Of a DNA stretch of 64,000 nucleotides, positions 1-64,000 are shown piece after piece. Position numbers and translations under genes: made by a program. The stretch comes from Clavaria fumosa. Taxonomy: Eukaryota; Basidiomycota; Agaricomycetes; Agaricales; Clavariaceae. Location of the stretch: contig OX637801.1 of NCBI GenBank assembly GCA_951802425.1, forward strand, positions 372,001 through 436,000. The letters are read 5' to 3'. The notes under the pieces were generated by a model, which saw nothing but the letters and a program-made list of their open reading frames with translations, did no database searches and was not told the origin of the DNA. The number at the start of each line of letters is the position of its first letter. Position 1 is the first letter of the stretch.

Positions 1-350
1 TGTTCTAAAACCTTGTCAGCGTGATATGAAAAAGGACGAAAGAGACACCATGCACAGCATCACCCCCATACATCTGCACCCATTCTGCATATTCACTGTC
101 CTGCCCCCAGTCTGGCAAATCTTCGCCTGGCGCCATGGCCCGTGCCTCTGTCATCGCCTGAACCGCGTTTTGGAAGATAAGAGAGTCGAAATTTTCCATT
201 GCCGAATAGTTGACGTGTTGCTGTCGGAGGAAAGCACAAGCGCGTGTTTGGACCTATGTGCACCCACACAACGCATACTTCACGATCAACAAACGGTTAT
301 TTGGCCTTATTTGGTTGCAACTGAGGGCGGTTGCATTTTCAGCCCCCGGG
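1..350. other. Left edge, no confident gene
   Basis: A minus-strand frame of 64 codons (199 down to 5) begins MENFDSLIFQ and could be the first exon of a gene leaving the window on the left. I recognise no family, and no splice site can be confirmed at the edge. The remaining bases up to the solo LTR show nothing I can support. Confidence 0.2.
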
Positions 351-1242
351 AGGATAATATACAGTTTAAACAAGGAGACATGACAGATACCGACTATCCA
401 GATATTTTGGCATCCAAGGCAACAGTGCCCAAGAACAATCCGATACTATCCAATAACATCCGGAATGTCCGATAAACATCCGATATCGGACTCTCCGGTC
501 TCCAATCCCCCGTGATGATCACAGCCTGCAGGTCACACACACCACCTATACCTTTCTATTTCATCACTCCAGCATGGTCAGCGCTTGACATACTCGCTGT
601 TCCATTCCCCTTCCTTTGTTTCATGTAAATTTCATATTGTGCTCCCTTTCAAGTGTCCACTAGTTTAAACGTTTCAAACCCTTTGCAGTACCTTGCCCAT
701 TGTTCCTAGTACCCCTTTGCTGTACCAGCTATGTTTTCCTTCATTTTACGAGCAGTCCGGACATGTGCTGGTCATCAGACATTTCATTCCTCTGAACTGC
801 ATGACTCATTTATGAATTATGGCCCCTATATGACCTTGTACATGATATGGCATTGCCTTCTGTAGCTTCCGGAGATTTCCGTAGGATCAGATTTGCTGTA
901 CTTCAAAAAATGTACATAAGTATGTACCAGACTCTATGGAAATCCAGCTTTTTGAACGCCCACATCGTGCTGTGATCTTTAGCAGGCTCACCCCTCGTCG
1001 TACCCATTGATCTGCTGGCCTTCATCATTGCCAGCCCTTTACACCCCTGAGCCGATTTTTGGAATTCACCGGATCTGACACCCAATATTCCGGACAGTGT
1101 ATATTCACTCTTTCCGAGCCATAGACACTCAACCTCTGTATCCTCCGAGGATCTGTCTAGTGTCCCTGACATGTGATAAGACCCCCTGAAGAACTTGGCT
1201 GCAAACACCCATTTGCAGCCAACACCATTACAGCCTACTACA
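351..1242 (+). mobile_element. Solo LTR, family alpha
   Basis: This roughly 0.9-kb segment matches, in opposite orientation, the solo LTR at 14663-15569; its last third matches 2350-2660. It has no coding frame of note. It ends in the family terminus CTACTACA. The 5' end lacks the TGTA found in the other copy and starts AGGATAATAT. CCGGG occurs on both sides (346-350 and 1243-1247), which looks like a 5-bp target duplication. The right flank is antisense gag of element beta, so this LTR landed in beta. The left flank does not visibly continue beta, so the duplication may be fortuitous. Confidence 0.75.
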
Positions 1243-1526
1243 CCGGGCACTTGTTGGCATTAATAATCTTCTGAAGGAGATGCACCAGAGTTAGTTCGCA
1301 CTCAGCTCAAGGTGTTGGAGGTTCATTTAGTTCATTGTCATCATCAGTGACCGAGGGTTCTGACTCTTCGTCATGGTCCAGGGGTCCAGACACACTCAGA
1401 GTCGGAGTATTGTCAGTTGGTTCTGGGACGTCGATGTCATTGGCAACAGGAGGTGGAAGTCGAGCACCAGATCATGTTGTAGGCATTGTTATGTTTGTAT
1501 ATACGAGGTTTGAAGTTCGAATATAC
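1243..1526 (-). pseudogene. Gag N-terminus of gypsy element beta (fragment)
   Basis: Read on the minus strand this is the leader and first part of the same gag that starts at 63257 on the plus strand. The two share the stretch after the LTR, the acidic run (DDDDE-like) and the segment reaching the QQIINANKRP region. The fragment carries substitutions and ends where solo LTR alpha begins. Only about 80 codons remain, so no function is possible. It belongs with the LTR at 1527-2213. Confidence 0.7.
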
Positions 1527-2213
1527 TGTCAAGGTCTAAACAAGGCTAGTAGTGAAGGGGTTAGCAGAACAGAGTGGAGTTGTGGTTATCGGAGTCCGAT
1601 GTTGGACAAACGGAGGAACAGATAAGAAAAGCAGAGACAGATGGGACTGCAGCCTCAATGTATGTGTTGTGCCACCATGTATATACCTTGTCCCTATTTA
1701 TCAAACAGAAAACAATGCCAGAAAGAAATCAAACACAGTAGTCAAACTCCAAGAATATCGGAGTCCGCCGGAGTTGGTCGGAGTTGGTTGGATGACGTGG
1801 AGAACACTGAGAACGATGAGGATGAAAGCTCAGAGATGTTAATATTCCAACTGAGGAGCAGGGAGTTACAGGTGGAAACTTATACTGCAAGGACAGAGTA
1901 TAGGAGTAATGTGAAACAATGTACATATCAAATTACTAGGAGGGTTTCACCACATGTGCCTGTGCAATTTTCATGGAACAAAGAAAAAGCAACTCCCATG
2001 GGTCATGGGTATCCTCCCATTGGTTACCAAAACAAGGGGATGGAGGGAGAAGATTCTAGAACGAAGTCCAAATGGTCTGAAGGCTGGCAGAGTGAAGCCT
2101 GATGAAGGTGCGGAGTGGAGCGAACAGAGTTATGGTGGAGCAAATCAGAGTTGGTACAGAGCCCGGAGTCCGGAGCAGGGATCATGCTTATGCAATCGGA
2201 TGGGGTCGTAACA
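1527..2213 (-). mobile_element. 5' LTR of element beta (degenerate)
   Basis: In minus orientation the element starts TGTTACGACCCC at 2213 and ends with a TGACA-type terminus at 1527. It matches the LTRs at 50642-51356 (minus) and 62496-63216 (plus) over its length. A TATATA core is retained, but the surrounding CpG sites are decayed relative to the 62496 copy. It is followed on the minus strand by the gag leader. Its right flank (from 2214) is chromovirus pol, so beta inserted into the A-left chromovirus. Confidence 0.8.
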
Positions 2214-2349
2214 GCCCCCCGCGACTCCTACTTCTCCAAGAAATCACAGGGCGCTTCACAAGGTCGCAACAAGGCATTCTCACTCTTGCCTGACAGCTCA
2301 CTACTACTTCGTAATGGTAAAATATATGTTTCCGACCACAACTCCCTGG
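2214..2349 (+). pseudogene. Chromovirus A-left pol fragment before the integrase zinc finger
   Basis: The translation contains PRDSYFSKKSQGASQ, then DSSLLLRNGKIYVSDH, matching the pol of the complete element A around 39.3-39.5 kb (there on the minus strand). This is the linker between RNase H and the integrase HHCC finger. It is cut on the left by the beta LTR and on the right by an alpha LTR fragment, leaving about 45 codons. Confidence 0.8.
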
Positions 2350-2660
2350 TTCTATGGTAATCCAGCTTTTTGAATGTCCACATCATGCTGTAATCTTTAG
2401 CAAGCTCACCCCTCGTCGTACCTATTGTTCCGCTGGCCTTCGTCGTTGCCGGCCCCTCGAACCTTCGATCCGAACATCGGACTCTATCGGATCCGATACC
2501 AGATACTCTGGACAGCATATATTTTCATTTTCTGAACTTTTTGCACTCAACCTCTACATCCTCCAAGGTTCTGTTTAGTGTTTCCGTCCTGTAATAAGAC
2601 CCCCTGAAGAACCTGGCTGCGAACATCTATTTGCAGCCAACACCTGTACAGCCTACTACA
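2350..2660 (+). mobile_element. Truncated LTR alpha (3' third)
   Basis: The sequence matches the last third of the alpha LTRs at 351-1242 and 14663-15569, ending in the common CTACTACA. It sits exactly between two non-adjacent parts of chromovirus pol. It therefore marks a deletion of the catalytic integrase region, probably through recombination involving an inserted alpha element. Confidence 0.75.
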
Positions 2661-3243
2661 CCATGCATGAGGCCCACATGGTTGCGACCGATCTCAAGAC
2701 ACTCCATCAGCACCTACGAGATCAACTCAGGGTCGCGAACGAAGCCTACTCACGCTTCGTGGACAGGAAGAGAGAGATTACACTGGATTGGAAGGAAGGG
2801 ACAAAAGTGTGGTTAGACTTGTGGAATGTGAAGATGAAGAGACCGATGAAGAAACTGGATTCGAAATGAGCCGGACCTTTCTCTATACTCGCAAAGTTTC
2901 GACTCATGCTTATTGCCTCCAGTTGCCAAAATCAATGCAAGGAATTCATGATGTCTTCCATGTTTCATTACTCGAGAAGGTCTACAACGACACCTTCCCC
3001 CAGCGACAACAACAACCCCTGCCCCCTATCGAAGTTGATGGCAAACAACACTACGAAGTCGCCAACATACTAGATTCTCGAAGAAGGGGTAGGAAAGTGC
3101 TCTACCTCGTACATTGGGAAGGTTACGGACCCGAGGATGACACCTGGGAACCCATCGAATCACTTTCCGGCTTGAAAGAACTCCTTGAGGACTTCCACGC
3201 AGCATACCTGGAAAAACCTCACGCAACTCGCACAACTCAATAA
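2661..3243 (+). pseudogene. Chromovirus A-left integrase C-terminus with chromodomain
   Basis: The frame starts MHEAHMVATDLKTLHQHL and runs into KVWLDLWNVKMKRP, where a TGA at about 2867 and a frame change interrupt it. It resumes as GIHDVFHVSLLEKVY and ends with a chromodomain: YEVANILDSRRRGRK, VLYLVHWEGYGPEDDTWEP. The aromatic WEGY and TWEP positions are those of chromovirus integrase tails, which in this family are thought to guide integration to chromatin. It is collinear with 38058-38639 (minus) of the complete element. It is convergent with the accessory gene at 3347-5353, as in the complete copy. Confidence 0.88.
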
Positions 3244-3346
3244 CTTTTTCCTCGTCTCCCTTTTCGTCTTTTCTTCTCACTTTCACACTTCAGAATCACA
3301 ACAGAATATATATGCGACAAAAATACAACAAGAAAATTTTTATCTA

Positions 3347-5353
3347 CTAGTCGCGAGCCCTTTCCTTCCCCTTTCGTGACCCTCCTGCCCCTTCCCCACC
3401 TTCTATACCTGCCTTGTTCATTTCCTCTTCCTCTCCCTCTTCGTCCTCCAACAACTGCCCAGTCTGATCGACCCGCGGGAACCCCATTAACTCAGCCCAC
3501 AACCGGTCTTGCTCCTTCTCCACCCATTTTGTCACCAATGACAACTCCACCCCACTCGACAGCTTACGAAGTAACTCTTCGTAACCGAAGAACACCACTT
3601 CTAAACTGCGACGCCCCCATGTGTGGAATTCGCTGATTTGTCCATGTGACGCCAGCAAAACCCCGTCCATCCCTAGCAGACTGTCAAACATCAACTTATT
3701 TTAAAATCCAAACAGGTCACTTACTTTCTTTCTCCCCACACGACCTTTCTAAAGCACTCCTCATCTCCTGTGATTCTCCCCATGCTTCCTCTAACATCTT
3801 CAATGATTCTGAAAATGAAGATCAACATATTTCGACCATCATAATTACGGGACTTACCCTTGTAGTCTCCTTGTGACTTCTCCAACTCAAGTCGCACCTC
3901 TTCCAACTCACATTGTGTTCCCCAGAGATTGACCTCTTGTTCTAATAAGGAAAAGAAGAAATAAGTTTAAGTATGCATAAAAAACAAATAAAACTCACCT
4001 TGCCATTCCCCATGGAGAGCCTCGAAATCTCTCTCCACCTCCTCCTTCCGCACCATCAACTCCGCGACCTTTACATCCACCCCACTGGACACGGATGCCT
4101 TCATCGAATCCACTCCCATTTCCTTAACCTCTCTGCCCTTTCCTACAGACTTGTGATTTTAGTAAAGTCACAGAATACTAGGAAAATATTGGAACTTACC
4201 TTTTTGCCCTTTCGCGTCTCTCTGCCCCTCACTACCTCCAAATCTTGGCATGCCTCCTTCAACTTTTCCTCTTGCCCTGGATGATACAAAATTTAATTGG
4301 CGATGCGATAACATAAAAAGCAATTACTTACTCCAGTAATCCCTCTGGAGGGTTTCAAAATTCTTTTCGAATTCCTCAAATTCGTCCCTTACCACGGCCA
4401 ACTCCACCTCCAGCTCCGCCTCCCTCGAGGACTTTGGCACCCACACTATCTTCTGTGTGGGCTCTGCGACTTGCTGTCGGAGCGTTGCGAGCTCCCTCTC
4501 AAGATCGGCCCTTGGGACCAAAGTCCCCATGACCTTCTCCTGTTCCTCCACCAACTCCCTCTACGATGCTGGCTTCATGACTCGCCTCCTTGTCGATGGA
4601 CCAGGCGTCGGCGACCACGACCTTGTCCTCACCCGTTTTCCGCATCCTGCTCACGTCAGGGTCCCCAGAATCGGTAGGATGGGAAACTTTTCCCCCACTC
4701 GGCTCACAACCTTGGGTGTCGCTGTGCCCACCATTTCCGATCCTTCCACACGCTTCAGCACCTCATCGATCTTCGCATCATCCCAACTGTATTCGTTCTT
4801 GATGCACCATCGCCAAAATTCCTGGACCCATGAGCATTTCCCATGGTCCTCTGTGCACTGACGACATTTGCCAGCAGCGCTGTGCTTGCACTGCCAGCCT
4901 TTTGCGACACAGTTGTCTCAATCCTGTGATTCAGCAATTAGAAGAGATGGAGGAATGAGAAATACTGCTACACACCTCTCGCTCCATCCCATTCCACTCC
5001 TTATTCTTTTTCGCTGATCCGATTTTCTTCCATGACTTTAGGAACTTCGCGGGCGACGGATCAGTCTCGCCTGCGACGTTGCCCCCCACTTTGCCGGGGC
5101 TTGCGATGTCGTCCGCCATCCTGCTTGGGCCCGCAACGTCGCCGGCCGCCTCGCCCATGCCTGCAACATTGCCTCGCGCCTTATCGCAACCCGCGGTTTC
5201 GCTTTGACGGCGCACAAATCGCACCTGTTCAGCCTTTTGACGGGCCAGTGCATCTGCCAGAACCCCCTTGTTGATGATGGGCTCTGTCTCGTCAAAGATG
5301 CGCAGTTCGCACTCAAGTTCAGTTTCATGTTGTTTTACGAAGGTGGAGACCAT
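3347..5353 (-). pseudogene. Antisense Zn2Cys6-type accessory gene of chromovirus A-left (decayed)
   Basis: This is a second, diverged copy of the six-exon accessory gene at 35896-37929, in the same place relative to pol and LTR. Exon 1 (5353-4976, 126 codons) begins MVSTFVKQHETELECEL and ends in phase 0 at a GTGTGT donor. Exon 2 starts at 4923 with the cysteine cluster (DNCVAKGWQCK, AAGKCRQCTEDHGKCSW). The first cysteine codon has become TGA and a further stop lies near 4650. A coiled-coil-like part is visible at 4554-4324. The last exon (3694-3347) contains RRSLEVVFFGYEELLRKL, matching the C-terminus of the intact copy. It is no longer functional, but its conserved exon plan is informative. 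Confidence 0.8.
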
Positions 5354-5453
5354 GGTGGTTGGACTTAGAGAAAATTCTTGGGTGTCGTGACCTGATCAAC
5401 ACACATCGTGCTGACTAATCGTCACATGACTTCCACTCTTGCAGGGCTCAAGG

Positions 5454-5469
5454 CTTGAAGGGGGGGTAA
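5454..5469 (+). promoter_or_regulatory. Polypurine tract of chromovirus A-left
   Basis: A purine run GAAGGGGGGGTAA lies directly before the LTR start TGTCAGGACC. The complete copy has the same tract, on the minus strand, at the equivalent place (35780-35795). It would prime plus-strand DNA synthesis and fixes the element's orientation. Confidence 0.75.
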
Positions 5470-6865
5470 TGTCAGGACCCATCCATTTTTACGTATCCAA
5501 TTCGACTCTATCATCACATACAGACCTCCTGACACCCCCTCACCACCTTGCGGACCACCCTACGCACTTCTGAAACCCGCCTTCCCCTTCCAGAAGCCTC
5601 CCTGACCTCCCCTGCATTCACACAACACTCACGACCACCATGCCATACTTGCGACATCTCCCTCCACCTCACCCATGCATATACTCTGCCCAGACTCACC
5701 ACCTCGACAGATGATATGCCATTGCACATCTTCTTCAGCCAACACATGACTTGCCATGCGGCACCCCTGGCACCACCACTACTAGTGCTAATACGTTACC
5801 AGCATTACGACCGTTACCAGCGTTATCCATGTGACTTCCTGCCCAAGCATCACCTGTGTCACTACCACCATCCATGTGACCGCATGCATGGACCTCGCGA
5901 CCTTAACAATGAAACACACTGCCGATGACCAGTTGAGCACTACTTCAAATTATGCTTCCCTTCTTCTCCCAAGTCATCTATAACTATGATACTTATGACC
6001 AAAGCACCTCCTCATAGTTATAGTTACTCATATGATTATTTAACTAAGTCGTGACCCATGACCAGTCAGGTTCACGACCTTACCTATGTTTCCTTTACCC
6101 CTCACGACCTTAGTAGAACATATCCATAGTCACTTTATGACTGACCATACCCCGTACTACTATAGTTCTGTCACTTGGCGACCTCTGTACTTTTCCTTTT
6201 CTGTTATACTCTCTGTACACATGTATATCAATCTCGCATGTACATACAGTACAATAGACTTGATATTGACGCACTTTGGTTTAAGCTTGAGGCCACGACG
6301 CCCTTTGAGCTTGGAACCATCACGATTGATAGGTCTTGTCTCTCTTGGTGAACTCAAGATCGTCAAGACACTTCTAACTCATCCTCCACACTCGTATAAA
6401 CTCGCGCACTTATGTATTCTCTTCTATTCATCTTGATACTGATTCCTTCGAACCCCACAGGTTCTCTTGTCAGTTGGCAAAGTCATTGCCTTCACTGACA
6501 TACCTCTCAACACCGTTGCGACTATCACAACCCTCTCAATATTGTCTATTTCTCCCTCCTCGTCTATTTCTTCCTTCATGCTTCATTGGCCAACTTCGTG
6601 ACCTTCTCATCATTACCTATTTCTTTCAACTCGTCCTTTTCCCTCTCTATACTTCATCTACCAACTTCATGACCTTCTCAGCGATGTCTCCCTCCTCTCT
6701 ACTTATCTCTCCTCATTCTCACATTTTCTCAGATGTTCTCGCGACCTTCTGGGACCAAGCATTATCGACTGTGCTCAACAGTTGATTGGTCTTAGCAAGT
6801 TTCCAGGACCGGTCACCAACAAGTCAACCTTCGGTATTACTTACGAGATGGGACAGGCCCTAACA
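5470..6865 (+). mobile_element. 3' LTR of chromovirus A-left
   Basis: The LTR starts TGTCAGGACC after the polypurine tract and ends GGCCCTAACA. It matches, inverted, the two LTRs of the complete element (34295-35779 and 43760-45298) over its whole length. Former TCGCGACC motifs are often TCGTGACC or TCATGACC here, consistent with CpG decay in an older copy. The right flank is the reverse transcriptase of gypsy element B, so A-left inserted there. The matching left flank is not in the window. Confidence 0.85.
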
Positions 6866-8379
6866 GTTTGGAGAGAATGGGTTGTGTCTCAAACTCAGTA
6901 AATGCAAGTTTGAGAAAGGTCTTGGAGAAGACGAATACATTGTCTAAGTACACATGCACATACTTCCCCAGCTGATGATGAAATATGTGCGTCATCAGGT
7001 GCTGAAAGGTAGCAGGGGCATTACAATCCCCTATCTGCATCACTTGTGAGAACATGGTGCCCAAGATGGTTGTGAACACTGTCTTCCACATGTCCTCAGG
7101 CTCTACACGTACTTGTTCATACACATCTGATAGGTCAATCTTTGACCCATATGTAGCTCTAGCCACGTCCTGTCTGATCTGATCTTGATCAGGCAATGGG
7201 GTAATATCCTGTATGGTGTTCGCATTCCATTTCCGGCAGTCTACAACTGTCCATAGCAGCAGGTTCTGGCTGCTTTTCAGTATTCACAGCATAGGAGCTG
7301 CCTGCAATGCTGCTCCTGCCTCCCACCAACCATTAGTAATGTAACAGTTCACTTTCTCAAGGAATTGTTCCTTGAATGCCTTGGCACACCAAGGCAAGTA
7401 ATAGTTATAGACTTTCTTTTTGTCTATCAAGGGTATACAGTGGTTTACTGCCTGAAATGGAGGCGGTCTGGGGGGGACTCCCCCAAAGAGTTCAGTGTAC
7501 TGGTTAAACCAGTACTCATGCCTACCCTGAGGTAGGCATTGTCTTTCAATTCTACAGAGGCATTAGCCTCTCCCCCCTCCCAGGGCTCACCCTTGTCATG
7601 GGGCCCGAGTGTAGTCAGCTCTTTGGAGCTTCCTTCCTTGGTGCACTCTTTGCCAATACACAGAGGTGTAACACTTCTGTTTCCTCACTCGGTGACATAG
7701 CCTGAAGGGTTTTTCCCTTTCCTTCACAGATACAGATTGTGTGTTGGTGCACATCCAATATCACATGGCATTTGTACATGAACACCATCCCAACTATAAT
7801 GTCATAGTGATCAATGTTTGCTATATCAAAATACTGGTCTTCCACCAGTATTCCTCCCAATTCCACTACTACACAGCATCTGTGTGTGATTGTCGATTGG
7901 CTGCCAATGCAGCCGAGTTGGATTGGAACTGGGTTATCCAGTTGGAAGGTTGGTACCTTCGTCACCCAGGTGAAGTCTGGGCTCATTAAGTCCAGGGTGC
8001 TTCCCAAATCAAAAAGCAAGTACGTTTTCACACTGTTCATGGTGATGTAGGCTGTGAGGCACTGTCTTGCTTCCTTTGTTACTACTGGACATGATCCCAT
8101 CTGTTCTTTCCAGACATGCGCCCAGAACAGCCTGTCGTCCACATGTCCGACGTGCACTTCTGTTGTGTAGAGGATGTTGTCTTCCTCCACTTCATGGATT
8201 CCAGCAAGCTGGTCACTTTCCATCTCTTCCTCAAGCTCTTCAAGGATGAAGAGCTCATCTGAATTGTACTGGTCCCCACAACCAGCATAGTTGTCTTCTG
8301 CAACTTCCTCCAGTAGGTTTTCGCCCTCTGGCTCCTCACTTTCAACCATGGGTATCTCCTGCAGTTTATCAGGCTCCAC
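6866..8379 (-). pseudogene. Gypsy element B pol: protease and partial reverse transcriptase
   Basis: The minus strand gives an aspartic protease at 8379-7615 with LLFDLGSTLDLMSP, where the usual D-S-G is altered to D-L-G. A linker with PPFQAVNHCIPLIDKKK follows, then a reverse transcriptase: WNANTIQDITPLPDQDQIR, YGSKIDLSDVYEQVRVEP, GDCNAPATFQHLMTHIFHH and VYLDNVFVFS. The catalytic YLDD is mutated to YLDN. The frame stops at the A-left LTR, so RNase H and integrase are missing. Together with the gag and LTR to the right it forms one minus-strand Ty3/gypsy element. It is inactive by truncation and active-site loss. Confidence 0.88.
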
Positions 8380-8429
8380 CTCACCTGGATCCTCCTGTAA
8401 GGCATACTTCCTTACATTTCCCCTAAATG

Positions 8430-10286
8430 CCTCTGGCTTTCACTGCGACTGTGGACACACACTCGCATAGTGTCCTGCTTTCCTGCAGGTATAACATGTT
8501 AGAGGAGCTTTCTGCTCCTCTCCGATTCACAGCCCAGCCTTGGGCGCCACCTTAGGCGGTTCTAGCCGGGGTTTACTCCCTCTGGCTGGGGCACGTTCAT
8601 CCCACCCATGGTCAATCTGCAGGAACAAGTTCCCCTGGCCTGCAGTCTGTGTGCAGCCAATATGGCTGCAGTCTCACAAACTGCTGCCCCACAGGTACTC
8701 TACCTGTGGGCAGGTTTCCTTTGGTACCTGCTGGGTTCCCTGACAAAAGCACTGCCCTCTGCTGCTGGAGGTAGTGGAGGGTCACTTCCACTTGGCGACT
8801 AGCATCAACAATATCCTTGACACTAATTGTGCAAGTTTTGAAGATGGCCTCCACCATCTCATTAGGCAGTCCATTAAGGAACTGCCTCTTCATTGTACTG
8901 GCATCAGGCAGGGTGAGCATTTGCTCAGCCGCCTGGGCCAATTCATTCCAGAATCCCAAGGTGCCCTTTGCCTTTGTGAACTTTACCTGGTAGAAGGCAT
9001 CCACCACCTTTTGGGCCATTACCTCAGTCAGGAACTGCTTAAACATAGCAGTTATCAATTCCTCAAAGGTGGACCTTCGAGGAGCATGGGACAGTCCTGT
9101 TACTTCTTGGGTATACCAAGTAGCGGCTATTCTGCTCAGTCGTGAACCTGCTAACATGACATGTTGGTTCTCCAACTGCAGTCTGACTACTCTATAAAAG
9201 TAGAAGTAGTTAAGGAGGCCATTGAGCCACCTTTCCCAGATGACAAGATCGTCTTGTCTGTCATAGAGCTCAGGGGGCTCAATCTTGATCCCCTTAATCT
9301 CAGCTATTGCCTTGGGTGATAGCAAGGTTTTATCTTGTATCATCATGAGATAGCAATGTAACACATCACTTTGGTAGTTGGTAGAACTCAGGGATACTTC
9401 CCAAGTAATCTCCTGCTCCTTCTGAGGTGGTTCCATCCATCAAACAGGCCCATTCGACCTGTTTGCTCCCACTGACCCAATTGTGGGTAACACAAGGTAG
9501 GCCATGGTTCTGGCCCTGCTCTCTCTCGAGGGCTGCCACCCTCCAATCCTGGTTCGCCAGGGGTTCGAGAACTGTCCGCACAGTTCTCCCTTTGCCACCC
9601 TTCCTCATGGTCAGCTGGTGCCATCCATCCAGCCTCCAGGGCTACCCCCAAGAGTGCCTGGCTAGGTGGGACAAGTCCCACCTCATGATCCAACAATTCA
9701 TGGCATTGCCACTGTAAGGGGGCCACTAGCACTGCTCCCTGATCATCTAGTGAGTCCAATACCCACCTAACATGGGTAGCTTCCTCACTTGGCCATTGCC
9801 AGATACTGGCCTGGCGATTTTTCATCGCCCTTACAAGAGCATCAAACTCTTCATCCTGGTGGGAGAGCTCCACCTGAATATCTGAGAGTCTCTTGGCTAC
9901 AGTGTTAGCTCATCTCTGACATTGGAGGGAGCCTGCAAGCTTGAGCAGTCTTGTGACCACCTTTTGCGAGTTTCTAAGGGCTCTTTGCCCTTTCCTTTGG
10001 AAGGCCCAGCCTTCCCAACCAATGGCACCTCGCCAGTGACTTGGCGCATTGTAGTGCCATCCTTGTGGCGATTGCCATGTGTCGACAGTGTTTCGGACCT
10101 AATGCTGTTGGCAGGGGCCAGTGATGCCATGTCAGCCCTTAGCAGTGGTTCACCACTGGGCTCAACAGAGGGTCCTATCCCCTCTGGCTGCGCAATGCTT
10201 GTGTCACGTGGGGGTCCTACCAAGGGAGGAGTCTCCACTCCCTTTTGGTTGTGCTTTTTCAGTGCAGCTATATGGGGGTGACCCAT
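8430..10286 (-). pseudogene. Gypsy element B gag with CCHC knuckle (broken)
   Basis: The start at 10286 (MGHPHIAALKKHNQKG) lies 38 bases inside the LTR. Three open pieces in different frames follow: 10286-9897, 9873-9388 and 9436-8612. The last contains the capsid-like core (PPELYDRQDDLVIWERWLNG, FEELITAMFKQFLTEVMAQK). Near 8490-8440 a zinc knuckle reads CYTCRKAGHYASVC (C-x2-C-x4-H-x4-C). The protein would form the particle and bind element RNA. Frame changes and a TGA after the knuckle break it. Confidence 0.82.
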
Positions 10287-10323
10287 TTAAACCACACTCA
10301 TTGTGTTGAAGGTTCAAAAAAGT

Positions 10324-10539
10324 TGTAATACTACTATGTATCCCTCAGTAGAACCAGACTCAATATATAGTTCAGGGTAGAGGGATCTACCCTCTCTGTA
10401 CAGTCGCAACATCATATATATAGGCAAGCAGCCCTCCAGAGGGCTGCTGATGTAAGCATGGCCAAGCAGCTATGCTTATGGAACTAAATATGGTATGTAG
10501 CTTATGTAATAGGAAATATAGAAGGCCTGGGGCCTTACA
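10324..10539 (-). mobile_element. 5' LTR of gypsy element B (216 bp)
   Basis: On the plus strand it runs from TGTAATACTA to GGCCTTACA, giving 5-bp inverted ends (TGTAA/TTACA). A TATATATA run lies inside. The gag ATG follows a short leader on the minus strand. No second LTR is visible because the element is truncated by the A-left insertion at 6866, so this boundary rests on the termini and position only. Confidence 0.65.
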
Positions 10540-10961
10540 GATAGCATTGTTCTTATTATATGAATCTTAAGTGTGGCTGTGGTATCATCATTTGGCATTA
10601 CAGTTGTCTTCACGATCGACACATTGTGTCCCTGCAGTCATTATCTGCTTTCCATGTGGTCATTGGCTCCTTTCTTCGAGGTCCAAGAGTGTTGATGGCA
10701 ATACTCCACAAGGCAACGACGATGAACATCTGGCGGAGCCTCTACAACCTACAACCATGTGCACCATGTGCTTGCCCACATTTCATATACAGATAGAAAA
10801 AGAAAACCCCCTGGAGAGACAAATCCTCCAACGACAACAGGGATAGATGTTCATTAGATTGGAGGTATAGAAAAGTCGAACAATAACAGGTCCGAAGTTA
10901 CCCGTGCAGAGAAAGGGAAAAGCATGTCTTTAAAGGGATGGACAGTTAGATAAATGCAACC
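10540..10961. other. Spacer, no gene seen
   Basis: Short frames on both strands have no recognisable product. It separates the 5' end of element B from the 3' end of the NACHT-WD40 pseudogene and may contain the latter's 3' untranslated region. Confidence 0.4.
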
Positions 10962-13900
10962 TTATGAAGGTATATGGATGATGGTGATTCGCCCACTGCC
11001 TAGGACAGTCGCAATCTTGTTCTCCCACACTGCCATCTTCTGGGGCTCCGCCATTGGTAGAGGTATCCGACACACCTTCGTGTCTGAGCGGCCCAGGATC
11101 CACGATCCAGAAACTCGGTAAGGCTCAGAGCGAGGCGAGCAGTGGTCATGGTGCTGCACGAAGAGCGACGGGTCGGCCGACCACACCTGCGCATGCTGCC
11201 CAGAGAGCCCTTGCACCACCATGATCATGCTGGGATCATCGGATGGTATCGTCATCAACAGCTCCCCGCTCTGGACGCTGTGTATATACGTGTTCAGCTT
11301 GGCGAATGCCATGATGCGGGTGCCATTTTCGGAGAAAGCAATAGCAGTGCACCAACTAGGAGTGCTGAACACTTGCTACGACTGGTCTTCAGTCTTGATA
11401 TTAATGACACACACAGTTTGTGAATCGACGCAACACGCGATGACGCTGTCGTCCGCTGAGAAGCACAACTGGTAGACGCAATGGTCAAGCGTCTGATTGA
11501 GGAGTTCCTTGGGTTCCTCCTCAGAGATGTCCCACACATACAAACCCGTGTCATCACCAGCAGCAAGGAGTTGGGGATGCCCATGCGAAAACATGACCAA
11601 GTAGGCGTCTCTCTCGGTCTCTGGCTCCAGCTTGGGCTCCCGCGTTCCCGTATCCCAAACTATAACTGATCCGCCCACACTACAGGACACGAAGGATTTC
11701 GAGTCTGGCGAGAAGGAGGCGTTGAGGACCCAGGAGGTGTGATCTGTTAGCGTAGCCAGCGCAGCACCAGTGTTTCCGTCCCAGAGTCTCACCATAAAGT
11801 CATGGGACCCAGAGATAACATATTGGCCATCGGGCGAAAATGCCAGCGCATAGACCCGGGATGTGTGAGTCTCGAATTTGCTCTCGCCCAAAGCCAGCTC
11901 GAGATCCCACATTCGTGTCGAGCAGTCATTGGAACCGGACACGAACCGGTTCCCAATCTGAGTGACGGGACACGCAAGCGTATTGATGCCTTTGGTGTGC
12001 CCCGTCAAGATAGCCGACAAGGTGTGCGCTTTCACATCCCAAATTCATATAACATGGTCACCCCGATTGTTCGTCATGTAACTACCGGTATGGCCCGAAA
12101 TAATCAAGGAGCCATCAGATGAGAAAGTGAGGGCCGTCACCGAAGCCGGAGTGTATTGCTGACCTCGCCACTCGTACGGGGCTTCCAACTCGGTCCGGAG
12201 GTGCCCATCGCCTTGCGCGACATAGACGACAGCGCCGCACGCAAACACAAGCAGCGCGTTTGATGACCACGCCACGCAAGCAGCCCCGCCCACGTCGGAA
12301 GCAAAAGTCTGCGTCTTGTTCCCAACATCTATCATAGCCACTCCGCCTGCCGCACCATAGACCAACCTGGAGCCATCTATTGAGAATGAGAGACAGAAGA
12401 TCGATCCCAGATTGTCGGTCAACGGAGCCGGCGTGTATTCAAGTGTTTTCAGATCCCACAGTTCCAGGGTACCCTCTGCTGTCACGCACGCCGCACGCCC
12501 CCGCGCGACCGCAAAGGCAACACAAGAAATGGTCCCCGCTGTGGGCAATCGGATAACACTCTGCGTCCCGTCTTTGTCCCATTTGTGCATCGAACCGTCC
12601 GTTGAGCCAGACAAGAAGTAGGTATCGTCTGGCGCACTCACAGCGGCGAGGATGCTGTTCCCAGAGTGGCCCCCGTTGTGTGTCAGTAAGGCGCCAGTCA
12701 GCGCCTTGTACGCCTCTACGGACCCGTCCTGGCATCCAGAAACGATGTATCCGTCGTGCAACCACGGCACCGAAGTCACGCCTGACAGAGTGGAGATGGA
12801 CCGCAAGCCCGCGTTCCAATCTTCCTCGATGCCGCTCAGCACCGCCACCTCATTGTGGAAGCGATAATTCTGGCGGATCAACGACTTCCGCGGAGTGAAA
12901 GGCAGCACTGAGACGTAGAGCTGCAGTGGCGAGTCACGAATGAGCTCGAAGGCATTCAAGATAAACCGTTCTGCATCAATGAACATGTGAACAAGCAAGT
13001 GATCTTTCTCGGCCTGGACATTCTGCAAAGCAGGCACCCGCACAATCAATTGCCACACTGCAGAAATGAGAGAGGGGATGGGAACAACACTCACGTCAAG
13101 CCACTCTGTCGCGTTGTGCAACAGAGGTATTGTGGTCTCCAATTGGCCAAGAAGGCTCAGCGTCTCCACCCAGAATACAAGGCCTCCTCGAGCAAAGCGT
13201 TGCAGCTCAACCATGAGTGGGTCATTGGGCTCCATTTTCAATGCCCATCGCAAATGGCGCGCCCAGAACGTGCACGCGTACTCCAACGCGCCGCCCTTCT
13301 TGAGGCTACGCACCTTATCGGGCTGAGGGCCATTCGCATCAGGTGGGAGGTCGCATATGTTTTGCTTCAGCTCCTGGTTCATGAGGATGAGGCATCTGAG
13401 TGCGAGCCGAGAATGTCGCTGCACACGGTTGACAAAAAAGGCCTGAGTCACGCTCTTCGGCGAGGTTAGGTGTTCGCGGAACGTTGCATGCTGCGTCTCC
13501 ACAAGCCTTTTCTGGGGAACCTTCAGCACTGACAGGAGGGAGTTCAGCACCCTGTCGACGGTGCTCTGGTTCCGAATGATCGCATTGGGCTCCACAGAAA
13601 GCAGGTCAAAGTGGGCCTGCGCAGTGAGAGGGTTGAAGACGAGAACGACGGAGGCGAGGACTTCGACAGCCACAGGTCGGTTCTCTTCTTTGAAAGCTGC
13701 TTCCAATATGCTGTTGTACAGTTTTGTCAGACTACCCGATGTCGACCCGCGCTCACTGCCCATCTCCGAGTCATCATCATCCAGTAGTTCCGGTCGATCG
13801 GTTCTGGTCGCTCTCGGCTTGTCATCTTCGTCATCGCTCACGTTGATGATCTCCTTCAACCGCTGCGCAGGTTCTGATAAAAGTGAGTCAAAGACGTGCT

Positions 13901-14096
13901 CGCACGCGATTTTCGCATAGATGAACAACCCAGCGCTCTTCTGTGCCAATGCCTCCACATCGCGTGGATCCGGGAAATTCGGCTCCGTATAGACGGCTTC
14001 CTGCGTGAGCGTACGCAATCGGCGATCGATGTACAACTCGGGATCCTTCTGCACTTCTGTTGATGGCTCATTGCCCAAGTCGAGCGCATCCGGAGA
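10962..14096 (-). pseudogene. WD40 half of a NACHT-WD40 (NLR-like) gene
   Basis: Long minus-strand frames begin with the end of a NACHT module (DPELYIDRRLRTL, AQKSAGLFIYAKIACEHV). A helical linker follows, then a C-terminal beta-propeller with repeats such as SGSTDGSMHKWD, SGSNDCSTRMWDLEL, SGSHDFMVRLWDGNTG and CSVGGSVIVWDTGT. Two in-frame stops interrupt it: a TGA near 12045 inside what should read VI-x-IWDVKAH, and a TAG near 11376 before QVFSTPSWCTA. The apparent ATG at 14114 lies in transposon P1 and is not the gene's start. The real N-terminal half is at 17202-18473. Such proteins are STAND NTPases linked to fungal non-self recognition; this one cannot be made as is. Confidence 0.87.
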
Positions 14097-14662
14097 TACA
14101 GTTGAACATGGCATAACGTATAACGACGGTCAGACCCTAAAACTAATACGGTATCGTGTAGTGTTCTGGGAAATAGCTCGTGCCACCTATTTCACTGGGA
14201 AATTTGCCTGCCCAAGCTCAATACCCTAATTCACCTTGAGTGAATAAGAGCAAATTTGCCCAGATCTATTTTGCGCAAATTTGCTGGTGAAATACAGTGA
14301 AATACAGTGAAGTACGGTGAAGTACAGTACACAGTGTCTAGGACAGTCAGTTTTCCCACTCCGTATCAAGTGGCACAATTGCACCCGACTTCAAAGGCAG
14401 TTTTGGAGAGCCAACTCCAGGCTGTACCTTCTGTGGAGCTTGCTTATCAGAGAGAACATCAAGTAGGATTGTCCACTGGACCAGGAAACTACAGAAAGAC
14501 TATGTAGGGGCCTTTCCTTGCCCTGTACACTACACGATTCACTGGTACGTAGCTGTAAAACAAAGTTCCAGGCCTTGGGCACTCGGTATCACTTGGGGAG
14601 GGTCACAGTTGACTTCCTCCTGGTCTGGTCATGTGTATCTACACACAGTAAAAATTTCGCGC

Positions 14663-15569
14663 TGTAGTAGGCTGTACAGGTGTTGGCTGCAAATAGATGT
14701 TCGCGGCCGGGTTCTTCAGGGGGTCTTATTGCACAACGGGTATACTAGACAGAACCTTGGAGGATATGGAGGTTGAGTGCAAAAGGTTCAGAGAGTGAAA
14801 ATATACGTTGTCCGGAGTATCTGGTATCGGATCCGATAGAGTCCGATGTTTGGATCGAAGGTTTGAGGGGCCGGCGACGACGAAGGCCAGTGGATCAATA
14901 GGTACGACAAAAGGTGAGCTTGCTAAAAATCACAGCACGATGTGGGCGTTCAAAAAGCTGGATTTCCGTATAGTCCGAAGTGTGCTTAAGTACAGTTCTG
15001 TAAGTACAGCAAATTGGAATGTACGGAAATGTCCGGAAAACATATGGAACAGCGCCATGTCACGTGAACGGTTACATGAGGGAGTTATATCACAAGGGAA
15101 TTGAGTAGCTCGGAGGAATGAAATGTCCGATGAGTAGCACATGTCCGGACTGCTCGTAAACTGAAGGAAAGTGGGGCTGGTACAGCAAAGGGGTATTAGG
15201 AACAATGGGCAAAGTACTGCAAAGGGTTGGAAACGTTCAAATGATTGAATGGTTGAAAGGGATCACAATATGAAATTTACAGCATGTTATATGAAATAAA
15301 GGAATGGGAATGGAATAATGAGTATGTCGAGCACTGGCCATGCTGGAGTGATGAAATAGAAAGGCGTGGGCGGTGTGTGAGACCTGCGGGCTGTGATCTT
15401 CACGGGGAGTTGGAGACCGGAGAGTCCGATGTCGGATAAGTATCGGTCGTTATCGGATGGTGTCGGATTGTTATCAGATCGTATCGGACGCGATTGCTTT
15501 GGATCCCGAAATATCTGGATGATCGGTATCTGTCATGTTTCTATGTTCAAACCGCATATTATCCTTACA
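14663..15569 (-). mobile_element. Solo LTR, family alpha (complete)
   Basis: This 907-bp LTR runs TGTAGTAGGC to CCTTACA on the plus strand, with TG...CA ends. A 4-bp duplication GCGC flanks it (14659-14662 and 15570-15573). It is the best copy for defining family alpha; matches are at 351-1242 and 2350-2660. No internal element sequence is attached, so it is a product of LTR-LTR recombination. Confidence 0.8.
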
Positions 15570-16047
15570 GCGCAGTTCTGTTACACACTGCGGGCAGGGT
15601 AAAGGAGAAGAGGATGATAGGGGCTGAGCTGTGACAACGTGTCACAGTTTGAAATTAAGGGTCCAGGCTAGCCGGGTTAGGACACGGGGCTAGGGTGGAC
15701 AGGCGGATCTTAGTATTATATCAGACTGGGTCTCACACAACTTAAGCGTAAGGTCATGACAACAATACTAAGATAAGGGGAAAAGGGTACAAGAATGGAA
15801 AAGATGTAGTATATATAGCAAACGCTTCGGCATTTGCCGGTGTTCCCACGCTCGGACCTCTCGGATCACGTGACGCGCCCAGGCCCAAGTCATGTGATCT
15901 CCCGATTATGTAATCCTCCACCACAGGTCATGTGACCTTCCAACAATCTTCTCTAATTTCTCCACAACACCTCCTTTTGGGATGGCTTAGGTAAGCAATC
16001 CTAACAGGATCTTTCTTGCTGATAGGACTGTTGCATCGAGACCCCAA
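15570..16047. other. LTR-like block inside P2
   Basis: No gene is seen. From about 15632 (TGTGACAACGTGTCACAG) to about 16007 (CCTAACA) the block has LTR-style ends, a TATATATAG box near 15812 and several CACGTGAC or CATGTGAC motifs. No second copy or target duplication is visible here, so the call of a solo LTR is tentative. Confidence 0.25.
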
Positions 16048-16137
16048 CATCAGTGAAATGGGGAGGTGTTAAAAGTAGGTATAAACTGGTTTAAACTGGT
16101 TTATACCCACTTTTAACACCTCCCCATTTCACTGATG
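16048..16137. repeat. 90-bp near-perfect palindrome
   Basis: The arms run from CATCAGTGAAATGGGGAGG to its inverse at the right end, meeting in AAACTGGTTTAAACTGGTTT. The whole can fold into one hairpin. The arm sequence GTATAAACTGGTT resembles the TGGTTTATACC motifs at 25700-25800, suggesting ends of a MITE-like family. Confidence 0.7.
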
Positions 16138-16599
16138 AAGCAGACTTTGAGTTCTCGGTTGAGAGCACCTCAGGCTTCCTCACCCACAGACTCAACCCAG
16201 TCCATGTCAAGTCCAAAACTCTGGAAGTTGTAGGTGGCTGTTTCTGTAGATGGAAGGGGTAGAGTATGAGGGAGGTTAATGAGATAGAGACGCAGAGTTT
16301 GAATTTTTTCTTGTACTTGTTCATCCATGTTGTGCAGTCAGTGCGAGCCAGCAAATTTTACTGAAACTCAAATGTATTTTATTTCAATTATTGCGTCATG
16401 ATCAATGCTCCGTGTACCAGGCAGGATGGCTGTGCAAAATAGCCAATTTCACCCTATTTCACCAGCGGTTTTCAGGCCCCATCTATTTCACCAGCAAATT
16501 AGTGCAAATTTGCAGGGTGAATTCACCCAGTGCAAATTTGCCTTGGCTATTTCCCGGAACACTAGTATCGTGGGTATACGGTAACCTATGTGTCACATA

Positions 16600-16956
16600 T
16601 TATGTGACATGTGTGATGTGTGACGGTTTCCAAAAATGGTCCAGTGTCGTCTGCTGCGCCTTCGCCACCTGCTGTCTTCGCAAATGCCCACGAAGGCGTC
16701 GGGCCTCTTGTGACAATATCCGTGCATTGTCTACCTCACCAAGTCTGTCCAAGCATGCCCCTTCGCACCTGGTACGGAAATGCTCCACAATCTCACTTTG
16801 CGACATCCCCTTATGCTGATCCACATAGGCGAAGACGGTTAACCAGTCGTGGAGGGTCAAGTTTTTTCGTTTGGCCTCATAAACAGGCATTGCAGAGCTG
16901 GCAGGAGTGTCTTTTGGCAATTTTTTTCCGGATAGTCTATCATAGCTGTTAGACAT
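16600..16956 (-). CDS. P1 helix-turn-helix protein, N-terminus of a pogo/Tigger transposase
   Basis: The 118-codon frame starts with ATG at 16956 and contains RKNLTLHDWLTVFAYVDQHK followed by GMSQSEIVEHFRTRCEGACL. This is the first DNA-binding helix-turn-helix of Agaricomycete CENP-B/Tigger-type transposases. The frame then diverges and stops before any second helix-turn-helix or DDE catalytic core. It lies about 240 bp inside the P1 right terminal repeat, in the usual place for a transposase start. It could only bind ends, not cut. Either it is a plain relic or a short binding protein; I favour relic. Confidence 0.65.
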   Translation of the reverse strand: MSNSYDRLSGKKLPKDTPASSAMPVYEAKRKNLTLHDWLTVFAYVDQHKGMSQSEIVEHFRTRCEGACLDRLGEVDNARILSQEARRLRGHLRRQQVAKAQQTTLDHFWKPSHITHVT

Positions 16957-17201
16957 AGGGATCTGGTGCTGGCCCGCTGCAAGGGAAGGCCGAAAAAAAA
17001 ATGTATTTTCATTTCAAATCATGCCTGATAATTGGACCTGGGTGCCCGCAAGAACGTATATTTTGGGGCCCAGCCCCATACATTATTCGTTATGCCAGTT
17101 TTCGTATAATTTACCACAAACCAACTTGGTTAGGGCCCAAAATCAATACGTTATCCGAAATATACGTTTACCCGTGATACGTTATGCCATGTTCAACTGT
17201 A

Positions 17202-18473
17202 TATTATGAAATGCGTTGAGGAGGTCATCTCTAGTCCGGCTCGTGAGAATAATTTTGGTCTGAGGAGGCAAGTCCTTGATACCAGCCGCCAAAAGCCTCG
17301 ACTACACGTGCAGTTCTCGACCCTCGAAATTCATCAAGCGCATCAATCACCAGGAGGAGCGGACGGTCGAGGGCTATGGACTTAAGCAACTGCACAATCA
17401 GTTGTTCGAACTGTTGCTGCAGACGCTCTCCTTGGACGATGTCAGTCTTGTTCAGACGCAGCAGGAGCTCCGCGAACTGTGGCGAATGCTCGGCAAGCTG
17501 GAACGCGAGGGCAGGGAAGACATGGTCTAGGCTTCGCACACCCTCGACCTTACTTCGTCTGCAGAAATACCGCGCGCAGAGGAGGCCGGTTCGGTCTGCG
17601 AGCTGCGTGATCGTCTGCGTGATCGCGACTTGCCGCAGCCGGCCGGTCCGTGCAAATAGTATACTTGGTGCTTTTCGTCTGCAAGCCATATCTGGAGCTT
17701 CTCGATGACGCCTTTGCGGGTACCTAACAAACAAACCTCGATGTCTTGGCAAAGGATGGATTCGTCAAGCCACAGGAGATCCTTGAGTGACTGTAATTGG
17801 ACTAATAACGAGATAGCACTTAGTGGTGGATTACGATAATATAGCAACTTAACAGCACCTTTTTTCTACAAAGATGTAACAAAAAGACCAGCGATTGTGA
17901 GAAATTGCTGACAGTCAATGGGGGCGACTTACCCAAACGTTGAACTGCATTTTATGTTCGCTAATACCGCGCTTACAGTAATCTAAGAGAAGAGTCCATT
18001 CGGTCATGAACTCAATACAGATGCTTTTTCGACCCAGTGCATAACGATCAACGATGCGTTGAATTTGCGATGCCAAGTCCCTTGGCCTTTGAGAGCGGAC
18101 AATTCTGTTGCAAAATGGGTCAGTTCCCTGGGGGCACGCAAGCTAGGTTATGGGAATACGGGGACTAGGGATGGCACAACTCACTGTAGTACATTGTTTC
18201 TCCTGTCTTGCTCGAGCCGGTCGTTGGGATCGACGGGGTTTTAAATTCCTCGTTCCAGAACCTGAGCTTGCTGAGGGCCTGAGACACGAGCCCTTGAGCA
18301 CCCGTCGCTGTCTGTGCATGGTGCTTGGTCAGCCGTATTGTGGACGATTCGTGATGCACAGCGCCCACCTTGTATGTATCAAGGACTTCGCAGATGATTG
18401 TAATCGCCGACGCGGCAGGAGAAAAGCCCCCGCCACCATCCCACTCAGCACAAGCCTGAGCCAACTGTAGCAA
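17202..18473 (-). pseudogene. N-terminal and NACHT half of the NLR-like gene
   Basis: Pieces on the minus strand are an upstream helical exon (18473-18365, SPAASAITIICEVLDTYK, then a GTGGGC donor) and a helical exon near 18060-17990 (QIQRIVDRYALGRKSICIEF). The NACHT exon starting near 17800 has the P-loop HGPAGCGKS. A one-base deletion directly after the P-loop shifts the frame to AITQTITQLADRTGLL. Walker B is PLLLVIDALDE. A second shift occurs near 17270 before the motif KIILTSR. The gene then meets P1 at the TA at 17200. It is continuous in sense with 10962-14096. The ancestral protein was a STAND NTPase; the present locus is broken in several places. Confidence 0.82.
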
Positions 18474-19398
18474 GAAACATGAGAGAGAGTCACTCTAGAC
18501 AGACAAGAGACCATGGTGGTCAGCAAGGAGGTCTGCCGCGATTCCTGTACAATTGTAAAATTCAAATAGCATCCATCATCCGTGCTGTGCTCGATACTGT
18601 ACTAGTCCTGGTGTGACAGTGACCAGGAGCTAAGGCACCAACTTTTGCTTGGTGGCTTGACCACTTTCTCTTCTTCATCGTGAGTGAGCGACAGAGCACC
18701 ACTGGTGTCAGACTGAGATTGTAAAATTGAGTTGATGTCAATGGTTGCTTGTTGTTGTTGAACATGAACCGCAACATCACGAGTATCTTTCAAGCAATAT
18801 GGCAAATAGCGCAGAGTAAAGGTAGAGATCACGACAGCTGGAGTTCACACGAGAAATATGAAGCTCCAGATACGGTGATGCGAAGAGTATCAAAGGCCTG
18901 TGCGCCAACTCAAATGGAGTTCAAAGTTAACGTACTAGTCCCGAAAAGGTCGGATGTTAGCCGAACTCGCTTAGTCCCCCTCAGTATCTTATGTGGCCAC
19001 CAGCCCTCACACCTCCGTTCTGGTAGCAGTGCGATGCTATAAGGGGTACATAATCCATACCTCCGTAATTCTGTAACAATGACCGGGGTCAACTTCTATT
19101 GTAATTGTAAGTGTCCCGAACACCACAACATATCGTTAGACTGCAGCAGATTCATGCCTTCGTTTATTATAATTCATTTCTTATGTCACAGTGCTGTCTA
19201 TTGTGAGGCCCAAACTTCATTCAATCCAATAAACCCTCATCAATCACCTCAAATTCCCGCCGCGGCGCCACCACCAGTCCCTTTCACTCTACACCATCAT
19301 ACGCTGGCAAACGCGAACACGCCTCGTGCCAATCGATCGTGCCCCGCACCAGGGCAATCACCATACGGCGTCCCCAGCTCGTCGTTCCGCGAATAGCG
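18474..19398. other. Spacer, no supported gene
   Basis: A minus-strand frame at 18832-18602 (RYLPYCLKDTRDVAVHVQQ) looks protein-like but has no recognised family or partner exons. The rest shows only short frames. It may include the 5' flank of the NLR gene and the lost C-terminal part of the GlyRS fragment. Confidence 0.35.
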
Positions 19399-19937
19399 CT
19401 GTCTCAGGACGGAGGTACCTATGTGTGTGTGAGAGAGCGCCGCAGTTATGTGTCTTAGATATTGCTTTGACTGTAAAAGGAATGATCCATACCCAGGGTG
19501 CTGCCCAGTTGGGCCGATGCTGCTCGAGAACATCAGATTAAATGGTTGAGGCTCGCTGACTTCATTGCCCGTGTCGGGGTTCCGTATATCATACTTCTTG
19601 CAAAGTTCACCGAACTCGACACCCGAGTAGTTGTCCAGCTGTAAAAGAAAAAATTAACATAGGACCAACCCATCACGCGTGATCAGCAAAGGCGAACGAG
19701 GCAGGAGAAAAGGCTCACCTTTGCTAGAACAAGTTCGTATTCCTTCGCGACCTCATCTGTCACCTTCACTCGACGCGCTGCAGCCATCGTCTCCACATCG
19801 ACCTTTGTCTTCTCGGCCTTGCCCTTTTTGCTCTTCTTGTCCGCCTTCTCGCCATCGCCCGTGAGGCGCGCTTGGAGGACATTCTTGACGAGATGGTCCG
19901 CACGGAGGACGTCGCATGTCTTAACATCGTGAACCAA
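19399..19937 (-). pseudogene. Glycyl-tRNA synthetase fragment
   Basis: Three consecutive exon pieces are readable. 19937-19719 has VKTCDVLRADHLVKNVLQAR and a lysine-rich insert, ending at a GTGAGC donor. 19638-19493 has LDNYSGVEFGELCKKYDI and FNLMFSSSIGPTG, ending at a GTATGG donor. From 19418 the next exon reads YLRPETA. These are the class II core of eukaryotic GlyRS (motif 2 entry region), normally 650-700 residues. After YLRPETA the match is lost, and the exons before 19937 are not found. Only about 130 codons remain. This is a truncated relic, not the organism's working gene. Confidence 0.85.
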
Positions 19938-19959
19938 CTACGCATCAGCCTAAGTTCCC

Positions 19960-21699
19960 GGATGGCAATCTAACAATCTGGCGATCAGAAAACCGAGAGG
20001 AAGCCGTATATATGGCTGAGAACGCACATTCCAGTCATGAGTGCTCAAGCACTTCGTCGCGCGAGCGATCCTCGGATATAAAGGGTTGGCCCAAACCATG
20101 GCACCCCATCTGTTCAAACCCATCGGAACTCAGTCGTCCTTTGCCTCTTTTTTCCCCTCAGCTTTGTCAGAACATCTTTCACGCTCTTTCTCCTTCTCTC
20201 GCTTGCGTTGCTTGCTCGGTTTCCCCTTCCGATTGAATTCAACAGGGAGCGACTTGAGCGGAGGGAGCGTGTAAGTTTGCGTATAATGATCATTGTAGAG
20301 GGGGCATCGAGTGCTTTTAGGGGACGCTTCAGGCGGCTTGTCCGGTTCGGTTGTGGTTGTGCTGAAAGAGTACACAGGTGAAGTGGCGATGGGCGACCTC
20401 GGAGCTAGGACAACTGGCGCCAGTCGGCGAGCGGCCTGCTTCGTGGTCACGAGCGGAAGAGGGCCCTCACGCAGAGAAATGTCCCGCATTGAGGCATCGC
20501 AGTCTTCCCTACTATCATACGTGAGCTGAGGCGCAGACGGGAAATCAAGAGCCAAAGTTGGACTTCTTCCCTGCCTTCGTCTTCACGAGCGCGTCTGCAA
20601 CAGCAGGTCCGTATTCGGGGTATTCGGGCCAAGAGTCCAGGGCTCCTGACGCTTCTTGCCCGCTTTCGTTGCGTGGTGACGCATATACCTGCAAGTCCTG
20701 TGCGATGTCGGTCATGATATCCTTCTCATGCGATCTTCGTAGCTCGGATGGATGCAACTTGTGCCCGTGCTCGTGGTCCTCATCCACCTGCATGAGATCT
20801 TCTTTTTTCACCACTCCTCTACCCGCTTCTTCCTCTCACGCTCCCTCTCCCTCTTCTCCCTCTCCCTCCTCCTCCTCCTCCTCCTCCTCCTCTACTTCTT
20901 CCTCTTCCTCTTTCCATAAGACCGCGGCACGAACAGCCTCAAGAGAATCTACTGTCTCAGTCTTGCCTAAACCAGCCGGAGGGCCCAGGCGAGGGGACGT
21001 CCCCGGAAGAGCAGGTGACGGAGGCGGAGGAGAACCGACTAGATCGATGACAATTCTCTCCCGTTCGGCCTTGGCGCCGCCGTTGTCGCCATTGTGCGCA
21101 GCGCTCGATGCGGCCCGAGGGGATAGAGGGGAATGCACCAATGGCACCGCGGCCGTTGACGGCTGCGCCGCCACAGCCGGTGTGTCCTCCGGCTCCATTT
21201 TGTCTTCCTGCGGCTGAGGCTCGAAGTCAGTGACAGCGGCAGACGGTGGCTGCGCCGAGTCGTCGTGCTCCTCGATATCGGATTTCGTGGATTCTGCGGT
21301 GGGTGGGGCGGAGGCGGGTTTGTTCCCTCCCGTGGGCCAGGTGGTGGGTGGACTAGGAGATGCGGAAAAGGCTGAGGGCTCAGGGCTCTGCAGAGAGCCA
21401 TGCTCATGCAAAGCAGGCTTCGGATCGGTGTCGCGCACTTTTAAATGACTTCCACGAGGAGGAGCTAGCAGCCACAGCAGTTCTGGAAACGGCAGGTTGA
21501 CGATGCTGCCTGATTCTGGGCTTTGAAAGTAGAGCGTATGGAGTTAACATGTGTTAAGACAAGAATCCGAGACCACACTCACTCATTCTGCATGTCGAAT
21601 CTATTCAGAAAAAGCTGCAGGTCGTCTTTGCCTTCATCCTCGCCCTTAATTGTATCAAAGGCTTGGCTTTGCCACAGAGATGTGCTCCAAACGTCTCTT
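19960..21699 (-). pseudogene. Unrecognised fungal nuclear-type gene (decayed)
   Basis: Minus-strand exons: about 21699-21590 (VWSTSLWQSQAFDTIKGEDE, DDLQLFLNRFDMQN), an intron, then about 21529-20836 (GSIVNLPFPELLWLLAPPRG, then a Pro/Ser-rich part and a glutamate run). 20814-20545 has HPSELRRSHEKDIMTDIAQD. 20555-20130 has TQTYTLPPLKSLPVEFNRKG and a Lys/Arg/Glu-rich tail. A TGA at 20130 replaces what should be Trp before VPMGLNRWGAMVWANPLYPR, and a frame change lies near 20550. Basic and acidic low-complexity tracts suggest a nuclear protein. I do not recognise a family. Confidence 0.6.
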
Positions 21700-21901
21700 C
21701 TACGGGCTGTTGGCATTGCAGAAAGCCAAACAGTAAGTTGGCTGGGCTGGCGAGCCTCGAACTTGCTTTCGTATTATTATTATTTTTTGTTGAATGGATT
21801 ATATGCGATTTTTGCTCGAATTGTTGGCAAACAAGTCGAGAGGCGAAACGGACGTAAGTGCGAGGTTCTTCCTGTGCTCTCGAACCCAGTGTTGGGACCA
21901 T

Positions 21902-23990
21902 CTACAGATAGCTGGGGTGCGAGTTAAGAAATGTTTGATAGATGGATTGTGAATCGTTGTGAGGGGGGGAGGCCACGTAGAGAAACAGGTCGGGGCTGGA
22001 GAAATAGGACGGCGGGGAGTGCGGAGGGTTTGTATCTAGGAAGGACATGAGTGAGCAGAAGACAAAGCCGAGATTTGTATGACATACCAGAATGTGTGGG
22101 GAGAGGACTGCGGTGCCGACTAGGTGGACGGATGTGCTCAGCGAGAGAAATACCATGTGGGGGAAGAGAAGGCTCTTGCTCCATGAAGGCATGCGACGAC
22201 GGATCCTCGGCGGACTCGGCCATCCTGTAGTTTGCCGAGTCGGGCGTGCGTGGCGGCAGGCCAAACTGGAGCGCCATCCGGGGAGTAGGACCAGGGAGAT
22301 GGGACGTCGGGCCCACGCCACTGCTACCGGAGTGGGTCGGGCCGCTGCTGCCAGAGTGGGCAGGGGGGGCTCGTGTTTGGCGGTGCACCTCCTCTTCGGA
22401 CCTGCGAGCCACCGCTGACGTCCCTGCCGCTGACGAGCCGGCTTCGCAAGACGGTTGCTCGGGCAGCGACGGAGCGGTTGGCGGGAGCGGCGAAGTGAGG
22501 GAGAGCCCGTTCGCAGCGGCCTCAATGGCGCGGATCTTCTGTTCTTTCGAGGTCTGCGAGGAGATAGTCGGGTGCCGGCCGCCGCCGCCACCCGCTTTGC
22601 GGCGCGGCGGTTCCGCAGATGATGTGGAACTCGAATTTGTAGAGCTACCTTGACGCGTCGGCCCACGAGAGGTTGAACAGAGGACCTTGAGCAGGCTGAG
22701 CGACTTCTTGGACTTTTTGCCATCCCCCGATTCCGTTTTGTCCCTCCCGGGGGGCGAGGGCGAGGACGATAGCGGGTACGGATCCGTGTGGTCGCCGCTG
22801 CCGCTAGGCGGCGATGGGCGCAGCGGCTGGATGGTGTCGTACTCCAGACCGGGGGATACACGGCGCTGAGGCGCCAGACGAACACCGAACAAGGGCTGGT
22901 TTGATATTGTCCTCTGGGTACTGGGGAGCGCGGAGTCCACTGTTGGGTACCGGGGCACCGGCCTGGACGGAGCGTGCTCAGGGAGCGGCTGTGGTGGCAG
23001 TCTGAGGTTTGGGGTGGCGGCGGCGGCGGCGGCTCCAGGTTGCCGATAAGACTATTTTGGGTGGGGCTGAGTCGGGGGTGAATGCAAGAAGCGAAGTGCT
23101 ACTCACCAGTACATATCGAGGACAAAGGGACAAGATACGATCAGACAAAATATACACACCGAACTTTCAGGCTGTGACATCCACAGCGTGTGGCCGCTTC
23201 GTAGAAGTCATCGCAGTTGGCGTCAGAGAGGGTGAGATGCATTGCGTGTTTGACACGTCAGCAGGTGCGGGATGTCATACCGCGAGGCAATCATCATGAG
23301 CGAGCTCAATACGACGGGCGTCTGCTGCAGGTTCGTTAGCAGCGACATCGTGTAGAAGTACTGCAGCAGCGATGGCATCACGGCGTACGACTCGCCCATC
23401 TTAAACGCTCGCGTGGTTATGCGGGAATCCGGTTTCTTGTCCACCGAAGCAGAGGCAGCGAGCGATAGCGCCGTTTCTCCTCCTCCTTCTGCTGATGCGT
23501 TGACACTGTTACAAGGAGCGGAGGAGACAGGCAGAATCCCCATCGCCAGCTTCGCCTTCTCAAGGAGGAGGGTCATCTGGCGCGCGAACCACGGCCAGCG
23601 GCCCTCGATCATCTTGCGAGAGCAGCGCACGCGCTGGCCCTCGTCGCACACGAACTCAAAGTCACCCTCAACGGCCTCCTCGAGCGCGGTAAGACAGAGA
23701 TCCTGCGTCGGCAGGTCGAGCTCGAGCGGGGGCGGCTGGTATAGGCCGAACAGCTCTAGGTCGATCAGCGCGACGTGCGTCCAACTCGAGAGCCGCTGGC
23801 TGTGGTCGTTGGCGACGCTCCCGCGGCGGTCGCCGAACATGATCCATCGGTTCGCGCTGCGCCAGAGTCGGCCCTGGAACCACGAGCCGTATGCGACCTC
23901 GCTCCCTGTGTCGACGTGCGACTACGTCATAGTCAGCAGGTCGAGCGCCCAGATGGAGAAGAACTGCCATTTGCGGCATCGGCGAGTGAG
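21902..23990 (-). pseudogene. BTB-domain protein gene (kelch/BTB type), frameshifted
   Basis: From right to left the minus strand has WQFFSIWALDLLTM, then WFQGRLWRSANRWIMFGDRR and VALIDLELFGLYQPPPLELD. The BTB module follows (ALEEAVEGDFEFVCDEGQRV, LLQYFYTMSLLTNLQQTPVV, SSLMMIASRYDIPHL). After HLLT one base is out of frame with VKHAMHLTLSDANCDDFYEA, so the gene is broken at about 23255. A long serine/proline tail follows (22985-22090). A 54-bp intron with a GTATGT donor precedes the last exon, ending at 21902 with SIYQTFLNSHPSYL. The family is common in Agaricomycetes, with kelch repeats before the BTB domain; these are not seen here. Its role is unknown. Confidence 0.75.
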
Positions 23991-24103
23991 CGTCGGCCTC
24001 CGAGCCAGTCGGGGGCGGCGGAGAAGACGCGGGCGCGGAGTCCTGCTCCTGCGACACGATCCCATCAGACGCCGTCATCGTCGCCACAGGGCTCCGGTAT
24101 TGG

Positions 24104-25061
24104 TCAGTGTCTCTGTGACAGTTGTAGTGGGGCCAGTCCTCGTCCTGCTCTTCTCGGAAGTAAGGGATGTGAGGGAGTGGAAGGCCCCAGAGCCAGCAGA
24201 AAAGAAAGTGGCATCGGAGCCACTACCCGAACTGGGACGATGCCAAAATTGTCAGGACTGCTTTGAGCAATGGGGGATAAAGAGAGGCTCGTAGGCCGCT
24301 TACGCTTGTACTCTCCTTGCAGGTCGTCCAATGATGTCGACTTGCGTAGGCTATCGCTCCTGCTCGGCAGGATGGCCCGCGCATCACCAATGTATGGCGG
24401 ATAAAGATATGTAGTGTCATCAGTCGTCGTAGCAGCGCGTGTGTGTGGTCGAGTCACGTCACTCGTTCCAGAGAGCGAACGCAGATCGGACAAGTCAGGT
24501 ATGCTCTCCAGCGGCGGTACGAACACGGTCGATGCAGAGCCAGAGCCAGAGCGGGCGCTGCTTGCACTGTCGATGGACCGAATCGTCTGGATCGAGCCTG
24601 TCGGTGAACGCGTGATAGACCGATCATCGAGTGCCATGCTCCTGTCCAGCGCCTCCTTGAAAAGTACACATGATCAGTTGTTGGTGGCCTTGGGCGAAGA
24701 AAAAGATTTACCAGATCGCGCTGACCCATCGAACCCTCTCTCGAGCACTCTCTGCTGCCAGCCTCTCAACACCATCCGCGTATAAGAGTTGGAAAGGACA
24801 GAGCACTTTCCATCAGTCTAGTTCCATCCTCTTGAGAGTCCATTTCTAGTGCCGCGATCGTCCCGATGTCCTCTCGTGCACTAGGATGTCCAGAACTGGG
24901 AACGCTGCGCACCTCATTGCAGTTCAACAAATCCAAAGTGACAACGCCACGACCCCCGCCAGGGGCGATCCAAGAGAGAACGATCATGTTGTCGCGCGCT
25001 GAGTGGGGCCGTACGACGCAGGGAAGACGCCATGGGCATTGGGGCAGGAGTATAACTTGTG
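24104..25061 (-). pseudogene. PH-like, serine-rich fungal protein gene (frameshifted)
   Basis: Minus-strand exon pieces read VVRPHSARDNMIVLSWIAPG and VTLDLLNCNEVRSVPSSGHP, then, after a one-base shift near 24800, QLLYADGVERLAAESARERV and RWVSAIW. A GTAAAT intron ending CAAG joins EALDRSMALDDRSITRSPTG and a Ser/Thr/Arg-rich tail (STVFVPPLESIPDLSDLRSL). The WVSAIWEAL helix at the end of a beta-rich module is typical of a PH fold in Agaricomycete proteins with long low-complexity tails. The shift and the lack of a clear end point make it a pseudogene. Function is unknown. Confidence 0.65.
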
Positions 25062-25308
25062 ATCGTATCAGTAAGCGTATCGGTCGCACTAGTGTAGCCA
25101 CCAGTTGTCGAGGTGCGTCCCTCAGTATTATAAGACAGTGAACGTGAGTCGGAGCATGTGCCTTGTGTCAGTAGCGGTGAATGTTCTGGTATCTATTCGA
25201 GCGGGGGGCGGAGAGCGGCAGAGGCAGAGAGTGGGGAGAGCGGACGAGTTAGGTACGAGACAGATGAGTGAGAGAAAGAATGACTCACGGTTATATCTGA
25301 CCTAGACC

Positions 25309-25399
25309 ATTTAGTCCAGCGGGTTGAACGCTCCACGTGAGCGCATTGAGGCCGGTTCACTCAAGTCGCGAGTTCGAACCCGTGCCAGGTACCAGCTTT
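25309..25399 (+). other. tRNA-derived sequence with Pol III boxes (possible SINE head)
   Basis: TAGTCCAGCGG near 25321 fits an A box and GAGTTCGAACCC near 25380 fits a B box, about 55 bp apart. The order is that of a tRNA gene. The T-stem and acceptor stem do not pair properly, so a working tRNA is unlikely. A tRNA-derived SINE or tRNA pseudogene fits best. Confidence 0.4.
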
Positions 25400-27079
25400 C
25401 CCATGGGATTTACGTACCCACCTGTTGTGTCATTGGTCATGATTAGGAGTGGGGGAGACTTTGAAGGGTTTATGCTCTCAGACTTGTACCAACTGAAAGT
25501 GATTTATGATACAACCTTGGCTGTTCTGTTAATATGAGACTGGCCAATGCATTTTTGATACATTCCATCATTTTAATTGTACTTTCTGCTGTGATTAATC
25601 ATGGATGACAGAGAGGATGGGACTCATTGGTGAACTTTCCAATGTGTTAGGCATGGATGATTCATCCAAGCATCAGGAGAATAATTGGGGTGGTAAAACA
25701 AGGTATATACTGTCACACCAATCTTAACCTGTTTTAACACCTAGCCTGGTATATACCACACTTAAACTGGTTATAACCTGGTTTATACCAAATTATAACA
25801 TTTTACACTTCTCTATACCACAAAGTGGTATGACAGGGCTATGATTTTGCTGATGAAGTGTAGGAAATCAACATGTTTGTGATATGTTATGGCAGACTGT
25901 CAATCACTTATTGCACTACTATTCATGCTTTGCAGTGGAGGGTTAAGTGCTTCACTATTTGGATCTGATGCCAGACAAATTTGGTGGTGGGCCTGGGGCA
26001 TGTGTTGGGAGGAAATAGAGGGATGAGGTCAAACAGCTGCTTGATGAGCTGCATCTCTGCCTCATGTGGCATGACTGTGGAGGCTGCCATGGACACCATG
26101 TCAAGGATGTCCATGCAGCACCTGGAGGCCATGCAGCACCTTCAGCCACATGTGTACATTGTCAGTTTTGTCAGCATTGCTGGCACTCCTGCCTCTTCTC
26201 ATTAGGGTTGTCCACACTGTTAGAGATGGCACTGGCAATTGGCAGGCATCAGTGGCCAGGCATGCAGTGCACTGCTGCCATTGTTGCCCACACAGAGGAC
26301 AGCATTGTGGCTGTCAACCTTTACACCCTGAACCTGACATCCACCTTTGCACCAATGCTCATCCATCATCACATGCCATTGCCTTGGCCACCCTCCCTGT
26401 ACTCTAGCTCACCACAGCTTCTTGAGGACTCACCTGTGCATATCAAGAGGTTCCTCCTTTCCTTTCCCAAGACAAACATCTCAAAAACATGCATGGCCAA
26501 ATACCCCTCCTTGTGTGGAGACCTTTCCTCCTTCCTCACACAGGTGGCACAGGTAGCATAGTGTTGTACCAGGCTGTGTAGGGAAGTGCCGGGTGGTGTG
26601 GCAGAGTGCAAAGTGGTGTGGGCAGTAACCAGGGGGGGGAGCCAGGCAGTGTTAACAGTGAGCAGGGTGCCAGCATCAGCACTTTTACAAATGTCTTGTT
26701 GCCTTTGTAACCTTTTTCATGACTTTTTCGAACAAGTAGGTTCCATTTCTTGTACAAGGTAATCAAGGTGATGTGACCACCAAAAGTAGCATAAAAGTTC
26801 TCAAGAAGGCAACAAGTCCTCAACAAGTCAATCTGCAAGACACTTGTACAAGTACTGATGAGGTGGCATTGGCAGCAAGCAGGTGGTGCCAGGCAGCATG
26901 GTTAGCATGCAGGGGATGCCAGATGGTGGGGTGGGGTGCAAGCTGGTGTGGGTGGCAGGGTAAGACATGAGAAAATGAAGATTAGACTAACATCAAGGGA
27001 TAGGAAGGGAGGGAGGGGTAAGACAAGTCTAACCAGTCTAACCTAATTAACACAAAGGAAGGGAGGAAAGCAGAAAAGG
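25400..27079. other. Non-coding, repeat-derived stretch
   Basis: No gene is supported. At 25690-25810 repeated TGGTATATACC and TGGTTTATACC motifs in both orientations suggest the end of a MITE-like element related to 16048-16137. From 26100 to 26970 the sequence is rich in short GCAGGTGG/CAGCA motifs, with frames on both strands that look like chance openings. Around 27000 a GGAAGGGAGG purine run leads into the minisatellite. Confidence 0.35.
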
Positions 27080-29468
27080 AAGGTAGGACATGAAGAAAGG
27101 AAGGTAGGTAGGACATGACATAAGCAAGGTAGGACACCAAGAAAGGAAGGTAGGACAGCAGAAAAGGAAGGTAGGACATGACATAAGTAAGGTGGGACAG
27201 CAGAAAAGGAAGGTAGGACATGACATAAGCAGGGTAGGACACCAGAAAAGGAAGGTAGGACATGACATAAGCAAGGTAGGACAGCAGAAAAGGGAGGTAG
27301 GACATGACATAAGCAAGGTAGGACAGCAGAAAAGGGAGGTAGGACATGACATAAGCAAGGTAGGACAGCAGAAAAGGGAGGTAGGACATGACATAAGCAA
27401 GGTAGGCACCAAGAAAGGAAGGTAGGACAGCAGAAAAGGAAGGTAGGACAGCAGAAAAGGAAGGTAGGACATGACATAAGTATGGTAGGACATGACATAA
27501 GCAGGGTAGGACAGCAGAAAAGGAAGGTAGGACATGACATAAGCAGGGTAGGACAGCAGAAAAGGAAGGTAGGACATGACATAAGCAAGGTAGGACAGCA
27601 GAAATGGAAGGTAGGACATGACATAAGCAGGGTAGGACAGCAGAAAAGGGAGGTAGGACACCAGGAAAGGAAGGTAGGACATGACATAAGCAGGGTAGGA
27701 CAGCAGAAAAGGGAGGTAGGACACCAGGAAAGGAAGGTAGGACATGACATAAGCAAGGTAGGACAGCAGAAAAGGAAGGTAGGACATGACATAAGCAGGG
27801 TAGGACAGCAGAAAAGGAAGGTAGGACATGACATAAGCAGGGTAGGACAGCAGAAAAGGAAGGTAGGACATGACATAAGCAGGGTAGGACAGCAGAAAAG
27901 GGAGGTAGGACACCAGGAAAGGAAGGTAGGACATGACATAAGCAAGGTAGGACAGCAGAAAAGGAAGGTAGGACATGACATAAGCAGGGTAGGACAGCAG
28001 AAAAGGAAGGTAGGACATGACATAAGCAAGGTAGGACAGCAGAAATGGAAGGTAGGACATGACATAAGCAGGGTAGGACAGCAGAAAAGGAAGGTAGGAC
28101 ATGACATAAGCAAGGTAGGACAGCAGAAAAGGAAGGTAGGACATGACATAAGCAAGGTAGGACATGACATAAGCAGGGTAGGACAGCAGAAAAGGAAGGT
28201 AGGACATGACATAAGCAAGGTAGGACAGCAGAAAAGGAAGGTAGGACATGACATAAGCAAGGTAGGACATGACATAAGCAGGGTAGGACACCAGAAAAGG
28301 AAGGTAGGACATGACATAAGCAAGGTAGGACAGCAGAAAAGGAAGGTAGGACATGACATAAGCAGGGTAGGACAGCAGAAAAGGAAGGTAGGACATGACA
28401 TAAGCAGGGTAGGACAGCAGAAAAGGAAGGTAGGACATGACATAAGCAGGGTAGGACAGCAGAAAAGGGAGGTAGGACACCAGGAAAGGAAGGTAGGACA
28501 TGACATAAGCAAGGTAGGACAGCAGAAAAGGAAGGTAGGACATGACATAAGCAGGGTAGGACAGCAGAAAAGGAAGGTAGGACATGACATAAGCAGGGTA
28601 GGACAGCAGAAAAGGAAGGTAGGACATGACATAAGCAGGGTAGGACAGCAGAAAAGGGAGGTAGGACACCAGGAAAGGAAGGTAGGACATGACATAAGCA
28701 AGGTAGGACAGCAGAAAAGGAAGGTAGGACATGACATAAGCAGGGTAGGACAGCAGAAAAGGAAGGTAGGACATGACATAAGCAGGGTAGGACAGCAGAA
28801 AAGGAAGGTAGGACATGACATAAGCAGGGTAGGACAGCAGAAAAGGGAGGTAGGACACCAGGAAAGGAAGGTAGGACATGACATAAGCAAGGTAGGACAG
28901 CAGAAAAGGAAGGTAGGACATGACATAAGCAGGGTAGGACAGCAGAAAAGGGAGGTAGGACACCAGGAAAGGAAGGTAGGACATGACATAAGCAGGGTAG
29001 GACAGCAGAAAAGGGAGGTAGGACACCAGGAAAGGAAGGTAGGACATGACATAAGCAAGGTAGGACAGCAGAAAAGGAAGGTAGGACATGACATAAGCAG
29101 GGTAGGACAGCAGAAAAGGAAGGTAGGACATGACATAAGCAAGGTAGGACAGCAGAAATGGAAGGTAGGACATGACATAAGCAGGGTAGGACAGCAGAAA
29201 AGGAAGGTAGGACATGACATAAGCAAGGTAGGACAGCAGAAAAGGAAGGTAGGACATGACATAAGCAAGGTAGGACATGACATAAGCAGGGTAGGACAGC
29301 AGAAAAGGAAGGTAGGACATGACATAAGCAAGGTAGGACAGCAGAAAAGGAAGGTAGGACATGACATAAGCAAGGTAGGACATGACATAAGCAGGGTAGG
29401 ACACCAGAAAAGGAAGGTAGGACATGACATAAGCAAGGTAGGACACCAGAAAAGGAAGGTAGGACAGA
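27080..29468. repeat. 21-bp minisatellite array (about 2.4 kb)
   Basis: The monomer is 21 bp with constant core GGTAGGACA and a variable tail of 12 bp in three main types: TGACATAAGCAR, GCAGAAAAGGRA and CCAGGAAAGGAA. The types alternate in recurring higher-order patterns. Roughly 110 monomers are present. Because 21 is a multiple of three and the monomers lack stops in several frames, very long frames stay open on both strands (heptads such as VGHDISR and VGQQKRK). These are properties of the repeat, not evidence of genes. Confidence 0.95.
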
Positions 29469-29660
29469 GACAGTTCCATATTAGGAAGGTAGGTCAGACA
29501 AGATTTCCTTATAAGGAAGGTAGGACAGACAAGATTTCCTTATAAGGAAGGTAGGACAGACAGAATTTCCTTTTTAGGAAGGTAGGACAGACAAGATTTC
29601 CTTCTTGAGAAGGTAGGACAGACAAGATTTCCTTTTAAGGAAGGTAGGACAGACAGCACA
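29469..29660. repeat. Second minisatellite (GGAAGGTAGGACAGACA units)
   Basis: About five to six copies of a roughly 33-bp unit share the GGTAGGACA core of the preceding array but have the tail GACAAGATTTCCTTATAAGGA, part of which is an inverted repeat (TTCCTTATAAGGAA). It appears to be an offshoot of the 21-bp family. Confidence 0.85.
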
Positions 29661-29697
29661 GCCGTAAATCCAGACAGGATCGCAGGAAGTAGAATAT

Positions 29698-29941
29698 TAA
29701 CCTAACTAACCTAACTAACCTAACCTAACTAACCTAACTAACCTAACTAACCTAACTAACCTAACTAACCTAACCTAACTAACCTAACCTAACTAACCTA
29801 ACTAACCTAACCTAACTAACCTAACTAACCTAACTAAAACTAACCTAACCTAACTAACCTAACTAACCTAACCTAACTAACCTAACTAACCTAACCTAAC
29901 TAACTAACCTAACTAACCTAACTAACTAACCTAACCTAACT
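29698..29941. repeat. Telomere-like CCTAACTAA array
   Basis: About 240 bp consist of mixed CCTAA and CTAA units (CCTAACTAACCTAACCTAAC and so on). On the other strand this is TTAGG/TTAG, close to but not the same as the TTAGGG repeat usual for filamentous fungi. It is internal, between two satellites, so it is an interstitial array rather than a chromosome end. Confidence 0.85.
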
Positions 29942-30366
29942 AAAAACTATTAAAAACTATTAAACTCAACCCAAAAACAACAAAAAACATTAAAAAACAT
30001 TAAAAAACCCTTCAACAACACCTCCCAAACCTTGCGTATGCACTCTAAAACTATTAAAAACTATTAAAAACTATTAAACTCAACCCAAAAACAACAAAAA
30101 ACATTAAAAAACATTAAAAAACCCTTCAACAACACCTCCCAAACCTTGCGTATGCACTCTAAAACTATTAAAAACTATTAAAAACTATTAAACTCAACCC
30201 AAAAACAACAAAAAACATTAAAAAACATTAAAAAACCCTTCAACAACACCTCCCAAACCTTGCGTATGCACTCTAAAACTATTAAAAACTATTAAAAACT
30301 ATTAAACTCAACCCAAAAACAACAAAAAACATTAAAAAACATTAAAAAACCCTTCAACAACACCTC
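29942..30366. repeat. 114-bp satellite, 3.7 copies
   Basis: The unit runs through ATTAAAAACTATTAAACTC, CCCTTCAACAACACCTC and CTTGCGTATGCACTC. The landmark CCTCCCAAACC recurs at 30021, 30135 and 30249, exactly 114 bp apart. Copies are nearly identical, so the array is recent or homogenised. Confidence 0.92.
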
Positions 30367-30516
30367 AGATCATCAACCCATGTGCATCCCCTGCCGATCA
30401 TCCTTCACCTATATTGTATATTCACATGAATCTGTTCACAGGCTTTATTTATGTCCTCCTAAATCTTGGGTATTAAGTGAGTCACTAATTTGTACTCTAA
30501 TTGGTACATTGCTGCT

Positions 30517-31150
30517 TGTTTATCTCTATTATCATTCACATATGCTGTTAGCATCTTGGGTGGCAGTTGCTGAACAGGGTACAGCATCCACCAAGGATTT
30601 GCCTGGTCTCAGAGGTATGAGGTGGTGAACAGGACATGATCCTGATCAGTAGTGAATTTCTGTGGCTTTCCCAGACACCATGTAACACACTGCAAGATGA
30701 ACATTGTTAGCATGCTGGGCCCTTACCTGTGAAGACATTGGGCTCCTTGAGTTTGGGGCTGTCATCACTGGACTTTGGGTAGTAGATGTATGGTGGCAGA
30801 CCAGCAGGTGGATTCCTGATGGGCACCATGGGGGGTGCTGCCAGTGGAATTCCTTGTGGAATCCCTGGCATCTCAAAGGGTCATGGCAGCAACTGCAGCA
30901 GAGAATTTTGGGTTGGCAGCAGTGAATGTTGTGACCCATATGACAAAGGTGGTGGGTTAACACTGGGTATTGGAAATGGGAGCACTGGAAGCACTCCAGA
31001 GTAATTAGTCATGAGTGGGGACAGTGGGGGTAATACTGGTGTGAGGGTGTGTCTGGACCCATGAATGGGAACTGAGGGTGGTTGAGCCAGTGGTGTAGGG
31101 CTTGGTGGCACCATAGGTGGAGCAGGAGAATAAGGGGGTACTGGGGCCAA
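30517..31150 (-). pseudogene. Gag-like frame, left palindrome arm
   Basis: This is the mirror image of the frame at 31712-32345, reading outward on the minus strand (MAPVPPYSPAPPMVPPSPTP onward). It carries the same in-frame stop after LLPTQNSLLQLLP and the same intron. Identity with the other arm shows the duplication post-dates the decay. Confidence 0.5.
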
Positions 31151-31711
31151 GCATCCTCCCTAATGAAGCAGATGCAGAGGCCAGGTTCAGGGACCCAATG
31201 GGCCTTGTGAAGTTGTTGATTGGGTGTTTACAGATGGTGAGGGGGAACAAGCACATCATATATGTGCAATATTGTGACAGTCAAGTCATGTGACCACACT
31301 TAAGGTTGTGAACATGTGATACACTAATCATGTGACAAGTCCCAATAGGATGGCCCATTTGTGTGATGGCACATCAAGGTTTGATATGTATGTTATAGGG
31401 CTAGTAAGCATGATGATATGCATACTTGCTCACATTGTATGCATATCATCATGCTTACTAGCCCTATAACATACATATCAAACCTTGATGTGCCATCACA
31501 CAAATGGGCCATCCTATTGGGACTTGTCACATGATTAGTGTATCACATGTTCACAACCTTAAGTGTGGTCACATGACTTGACTGTCACAATATTGCACAT
31601 ATATGATGTGCTTGTTCCCCCTCACCATCTGTAAACACCCAATCAACAACTTCACAAGGCCCATTGGGTCCCTGAACCTGGCCTCTGCATCTGCTTCATT
31701 AGGGAGGATGC

Positions 31712-32345
31712 TTGGCCCCAGTACCCCCTTATTCTCCTGCTCCACCTATGGTGCCACCAAGCCCTACACCACTGGCTCAACCACCCTCAGTTCCCATTCA
31801 TGGGTCCAGACACACCCTCACACCAGTATTACCCCCACTGTCCCCACTCATGACTAATTACTCTGGAGTGCTTCCAGTGCTCCCATTTCCAATACCCAGT
31901 GTTAACCCACCACCTTTGTCATATGGGTCACAACATTCACTGCTGCCAACCCAAAATTCTCTGCTGCAGTTGCTGCCATGACCCTTTGAGATGCCAGGGA
32001 TTCCACAAGGAATTCCACTGGCAGCACCCCCCATGGTGCCCATCAGGAATCCACCTGCTGGTCTGCCACCATACATCTACTACCCAAAGTCCAGTGATGA
32101 CAGCCCCAAACTCAAGGAGCCCAATGTCTTCACAGGTAAGGGCCCAGCATGCTAACAATGTTCATCTTGCAGTGTGTTACATGGTGTCTGGGAAAGCCAC
32201 AGAAATTCACTACTGATCAGGATCATGTCCTGTTCACCACCTCATACCTCTGAGACCAGGCAAATCCTTGGTGGATGCTGTACCCTGTTCAGCAACTGCC
32301 ACCCAAGATGCTAACAGCATATGTGAATGATGATAGCAATAAACA
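31712..32345 (+). pseudogene. Gag-like frame with a short intron, right palindrome arm
   Basis: The plus strand reads MAPVPPYSPAPPMVPPSPTP, then a stop, then GIPQGIPLAAPPMVPIRNPP and PPYIYYPKSSDDSPKLKEPN. At 32136-32172 is a 37-bp intron (GTAAGG to TTGCAG, with CTAAC). After it comes KPQKFTTDQDHVLFTTSYL, a stop and NPWWMLYPVQQLPPK. The order 'KLKEP..F' then 'DHVLF..SYL' then a Trp pair resembles retrotransposon gag capsid regions. It may be the 5' part of the copia-type remnant at 33250, but that link is not proven. Confidence 0.5.
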
Positions 32346-32347
32346 TA

Positions 32348-33240
32348 TATCATTTGGGTATGATATGCATGCACACTCACCCAGAATGTATACATATTGG
32401 ATGCACATATTGGATGCATACATTCTGCAATATGTGCATATCATATGTAAATGATATATGAGTACACTCACCCAACATTTACACATATCATATACATATG
32501 ATTCTGGGTGAGTGTACACATATATCATTTGTACAGTATATGATATGCACACATTGCAGAATGTACACATATCATACAATATGCATACATTCTGGGTGAG
32601 TGTGCATGCATATCATACACAAATGGTGTGTACATTATGGGCAAGAGTGTACAGATACCACTTGTGTATAAGATGTGTGCACACTTGCACAGAATGTATG
32701 CATATCATATACAAATGATATATGTGTATTACATGTATGTACACTCACCCAAAATCATATGCATACAATATGTGTACATTCTGGGTGAGTGTACACATAT
32801 CATTTGTGCATGATATGCATACACACTTGCAATGTATGCATATCATGCACAAGTGACATATGTGTACACTCACCCAGAATGTACTTACTAAGACTATATC
32901 ATACATACCTTATACTCACAACAACTTATATACAGCCTTTGGTACTTATATTGTATGTTTTGGATATGTGTCAGCAGTCTGGGTACACATATTGTAAGCA
33001 TACAATATGTGTACTCACACCACAATGTACATATTAAATATGTGCAGTACATTTACAACCTTGATACACATCACATGTGTATGATGTCATATCTTACCTA
33101 TGGTATGGCATAGAAAATGTAGAGCATGTGTGTATGGTATGATATAGAAAATGTAGTACATGTAAGTACATTGTACATATATGAGGCATGACAGACAGTG
33201 AAATCATGCATATCATACATGTATGATACCTTGTTGAGAG
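32348..33240. repeat. AT-rich dyad repeats (ACACATATCAT / TCTGGGTGAGTGTACA)
   Basis: Many imperfect direct and inverted copies of TTCTGGGTGAGTGTACACA and CATATCAT/ATGATATG occur over 0.9 kb. The block can form multiple hairpins. No gene is seen. A copia-type coding frame begins right after it. Confidence 0.75.
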
Positions 33241-33249
33241 CTGTCCAGA

Positions 33250-34294
33250 TGCCAACATTGCCCACCAGTTCGTTTTGGGGAAGAAGCGACCACAGAGGAG
33301 TATGAAGAAGCTGTTGGGGAGGGTGCTCATCAGATGTTTCTTGTCACAGATGGTGATCCTCACACTTACAAAGAGGTGATGAACACTGGTCAGGCTAAAG
33401 AGTGGGAGAAGGCAATTGTGGCCAAGCTCAAGCAGCCTCGCTCTTCGGGGACCTTCGAGTGGGTGTCCAAGGTCCCAGACAGCCACAAAGCAGTCGGAAG
33501 CTGCATGGTCTTTCAGATGAAGAGGGATGGAGATGGGAGGGTGGTCAGGTATAAGGCTAAAATAGTTGCAAAGGGGTTCTCACAGGTTCCAGGTCAAGAC
33601 TTTGAGGCAACATTTGCATCCGTCGCACATCTGATGACACTCTGAGCCCTTCTGTCTATGGCTGTGAGGGAGGACTGGACCCTCCACCAGGTTGATGTTG
33701 TCGGAGCATACCTGCAAGGCGGCTTGAGTGAAGAAATCTACCTTGACCCACCAGACAGAACACATACAAATGAAAAAGACTGGCAAGTCTGGTGCTTATG
33801 GAGACCACTCTACAGCCTCAAACAAGTGGGGAGACAATAGAAAATAAAGCTTGGCAAGACCATGAAATGATTGGGCTTGCCAGCAGGACAGCAGATGACT
33901 GTTTGTATGTGAAGTGAGAGGAGAAGAAGGTGAAGATACTTGTACTGGTGTATGTCAATGATATGGTGGTCATGGCAGTGGATGTCTGTGATGTGAAGTG
34001 GTTTAAGGCAGAGCTGGGAAAAGTCTTTTGACCTACTGACTTGGGAGAGCTGAAACACATTCTAGGAATCTGGGTCTGTTGTGACTGCATGGCCCACACA
34101 ATCTGATTGGACCAGATGGTGTACATTCAGGCACTTCTCACACAGTATGGCATGGAAAATTCCACACCTGTCACAATGTCAGCTGTTATCAAGGAAAAAT
34201 TATCCATTTCAGATTGTCCTGCTTCTGATGCTGACCATGCCACCTACAATGAGTCAACCTAGGGCTTTGGCTACCTCAAATGCCTTCAGTGGTG
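33250..34294 (+). pseudogene. Ty1/copia reverse transcriptase fragment, interrupted
   Basis: The frame holds TYKEVMNTGQAKEWEKAIVA, VGSCMVFQMKRDGDGRVVRY and KAKIVAKGFSQVPGQDFEAT. A TGA follows in place of Arg, then WTLHQVDVVGAYLQGGLSEE and RPLYSLKQ. Later, in another frame, it has LVLVYVNDMVV (YVDD mutated to YVND) and LGELKHILGI. These are the ordered motifs of copia RT. The frame reaches NAFSG at 34294, where chromovirus A interrupts it. The continuation GVLYATHT lies at 45299 onward. Stops and shifts make it inactive. Confidence 0.87.
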
Positions 34295-35779
34295 TGTTAG
34301 GGCCTATCCCGTCTTGATAGTAATGCCGGAGATCGACTCGTTGGTGACCAGTCTTGAAAACTTGCTAAGACCAATCAACTGTTGAGCACAGTCGAGAATG
34401 CTCGGTCCCGGAAGGTCGCGAAGACGTCTGAGAAGATGTAAGAGTGAAGAAAGGCAAGTATAAAAGGAGGAGATGTTGCTGGAAGGTCGCGAAGTCAGTA
34501 GACGAAGTATAAAGGAGGTGATTGATGAGGAGGGGAGAAATGGGTGACGCTGAGAAGGTCGCGAAGTCGACCGACGAAGTGTGAAGAAAGGAATAGACGA
34601 GGTGGGAGAAAGTGATAACGCTGAGAAGGTCGCGAGGTCAACCGACGAAGCGTAGAGAAGGAAAAAGACGAGGTGAAAGAAATAGACAATGTTGGAAGGG
34701 TCGCGGTGGTCGTGATGGTGTTGAGAAATGTGTCGGTGAAGGCGATAACTTTGCCAACCGACGGGTGAACCTGTAGGGTTCCAAGATCAGTACCAAGACG
34801 AATAATAAAGAATACTTAGATTGCGCGAGTTGTACGAGCACAGAGGACGAGTTAGAACAGAGTAGAGTGTGTCTTGGCGATCTTGTGGTCACCAAGAGAG
34901 ACAAGACCTATCAATCGCAGTGGTTCCAAGCTCAAAGGGCGTACTAGCCTCAAGCTTAAACCAATGTGCGTCAATATCAAGTCTACAGTACAAGAAATAC
35001 ATGCGAGACTTATATACGTGCGTACAGAGAGTACAACGAAAAAGGGAAAGTACAGAGGTCACCAGGCGACAAGACTATAGTAGTACGGGGTATGTTTAGT
35101 CGTAAAGTGACTAGGCGCGTGTTCTACTAAGGTCACGAGGGGTTAGGTATGCATAAGTAAGGTCGCGAAGATGACCTGTCACAGGTCGCGACCTAGTTAA
35201 ATAAGTATATATGTCGCTATAACTATGGAGGGGTTCTCGGATCATAAGTAACGTAATTATAGATGACTGAGGAGAAGAAGGGACGCATATTTGAAGTGTA
35301 TATACAGCTGACCATTGGTGGCGCGTTTGAGTGTTAAGGTCGCAAGATCATAAGAGCGATCACGTGAGTGACGCTAGTGACGCAGGTGACCTATGGGTGG
35401 GTAGTCACGTGGGTAACGCTGGTAACGCGAGTAACGGTCATAACACTGGTAACGTATTGGCGCTGGTAGTGGTAGCGCTGGGGGTGCCGCATGGCAAGTC
35501 ACATGCTGGCGGAAGAAGACGTGCAACGTCGTGTCGCGCGTAAGATTGGTGGGTCCGGGCAAGGTATGTGTGTGGAATAAGATAAAGGGAGGAGTCACGA
35601 GTATGGCATGGTGGTCGCGAGTGTCGTGTGAGTGCGGGAAAGGTTGGAAGTCTTCCGGAAGGGGACAGCAGGTTTCGGAAGCGTGTAGAGGGGCTCGCGA
35701 GCTGGTAGAGGGTCGTTGGGAGGGCCGTAGATGTTGGTAGAGTCGGCTTGGGTATGGGAAAAATGAATGGATCCTGACA
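34295..35779 (-). mobile_element. 3' LTR of chromovirus A (1485 bp)
   Basis: On the plus strand it starts TGTTAGGGCC and ends GGATCCTGACA. A tandem array of about 71-bp units, each led by GGTCGCGA, starts near 34411, 34482, 34555, 34624 and 34693. Seven exact GTCGCGA copies are visible in the whole LTR. Since it lies 117 bp before the ATG of the plus-strand accessory gene, its antisense side may supply that gene's promoter. Confidence 0.92.
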
Positions 35780-35795
35780 TTACCCCCCCTTCAAG
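35780..35795 (-). promoter_or_regulatory. Polypurine tract of chromovirus A
   Basis: On the minus strand GAAGGGGGGGTAA lies immediately before the 3' LTR start TGTCAGGATCC, the expected site for plus-strand priming. It is the same as at 5454-5469. Confidence 0.8.
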
Positions 35796-35895
35796 CCTCA
35801 AGCCCTGCGAGAGTGGAGATCACGTGATGATTAGTCAGCATGATGTTTGTTGATCAGGTCATGACACCCGAAAATTTTCTCTAAGTCCAACCACT

Positions 35896-37929
35896 ATGGT
35901 CTCCCCTTTTGTCAAACAACACGAGCCCGAAACCAGCAAAAACAAAAACGAGGTTGTGCGCGAAATGGAGATTTATGATGCAACGGAGCCTGGGATCAAT
36001 TTGGGGATCCTGGAAGACGCGCTTGCCTGTCAAAAAGCCGAACAGGCGCGATGTGCGCGTTCTCAAGAAGAAGTCGCGAGGCGCGAAAGGAAGAGCAAGG
36101 TCGCGAGTCCCAACAAGGCGAGGGACGACATCGTAGGCCCTAGCGGGTCAATGGAGAACGTCGCGGGCTCTAGCGGAGTAAGGGGCGAAGTCGCAGGTGG
36201 AGCTGACCCGTTGCCCGCGGACTTCCTGAGGGCATGGAAGAAAATTGGGTCAGCGAGGGAGAATAAGGAATGGAACGAGAGGGAGCGAGAGGTGCGTAGC
36301 AGTATTTTTCGTTCCCATTCATTTTCTAATTGTTGTGTCAAAGGATTGCGACAATTGCGTCGCAAAGGGCCGACAGTGTGAGCGCAGCACTGCCGGCAAG
36401 TGTCGTCAGTGTGCAGAAGACCACGGAAAGTGCTCGTGGGTTCAAGAATTCTGTCGATGGCGTGTCAAAAGTGAATACGGATGGGACGACGCGCAAGTCG
36501 ATGAGGCGCTGAAACGCGCCGAGGGATCGGAAACGGTGGGCATGGCGACGCCCAAGGTCGCGAGTCGAGTGGGGGGAAAACTCCCCATCCTACCGGTTCC
36601 AGAAACCCCTACACGAGTAGGGCGTGGAAAACGAACAAGGGCAAGGTCGTGGTCGCCGACGCCAGGTCCTTCGATGTTGAGGAGGCGAGTCGCGGATGTA
36701 CCAGAAACAGAGACGGAGGTGGAGGAAGACATGCCGGTGCGACTGATGAATGTCGCGAAGGTTCGCGCGGAGAAGGCGCGGATTCTGGCAACCCCGGGAG
36801 AGAAGGGACGGTTGCTTCGGAAGGTGATGAACTGTGAGGAAGAAGTCAAAGTCCTCCAAGGGCGGTTGGAAGTGAGGGCGACAAAGGAGCGCTGGCTAGA
36901 AGGGAGGCTGAAGAAAAGCGAGGAGGAGGTCGCGACGACGGTGCGGACGAAGGTGGCGACATCGTCACATGAGTCCGGAACGAGAGAGGAGTTGGAGAGG
37001 GAACTCGCGACGTTGAGGCAGCAGGTCGTGGAGCCCTCGAGGAAGATGTTGTGGGTGGAGAAATCGAACAGGGAAGTGGAGTTGGAAGGAGAGCTGGCGG
37101 TGGTGAAACACGAGTTGGAGGAGGCGCGGAGAAGCGTAAAAGGTGAGTTTCCTTTGTGTTCAGTGACTTTTTACTGAACTTGCGAGTTTATAGGGAAGGG
37201 TAAGGAGGTGGAAAGGATGCGGGGGACATTGTCGAAGGTGCCCGCATCCAAAATTGTGGACGTGGAAGTCGCGGAACTGACCGCGCGAGCTGAGGGGGTG
37301 GAGAGGGAGTTTGAGGCACTCCATGGGGAGTGGGAAGGTAAATAATCAATTAGTTTTACCGCGTTATAAACTGATTTCCTTTGTTTATTCAGATCAGGAA
37401 ACCAAGTTGAGAGAGGCGCGCCGCGAGGTGAAGGGATTGAAGAAGGAGAAAGAGGGTAAGTCAATGGTCGCGAGTATAAAATGACTTAATTCAGTGTTTT
37501 TTAGGATTAGTCGCAACTGTGGAGAAGATGGAGGAGGAGTTGTCGGTGTCGAGGGGACAGTCGCAAGGTAAGTGGTCGCGAGTTTCGTATCCTTAATGAT
37601 AAGCTGACAGTTTGTTTCTAGAATTGCATGACCAATGCGGGAGTATGGTCGGTGAGTTCCGCGAGGCTCGCTTTCGAGGACGACGCGGCCTCGAGACGGT
37701 CTTCTTCGCCTACAAAGACCTCTTGATGAAGTCGCCGAAAGAACTTCCGTCGTGGGTGGAGAGGTGGGTGGAGCAGGAACAGTGTTGCGTGAGGAGGGAG
37801 TTACTGGACATTCCAAGGGTGGACCATTGGGGTTTTGAGTTGAAGGCTCCCAAGGATGGAGAGGAGGAGGAGGGGGGAAAGAAAAAAGTCACGAGTGTGG
37901 AAGGCGGGGAAGGAGCAGAAGGGTCATGA
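35896..37929 (+). CDS. Antisense accessory gene of chromovirus A: Zn2Cys6-cluster, coiled-coil-like protein (6 exons)
   Basis: Exons: 35896-36291, 36344-37142, 37194-37337, 37393-37455, 37505-37567 and 37622-37929. Introns are 49-55 bp, all GT-AG; the first is in phase 0, the other four in phase 1. Joined they give 590 residues with no stop. Residues 134-162 show C-x2-C-x6-C-x7-C-x2-C-x6-C, exactly the Zn(II)2Cys6 binuclear cluster spacing of fungal DNA-binding proteins, with Lys140 and Arg142 in the first loop. A long Glu/Lys/Arg-rich, coiled-coil-like region follows (about residues 260-490). The C-terminus has RRGLETVFFAYKDLLMKSP. It lies between pol and the 3' LTR, convergent to pol. The diverged copy at 3347-5353 keeps the plan. 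A self-encoded DNA-binding regulator is my inference; a structural or captured host protein is the alternative. Confidence 0.85.
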
Positions 37930-38057
37930 AAGGGAAAGGAAAAAGCTCGCAACCAGTAGATAGAAAACTTTTCTTGTTATATCTTTTATTGCGTATATAA
38001 ATTGCTGTGAAGTCCGAAGTGAGAAAGTGAAGAAAAACGAAAAGGAGGCGAGGAAAA

Positions 38058-41000
38058 TTATTGAATTGCACGTGTCGCGCGAGGTTTTTCCGGGTAGGTC
38101 GTGTGGAAGTCCTTGAGGAGTCCCTTCGAGCCGGAAAGTGATTCAATGGGTTCCCAGGTGTTGTCCTCGGGTCCGTAACCTTCCCATCGTACGAGGTAAA
38201 GCACTTTCCTACCCCTCCTTCGAGAATCTAGTATGGCGGCGACTTCGTAATGTTGTTCGCCGTTGACCTCGATAGGGGGTGGGGGTCGCTGTTGTCGCTT
38301 GGGGAAAGCGTCGTCATAGACCTTTTCGAGTAATGAAACATGGAAGACATCGTGAATTTCTCGCATCTATTTCGGTAACTGGAGACGATATGCGTGAGTC
38401 GAAACTTTCGCGAGTATGGGGAAAGGTCCGGCTCGTTTCGAGTCCAATTTCTTCATCGGTCTCTTCATCTTCACATTCCACAAGTCTAACCACACCTTCG
38501 TTCCTTTTTTCCAGTCCGGTGTAACTTCTCTCTTCCTGTCCGTAAAGCGCGAGTAGGCCTCGTTCGCAACCTTGAGTTGATCTCGTAAGTGCTGATGGAG
38601 CATCTTGAGATCGGTTGCGACCATGTGGGCTTCATGCATGGGTATCCCTTCGAGGGAAATCGTGAGTCTTGGGTGGTATCCCTTGTTCGCGAAGAACGGG
38701 GAGACACCAGTCGCGCTGTGGGGGGTGTTGTTGTATACGAACTCGGCGAGCGGAAGTTAGTGGGTCCAGTCGTCCTGCTGGTAGTTCGTATAGATTCGAA
38801 TGTATTGCTCTAGAATTTGGTTGACTCGTTCTGTTTGTCCGTCAGTCTCGGGATGATAGGCTGTGGAAAGATTGGAAGTAATATCCAGAGCCTGACATAA
38901 TGAAGACCAAAACTTAGAAATGAATAATCTTCCTCTATCTGACACTATATCCGGGTAGCCCATGCTTTGAGAAGACGTGGGTGACGAAATGTTGAGCTAA
39001 CTCTTTCGCGGTGTCGGTAGTGTTGGTGGAGATAAAGATTGCTTGTTTCGTAAGTCGGCAGACAATGACGAGGATTGAGTCAAAGGTCGCGGAGAGAGGG
39101 AGGGCTTCGATGTGGTCCATCGAAATCGAAGACCAAAGTCGCTCGCCTATGGGCAAGGGTTTGAGGAGTCTGTAGGGTTTGTGTCAGACAGGTTTTGCCC
39201 TTGCGCAGGTGTGACAACCACAGACATAGACGGTTACGTCTTTTCGGAGTCCTGGCCAGAAAAACAACCTATTTATTAGTTGGGTTGTCTTCCTTATACC
39301 TGGATGTCCTCGTAGTTTGTGGTCGTGGTTGGAGCATAGGATATCGAATTGGAGAGAGTCGTGGTCGGGAACGTATATTTTACCATTGCGAAGTAGTAGT
39401 GAGCCGTCGGGCGAGAGCGAGAACACCTTGTCACAACCTTGTGAAGCGCCCTGTGATTTCTTTGAGAAGTAAGAGTCACGAGGGGCGTGTCGAATTCGCG
39501 AAATTAGGGCTTCTTCATTGAGGATGACAGCTGCTCGAAGTAGTTCTGGCGGTATCGCAACCTTGTTGTTTTGCGCATTAGTCGCGGGTTGGTCGGACTT
39601 CTTCGGGTAGACGTCGGGTCGTTGCGTGAGGGCATCTGGCTTCGCGCCTAGCTTTCCTGCTCGATAATGAATAATATAATCGAAACTGGAAAGGTACTCT
39701 GCCCAGCGGGCTTGTCGACGGCTAAGTTGCTTCGTGGTGGTAAAATATCGCAGGTTGTTGTGGTCTGAAAAGACCTGAATTTGGTATCGCGCGCCTTCAA
39801 GGTATGCTCTCCATTGCTTGAAGGCATCGTGTATCGCGAGTAGCTCTTTGTTGTAAATGTCGTAGTTGAGCTCTGCGGCGATCATTGTACGTGCGTGGAA
39901 AGCGATGGGACGTAGCTCATTAGTCGCGGGATCGGTTCGAGAGAGAATGGCTGCTATCGCGTAGTTGGAAGCGTCGCATTCAAGGGTAATGGGGTGGTCG
40001 GGATCGTAGTGTCGAAGGACGGGAGCTTCGGTAAAGGCCTGCTTGAGTATATTGAAGACTTCTTGGCATCGCAGACTCCATTTCCATGGTGTGTCCTTGC
40101 GGAGGAGTCGCATAAGTGGAATAACGATGCCGGAATAGTTATCTATGAATCTTCGATAGAAATTAGCAAAGCCTAAAAAGCTTTGAAGATCGCGGATCCT
40201 CGTGGGTATGGGCCAACTTAGAATGGCCTGTATCTTCGAAGGATCCATGGAAATTCCATCGGGGGACACTATAACTCCGAGGTATTCGACCGTCGCGATA
40301 TGGAAATCACACTTCTCGGGTCGCGCGTGTAAGTCTGCCTTGCGTAGATGTCGTAGGACCTCTCGGACGTGGTCGCGATGCTGTTCGAGGTTGTCCGAGT
40401 AGATTAAGATGTCGTCGAGGTAGACTACCATGTTGACGTCGACCAGATTGTGAAAGATATCATTCATAAGGTGCTGAAAGGTCGCGGGTGCGTTCATGAG
40501 TCCAAATGGCATGACAAGGTATTCGAACACACCGTAGCGAGTGCGGAATGCAGTTTTCCACTCGTCTCCTTCAGCTATCCTCATGTTGTTGTACCCAACA
40601 CAGAGGTCGATCTTCGAATAGATTTTGGCCGAACACAATTGGTCGACGAGGGTCTCAATTCGAGGGATAGGGTAGCGGTTTTTGCGAGTAATCTTGTTGA
40701 GACCTCGATAATTGACACAGAGGCGAAGGCCTCCATCTTTCTTCTTCGCGAAGAGTACCGGTGCACCTGCAGGGGATTTCGACGGCCGAATGAAGCCCTT
40801 ATCCAACATGTCATTCAAATAATCTTTCAACGTCTTTAACTCTACTTCTGACATGTTGTATAGCTTCCCGTGAGGAGGTGTTTCACCTTCCTCAAGTTTG
40901 ATTCGGTGGTTGTAGTCGCGGTGCGGAGGTAGTTCCGGAGCTAGATCTTCGGAAAAGACGTCCAGGAAGTCATGGTACTCGTGCGGAACTGTTTCTTCGG

Positions 41001-41714
41001 GTTTCGGAGGGGGTTGAGTGGTCGCGGAACTCGCGAGTATGGATTCGTCGTCATGGGGGTTGTTCACGGGTTGGAAGTATAGGAGACCTATAAATTCTCC
41101 TTGTTGCTCCAGGCGGCGAAGCATGGTGGCCTTGACCAATTGAACTCGCGGGGGTTTAGAGGGTTTCGGAGCCAAGTTCGCGAGGTCAGGGGAAGGTTTA
41201 CTCGGGGGTTTCGCGTCCAGAAGAGTGAGGGGGATAGTCGCAGAGCGGGCTGTCTGTCCGAAACTAAAGGTGAGGTTGGTCCAATCGATTCTATGGTTCC
41301 AGGTTCGCAACCAATCGAGCCCTAGAACCACAGGGGTGAGAGGATGAGTTTTAGTGACAAGGAACTTAATGGATTGGATAGTATCATTGGGGAATTTCGT
41401 ATTAGCGTGGACGTAGTGGGTTATATTGGAGCTGGAGGAACTTCCGTCGAAATATTGAAGCGGTAGAGGTTGCGGAAGTGGCATTAGGAGGTTTGGACGG
41501 GAGTTCGCGAGGGTGAAATCGATAAAATTCATGGATGCGCTGCAGTCCACAAGAGTATTTAGGAGAATTGAGCCAAAATCTGGTATTTGTGTCTTTATGA
41601 GGAAAGATTGGGAGGACTGGGAAGCAATAGGAGTATTAGAAAGGTCGCGAGGAATCTGAGGGGAAGAGGAACTAGTCGTGGCCCGCGCGAGTATGGGGGT
41701 TGGATCGTCGCGAC
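38058..41714 (-). pseudogene. Chromovirus A pol: protease, RT, RNase H, integrase, chromodomain
   Basis: The reading frame is -1 relative to gag. Protease: LVDCSASMNFIDF (Asp kept, usual DSG replaced by DCS). RT: FIRPSKSPAGAPVLFAKKKD, MPFGLMNAPATFQHLMNDIF and YLDDILIYS, the active-site pair intact. RNase H: LECDASNYAIAAIL, ELLAIHDAF and FSDHNNLRYF. Integrase: an HHCC finger (RGHPGIRKTTQL..., VCGCHTCARAKP), then DDE parts [35 protein letters not shown] and [20 protein letters not shown]. Chromodomain: YEVAAILDSRRRGRK, VLYLVRWEGYGPEDNTWEP. Lesions: TGA at 39184, a frame change near 38950, TAA at 38757 and TAG at 38367. Catalytic residues of RT and integrase are otherwise present, so decay is recent. 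Confidence 0.95.
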
Positions 41715-43703
41715 TCAGAGTTCCCCCGGAAGCTCCTGAGTCGCTTCCTTGTTTAACTCTTCGTGCGGGTCATCCACATCCTCTTCTACTTCTTCCTCTA
41801 CTTCGTACTCTTCCTGGATCTCTTCCTCTCCTTCCTCTAGCATGAAGACGGCTCGTCCAGCTAATCGTCGATCAGGGCATGCAATGCTGTAATGTCCCGG
41901 CTTTCCACATCTCAAACAAAGATTTCCCTGACAACGACGTTCTCATTCCTCATCGCTGAGGGGGACATAGGGCGGATTCGGATTCGGATTAGCGGGTCGC
42001 GGCGAAGTTGCGGGATTCCCTGCGGCTGGTCGGGGCGTCGTAGGATTGTTGCCAGCGACTGGGTAAGGTCGCGACGTCGTCTGGTAGTTGCGATTTCCGC
42101 CTTGTTGAGCCAAGGGGCGATTTCCACCTTGTTGAGCAGGGGGACGGGGAGCAGGAGGGTTAGTGTGGAATTGAGTTTGGTGAGTCTCACTCTCATATTC
42201 CCAGTGTCTCTGGTCAATCTGCATGGCCAAATCATGAAGTTCCTGATACGTCGTAGGTCGCGGAATGACTTTCATGGCCTCTTTAATGCGTGTGGACATC
42301 AAGCAGTAGAGTTCGGATTGTAGGGCGGCCGAGTTCCAGTTGGATTTGAAAGCGAATGACTCGAAACGGATAATGTGGTTCGAGAAATGTTCGTTTTCAC
42401 CCATTTGCAACAAGCGAAGGTTCTGGTCCGCCTCAATCTGCATGTTGACCACTCCAAACATTCCTCCGAACTCGCGAATAAACCCTTCCCAAGAGTGTAG
42501 GGCTGGGTGATCGGGATTGAATTGAAGGAGGGAAGTGTAGTGGCTCTGCGCGGTGTCCGTGAGATGAGAGGCTGCAAAAGTAACCTTCTCGTGGTCGCCT
42601 TGGAAGGTTACGGGTTTTGCGAAGAAAGTCATAAGACATTCCGTGACAAAGGGTTTCCATCTGCGCCGGTCGCGACCATTGAACGGCTCGGGGCGCCTGG
42701 TGTCGAGCTTGGATTCTCGAGCAAAGGCATCTCGGGTTGATGGTCCTTCGGAAGGAGGGGCCTGATAATAGTAATGGTGGTGGTGGGTACCAGGGGCCTC
42801 ATCTCGAAGTGCGGCGGCGGGGTGTGGAGGCATAGGGGGGACCGGAGGGACTTGCGGGGCTTCAGCCTGAGACGGGGGACGAGATGCTGGTCGTGTCTTG
42901 ATCGGAGGTACTGGTCGCACTTCCGGTTGTGGAATATGGAAGGGCTCGACCGGAATTTCTAGGCGTGGGGCAGGTTGAAGCGTTGCTTCGGTCCCTATAG
43001 GGTCGTGAGGGAGCGCCCTACTCGGAGTAGTGGCTGGCTGCGTCCACGTAGGCCAGCTGCTGCGAGGGGCGGTGTACCTAGGGATCCTGGAGACAATGGC
43101 GGGTCGCTCGTCGGGCGCGGCAGGGTTCGCGAAATTCTGAGGAGATGATTGGGCCGCGACCTGGAAAAGCAGGGCCATATCCCGGGGTCCTCTGGTGGGT
43201 TGAACCTGTCTTGGAGGTCGCGAGGGAGTATCCAGATCAGGAGGAGTCGGAACTCCACGGTCGGTAGTTCCTGGATACTGATGCTGACTCTCATATAACC
43301 GGTTCTGTGGGTTAGCTCGGAATCCATCCGTCAATCGTACCAATCGTTCATAGAGGTTTGTGGTCTCTACGAGGTATGCTAATTCTTCGTCAAGGGTTCC
43401 GGCTTCATATTGGCAGCGAGTGTTGTTGAGAATTTGGTAGGTACAGTGGTGAGGGCGGTCGAAGCGCGGGTAGCCAAGCTGCTCCACAAGCAATTCGGCC
43501 TCTTCTTGTGGTGACGAGGCGTGGCTGGGTGCGATTTGGACGGGTTCTTCGGGCTGTGATTGAACAACGGACGCAGGTCGCTCTTGAACGGTGGTAGGCG
43601 GCTCGCGAGTAGTCTCCAATGCCATTGGAGTAATCGCGCGGCTACCTGTGCGTGTTTGGAAGTGGTGAGTGATGGGTTGGGGAGGAGTGTGACTGGAAGA
43701 CAT
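41715..43703 (-). pseudogene. Chromovirus A gag with CCHC zinc knuckle
   Basis: The ATG at 43703 (MSSSHTPPQPITHHFQTRTG) follows a short leader after the 5' LTR. A Pro-rich N-terminus is followed by the capsid-like core: RPEPFNGRDRRRWKPFVTEC, HSWEGFIREFGGMFGVVNMQ and FSNHIIRFESFAF. A TGA at 41941-41943 stops the frame after PLSDEE. The same frame continues with a knuckle (CLRCGKPGHYSIAC, C-x2-C-x4-H-x4-C) and an acidic tail to a second stop at 41715. The first TGA probably arose from a CGA or TGG codon. Without readthrough the product would lack its nucleic-acid-binding knuckle. Confidence 0.9.
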
Positions 43704-43759
43704 AATGGTTTGTGTTATCTGGGTGTTGAGTGGTGGGGCGAGGGGGAGACTTGATATTA

Positions 43760-45298
43760 TGTTAGGGCCTATCCCGTCTCGATAGTAATGCCAGAGATCG
43801 ACTCGTTGGTGACCAGTCTTGAAAACTCGCTAAGACCAATCAACTGTTGAGCACAGTCGAGAATGTTCAGTCCCGGAAGGTCGCGAAGACGTCTGAGAAG
43901 ATGTAAGAGTGAAGAAAGGCAAGTATAAAAGGAGGAGACGTCGCTGGAAGGTCGCGAAGTCAGTAGACGAAGTATAAAGGAGGTGATTGACGAGGAGGGG
44001 AGAAATGGGTGACGCTGAGAAGGTCGCGAAGTCGACCGACAAAGCGTGAAGAAAGGAATAGACAAGGTGGGAGAAAGTGATGATGCTGAGAAGGTCGCGA
44101 AGTTGACCGACAAAGCGTGAAGAAAGGAATAGACAAGGTGGGAGAAAGTGATAACGCTGAGAAGGTCGTGAGGTCGACCGACGAAGCGTAGAGAAGGAAA
44201 AAGACAAGGTGAAAGAAATAGACAATGTTGGAAGGGTTGCGGTGGTCGTGACAGTGTTGAGAAATGTGTCAGTGAAGGCGATGACTTTGCCAACTGACGG
44301 GTGAACCTGTAGGGTTCCAAGATCAGTACCAAGACGAATAATAAAGAATACTTAGATTGTGCGAGTTGTACGAGCGCAGAGGACGAGTTAGAACAGAGTA
44401 GAGTGTGTCTTGGCGATCTTGTGGTCACCAAGAGAGACAAGACCTATCAATCATGGTGGTTCCAAGCTCAAAGGGCATACTAGCCTCAAGCTTAAACCAA
44501 TGTGCGTCAATATCAAGTCTACAGTACGAGAAATACATGCGAGACTTATATACGTGCGTACAGAGAGTACAACGAAAAAGGGAAAGTACAGAGGTTGCCA
44601 GGCGACAAGACTATAGTAGTACGGGGTATGTTTAGTCGTAAAGTGACTAGGCGCATGTTCTACTAAGGTCGCGAGGGGTTAGGTATGCATAAGTAAGGTC
44701 GCGAAGATGACCTGTCACAGGTCGCGACCTAGTTAAATAAGTATATACGTTGCTATAACTACGGAGGGGTTCTCGGATCATAAGTAATGTAATTATAGAC
44801 GACTGAGGAGAAGAAGGGACGCATATTTGAAGTGTATATACAGCTGACCGTTGGTGGCGCATTTGAGTGTTAAGGTCGCGAGATCATAAGAGCGATCACG
44901 TGAGTGACGCTAGTGACGCAGGTGACCTATGGGCGGGTAGTCACATGGGTAACGCTGGTAACGCGAGTAACGGTCGTAACGCTGGTAGTGGTAGCGCCGG
45001 GGGTGCCGCACGGCAAGTCACGTGCTGGCGGAAGAAGATGCGCAACGTCGTGTCGCGCGTAAGATTGGTGGGTCCAGGCAAGGTATGTGTGTGGAATAAG
45101 ATAAAGGGAGGAGTCACGAGTATGGCATGGTGGTCGCGAGTGTCGTGTGAGTGCGGGAAAGGTTGGAAGTCTTCCGGAAGGGGACAGCAGGTTTCGGAAG
45201 CGTGTAGAGGGGCTCGCGAGGTGGTAGAGGGTCGTTGGGAGGGCTGTAGATGTTGGTAGAGTCGGCTTGGGTATGGGAAAAATGAATGGATCCTGACA
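43760..45298 (-). mobile_element. 5' LTR of chromovirus A (1539 bp)
   Basis: It has the same ends as the 3' LTR (TGTTAGGG and CCTGACA on the plus strand). It is 54 bp longer because it has one extra 71-bp tandem unit (near 44088-44160) and lacks 17 bp present in the other copy near 35450. Many substitutions are C/T or G/A at CpG. On the minus strand the leader after the LTR has no obvious TGG-type primer-binding site. Confidence 0.92.
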
Positions 45299-46318
45299 TG
45301 GTGTCCTATATGCAACACACACTTGACCAGTGTTACGGGAAGTGGTGCCGAAGGCTTGGATGAACTTTCCGTGAGGTGATCTGGTGCAGGGACTATTCGA
45401 GTCCCTAAAGTAGGAATAAGAGGTTTGAATGCGATTCGGTCTTTGGGTTCAAGTTGGGCAAGGATGTGACTGCTAGGCCTCCCAGGCTGAACAGTAGCTT
45501 GGAGCAGGTCAACCCTGAGGTTGTACTCAGTCTCATCAGTCTCAATAACACATTGGCAGAGATTAGACACTCCGCAAGCAAAAGTGTATTTGAGGGCAGG
45601 TCATTTAGGGTGATCCTATCTGAGGATATCAATAAGAATGGAGTGACTGAACTTGGTCAGATAGTGTGTGAGCCGAGTGATCTGATCCTTCCATTGCCTC
45701 CAGGTAGGGAATAACCTTCCAGAAGTTGGAGCGATAGCTACTTCAGGCCAACCAGAGATAGAGTGTCTCTCATGGGAAGTAGGAAATGCCAGTGTGATTC
45801 ACTGAAGTACAATAAGGTGATAGAAGACAAGTGAACAATGCTGAGGGGCTTCCCATGCCATTGTGCCCCTTATATACCTGAAAGAGGGCTGCAGGCACAG
45901 CCCGATCCCACAGTGCGCAGCTTGTCCTCACAGCACAAGGATGCTATCCATCTGCGGCGCCACTGCCTCCTGCAGTCCTGCCCAGTCTGCAGCTGCTTCC
46001 GCATGCTCCTGCAGTTCACATCTTCTGGTACTGCCTGTGATGTGCTCTTCCGCACTTGCCCCATCCGTCAGATGCCGCTGTCCTTCACTTATCGGTCCAT
46101 GTGTTCCTCCACAGTTCACCACATGGGGCTGTTTATCTCCACATGCTCTCCCAGCTGCCATGTGCTCCTGTGTGACGGCTCTTCTCTGCCATCCAGCTTA
46201 TCTCTCGGCTCTTATCTGCCCCTCATCATATGTAAGGAGGGCTTGTACTGCTCTCTCCACTCTATCCTTTGCTATGTGCTGGGGCCTGCACAAACTTAAC
46301 TTCCTTCCCCATTCCAAT
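45299..46318. other. Copia continuation, then no recognised gene
   Basis: The first bases continue the interrupted copia RT (GVLYATHT) and contain the second TGGTG. The match fades after about 30 bp. A plus-strand frame at 45454-45714 and a minus-strand frame ending near 45340 have no recognised family. 45840-46300 is cysteine-rich in all frames by composition, with a TATATAC box near 45872. Confidence 0.4.
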
Positions 46319-46763
46319 GTCTTCAAACAAGTCGCCCCCCTCATACTCCCTTGTGCCACCTTTCACTGGGCCATCCAGTGCAGCGCTGAGGACTTACTTG
46401 TCCTCACCATCACTTGACATTGCTACGCTTGTGGTCATCCTGGACATTTTGCGCCAGTGTGCCCAAGAGTTGTTCGTCCCGGCAACCTCATCTGTGACCT
46501 ACTCGAGGACCCCCACAGTACCATCCTCTTTCTTTTTATTTTTATTTGTTTCACTGATTTTCTCTTTCTGCAGAGTGGGATTCCGTCCCCCGACTTGGTG
46601 GGCCTCTCCCACCTCCTACTCAGGGTGGAACGCCACCCCTCCATCGTCGCCTCCTCCGCCAGCCCCTGCACTGGCTACAGTCACTCTCCCAGATGTTGAG
46701 GGAGAGTATGTCCAGGTTGGGGAGTCTCCTTCCCAGTTGGTGGATGACCAACTCTGGGTCTGA
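46319..46763 (+). pseudogene. CCHC zinc-knuckle protein fragment
   Basis: An ATG opens MSSNKSPPSYSLVPPFTGPS. A different frame then gives CYACGHPGHFAPVC, a C-x2-C-x4-H-x4-C knuckle, at about 46426-46467. A pyrimidine-rich tract ending TGCAG at 46573 looks like a splice acceptor; the frame after it ends TLPDVEGEYVQVGESPSQLV and a stop at 46763. It resembles a small gag-like protein, but the frames do not join cleanly. It could be a retroelement gag remnant or a short cellular CCHC gene. Confidence 0.4.
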
Positions 46764-47104
46764 TGGCCCAAACATCGAAGCTTCCGTTTGACATAATACA
46801 TAGTTTTCTGGTTTCGGATTGGCTTTTGTATTACTTAGATGCTTTGATTCCATAAACCAGTCCCAATGGCCATCAACAGTGAGGAGCCTCTCTTCACTCT
46901 TGATTGCCATTGGCAACCCTGGTTCTTGGTTTTCGCAGTTGTCCTTTAGTCGAATTGCCGTTGTCATAGTCTGTCCTGATTAATCAACTTTGTCATTCTT
47001 CCCATGACAACCAGATATCCAGTACATGACAAACATCTGTGCCCAGTTCAAAGCAAATCCAGGAAGGCCACACCTCATTGCTCTGAAAAGAATTCTTTGC
47101 TACC
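46764..47104. other. Spacer, no gene seen
   Basis: Only short frames are present. The stretch ends at the T-run that marks the LINE 3' tail and probably represents that element's insertion target. Confidence 0.4.
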
Positions 47105-48760
47105 TTTTTTTTTTTTTTTCCATTAGACTCCTATTGGGGCTTAGCCCTATGATGGAGTTAGCTACCCTGTTACAACTTGTCCTATACTGTACTGTAGTGT
47201 GTATCACCTCAAGGGCTCTGGGTCACTTTGTGAACACCATTGTGTGAATGCGCTTGAAATTACATAGAATGGGTCAGAGCTGGGTGCATCAAAAACCCCC
47301 TGTGGGGGAAAAGCTACTGGGTGATGTTCGAATTTACACTATGAATGCTGTCTCTGTCTGGGGTGCAGGTGCAGGTTTTAGTCATTCTCCTCTGTTTAGG
47401 CATCCTCGATATGTGGGCATGGGTGTGGTGCCACATTTGGGTGCATGCGAGCGTCGTTGTCATTATCATTTAGGTTCACCTGTCTGTTCTGCTTGAATCG
47501 TTTTGAGGCTAGCATGTACTTCATGACCTTTTTTACTGCTGTTGGGTCTGTCAGTAGGTATGCAAGGTTGTGGGCACATGCCCAGGCTGCCAAGTATCGC
47601 GTTTCTTTGGGTGGTCATGCTCATACATGTAAGAAGGAAATGTCTGACCGTCTCCTCTTCGTGCCTGCAGTATGGGCAAAGGAGGTCATTGGTGGCACCT
47701 ATTCTGAAAAGGTGGTGTTTCAGTGGGGTGTGGCCAGTGCATAGCTGTAGGAGGATAGATGAGTGGAGTCTAGGCAGCTCCTTGACAAGGTGTAGGAAGC
47801 CTTTTGAGGGTAGCGAGTTGTCAATATTTTTCATTTGGTTGTAGCATGGCAATCCTTTCCACCACTGTTTGGCCCTCTCCTGTATGGACTGCCTGAGCAT
47901 CAAGGAGAGAGCCGCCCTGCTACCTGCCACTTTCGTTTTGAGGGTCCTAGGCAGGTCTTCTTCCTGGCTGGAAGGGCCTTGGGCAGCCTCTTTCGCCATT
48001 CTGTCCGCCGTTTTGTTGCCCACTACCCCGTGGTGGCCGGGGATCCATAGTGCTTTGACCTGTATTTTGTTTCTTACCTTGAGTATGTGCTTGATTGTGG
48101 ATTTGAATGAGCATAGTATGTCATGCGACGGTGCTGGCCAGGTCAGTTGCATGGTGTGGAGGGTGGCCTGGTTGTCTGTCATGAAAGTGACGGTGCTGTA
48201 TCTCCCCCTCTCTCTTTGGAGTAAGTGTGCACCCAGTAGCAGTGCGGTTACCTCTGCCACATAGACTGTGTGCCAAGACTGCTTGCCTAGGTGTAGTTGG
48301 AGGGACTTGGGTGGGTGGTCACTCCTGATTAGTATGGCTGCCGCTCCTATGCCTCCTTTGTATCCCAACCCATCAGTGTAGATGTTGATGTCCGCTTCTC
48401 TTTCCCTCAAGCTGTGGATGGCCTCCTCTTTGCTTGGCTGGATTTCTATCTGAACTGGTGGTGTCTGTTTGGGATGCCATCCGATTGCGGGGGTCTTTTC
48501 TATCGTCTCCAGGTTGATCTTCCTGAAGTCAGCAGTAAGTTGGTGAAGCAGAGAGTGGTGTGCTTTTGGGGTGTGCTTATGGGCCCGGGAGAGGTGAGAG
48601 TGGATTGGGTGCGACTTGGGAAGTGTTGCCAGGCGTAGCTTGTCAACCAGTAGGTGGAATGGTAGAATATTCGCATGCCTCAATGGTGTCTGTGCACATC
48701 GTTCAGTCAGATATTTCAATTGCAGTTGCTGTACCGGAGAGTGAATATCCTGCAGTGAAC
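47105..48760 (-). mobile_element. 5'-truncated LINE (Tad-like) with RNase H
   Basis: The minus-strand frame (open from about 48760 to 47466) contains an RNase H domain: INIYTDGLGYKGGIGAAAIL, EVTALLLGAHLL, FMTDNQATLH and LWIPGHHGVVGNKTADRMAK. It is followed by a cysteine finger CPYCRHEEETVRHFLLTC near the C-terminus. This is the end of the second protein of RNase-H-bearing non-LTR elements, the Tad-type LINEs of fungi. The endonuclease and reverse transcriptase are missing, as expected of 5' truncation. On the plus strand a run of 15 T (47105-47119) corresponds to the 3' poly(A) tail. No target duplication could be fixed by eye. Confidence 0.85.
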
Positions 48761-48779
48761 ATGCAGCAATGGACTCCGG

Positions 48780-49745
48780 CGGAGATATTCATGTTACACA
48801 GTGTAGTTGCAAGTGGCGGAAGGATATTTACTCCAATAGACATGGGCCCACTGGATCCGGCAGACAGCACAAGAATAATCCATTGCTGTCTGCACCCTGT
48901 CCATGGGACTATGCCAGATTATTCTGCAGCCATCTGGCATGACTCCGCCACACAGGTGAAGATTATTCTTCAGCCACTTGTGTGACTCCGCCGGACTGGC
49001 GAAGAATATTCTTTCATGATTTTGCCTGTCTCTGCTGGACTACGGCAGATTATTCTTTCATGATTTTGCCTGTCTCTGCCGGACTAAGGCAGATTATTCT
49101 TCAGCCACTTGCGTGACTCTAGCGGACCATGCCAGATTATTCTTCAGCCACTTGCGTGACTCCGGCGGACCACGCCAGATTATTCTTTAGCTATTTTGCC
49201 TGTCTCCGCCAGACTAAAGCAGATTATTCTTCAGCCACTTGCATGACTCCAGTGGACCACGCCAGATTATTCTTTAGTTATTTTGCCCGTCTCCGCCGGA
49301 CTAAAGCAGATTATTCTTTAGCTATTTGGCCCATCTCCACCAGACTAAAGCAGATTATTCTTCAGCCACTTGTGTGACTCCAGCAGACCATGCCAGATTA
49401 TTCTTTAGTTATTTTGCCCGTCTCCGCCAGACTAAGGCAGATTATTCTTCAGCCACTTGTGTGACTCCAGCGGACCATGCCAGATTATTCTTCAGCCACT
49501 TGCATGACTCCAGCGGACCATGCCAGATTATTCTTTAGTTATTTTGCCCGTCTCTGCCGGACTAAAGCAGATTATTCTTCAGCCACTTGCGTGACTCTGC
49601 CGGACTGGCGAAGAATACTCTTTCGTGATTTTGCCCATCTCCACTGGACTAAAGCAGATTATTCTTCATTTGCCTGACTCTGCCAGTGATCCCAGAAATA
49701 TTCTGCAGCCATCTGGCCTGATTCTGCTGGACTTCATGCTGGACT
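48780..49745. repeat. Dimeric satellite of about 43-44-bp units
   Basis: Two related monomers alternate: GATTATTCTTCAGCCACTTG with TGACTCCAGCGGACCATGCCA, and GATTATTCTTTAGTTATTTT with GCCCGTCTCCGCCGGACTAA. Shared parts are GATTATTCTT and a CGCCGGAC-like box. Roughly 20 monomers are present, more diverged towards both ends. The array lies directly 3' of the KDZ gene and could belong to that transposon's end. Confidence 0.85.
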
Positions 49746-49849
49746 ATGAAATAATCCTGGTCAAATAGGTTGACTCTGCTGGACAATGCTCTGCCAGCCA
49801 ATGCCTCTGGAATAATTGTGAGTAAATTCATTCACCCTTGATCTGCTAG

Positions 49850-52800
49850 ACTGAACATGGATGATGAATCTAGCCTCCTCCACTGACCATATTGGTTGCC
49901 TTATCAAACAATTCCACTCCTTCTTGCTCAAATTGCCCCCATACATTTGCCTGTCAGAAGGCATAACATGCCAAACCACTCTTTGACTCTTCTACCTCTC
50001 CCAGTCTCACCCACTCCTCTTTTCTATGCCTGAAGAAGGCTACTGTCCATTTCATCTCATGTTTTAGCAAGTTGACCTCTTCATCCCATCTCTGAAATCG
50101 TGCACTTGCTCTCAACCAGTTGACTCTATAGACTAATCAAAGTTGCTAGATGTTTCATGCATATTAATAATTTGTCACTTACATTCCTTCATTTGCTCAC
50201 TCTGCTCTTGTCCTTCCACATTGACATCCAATCTCCAAAACCATGCTAGTTTGTCTGATCATTGTCCAAACCTATTTTCTTCTATGATATCACCTGGCAT
50301 CTTCAAGTCTTCCTTGGTGATGTCATTGAACATTGGCTCTGCAACACCCAGTCTGCATAAAGCAGACTTAGCCTGCCTATAATCTTGAACTGCCCGCTGT
50401 ACTCTTGACTCCATCTGCTTCACTTGGCTCCATGCTCATGTTGAAGTTTTCTGACTGTGGGCATTTCAGACCTAAATGGCAGTTAGATCATAAATGACAG
50501 TCAGTGGAGCTAAAACATACATTTGCCCTATATATCATAGACTTCTCACCCAAAGCAATCCTGAGCTGCTGTAAAGCATCATTCATCTGCCCTATGCGAA
50601 GCTGTGCTTCCCAGTTCCCCATCTCATCCAACTTATGAAATTGTTACGGTCCTAACAAGGTTAGTGGCAAAGGGGTTAGCGGAGCAGAGCGGAGATGTTC
50701 TATCGGAGTCTGATATCAAAGAAATGGAGAAGTAAACAAGAGGGAAGAGACTTATGGGACTGCGGCCTCAATATATGTGTTGTGCCACCGCGTATATACA
50801 TGTCCCTATTTATCAAACAAGAACAATACCTAAGGGAGGATCAGAACACAAGTCAAAAAACTCCGAAGTTGATCGGAGTCCGTCAGAGTCCGCTGGAGTT
50901 GGTCGGATGATGTGGAGAACATCGAGGACAATGAGGACGAAAGCTCAGAGATGTTTTTAGGATCAAGAGACATTAATATTCGAACTGAGGAGCAGGGAGA
51001 TACAGGTGGAAACTTATACTGCAAAGACAGAGTATAGGAGTAATGTGAAACAATGTACATATCAAATTACTAGGAGAGTTTCACCACATGTGCCTGTGCA
51101 ATTTTCATGGAACAAAGAAACAATAACAAAAGCGACTCCCATGGGTCAAGGGTATCCTCTCAATGGTAAACAGAATGAGGGGATGGAGGGAGAAGGTTCT
51201 AGAACGAAGTCCGAACAGTCCGAAGGTCGGCGGAGTAAAGTCCGATGAAGGTGCGGAGTGGAGTGTATGGAGTTATGGCGGAGCAGATCGGAGTTGGTAC
51301 GGAGCTTGGAGTCCGGGGCAGGGATAGTGCTTATGCAAGTGGATAGGGTCATAACAGAAATTGCCGAACTTCTTTGGACAGATTGGAGGGCAGAAATAGT
51401 GTCACAGCCTCTGGCTGTATTACAACATCTTCCTCATCATCAGGACCAGCAACATCAACACCAAGATCTTCATCAAACTGAGATAAATTATTTGCCTGCA
51501 GTTCAATGACTTCTTCAAAAAGAGATAAAGCAGCCCATTTCTTCTTGTATTTGCTGATCTCAATCAGGAGATGCCTTTGTTTTTCTTCCAGCTCCTTTTT
51601 ATCAGAGAGTGAGGGTTGCCTCAAAGACCGTGTATAGGCAACCAAAGAGGCCCTATTTTGTTGTGAATGATGGGCTATGGAACTTTGCAATACAACTCAC
51701 TGAGTGGCTTCTATGCTCAGTCCTAAAGCCAAGAGATTAGACATGCCAGATAGATTTCCAGCAACACGATGTTTTTGAGAAAGCTCCAGTAGAATCTCAG
51801 CATAACCTGGCTCTGTGTAAAAGTGTATACTGTCAGCCAGGCTATACAGCAATTATAGACATGTTGTCTAAGTACTGGCCTTTCACATTTGTGACATCAT
51901 ACACCATGAGAGCATCTCCCCATTGAGTCATTGCCTTTTCTTCTAAAGTCTTCCATTCTGGTACCCATGTTGGTTCGAGTCATTTTGTCAGCTCGTCCAG
52001 GGCTAACTTCTTGTCCTCTCTTTCAGCCATGGCCTTTTTCAACTTGGTGACAATAGATTGTGCTGCACCAAGTCATTTTCGTAAATTAGCAAAGATGCAT
52101 GTGAGATTATGGGGTTTGCTTACATGCTCTGGACATTTTCTTCCAATTGGAATCCTGCATGTAGCTGTCCAGTATCTCCTGCCGATGTGGTTGAGACATG
52201 CCCCTTGTGTGGCTTGCTGCCTTATTAAGTGATGACCAAAGGCTTTCCAACACTTCACCATCCAACTGCCCCACACCTTGCACAAAGTTCAAAGAGAACC
52301 GTGCAAAACATTTTTGAATGTGAGCACCTAAATGGAATTTTCCAACTGCAGTTACCACTTCAAGATTCTCCTGCACATACAAATGCCCACTGGCATCAAC
52401 TCACTGCCAAAAATTGATGTGCCCACTCACATCCAACATCATATACGAAAATGACTCTCTTGGCAAAAGCCTGACAGAGAGAATAGTCAATGTTCATCTG
52501 TCTTTGGCAATGTCAATTAGGAGAACAGAATTCAATGGCATTGCCCACCCACCTCTCTCCTTTTTGGAGATCCACTACACTATGAGGATAGAAACAGCCA
52601 TGGCATCCACATGCAGATGCAGCCACTCCTGTAGCACGTAAATGGTCTCTTTGTAATCCACTGTGTCCATTTGCTTGAGATATTGCACAGTGGTTATGAC
52701 ATTTAGACTCCTGAAAGTAAATTTTCAATAACCATAAAGAGTATAATGGAGCATATAATGCAGAAAATTTGGACCTGTTTTCTCTCAGTGGATGCCTTAA

Positions 52801-54256
52801 TATGCTCCTGATACATTGCATCTTCAACCATATAACCTCGTCCATCACTGAGATAGACATCCTCCTCTGGCTTCTTAGTCACAACATTTTCCAGTTTGAA
52901 ATTGCCATCTGCAACAATTGATGGTTCATAGATGGATCTATGTGCTCCTGTTACTCTGAACATCTTCACAAGATGTGAAATTACTTACGGGTCTTCTGCA
53001 TGTTTGACTTCATCCTCTGAGACATTTATTCCAGGTTGAGGACAACTGGGACAAAAGAGTGCCAAATCTCCAGGTTTTTGCATCTGGTTGGGGTTATGTG
53101 TGAGGCCTGTCTGCTTCAAGGACTTGAGGTACCTCCACCCCCTTGATACCCTCATGAGTTCTCAGTAGCAATCCTAAAAAGATAATCAATACTTTGTCAA
53201 AGAGACTTTCCAATGTGTGATATACATACTGGAACAAGTGAAGGACGCCTGTTGTATGTTATCCTCTGCAGCTTGGTGTAGAAATTACGAGCTGATGTGT
53301 GGCACTCCAAAGTTTCAATATGAAACTGATCAAGGACATCAAAGGTAAATGCTGTTGTGGGCCTCTTGAGGGTAGATGGGAAAAATCGCATACAAAGCAG
53401 TTGCATGTGTGTTGGTAGGGCATCTTGACAATTACACCATTGCACTTGATGCTTGTAGATTCCTGACGCAGTCACAAACACCATGCCTTTTCCCCTCTGA
53501 AATGCACCATCCTCAACATCTAGTTGTATGTCCCCTTCTGATTCTCCATCTTGAACAAGATCATCCTCCCAAATGTCATCCCCAGGGGTGTGAGAAGAAC
53601 TGGCAAAGAGTGTTGGGCAAGGATTGCCATCATGTCCAAAGCGAATAAGGAGTCCTGAATTTCCCAAGTCCTCTCTCTCAAAGAACTTCCCTGTCCATCT
53701 CCGTATATGATGGAAAGGAAGATGTTGATGTTGTACCAGGCAACAGTTGTGACAAAGAACTTGTTGGCCCTGGAAACAGTCAAGACAATGAAATAAGGCT
53801 GATGGTCCACCACAAACCACACAACTAGAGCCATGTGGGAGAGCCTCAAGTCCAACTATTGCAGAGAGGTGAAGACTGCATGCATCCTCTTTCCACTCTT
53901 GCAGGAAGTCATTTTGAGTCTAAATAATTTCAGTAAGACATATGGTCATACAGTGTGTTTGGTTTGCACACCTTTCCCTTCCGCAAATGTTTGGGAGTAG
54001 GACTTTTTGGTGTCTCAAAATCCAAAGTCATTGAAGCCAAGGCTTCATGACTTATCTCTCTGCCTCATTTCTTTGATGGTGATAGAGATGCAGCCCTCTT
54101 TTCTTGGAATACTGGCTGATCTTTCCCCACCACCTTCCTGCCCCTTGTCCTCTCCTTAACCTCAAATACCCTCTCTATGGCTCGTGTTGCTCCTTTCTTA
54201 TAAATGACTGGGCACATTGCTGAGGCTGAGGGTTGGGTTTCAATAAACAGAGTCAC
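49850..54256 (-). pseudogene. KDZ transposase with CxC2 cluster, interrupted by a solo LTR
   Basis: The start at 54256 reads MTLFIETQPSASAMCPVIYK; a TGA at 54065 interrupts SPSKK-x-GREISHEAL. After a short intron comes the CxC2-type cluster (CVVCGGPSALFHCLDC, LCHNCCLVQHQHLP, then GKFFEREDLGNSGLLIRFGH). KDZ core parts are VADGNFKLENVVTKKPEEDV, ATGVAASACGCHGCFYPHSV, VDLQKGER and GVGQLDGEVLESLWSSLNKA, ending MQDSNWKKM. The C-terminal part is EAQLRIGQMNDALQQLRIAL and NWLRASARFQRWDEEVNLLK. These are the ordered motifs of Kyakuja-Dileera-Zisupton transposases. Stops and a solo LTR (50642-51356) break it. Confidence 0.9.
50642..51356 (-). mobile_element. Solo LTR, family beta, inside the KDZ gene
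   Basis: The 715-bp LTR reads TGTTACGGTC to GGTCATAACA on the plus strand. It is flanked by an exact 5-bp duplication GAAAT (50637-50641 and 51357-51361). It matches 1527-2213 and 62496-63216. Removing the LTR and one GAAAT joins VRQF to HKLDEMGNWEAQ in frame. Confidence 0.95.
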
Positions 54257-55384
54257 ATGATTTTTTGTTTATCTTTATTTTTATCCAATCACCATGTTCA
54301 AAGCATCCCAAGGTGAAGCTCAGGGCTCTGGTGTCATGTCTGGAACTTTTATTTTTTTGCTTAAAACCTTTGTCTCATGTCAAGTATTGTCCTGATAAAT
54401 TGTATATAGACAATTGTAAAATAAAATGGGGTGGTGACCAGGCAGTAAGTACTGTATCAGGTCAGGAAGTGGGCCACCACCAGAAGTGGGCCACTTGGAG
54501 CTTAGCAAATGAATTACAGTAAATATATGCAGAGTTGTAGGTTGTATGACACCTTTTATACCAAGTTTTCTCTAAACAAATGTTCAAGCCCAACGAAAGT
54601 GAACGTGATGAGTAATCAGCGCAAAACGCGTGCCGAACCGGCATCCTGACCGATTTGGTAAGCTCTCTGACACGGCCCAATGATGGATCTTGCCTCCCAC
54701 TCAACCGATTCTGTTGAAATTTCGCATCCATGTCCCCCTTGTCTATCCAAGTATTCTCAGCCACATTGTTCAGCACACTTGTCTCTTTTGAGTTGGTACT
54801 ATCCACATAATCCCAATCTGCGGCATTATAGCTGCACCACATTCAACACCATCTACTGATCTCAGGTGAGATGGTATGTTTCTCATCTTCCATAATCAAT
54901 ATAATAACATCCTTTCACTTCGTTTACAGCTTTCAAATGATTTTTATCAATTTTTTTCAGCTCCAGTGCGCCTGGCTATCTGTAAACATGCTTCTTTGGC
55001 ATGTCGAATCTCGGAGATTATTGTAGGACCAGGAGGCAGCAGGTCATCAAAGCGACGGTTTAGGTGTGTAAATATAGCTCTATTCTTGATATCTGAATAC
55101 TAATTATGTCTCTTAGCTCATTGAATATTGCACGGGAGGAAGCGACATTCATGTCTCCTGCCACATTTTTTTTAACTCTTGCCAACACACATCCACATTC
55201 CAACCTTGTGTCTAATACCTAGAACGCACCAATGCACATGTTTTACGACAGCTAGCATTGTGCTTATCCATTACTTAAGTTGTTGTTCGAGAGGAAACCC
55301 CCAAACTTGCCTCTCACTTTCAAAATGTCCGATTTGTCATATTGTCCCTACCCTGGTGTATCTGTTCCTTCTGACATGCTCTCG
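54257..55384. other. Spacer, no recognised gene
   Basis: A minus-strand frame of 126 codons (54842-54462) begins MWCSYNAADWDYVDSTNSKE and has no recognised family. The rest is AT-rich with short frames. It separates the start of the KDZ gene from the next transposase. Confidence 0.35.
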
Positions 55385-56330
55385 CGACCACGAGAGGACG
55401 GTTTGAGCTTGCAATTGAAGGTATCTGAGGATCTGGCATAAAACCTAATGGTGAACCATGCTTTTCTGCACGAGAGGCTGAGAAGTATTTCGGGGTCCCA
55501 AGATCCTCTCTTGGCCGTCGTTTACTAGGTATGAAAATTCTACAAGATTTTCGAGTGCTACTGAGTATATAGTAGGTGGAAGAAATCGTCGTGAAGCACA
55601 CGCGAAGGAACAACATCTCACTGATGCACAGGAGGAAATCCTGGTCAAATGGGTTAAAGTCCAAGGCCGCCGTGGTGTCCCCATGACATACACATCAGTT
55701 GCACAGGCTGCTGAGGCGATTTCAGGTCAGAAGATTGGGGGATCATGGCCAAAACGGTTCCTTCGGTGCCACCCTGACTTAAAAATGAAGAAGACAACAG
55801 GCTTAGAGAAGGCGCGTGCAAAGGCATTGAATAAGTCTGCTGTCAAGGAGTTCTTTGATATGCTCACCAGCGTGATAAAGGAGTTTAGTATTCAGCCAGA
55901 AGATATCTATAACATGGACGAGAAGGGAATACAACTTGGAATTGGGGCCAGGATCTCTGCAATGATTGACAGGGAGCAGAAGCTTGCCTATTCCATTGAA
56001 GATGGAAACCGGGAGCTTGTAACGGTCATTGAGTGTGTCTGTGCTGATGGATCCTCACTCCATCCTTCAGTGATATTCCAAGGTCTGCGATGAAACTCAG
56101 AGTGGGGCTGCAACAACCCATGCAATGCAAGGTACCCTGCCTGATGTTGTGATGGTGCTGGGGCAATGGAAATCTAAAGCTTTCATAGAATACTGGCACT
56201 GCATTGATGAGATCCTCCCCCTCTTCATCACCAATAGCTTCCTTGAGTCACAAGCCACTCAGATTCAGTCAGCAATGTTCATGTTCATCTGTAGACACCC
56301 TCCTCACTCTTAGTCCTGTTTTAATTCATC
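55385..56330 (+). pseudogene. Pogo-type (CENP-B/DDE) transposase fragment
   Basis: The N-terminal helix-turn-helix reads AREAEKYFGVPRSSLGRRLL, after an in-frame TGA. It continues REAHAKEQHLTDAQEEILVK, WVKVQGRRGVPMTYTSVAQA and IGGSWPKRFLRCHPDLKMKK (second DNA-binding helix set). The first catalytic stretch is NMDEKGIQLGIG. After VIFQGLR a TGA replaces an expected residue before NSEWGCNNPCNA, and the rest of the DDE domain is lost. A later piece, EYWHCIDEILPLF, may be a relic of it. This is a Tc1/mariner-superfamily pogo-like transposase and is inactive. Confidence 0.83.
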
Positions 56331-56990
56331 ACTGGTAGTGAATGACCTGGGTAACCCTGGGGTAAAAAAATCTGACCCATACCGTGCATACCCATACCCG
56401 TGAACAAAGGGTAAGGGTAAGGGTGGGTAAGGGTCAAGGGTACAGCAGGTATGACGGGTCACAAAACCCATGTGGGGGGTGTGTCATAATATGAGAAATA
56501 CTATCTACTATTGAATTACATCCCAATTCTCCTCTAGTGGCTCCTCCTCTTCATCCTCCTTGAGATCAGGGAGCATTGTAACTGCTTTAACATCACTGTC
56601 TTGTGCGTATCCCATTAAGCTCCATGCTCTATGAAGACTTGGTGAGTATGAGGTGTCACAATTTGTTGGATATATGATTGACCTTATCTGATACCCCAAA
56701 GTCATCAAGGCAGGAAGAATGCTGAGCATCAGAAGGAGCGCGAAAAACGGATCACGGAGAAGCGACAAGTCTTCAATGGCCACGAGGAGCACAGGAGGCC
56801 CAAGTGAGGTCGGATTCGATGTTGATGATTTGAAGGAATATGCCAAGGGCAACTGTGAGGTTCGCTTTCCTTCTCTCTGCTTTCGACAGCACTATTTTTC
56901 AAACTGAACGTGTCTCCTTCGGATAGCCCATTCGGATTGGGTTTCTTTGGTACCTCAATGTGCATGTAAAGAAAATTAAGGCTAACGTAG
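56331..56990. other. GGGTAA-rich subterminal-type repeats and spacer
   Basis: At 56360-56470 repeated ACCCATACCC / GGGTAAGGGT units occur in both orientations, a pattern often seen near ends of hAT-type DNA transposons. The following 500 bp hold a minus-strand frame (56852-56508, acidic C-terminus) without recognised family. Confidence 0.35.
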
Positions 56991-57200
56991 TTTTGTCAGC
57001 TCAGTCGTAGTACGGACTGAATTGCAAACTACCTAACGTAGTTTTGTCCTACATTAAGTTATCAGAAAATGACAAATGGATGGTGAAAAAACAATAACAC
57101 TCACAGCTCAGTCGTAGTACGGACTGAGCTGTACAAGCGCGAAGTGCAGTACCGAAATAGGAAAGCGAGATTACGTAAGGTGGCTGGTTGATTACCATCA
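56991..57200 (-). mobile_element. 3' LTR (part) of a copia element
   Basis: On the minus strand a purine tract GAAGGGGAG is followed by TGATGGTAATC at 57200, the expected LTR start just after copia pol. Inside, GCTCAGTCGTAGTACGGACT occurs twice about 115 bp apart. The outer LTR boundary is not resolved. Confidence 0.5.
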
Positions 57201-57207
57201 CTCCCCT

Positions 57208-58470
57208 TCAAGCGGACAACAGCACGAGTTCACGGACGAAGATCTCGAATGCGGGTCGGGGCAGCGGCTTTGTAAAACCATCGGCTACGTTTTCGCTGGT
57301 GGGTACGTAGCTGACCGCGATCGTCCCTTGCTCGACAGCTTCACGAATGAAGTGGTATCGGATGTCGATGTGTTTTGTTCTTGCGTGAAATTTGTTATTC
57401 TCGATGATCACTATCGTTGATTGGTTGTCCAATAGGAGGATCGTTGGTCCGGGCTCTGCCACGTCTAGCTCGTCTAAGAAACTCTGTAGCCAGCAAATTT
57501 CTCGTGCGGCATGGGCAGCGGCAATATACTCCGCCTCAGTGCTTGACTGTGCCACCAGCGTCTGGCGCTTCGACGACCAAGTCACCGCGCCACGCCCAAC
57601 TTGAGCGACGAAACCCGATATCGAGTGACGGTCGGCTTGCGAGGCCCAGTCTGCATCTGAGTAGATTTGTGGTCACAATCCCGTGCCGCCTAGGGTAAGC
57701 CACATGTCCTTCGTCGTGTTCAGATAGCTGACAACTCGTTTTAGAGCTTCCCAGTGCTCGTGCGCTGGGTTCTGAGTGAACTGGGACAGGATGCCAACAG
57801 CGAGCTGGATGTCGGGGCGAGTTATGACCGCTGGCCACTGCACACCGCCACACGCCTCCTGGTAGGGTACATCTAATGCCTTTTGAGGGCATTGCTCCTT
57901 CGTCAGAGGCGTTGCGGGGTCCATAGGGATGTGTACAGGGAGAGCATTTTCAAGACTGAAACGTCGGGCAAGTGTGTCAATGTATGCTCTCTGATTGATG
58001 CTCACCGTTCTCGCAGCTCTATCCTGTCGCACCTCAAATCCTAGGAGCCATGTGAGCTCTCCTTGATCGGTTATCTCAAACGATTCCTGGAGTTCTGATT
58101 TTACCATATCCACCGCAGCCCTGGAGTTCCCCATCATGATCATGTCATCCATTGACACAGGTACGTGGACCGTTTCATTTCCTTTTGTCCTGATAAAGAC
58201 TGATTGGTCGAGTTTGGAGATGTTGAATCCCAAACTTTTGAACGTGTGAGCCATGTGCTCGTACCACTGCCTTCCCGCTTGCTTTAGGCCATAGACTCCC
58301 TTTCGCAGTCGACACACCTTGCCCTTCTCACTTTCAGCGAGTACGCCATCGGGAGCCTCCATGTAGACTACGTCTTGGAGATCGGCATTCAGGTAAGCGC
58401 TCACCACGTCGATTTGATCGATTTCCCAGTCTCGCTGAGCCGCCAACGCCAAGAGGACACGAACACCTGA
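57208..58470 (-). pseudogene. Ty1/copia pol 3' part: RT and RNase H
   Basis: Minus-strand frame 58452-57673: WEIDQIDVVSAYLNADLQDV, VCRLRKGVYGLKQAGRQWYE, HVPVSMDDMIMMGNS (an MDD active site where YVDD is usual) and GELTWLLGFEV. A TGA at 57673 precedes IYSDADWASQADRHSISGFV, and the RNase H continues in 57585-57208 with SSTEAEYIAAAHAAREICWL and HIDIRYHFIREAVEQGTIAV, ending KPLPRPAFEIFVRELVLL. It is truncated upstream at about 58470, so integrase and gag are missing. It is followed by a purine tract and LTR. Confidence 0.9.
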
Positions 58471-59042
58471 TTCTCACGACTGACCAAGCTAATTAGGCAA
58501 GGGTTGCACGTGTCACGCAGTGTCTAGTTAGCTAGCGGTACCCGTACAGTCTCACATCAGCGGTTTCAGCAGCTCTATGCTGTGCCACCGGACAAACAAA
58601 CCGCATGCCCACCATAACCGTTGCACATGAGCATCAACAAACATCCCACGGTCCCTGCCACTTGGCTAATGCATTGCTCGCTGCTTGGCTGATGCGTTGC
58701 TCACTGCCTTCAACAGCGAACTTAGCTATTCTCAATTATCTCAATGAATATTAATTGCTTTGACACCGGACTTTCTCTGCTGTGATGCTACACCTTAAGC
58801 TGATTGAACAATGAATGTCCTGTCTTCCTTGGTGCAGCAACAACGTTGCTCGCTGTCCTTGATGGTGAGCTCAACGATTTCAGTGACCATGACTTGCATT
58901 GACATTGGGCTTTCATCAGGGCTTGAACAAGATAACATCCAAGGCCACCTAAGAGTGAACACAAATATACAATGGGCAAAATACTAATGACAATGGTGCA
59001 CAATGTCGGCCAATAACATCGCATCCACTCATCGTCACCTCC
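58471..59042. other. Spacer, no gene seen
   Basis: Short frames only. The sequence abuts the broken 5' edge of the copia pol fragment on the left and the stop codon of the next minus-strand gene on the right. Confidence 0.4.
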
Positions 59043-60409
59043 CTACTCGCCATTCCCCCTTCCACCTCCCTCCTCTGGAGACATCTCCTCAGGCCTTTGA
59101 GGCTTCCTGCTGGCAGTCTTCTTGCGTGGCTTATAGACTGTCTCACCTTGCGTTGTGCATTCTCTGTTTGTTGTGATACGTTTCCTGAGGTCTTCAACAG
59201 AGAGAACTGCCCATTTGCAAGTCCCCTCTGTCAGCGCAATGAGCAGGCATTCAACGTCCGCACGTCCGCCAACTTTTGAGGGATTTCGTACATGGCCGAC
59301 AGGCCAACCAACCAGCGAAATACCGTACGCCTCAACGATTTTGGCTTCGTAGTTGTCATAGTTCATCTGGACCTTACTGGTGATATGCTCTGATTGTACA
59401 ATTTGATCTGTATCAATATATGAGGGATCTGTATCCAAAGAAGGGGAGCAACAGACGCACTCAAGCCATCCTGAATCAAACAACGTGCTCGGCTGATTAA
59501 TTGGACTGTTGGCCGATTTTTGGAGAGCTTCTGCTGGGCTAGGAGACATTGAAACATTGAATCTAGTCACACATGGCGTACGTACCACCGCCGCCGCCAA
59601 CAAGGAATGACTCTAGCCTCAACACAAACTGCTCCGGTTCCATATCCAAGACATCCTTGAAGAACTTCTCGACACCAGGTGTATAGTGAATTTGTGGAGG
59701 GTGCGACTGATCCATAGCTTTACGGACAAAGACATAGAGGCCCTCGCCACCAGTCCTATTTTCTATGCCTGTCCACTGCCGTGATTTGTCAGGAATGCCT
59801 CACTAATGATAAAAAAAGGGTCAAACCTCGTTTTCCATGTCCTTGAACGAGTTGCTGACATCAACCAGCGTCGCATGTGGATTAGCACGAACAATCGCCT
59901 GGCGTTCGGTACGAGTAGTTTGAATTCCAGCCTTGAAGGGGTCCTTCTCATGCGCAGACATTGCTTTCCATTCATCTCGGATTACTTGACCGCTTTGATT
60001 CATGATATCTTGAAGCTTGAGACGATGGCCTTCAGGAAGGTCTCCAATGTCTATGTCAGCATTGAGACGAGTACCAGATTCTAATCTGCACGCACCTTCA
60101 TTCGCATGGTCAAGCTTTTCTTTGACAAAGCCATTCCATGCATTTGGGGCTCGTTTTATGACTCTATTTGCAACGTAGAGCTGCTTTTTAACCCACTCTT
60201 GGGAGCTAGAAAATATGCCTGTTATTCCCAGAAAAGTTTTACTGTCAAAGAATTACTCACCGACCATTATTGCTTGCAATCAGCTCGACGTTTTCATCAA
60301 GAGCCTTACGAGCATGATAGACATCTTCTGTAAGCTTCTGCAGTTTTTCATGACGAGCCTGTTTTTGAGCTGTGGAGAGCTTCGCTGACTTACTATGAAA
60401 ACTTTTCAT
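59043..60409 (-). CDS. Multi-exon conserved basidiomycete protein of unknown function
   Basis: ATG at 60409. Exon 1 (60409-60261): KSFHSKSAKLSTAQKQARHE. Exon 2 (60205-60096): SQEWVKKQLYVANRVIKRAP, NAWNGFVKEKL. Exon 3 (60050-59827): PEGHRLKLQDIMNQSGQVIR. A later exon (about 59760-59590) has GLYVFVRKAMDQSHPPQIHY and FFKDVLDMEPEQFVLRLESF. The last part has MNYDNYEAKIVEAYGISLVG and PSKVGGRADVECLLIALTEG, ending at 59043. Introns 1 and 2 are 55 and 45 bp, GT-AG. Segments such as WNGFV and the closing 'YGISLVGWP' are typical of a family common in Agaricomycetes, with an HMG-box-like middle part. The join of exons 3 and 4 is off by a base in my reading, so it may be broken. Confidence 0.55.
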
Positions 60410-61730
60410 TTTTCACAGCAGGGGGATGTCGGAGGTCAACCTACGAACTATCACATGTTGAATAAAATGAGCACACATACACTTTGCCATGGATGAAATT
60501 CTACAGCACCAGAGAGGCCTAGGCACAAACAGTATGTCGATAACAGGTGTAGCATATCATACAGCATGGCAAGTCTCAGGAATGATACTACTTCTCCCTA
60601 GTTTGCCAAGCATGACCGGGATAATTGAATCGATATCGCACAGTTTCAGCCCACAAAGCCGCAGCTTATGATACCAGTTTTTGCACTCGTAGCCCACCGA
60701 TTCGACAAGACAGCGCTGGACCTCAGCATGAGAAAGAAAAGGAGCACCAGTGCGATAGAGAATTGCTGTGACCATGGCCGGAACAGCCACACGTGGGGCT
60801 TGGGAGGGGCAGAGCCCAGGGGTGGAGGTCTCGGAGGTGGAGGTCTCGGAGGTGCTTGGGGCCTGGGAGGTGTAGGGCCGGGGCAAAATCTTGGAGGCGC
60901 AGAGCCCAGGGGGCGAGATTTTAGAGGGATGTGGGGCTTGGGAGGTATAGGGCCTGGGGGGTGAGATTTCGGAGGTGCCGAGTGTCAGAGAGGCAAGCAG
61001 CTTGTTGGCGAGGGCAGAGGGGAGTTCCTTAGAGCAGTTGGGAGCTTGGTTGGGGGGAGGGTTAGCTCGGCACGAGGGGGGAAGTTCAGTGGCAGGGATA
61101 GACTCGTCATCACTGTCTGAAAAATGATTGAACATGGAAGATCTATGTTGGATAAGCTTGAGAACATACCTGGGCCATAGCCATCAGTGTCCTCTCGCTC
61201 GTGCTCCCTATCCAACCGGCGCTCAATCTCACAAATGATCTCGTCTTCATCCGACGAATTGGTTGACGCTCTGCAATCTGATTGCTGGATTAAAACGAAG
61301 AAAGCTCCAATATGCTCAGAGGCGTACAGGCATCCTCCGAGTCCTCTCGCTGGCACTCTCTGACCAACCTCTTCTCCACATTGCTGACAATCTCCCTACG
61401 GAAAAGGTCTTCCAAAACTAATTTCACATTGCTGGTAATGTCTGCTTCTTTTATCCCCTCAAACAGCATAGTTGTGTGGAATGGGATGGGCTTCCTCTCC
61501 TTTTGGGCCGCTCTCCACGGGGCATCGAAGATGGCAGTAATAGAGAATGTGACGTGCGCCTGGGGCTGAGGGTAAGCCAATGACACAAATTGAAAGTAGT
61601 CTGCTGTCTTACCGGCCTGTCATATGTTTTGATAGCTGAGGCAGGGAACCGTGGTGTGTGTTTGGACATCTGCGAGACTGGAGGGATGTGGCGTAGAACA
61701 CAGAGGCGATTTGTGATCGATGTGATCACT
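60410..61730 (-). other. Minus-strand frames of unknown product
   Basis: A 192-codon frame at 61135-60557 has an acidic start (MFNHFSDSDDESIPATELPP), a Pro/Ser/Thr tandem region (repeated SQAP, STSETSTP) and a compact end VQRCLVESVGYECKNWYHKL. A frame at 61586-61290 (IFDAPWRAAQKERKPIPFHT) precedes it, possibly as an upstream exon of the same gene. Both could be the 5' part of the gene at 59043-60409 or a separate one. No family is recognised. Confidence 0.35.
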
Positions 61731-62039
61731 CGTGCATGATCAATATTCAGTTAAGCTGTGTAGCGTAGTTCAACTCCCACTACAATTCTATTTCCTATGA
61801 AGAAAGGTGCCCGCCTTAAGATTACAACATCAAAACATGTTCGTAGTTCGACAAATTCATCATCTGGCCCTCGCCATCAATCCTTGAGCCTTGCACAAGT
61901 TGGACAGAAGCGAGAAAGATCATTGCGACGACAGCTGCAAGGTCAAACACACTATTTATGCGTTCCAATCTACATACTCATGATGCCTCCTAGCATTGAC
62001 TTCAATCACACAGCAACAACTCACAGAAGCAGCCCTTGA
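61731..62039. other. Spacer, no gene seen
   Basis: Only short frames; a possible divergent promoter region between the minus-strand frames to the left and the plus-strand fragment to the right. Confidence 0.35.
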
Positions 62040-62495
62040 GACAGGCAAAAATCCTGACATCAACATGGCCGATAATAACAATATGACAGGTAGTCAGAAT
62101 GATGGACAGTGGGAGGATGATGACGGTGCAGAGACGGATGCAATTTTGAAGTATGTCACACCAACCTCATTTCTGTATCTGCTTACAGCTAGTCCTATAG
62201 CCTTGGTGTAGTACGGTACCCTCAGGCTTCTGATCAACGAACTTGGAGGGACCGAAACCGCGCTGCTCACTCCGCATGGGAGGCACTATTTCCTTCACTA
62301 GTCGATACCTACCTCAAATGGAAACACCATATTATTACTGCTCCATGTAATACTGAGGAATGCCATATGTTTGAGCTCAAGATTATTGGGATACGAGGTG
62401 CACCTTTAGTAATACTACACCATAACCATGACTTCATGGATCATAACAGAATGCGAACAACGGTACACTGTCAATCAACTTCAAGACGAGGAAGC
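62040..62495 (+). pseudogene. KDZ-type N-terminal fragment cut by element beta
   Basis: A start MADNNNMTGSQNDGQWEDDD at 62065 runs to a possible intron (GTATGT near 62151 to TTACAG near 62188). It is followed by TWRDRNRAAHSAWEALFPSL, VDTYLKWKHH and CNTEECHMFELKIIG. An acidic leader followed by 'R..R..W..L.P.LV..YL' resembles the N-terminus of KDZ-associated proteins in Agaricomycetes. The frame is cut at 62495 by the beta LTR. Exon frames do not join perfectly, so the assignment is moderate. Confidence 0.45.
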
Positions 62496-63216
62496 TGTTA
62501 CGACCCCATCCACTTGCATAAGCACTATCCCCGCCCCGGACTCCGAGCTCCATACCAACTCCGACCCGCTCCGCCGTAACTCCGTACTCTCCGCTCCGCA
62601 CCTTCATTGGACTTTACTCCGCCGACCTTTGGACCATTCAGACTTCGTTCTAGAACCTTCTCCCTCCATCCCCTCATTCTGTTTACCATTGAGAGGACAC
62701 CCTTGACCCATGGGAGTTGCTTTTGTTGTTGTTTCTTTGTTCCATGAAAATTGCACAGGCACATGTGGTGAAACTCTCCTAGTAATTTGATATGTACATT
62801 GTTTCACATTACTCCTATACTCTGTCCTTGCAGTATAAGTTTCCACCTGTATCTCCCTGCTCCTCAGTTCGAATATTAACGTCTCTTGATCCTAAACTTC
62901 TCTGAGCTTTCGTCCTCATCGTCCTCGACGTTCTCCATGTCATCCGACTAACTCTGACCAACTCCGATGGACTCCAATCAACTTCGGGGTTTCGACTTGT
63001 GTTCTGATCCTCCCTTAGGTATTGTTCTTGTTTGATAAATAGGGACACGTATATACGTGGTGGCACAACACATATGTTGAGGCCGCAGTCCCATAAGTCT
63101 CTCTTCTTCTTGTTTACTCTCCGTTTCCCGATATCGGACTCCGACCAGACTCCGATAGAACATCTCCGCTCCGCTCCGCTAACCCCTTCGCTGCTAACCT
63201 TGTTAGGACCGTGACA
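62496..63216 (+). mobile_element. 5' LTR of element beta (721 bp, well preserved)
   Basis: The LTR runs TGTTACGACC to GGACCGTGACA. Near its middle-right a perfect 14-bp palindrome CACGTATATACGTG (63046-63059) encloses a TATA core, a likely promoter. CpG sites that are decayed in the copies at 1527-2213 and 50642-51356 are intact here. A 40-bp leader follows, without a clear TGG primer-binding site, and then the gag ATG. The target duplication cannot be checked because the element leaves the window. Confidence 0.9.
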
Positions 63217-63256
63217 GTATATTCGAACTTCAAACCTCGTATATACCAACTTAGCA

Positions 63257-64000
63257 ATGCCTACTACACGATCCGGTGCTCGACTTCCACCTACTGTTGC
63301 CGACGACGTCAACATTCCAGAACCGGCCGACAATACTCCGACTCCGAGTGTGTCCGGACCACCGGACCACGACGAAGAGTCAGATCCCTCGGTCACTGAC
63401 GACGACGACGAGCTAAATGAACCTCCGACACCTCGAGCAGAGCGCGAACCAACTCCGGCACGCCTTCTTCAGCAAATTATCAATGCCAACAAGCGCCCAG
63501 ATACAGTAAAACCACGCGACCCCGACACATTCGATGGCTCAGATGCTAAGAAGTTGAAAAGCTTCTTGGTCCAATGCCAGTTAAACTTCCTTGATCGCCC
63601 AAGAGCGTTCAAGTCCGATTCTCATAAGGTACGCTATGTCCTTTCCTTTCTCCAAGGCTTCGCCTTGGAATGGTTCGAACCAATGATCCTGGATGGTGAA
63701 GACCATCCGGTTCTTTCGAACTATAAAATGTTCGTTGCTCAACTTACAGAGAACTTTGGTCCTTACGACGCGATCTGCGAGGCGGAGTTCGAACTCGAAC
63801 GCCTCCGGATGCGCGAGGACCAGAAGTTGACGAAATATACCATTTCGTTCAACAGATTCGCGTCCATTGTCCATTGGGACGAGTACGCATTGCAGTGGCA
63901 GTTCTACAAAGGACTTGCTAGCCGCATCAAGGATGAACTGGCCTGCGTTAACCGCGCGGACACGCTCCGCGGACTCCGCGAGCAAGCCAGTGTGATCGAT
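63257..64000 (+). CDS. Gag of Ty3/gypsy element beta (open to window edge)
   Basis: The frame starts at ATG 63257 (MPTTRSGARLPPTVADDVNI) and stays open for all 248 codons to the end of the window. An acidic, Pro-rich N-terminus (SDPSVTDDDDELNEPPTP) is followed by the retrotransposon gag core: TFDGSDAKKLKSFLVQCQLN, VRYVLSFLQGFALEWFEPMI, YKMFVAQLTENFGPYDAICE and LTKYTISFNRFASIVHWDEY. The protein would form the cytoplasmic particle. The zinc knuckle and pol are expected beyond the edge. With no lesion and a CpG-rich LTR this is the youngest-looking element in the window. Confidence 0.92.
   Translation, partial: MPTTRSGARLPPTVADDVNIPEPADNTPTPSVSGPPDHDEESDPSVTDDDDELNEPPTPRAEREPTPARLLQQIINANKRPDTVKPRDPDTFDGSDAKKLKSFLVQCQLNFLDRPRAFKSDSHKVRYVLSFLQGFALEWFEPMILDGEDHPVLSNYKMFVAQLTENFGPYDAICEAEFELERLRMREDQKLTKYTISFNRFASIVHWDEYALQWQFYKGLASRIKDELACVNRADTLRGLREQASVID

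What the first reader, a model, noticed from the sequence alone, without database searches (positions are those of the whole stretch)
35896..37929. Chromovirus carrying an antisense, five-intron gene with a Zn2Cys6 cluster
Between pol and the 3' LTR of a complete gypsy element, on the opposite strand, six exons join with five GT-AG introns of 49-55 bp (phases 0,1,1,1,1) into a stop-free 590-residue frame. The cysteine spacing C-x2-C-x6-C-x7-C-x2-C-x6-C fits the fungal Zn(II)2Cys6 DNA-binding cluster. Gag and pol of the same element are full of stops while this frame is clean. I know of no standard Ty3/gypsy protein like this. It may be a self-encoded regulator, a silencing antagonist or a captured host gene.
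Basis: partly seen in the sequence, partly recalled or inferred. Interest (0 to 1): 0.87.

Follow-up and report, generated by a model that had tools for sequence, protein, structure and literature searches.

The report
Backward zinc-cluster gene in fungal retrotransposons
A retrotransposon family in this probable fungus carries, on the strand opposite to its own genes, a split gene for a probable DNA-binding, coiled-coil protein that many copies keep and natural selection preserves, so it looks like a built-in regulator and not a host gene caught by accident.

Summary
Confirmed, and wider than described. At 35896-37929 (+) six exons join through five GT-AG introns (49-55 bp) into a 590-residue frame, antisense between pol and the 3' LTR of a chromovirus with target duplication. 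It is not one captured host gene: 75 of 96 chromodomains of this family, window included, have the gene antisense on the same side; intron sites recur in 24 of 32 to 39 of 40 copies; dN/dS against the window is 0.17-0.37 in 37 comparisons, and in 12 copies four of the five other frames give medians near 1, one 0.40. All six cysteines are kept in 35 of 37 copies, but Pfam Zn_clus stays below its cut-off and modelling was inconclusive. A second chromovirus family has its own single-exon antisense six-cysteine gene. Coil and C-terminal parts are shuffled between copies while pol is nearly uniform. Best reading: a self-encoded DNA-binding regulator of the element; activator, repressor or anti-silencer is open. 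No RNA evidence was available; the host species is unidentified.

The parts
34290..34294 (.). target site duplication TGGTG, left
34295..35779 (-). 3' LTR of the chromovirus
   Evidence: direct repeat with 43760-45298
35780..35895 (+). polypurine tract (read on -) and leader of the antisense gene; mean agreement with the window 0.87-0.98 per 20-bp step in 29 aligned sequences (window included), against 0.55-0.89 in the LTR steps
35896..36291 (+). exon 1, residues 1-132
36292..36343 (+). intron 1, phase 0 (same place and phase in 39 of 40 copies)
36344..37142 (+). exon 2: cysteine cluster, basic linker, start of coiled coil
36347..36433 (+). six-cysteine cluster C134-C162
36626..36646 (+). basic stretch GKRTRAR, possible nuclear signal (inference)
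37143..37193 (+). intron 2, phase 1 (31 of 38 copies)
37194..37337 (+). exon 3 (144 nt, phase 1 on both sides), coiled coil
37338..37392 (+). intron 3, phase 1 (35 of 37 copies)
37393..37455 (+). exon 4 (63 nt = 21 aa, phase 1 on both sides), coiled coil
37456..37504 (+). intron 4, phase 1 (24 of 32 copies)
37505..37567 (+). exon 5 (63 nt, phase 1 on both sides), coiled coil
37568..37621 (+). intron 5, phase 1 (26 of 32 copies)
37622..37929 (+). exon 6, C-terminal helical domain; the frame ends about 10 codons before the end seen in most relatives
38058..38366 (-). end of pol with chromodomain (Pfam PF00385, E 2.5e-15)
38367..41769 (-). rest of pol (RT, RNase H, integrase pieces), broken by stops and one frameshift
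41943..43703 (-). gag (PF03732) up to its first in-frame stop; a zinc-knuckle piece continues to about 41718
43760..45298 (-). 5' LTR
45299..45303 (.). target site duplication TGGTG, right
2211..6865 (+). second, older and broken copy of the same element family, with its own decayed antisense gene on the - strand (56% identical)

Best explanation
The gene is a standing part of this chromovirus family: an accessory protein gene read from the strand opposite to gag-pol, starting 116 bp inside the 3' LTR edge. Shown: recurrent place and orientation, recurrent intron sites, conserved cysteines, purifying selection. Inferred: an antisense promoter in or beside the 3' LTR makes a spliced mRNA; the protein enters the nucleus, dimerises through its coiled coil, and its six-cysteine cluster binds DNA of the element's own LTR or leader, so that it regulates transcription or silencing of its family in trans. 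The introns persist because the genomic RNA is the other strand, where they cannot be spliced. The sign is open; I lean to activation or relief of silencing, because the copies decay mainly by CpG-type transitions, as methylated DNA does.
For: Family-wide: 75 of 96 family chromodomains (window included; the 150 scored places out of 1420 first-look candidates, split by identity) have an exon of the gene on the opposite strand within 4.5 kb, 1 has one on the same strand there (given 145 rows and 84, so a lower bound). Same intron sites and phases in 39 of 40, 31 of 38, 35 of 37, 24 of 32 and 26 of 32 copies. dN/dS 0.17-0.37 in 37 comparisons with the window; in 12 of those copies median 0.26 in frame against 0.95, 0.88, 1.04, 0.40 and 1.16 in the other five frames. 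Cluster residues 133-165 88% identical to the window on average against 64-73% elsewhere. Zn_clus is the Pfam family matched by most members of the cluster alignment, 8 of 15, and 11 of 13 in the second family. 3.5-residue hydrophobic period in exons 3-5, p 0.0005. Conserved leader. LTR pair: 50 transitions to 1 transversion, 47 of the 50 in CpG-type context (no expected share was computed). A second chromovirus family has an analogous gene in the same place. Relatives in the protein database: P0001, at most 56% identical to anything in this genome, which reads on through introns 1 and 2 (by eye), and P0014.
Against: No transcript evidence. Zn_clus is not among the nine families listed for the whole protein, where the best is a coiled-coil family; for the cluster piece it stays below cut-off, as in the second family; a search of the genome with Zn_clus finds 23 places, none in this gene. 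The model of the cluster is poor (pLDDT 53) and matched nothing. No binding site was identified. Only exons 3-5 show the coil period; five other stretches do not, the exon 2 coil among them (p 0.24). 21 of 96 chromodomains have no detected gene. All 14 chromodomains at 48-50% identity lack the second family's gene, and the two of them read showed no antisense frame of this kind within about 2 kb (L050, L051), so chromoviruses can do without it. The comparisons share the window branch and include near-identical copies, so they are not independent; the closest copy, L009, shows no constraint in exon 6 (0.04/0.03). In nine copies the introns differ less than synonymous sites do, perhaps because they hold few CpG (untested).
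Confidence: 0.6

Rival explanations
1. HBZ-like repressor: the antisense protein dampens the 5' LTR and so limits copy number and harm to the host, helping long persistence.
For: Same layout as HTLV-1 HBZ, an antisense gene expressed from the 3' LTR in spliced and unspliced forms, encoding a nuclear bZIP factor that lowers expression from the 5' LTR (review PMC10186651, passages).
Against: No functional data; fungal Zn2Cys6 proteins are mostly known as activators (recalled). Selection for self-limitation in a multi-copy element should be weaker than for activation (inference).
Confidence: 0.25
2. Anti-silencing factor, working like Arabidopsis VANC: it binds family-specific motifs and removes or blocks DNA methylation; shuffling of its modules tracks changing targets.
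For: CpG-type decay of the LTRs (47 of 50 transitions) and TGA at arginine positions as the commonest stop in copies (37 of 59) fit methylated elements; [quoted passage not shown] modules are shuffled here.
Against: No sequence relation to VANC was tested; CpG decay points to methylation, not to a protein that opposes it.
Confidence: 0.2
3. Particle, RNA-handling or target-choice protein: coil and C-terminal domain act in assembly or integration, and the cysteines bind RNA.
For: Cysteine clusters can bind RNA (recalled); the C-terminal model is a three-helix domain (pLDDT 72).
Against: Antisense expression would uncouple it from gag-pol; basic linker and six-cysteine spacing suit a nuclear DNA-binding factor better (inference).
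Confidence: 0.12
4. Host transcription-factor gene captured once and carried as a passenger.
For: Zinc cluster plus coiled coil is a fungal transcription-factor layout; the introns look host-like.
Against: Beside 75 of 96 family chromodomains, with selection across copies. No host orthologue was identified, but 69 of 145 exon 1 places without a listed chromodomain nearby were not examined one by one, so an ancient capture as the origin is not excluded.
Confidence: 0.03

Closest known systems
HBZ / APH antisense genes of primate T-lymphotropic retroviruses
   Same: Antisense gene expressed from the 3' LTR, with spliced transcripts, coding for regulators that are mostly nuclear (PMC10186651, passages)
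   Different: bZIP (HBZ) or no bZIP (APH) instead of a six-cysteine cluster; here five introns; no sequence relation was tested
Antisense additional ORFs (TRP28) of plant Retand Gypsy elements
   Same: Antisense ORFs between pol and 3' LTR in nearly all recently active clusters, with predicted DNA binding (PMC11963269, passages)
   Different: Non-chromovirus plant lineage, TRP28 domain; the words intron and zinc do not occur in its main text
VANC anti-silencing proteins of Arabidopsis VANDAL elements
   Same: Element-encoded, sequence-specific, diversifying (PMC5735166, abstract)
   Different: Carried by a DNA transposon (recalled); the function here is unknown
Fungal Zn(II)2Cys6 transcription factors (Gal4, LAC9, PPR1, HAP1, PUT3)
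   Same: Cysteine spacing class and a coiled coil behind the cluster (the latter recalled for Gal4)
   Different: Score below the Pfam cut-off; carried inside retrotransposons
'add. ORF' of unknown function in fungal Gypsy elements, Novikova et al. 2010
   Same: Extra ORF drawn in a figure of fungal elements, according to its legend (PMC2864245, passages and section 5)
   Different: The section read gives neither strand nor content; figure and supplements could not be seen, so it may include relatives of this gene

Membership tests
Ty3/gypsy chromovirus (the carrier) | LTR pair with target duplication, RT-RNase H-integrase pol and chromodomain at the integrase end | tested here: met
   LTRs and TSD; Chromo E 2.5e-15, RVT_1 E 7.5e-35, RT_RNaseH, Integrase_H2C2, Retrotrans_gag
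Fungal Zn(II)2Cys6 domain | C-x2-C-x6-C-x5-12-C-x2-C-x6-8-C spacing (pattern recalled) | tested here: met
   regular expression; all six cysteines in 35 of 37 copies
Fungal Zn(II)2Cys6 domain | score above the Pfam PF00172 cut-off | tested here: not met
   window piece E 7.2, 7.2 bits against 21; best of 15 members E 0.36; second family: L052 15 bits, best of 13 members E 0.0035
Fungal Zn(II)2Cys6 domain | binuclear zinc fold | tested here: inconclusive
   helices 2-14 and 21-29 over the two cysteine halves, but mean pLDDT 53 and no Foldseek match
Fungal Zn(II)2Cys6 domain | binding of two zinc ions and of DNA | not testable with these tools
   needs protein
HBZ-like antisense regulator | antisense gene starting beside the 3' LTR | tested here: met
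   start 116 bp from the 3' LTR edge; recurrent place and orientation
HBZ-like antisense regulator | bZIP domain | tested here: not met
   no bZIP family among the nine Pfam matches of the 590 residues up to E 10
HBZ-like antisense regulator | transcribed from the 3' LTR and acting on the 5' LTR | not testable with these tools
   no RNA data or assay
Plant Retand antisense ORF (TRP28) | TRP28 domain PF04195 | tested here: not met
   not among the Pfam matches up to E 10

The most novel reading that the evidence does not exclude
At least two chromovirus families of this fungus each encode, antisense from the 3' LTR, a family-specific six-cysteine and coiled-coil regulator, and in one family its dimerisation modules are kept as several deep types that are swapped between elements with nearly identical pol: a self-recognition or compatibility system by which retrotransposons control, or free from silencing, their own kind only.
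Probability: 0.25. Interest if true: 0.9.

Novelty: new variant of a known kind. Interest (0 to 1): 0.76.

Why it matters
Antisense regulatory genes are known from a few retroviruses, and antisense ORFs from plant Gypsy elements. A selected, intron-bearing antisense gene with a DNA-binding-type cysteine cluster in chromoviruses, and an analogous one in a second chromovirus family of the same genome, suggest that encoding a regulator on the other strand is a wider strategy of LTR elements. It makes the question how such elements control, or escape silencing of, their own kind testable in fungi, and it warns that such genes may be annotated as host transcription factors or hypothetical proteins.

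Full report
What is there. The window holds a complete chromovirus on the - strand: 5' LTR 43760-45298, gag, pol ending in a chromodomain at 38058-38366, 3' LTR 34295-35779, and TGGTG on both sides. Between the pol end and the 3' LTR, on the + strand, lies the gene of the finding. 116 bp separate the 3' LTR from its ATG and 128 bp separate its stop from the pol stop on the other strand, so it fills the pol-LTR gap. In most relatives the frame runs about 10 codons further.

Is it more than chance? Exon 1 alone has 153 matches in the genome of 48.8 Mb (150 of 186 first-look candidates scored). I took 40 places at 6 kb each and aligned the window protein to them with a splice-aware script. One, L048, had been cut on the wrong side and is left out of the counts; the second window copy is counted in. 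Most copies are 54-91% identical and use the same intron sites and phases: 39 of 40, 31 of 38, 35 of 37, 24 of 32 and 26 of 32 for introns 1 to 5. In some copies the script put spurious extra introns around insertions or unlike parts. Comparisons with the window gave dN/dS of 0.17-0.37 in all 37 rows; L011, L043, L046 and L048 had been left out as nested, badly decayed or misplaced. These rows share the window branch and include near-identical copies. As a control, 12 of the copies were scored in all six frames: median 0.26 in frame, and 0.95, 0.88, 1.04, 0.40 and 1.16 in the others; I take the 0.40, a reverse frame, as a shadow of the coding frame. Against the simple picture, introns of nine copies differ less from the window than synonymous sites do, and the closest copy L009 shows no constraint in exon 6. 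On the whole this is a protein gene under selection.

Is it part of the element? Of 150 scored chromodomain places (out of 1420 first-look candidates), 96 belong to this family by a gap in identity (63-100% against 43-50%). Of these 96, window included, 75 have an exon of the gene on the opposite strand within 4.5 kb on the expected side, and 1 has one on the same strand there. Of the 54 others, 2 do, one of them and perhaps both by nested insertion (inference). That call was given 145 rows and 84; the left-out rows were mostly second pieces of the same place, so the count is a lower bound. 69 of the 145 exon 1 rows had no chromodomain within 6 kb; several lie near contig ends, and seven of the fetched loci with full or partial genes (L015, L016, L017, L020, L021, L022, L024) show no pol within the 6 kb held.

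What the protein looks like. Exon 1 is a variable N-terminal part. Exon 2 opens with the six cysteines; 35 of 37 copies in which all six positions align have all six, the two exceptions being L043 and the second window copy, both decayed, while in L009, L023 and L044 the positions did not all align. Residues 133-165 are 88% identical to the window on average, the other stretches 64-73%. A basic linker follows, then coiled coil; exons 3-5 show a 3.5-residue hydrophobic period (p 0.0005), the exon 2 coil does not (p 0.24), nor do the other four stretches tested. Exons 4 and 5 are each 63 nt, 21 residues, phase 1 on both sides; by my rough exon finder 6 of 40 modelled copies have a series 63, 84, 63, 63 instead. 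Exon 6 is a helical domain (pLDDT 72). A Pfam scan of the whole protein lists nine weak families, mostly coiled coils, and not Zn_clus. For the cluster alignment Zn_clus is the family matched by most members, 8 of 15, best E 0.36, below its cut-off. A search of the genome with that family finds 23 places, none in this gene. So the cluster has the spacing and constancy of Zn2Cys6 but is at best a divergent member.

Modules are shuffled. In 17 copies compared with the window, pol from 38196 to 39795 is 78-98% identical per 200-bp step. The coil region 36796-37395 falls to 36-51% in L031, L032, L034, L036, L040, L041, L044 and L045, and the C-terminal region 37396-37995 to 52-61% in L028, L035 and L038 (58-69% in L031). 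Across 15 copies sorted by these types by eye, median RT dS is 0.19-0.36 in every pairing of types, but coil dS reaches 1.35-2.13 and C-terminal dS the ceiling of 2.5 between unlike types; alignment of unlike types is doubtful, which can inflate the latter. For 7 of 15 copies the nearest neighbour by RT is of another type. Template switching between co-packaged RNAs would explain this (inference; no tree test was made). One relative in the protein database, P0014, is 77% identical to L041 over 167 residues including its kind of coil, and P0001 has yet another middle part, so the types may be older than the species; the source species of both are unknown.

A second family. Of three other chromovirus places read, L052 has between pol and its 3' LTR (LTR edge judged by eye) a single-exon antisense gene of 328 residues with C-x2-C-x6-C-x10-C-x2-C-x6-C, a basic stretch and charged, coil-like parts; L050 and L051 show no such frame in about 2 kb. 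It has 131 matches in the genome, many open over the full length (122 of 254 candidates scored); 21 of the 54 other chromodomains have it antisense within 3.5 kb, one on the same strand, and none of the 14 at 48-50% identity has it (59 of 131 rows given, so a lower bound). Seven copies keep all six cysteines; dN/dS is 0.30-0.45 in the 15 pairs that involve L052, L056 or L058 and 0.49-0.66 in the 6 pairs among L053, L054, L055 and L057, without a frame control. Twelve proteins of the database match it, and Zn_clus is the commonest Pfam match, 11 of 13, best E 0.0035. Whether the two families' clusters share an ancestor is not shown.

How it probably works. The antisense strand keeps the introns through retrotransposition, since the sense genomic RNA carries them as unspliceable complement (inference from how LTR elements copy themselves). 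The conserved leader and the place suggest a promoter in or beside the 3' LTR. The closest worked-out parallel is HBZ (PMC10186651, passages); plant Retand elements have antisense ORFs in the same gap with a predicted DNA-binding domain (PMC11963269, passages). The copies decay by CpG-type transitions (47 of 50 transitions between the LTRs, with 1 transversion) and the commonest stop in copies is TGA where the window has arginine (37 of 59), as expected of methylated DNA. This keeps the anti-silencing reading (PMC5735166, abstract) alive beside activator and repressor. Transcription, zinc, DNA binding and target are all inferred.

Known or new. The paper searches listed nothing that describes it. 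One survey of fungal elements draws an 'add. ORF' of unknown function in some (PMC2864245, section 5); its figure and supplements could not be seen. I rate it a new variant of a known kind, the antisense accessory gene of LTR elements.

Noticed in passing
30517-32345: Two 909-nt arms, 100% complementary, 11 nt apart: a perfect long palindrome, either a very recent inverted duplication or an assembly fold-back.
   Followed up: no
26954-29500: Large array of a 21-bp repeat unit, about 110 overlapping registers of a 300-nt reference, open in several frames.
   Followed up: no
33238-33645: Open frame that looks like a Copia-type reverse transcriptase piece near the element's 3' LTR (by eye).
   Followed up: no
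50642-51357 and 62494-63216: Inverted pairs up to 95% identical over 402 bp, related also to 1245-2215: another repeat family.
   Followed up: no
34295-35779 with 43760-45298: LTR differences are almost only CpG-type transitions (47 of 50, 1 transversion), a methylation-type decay, so LTR divergence is a poor clock here.
   Followed up: partly
L015, L016, L017, L020, L021, L022, L024: Gene copies without pol in the 6 kb held; several of them are close to contig ends and nearly alike: perhaps spread by subtelomeric duplication.
   Followed up: partly
L010 and relatives, introns of the antisense gene: Introns differ less from the window than synonymous sites do in nine copies; few CpG in the introns may be the cause.
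   Followed up: no
L052:949-1935: Second chromovirus family with its own single-exon antisense six-cysteine gene, many open copies.
   Followed up: yes
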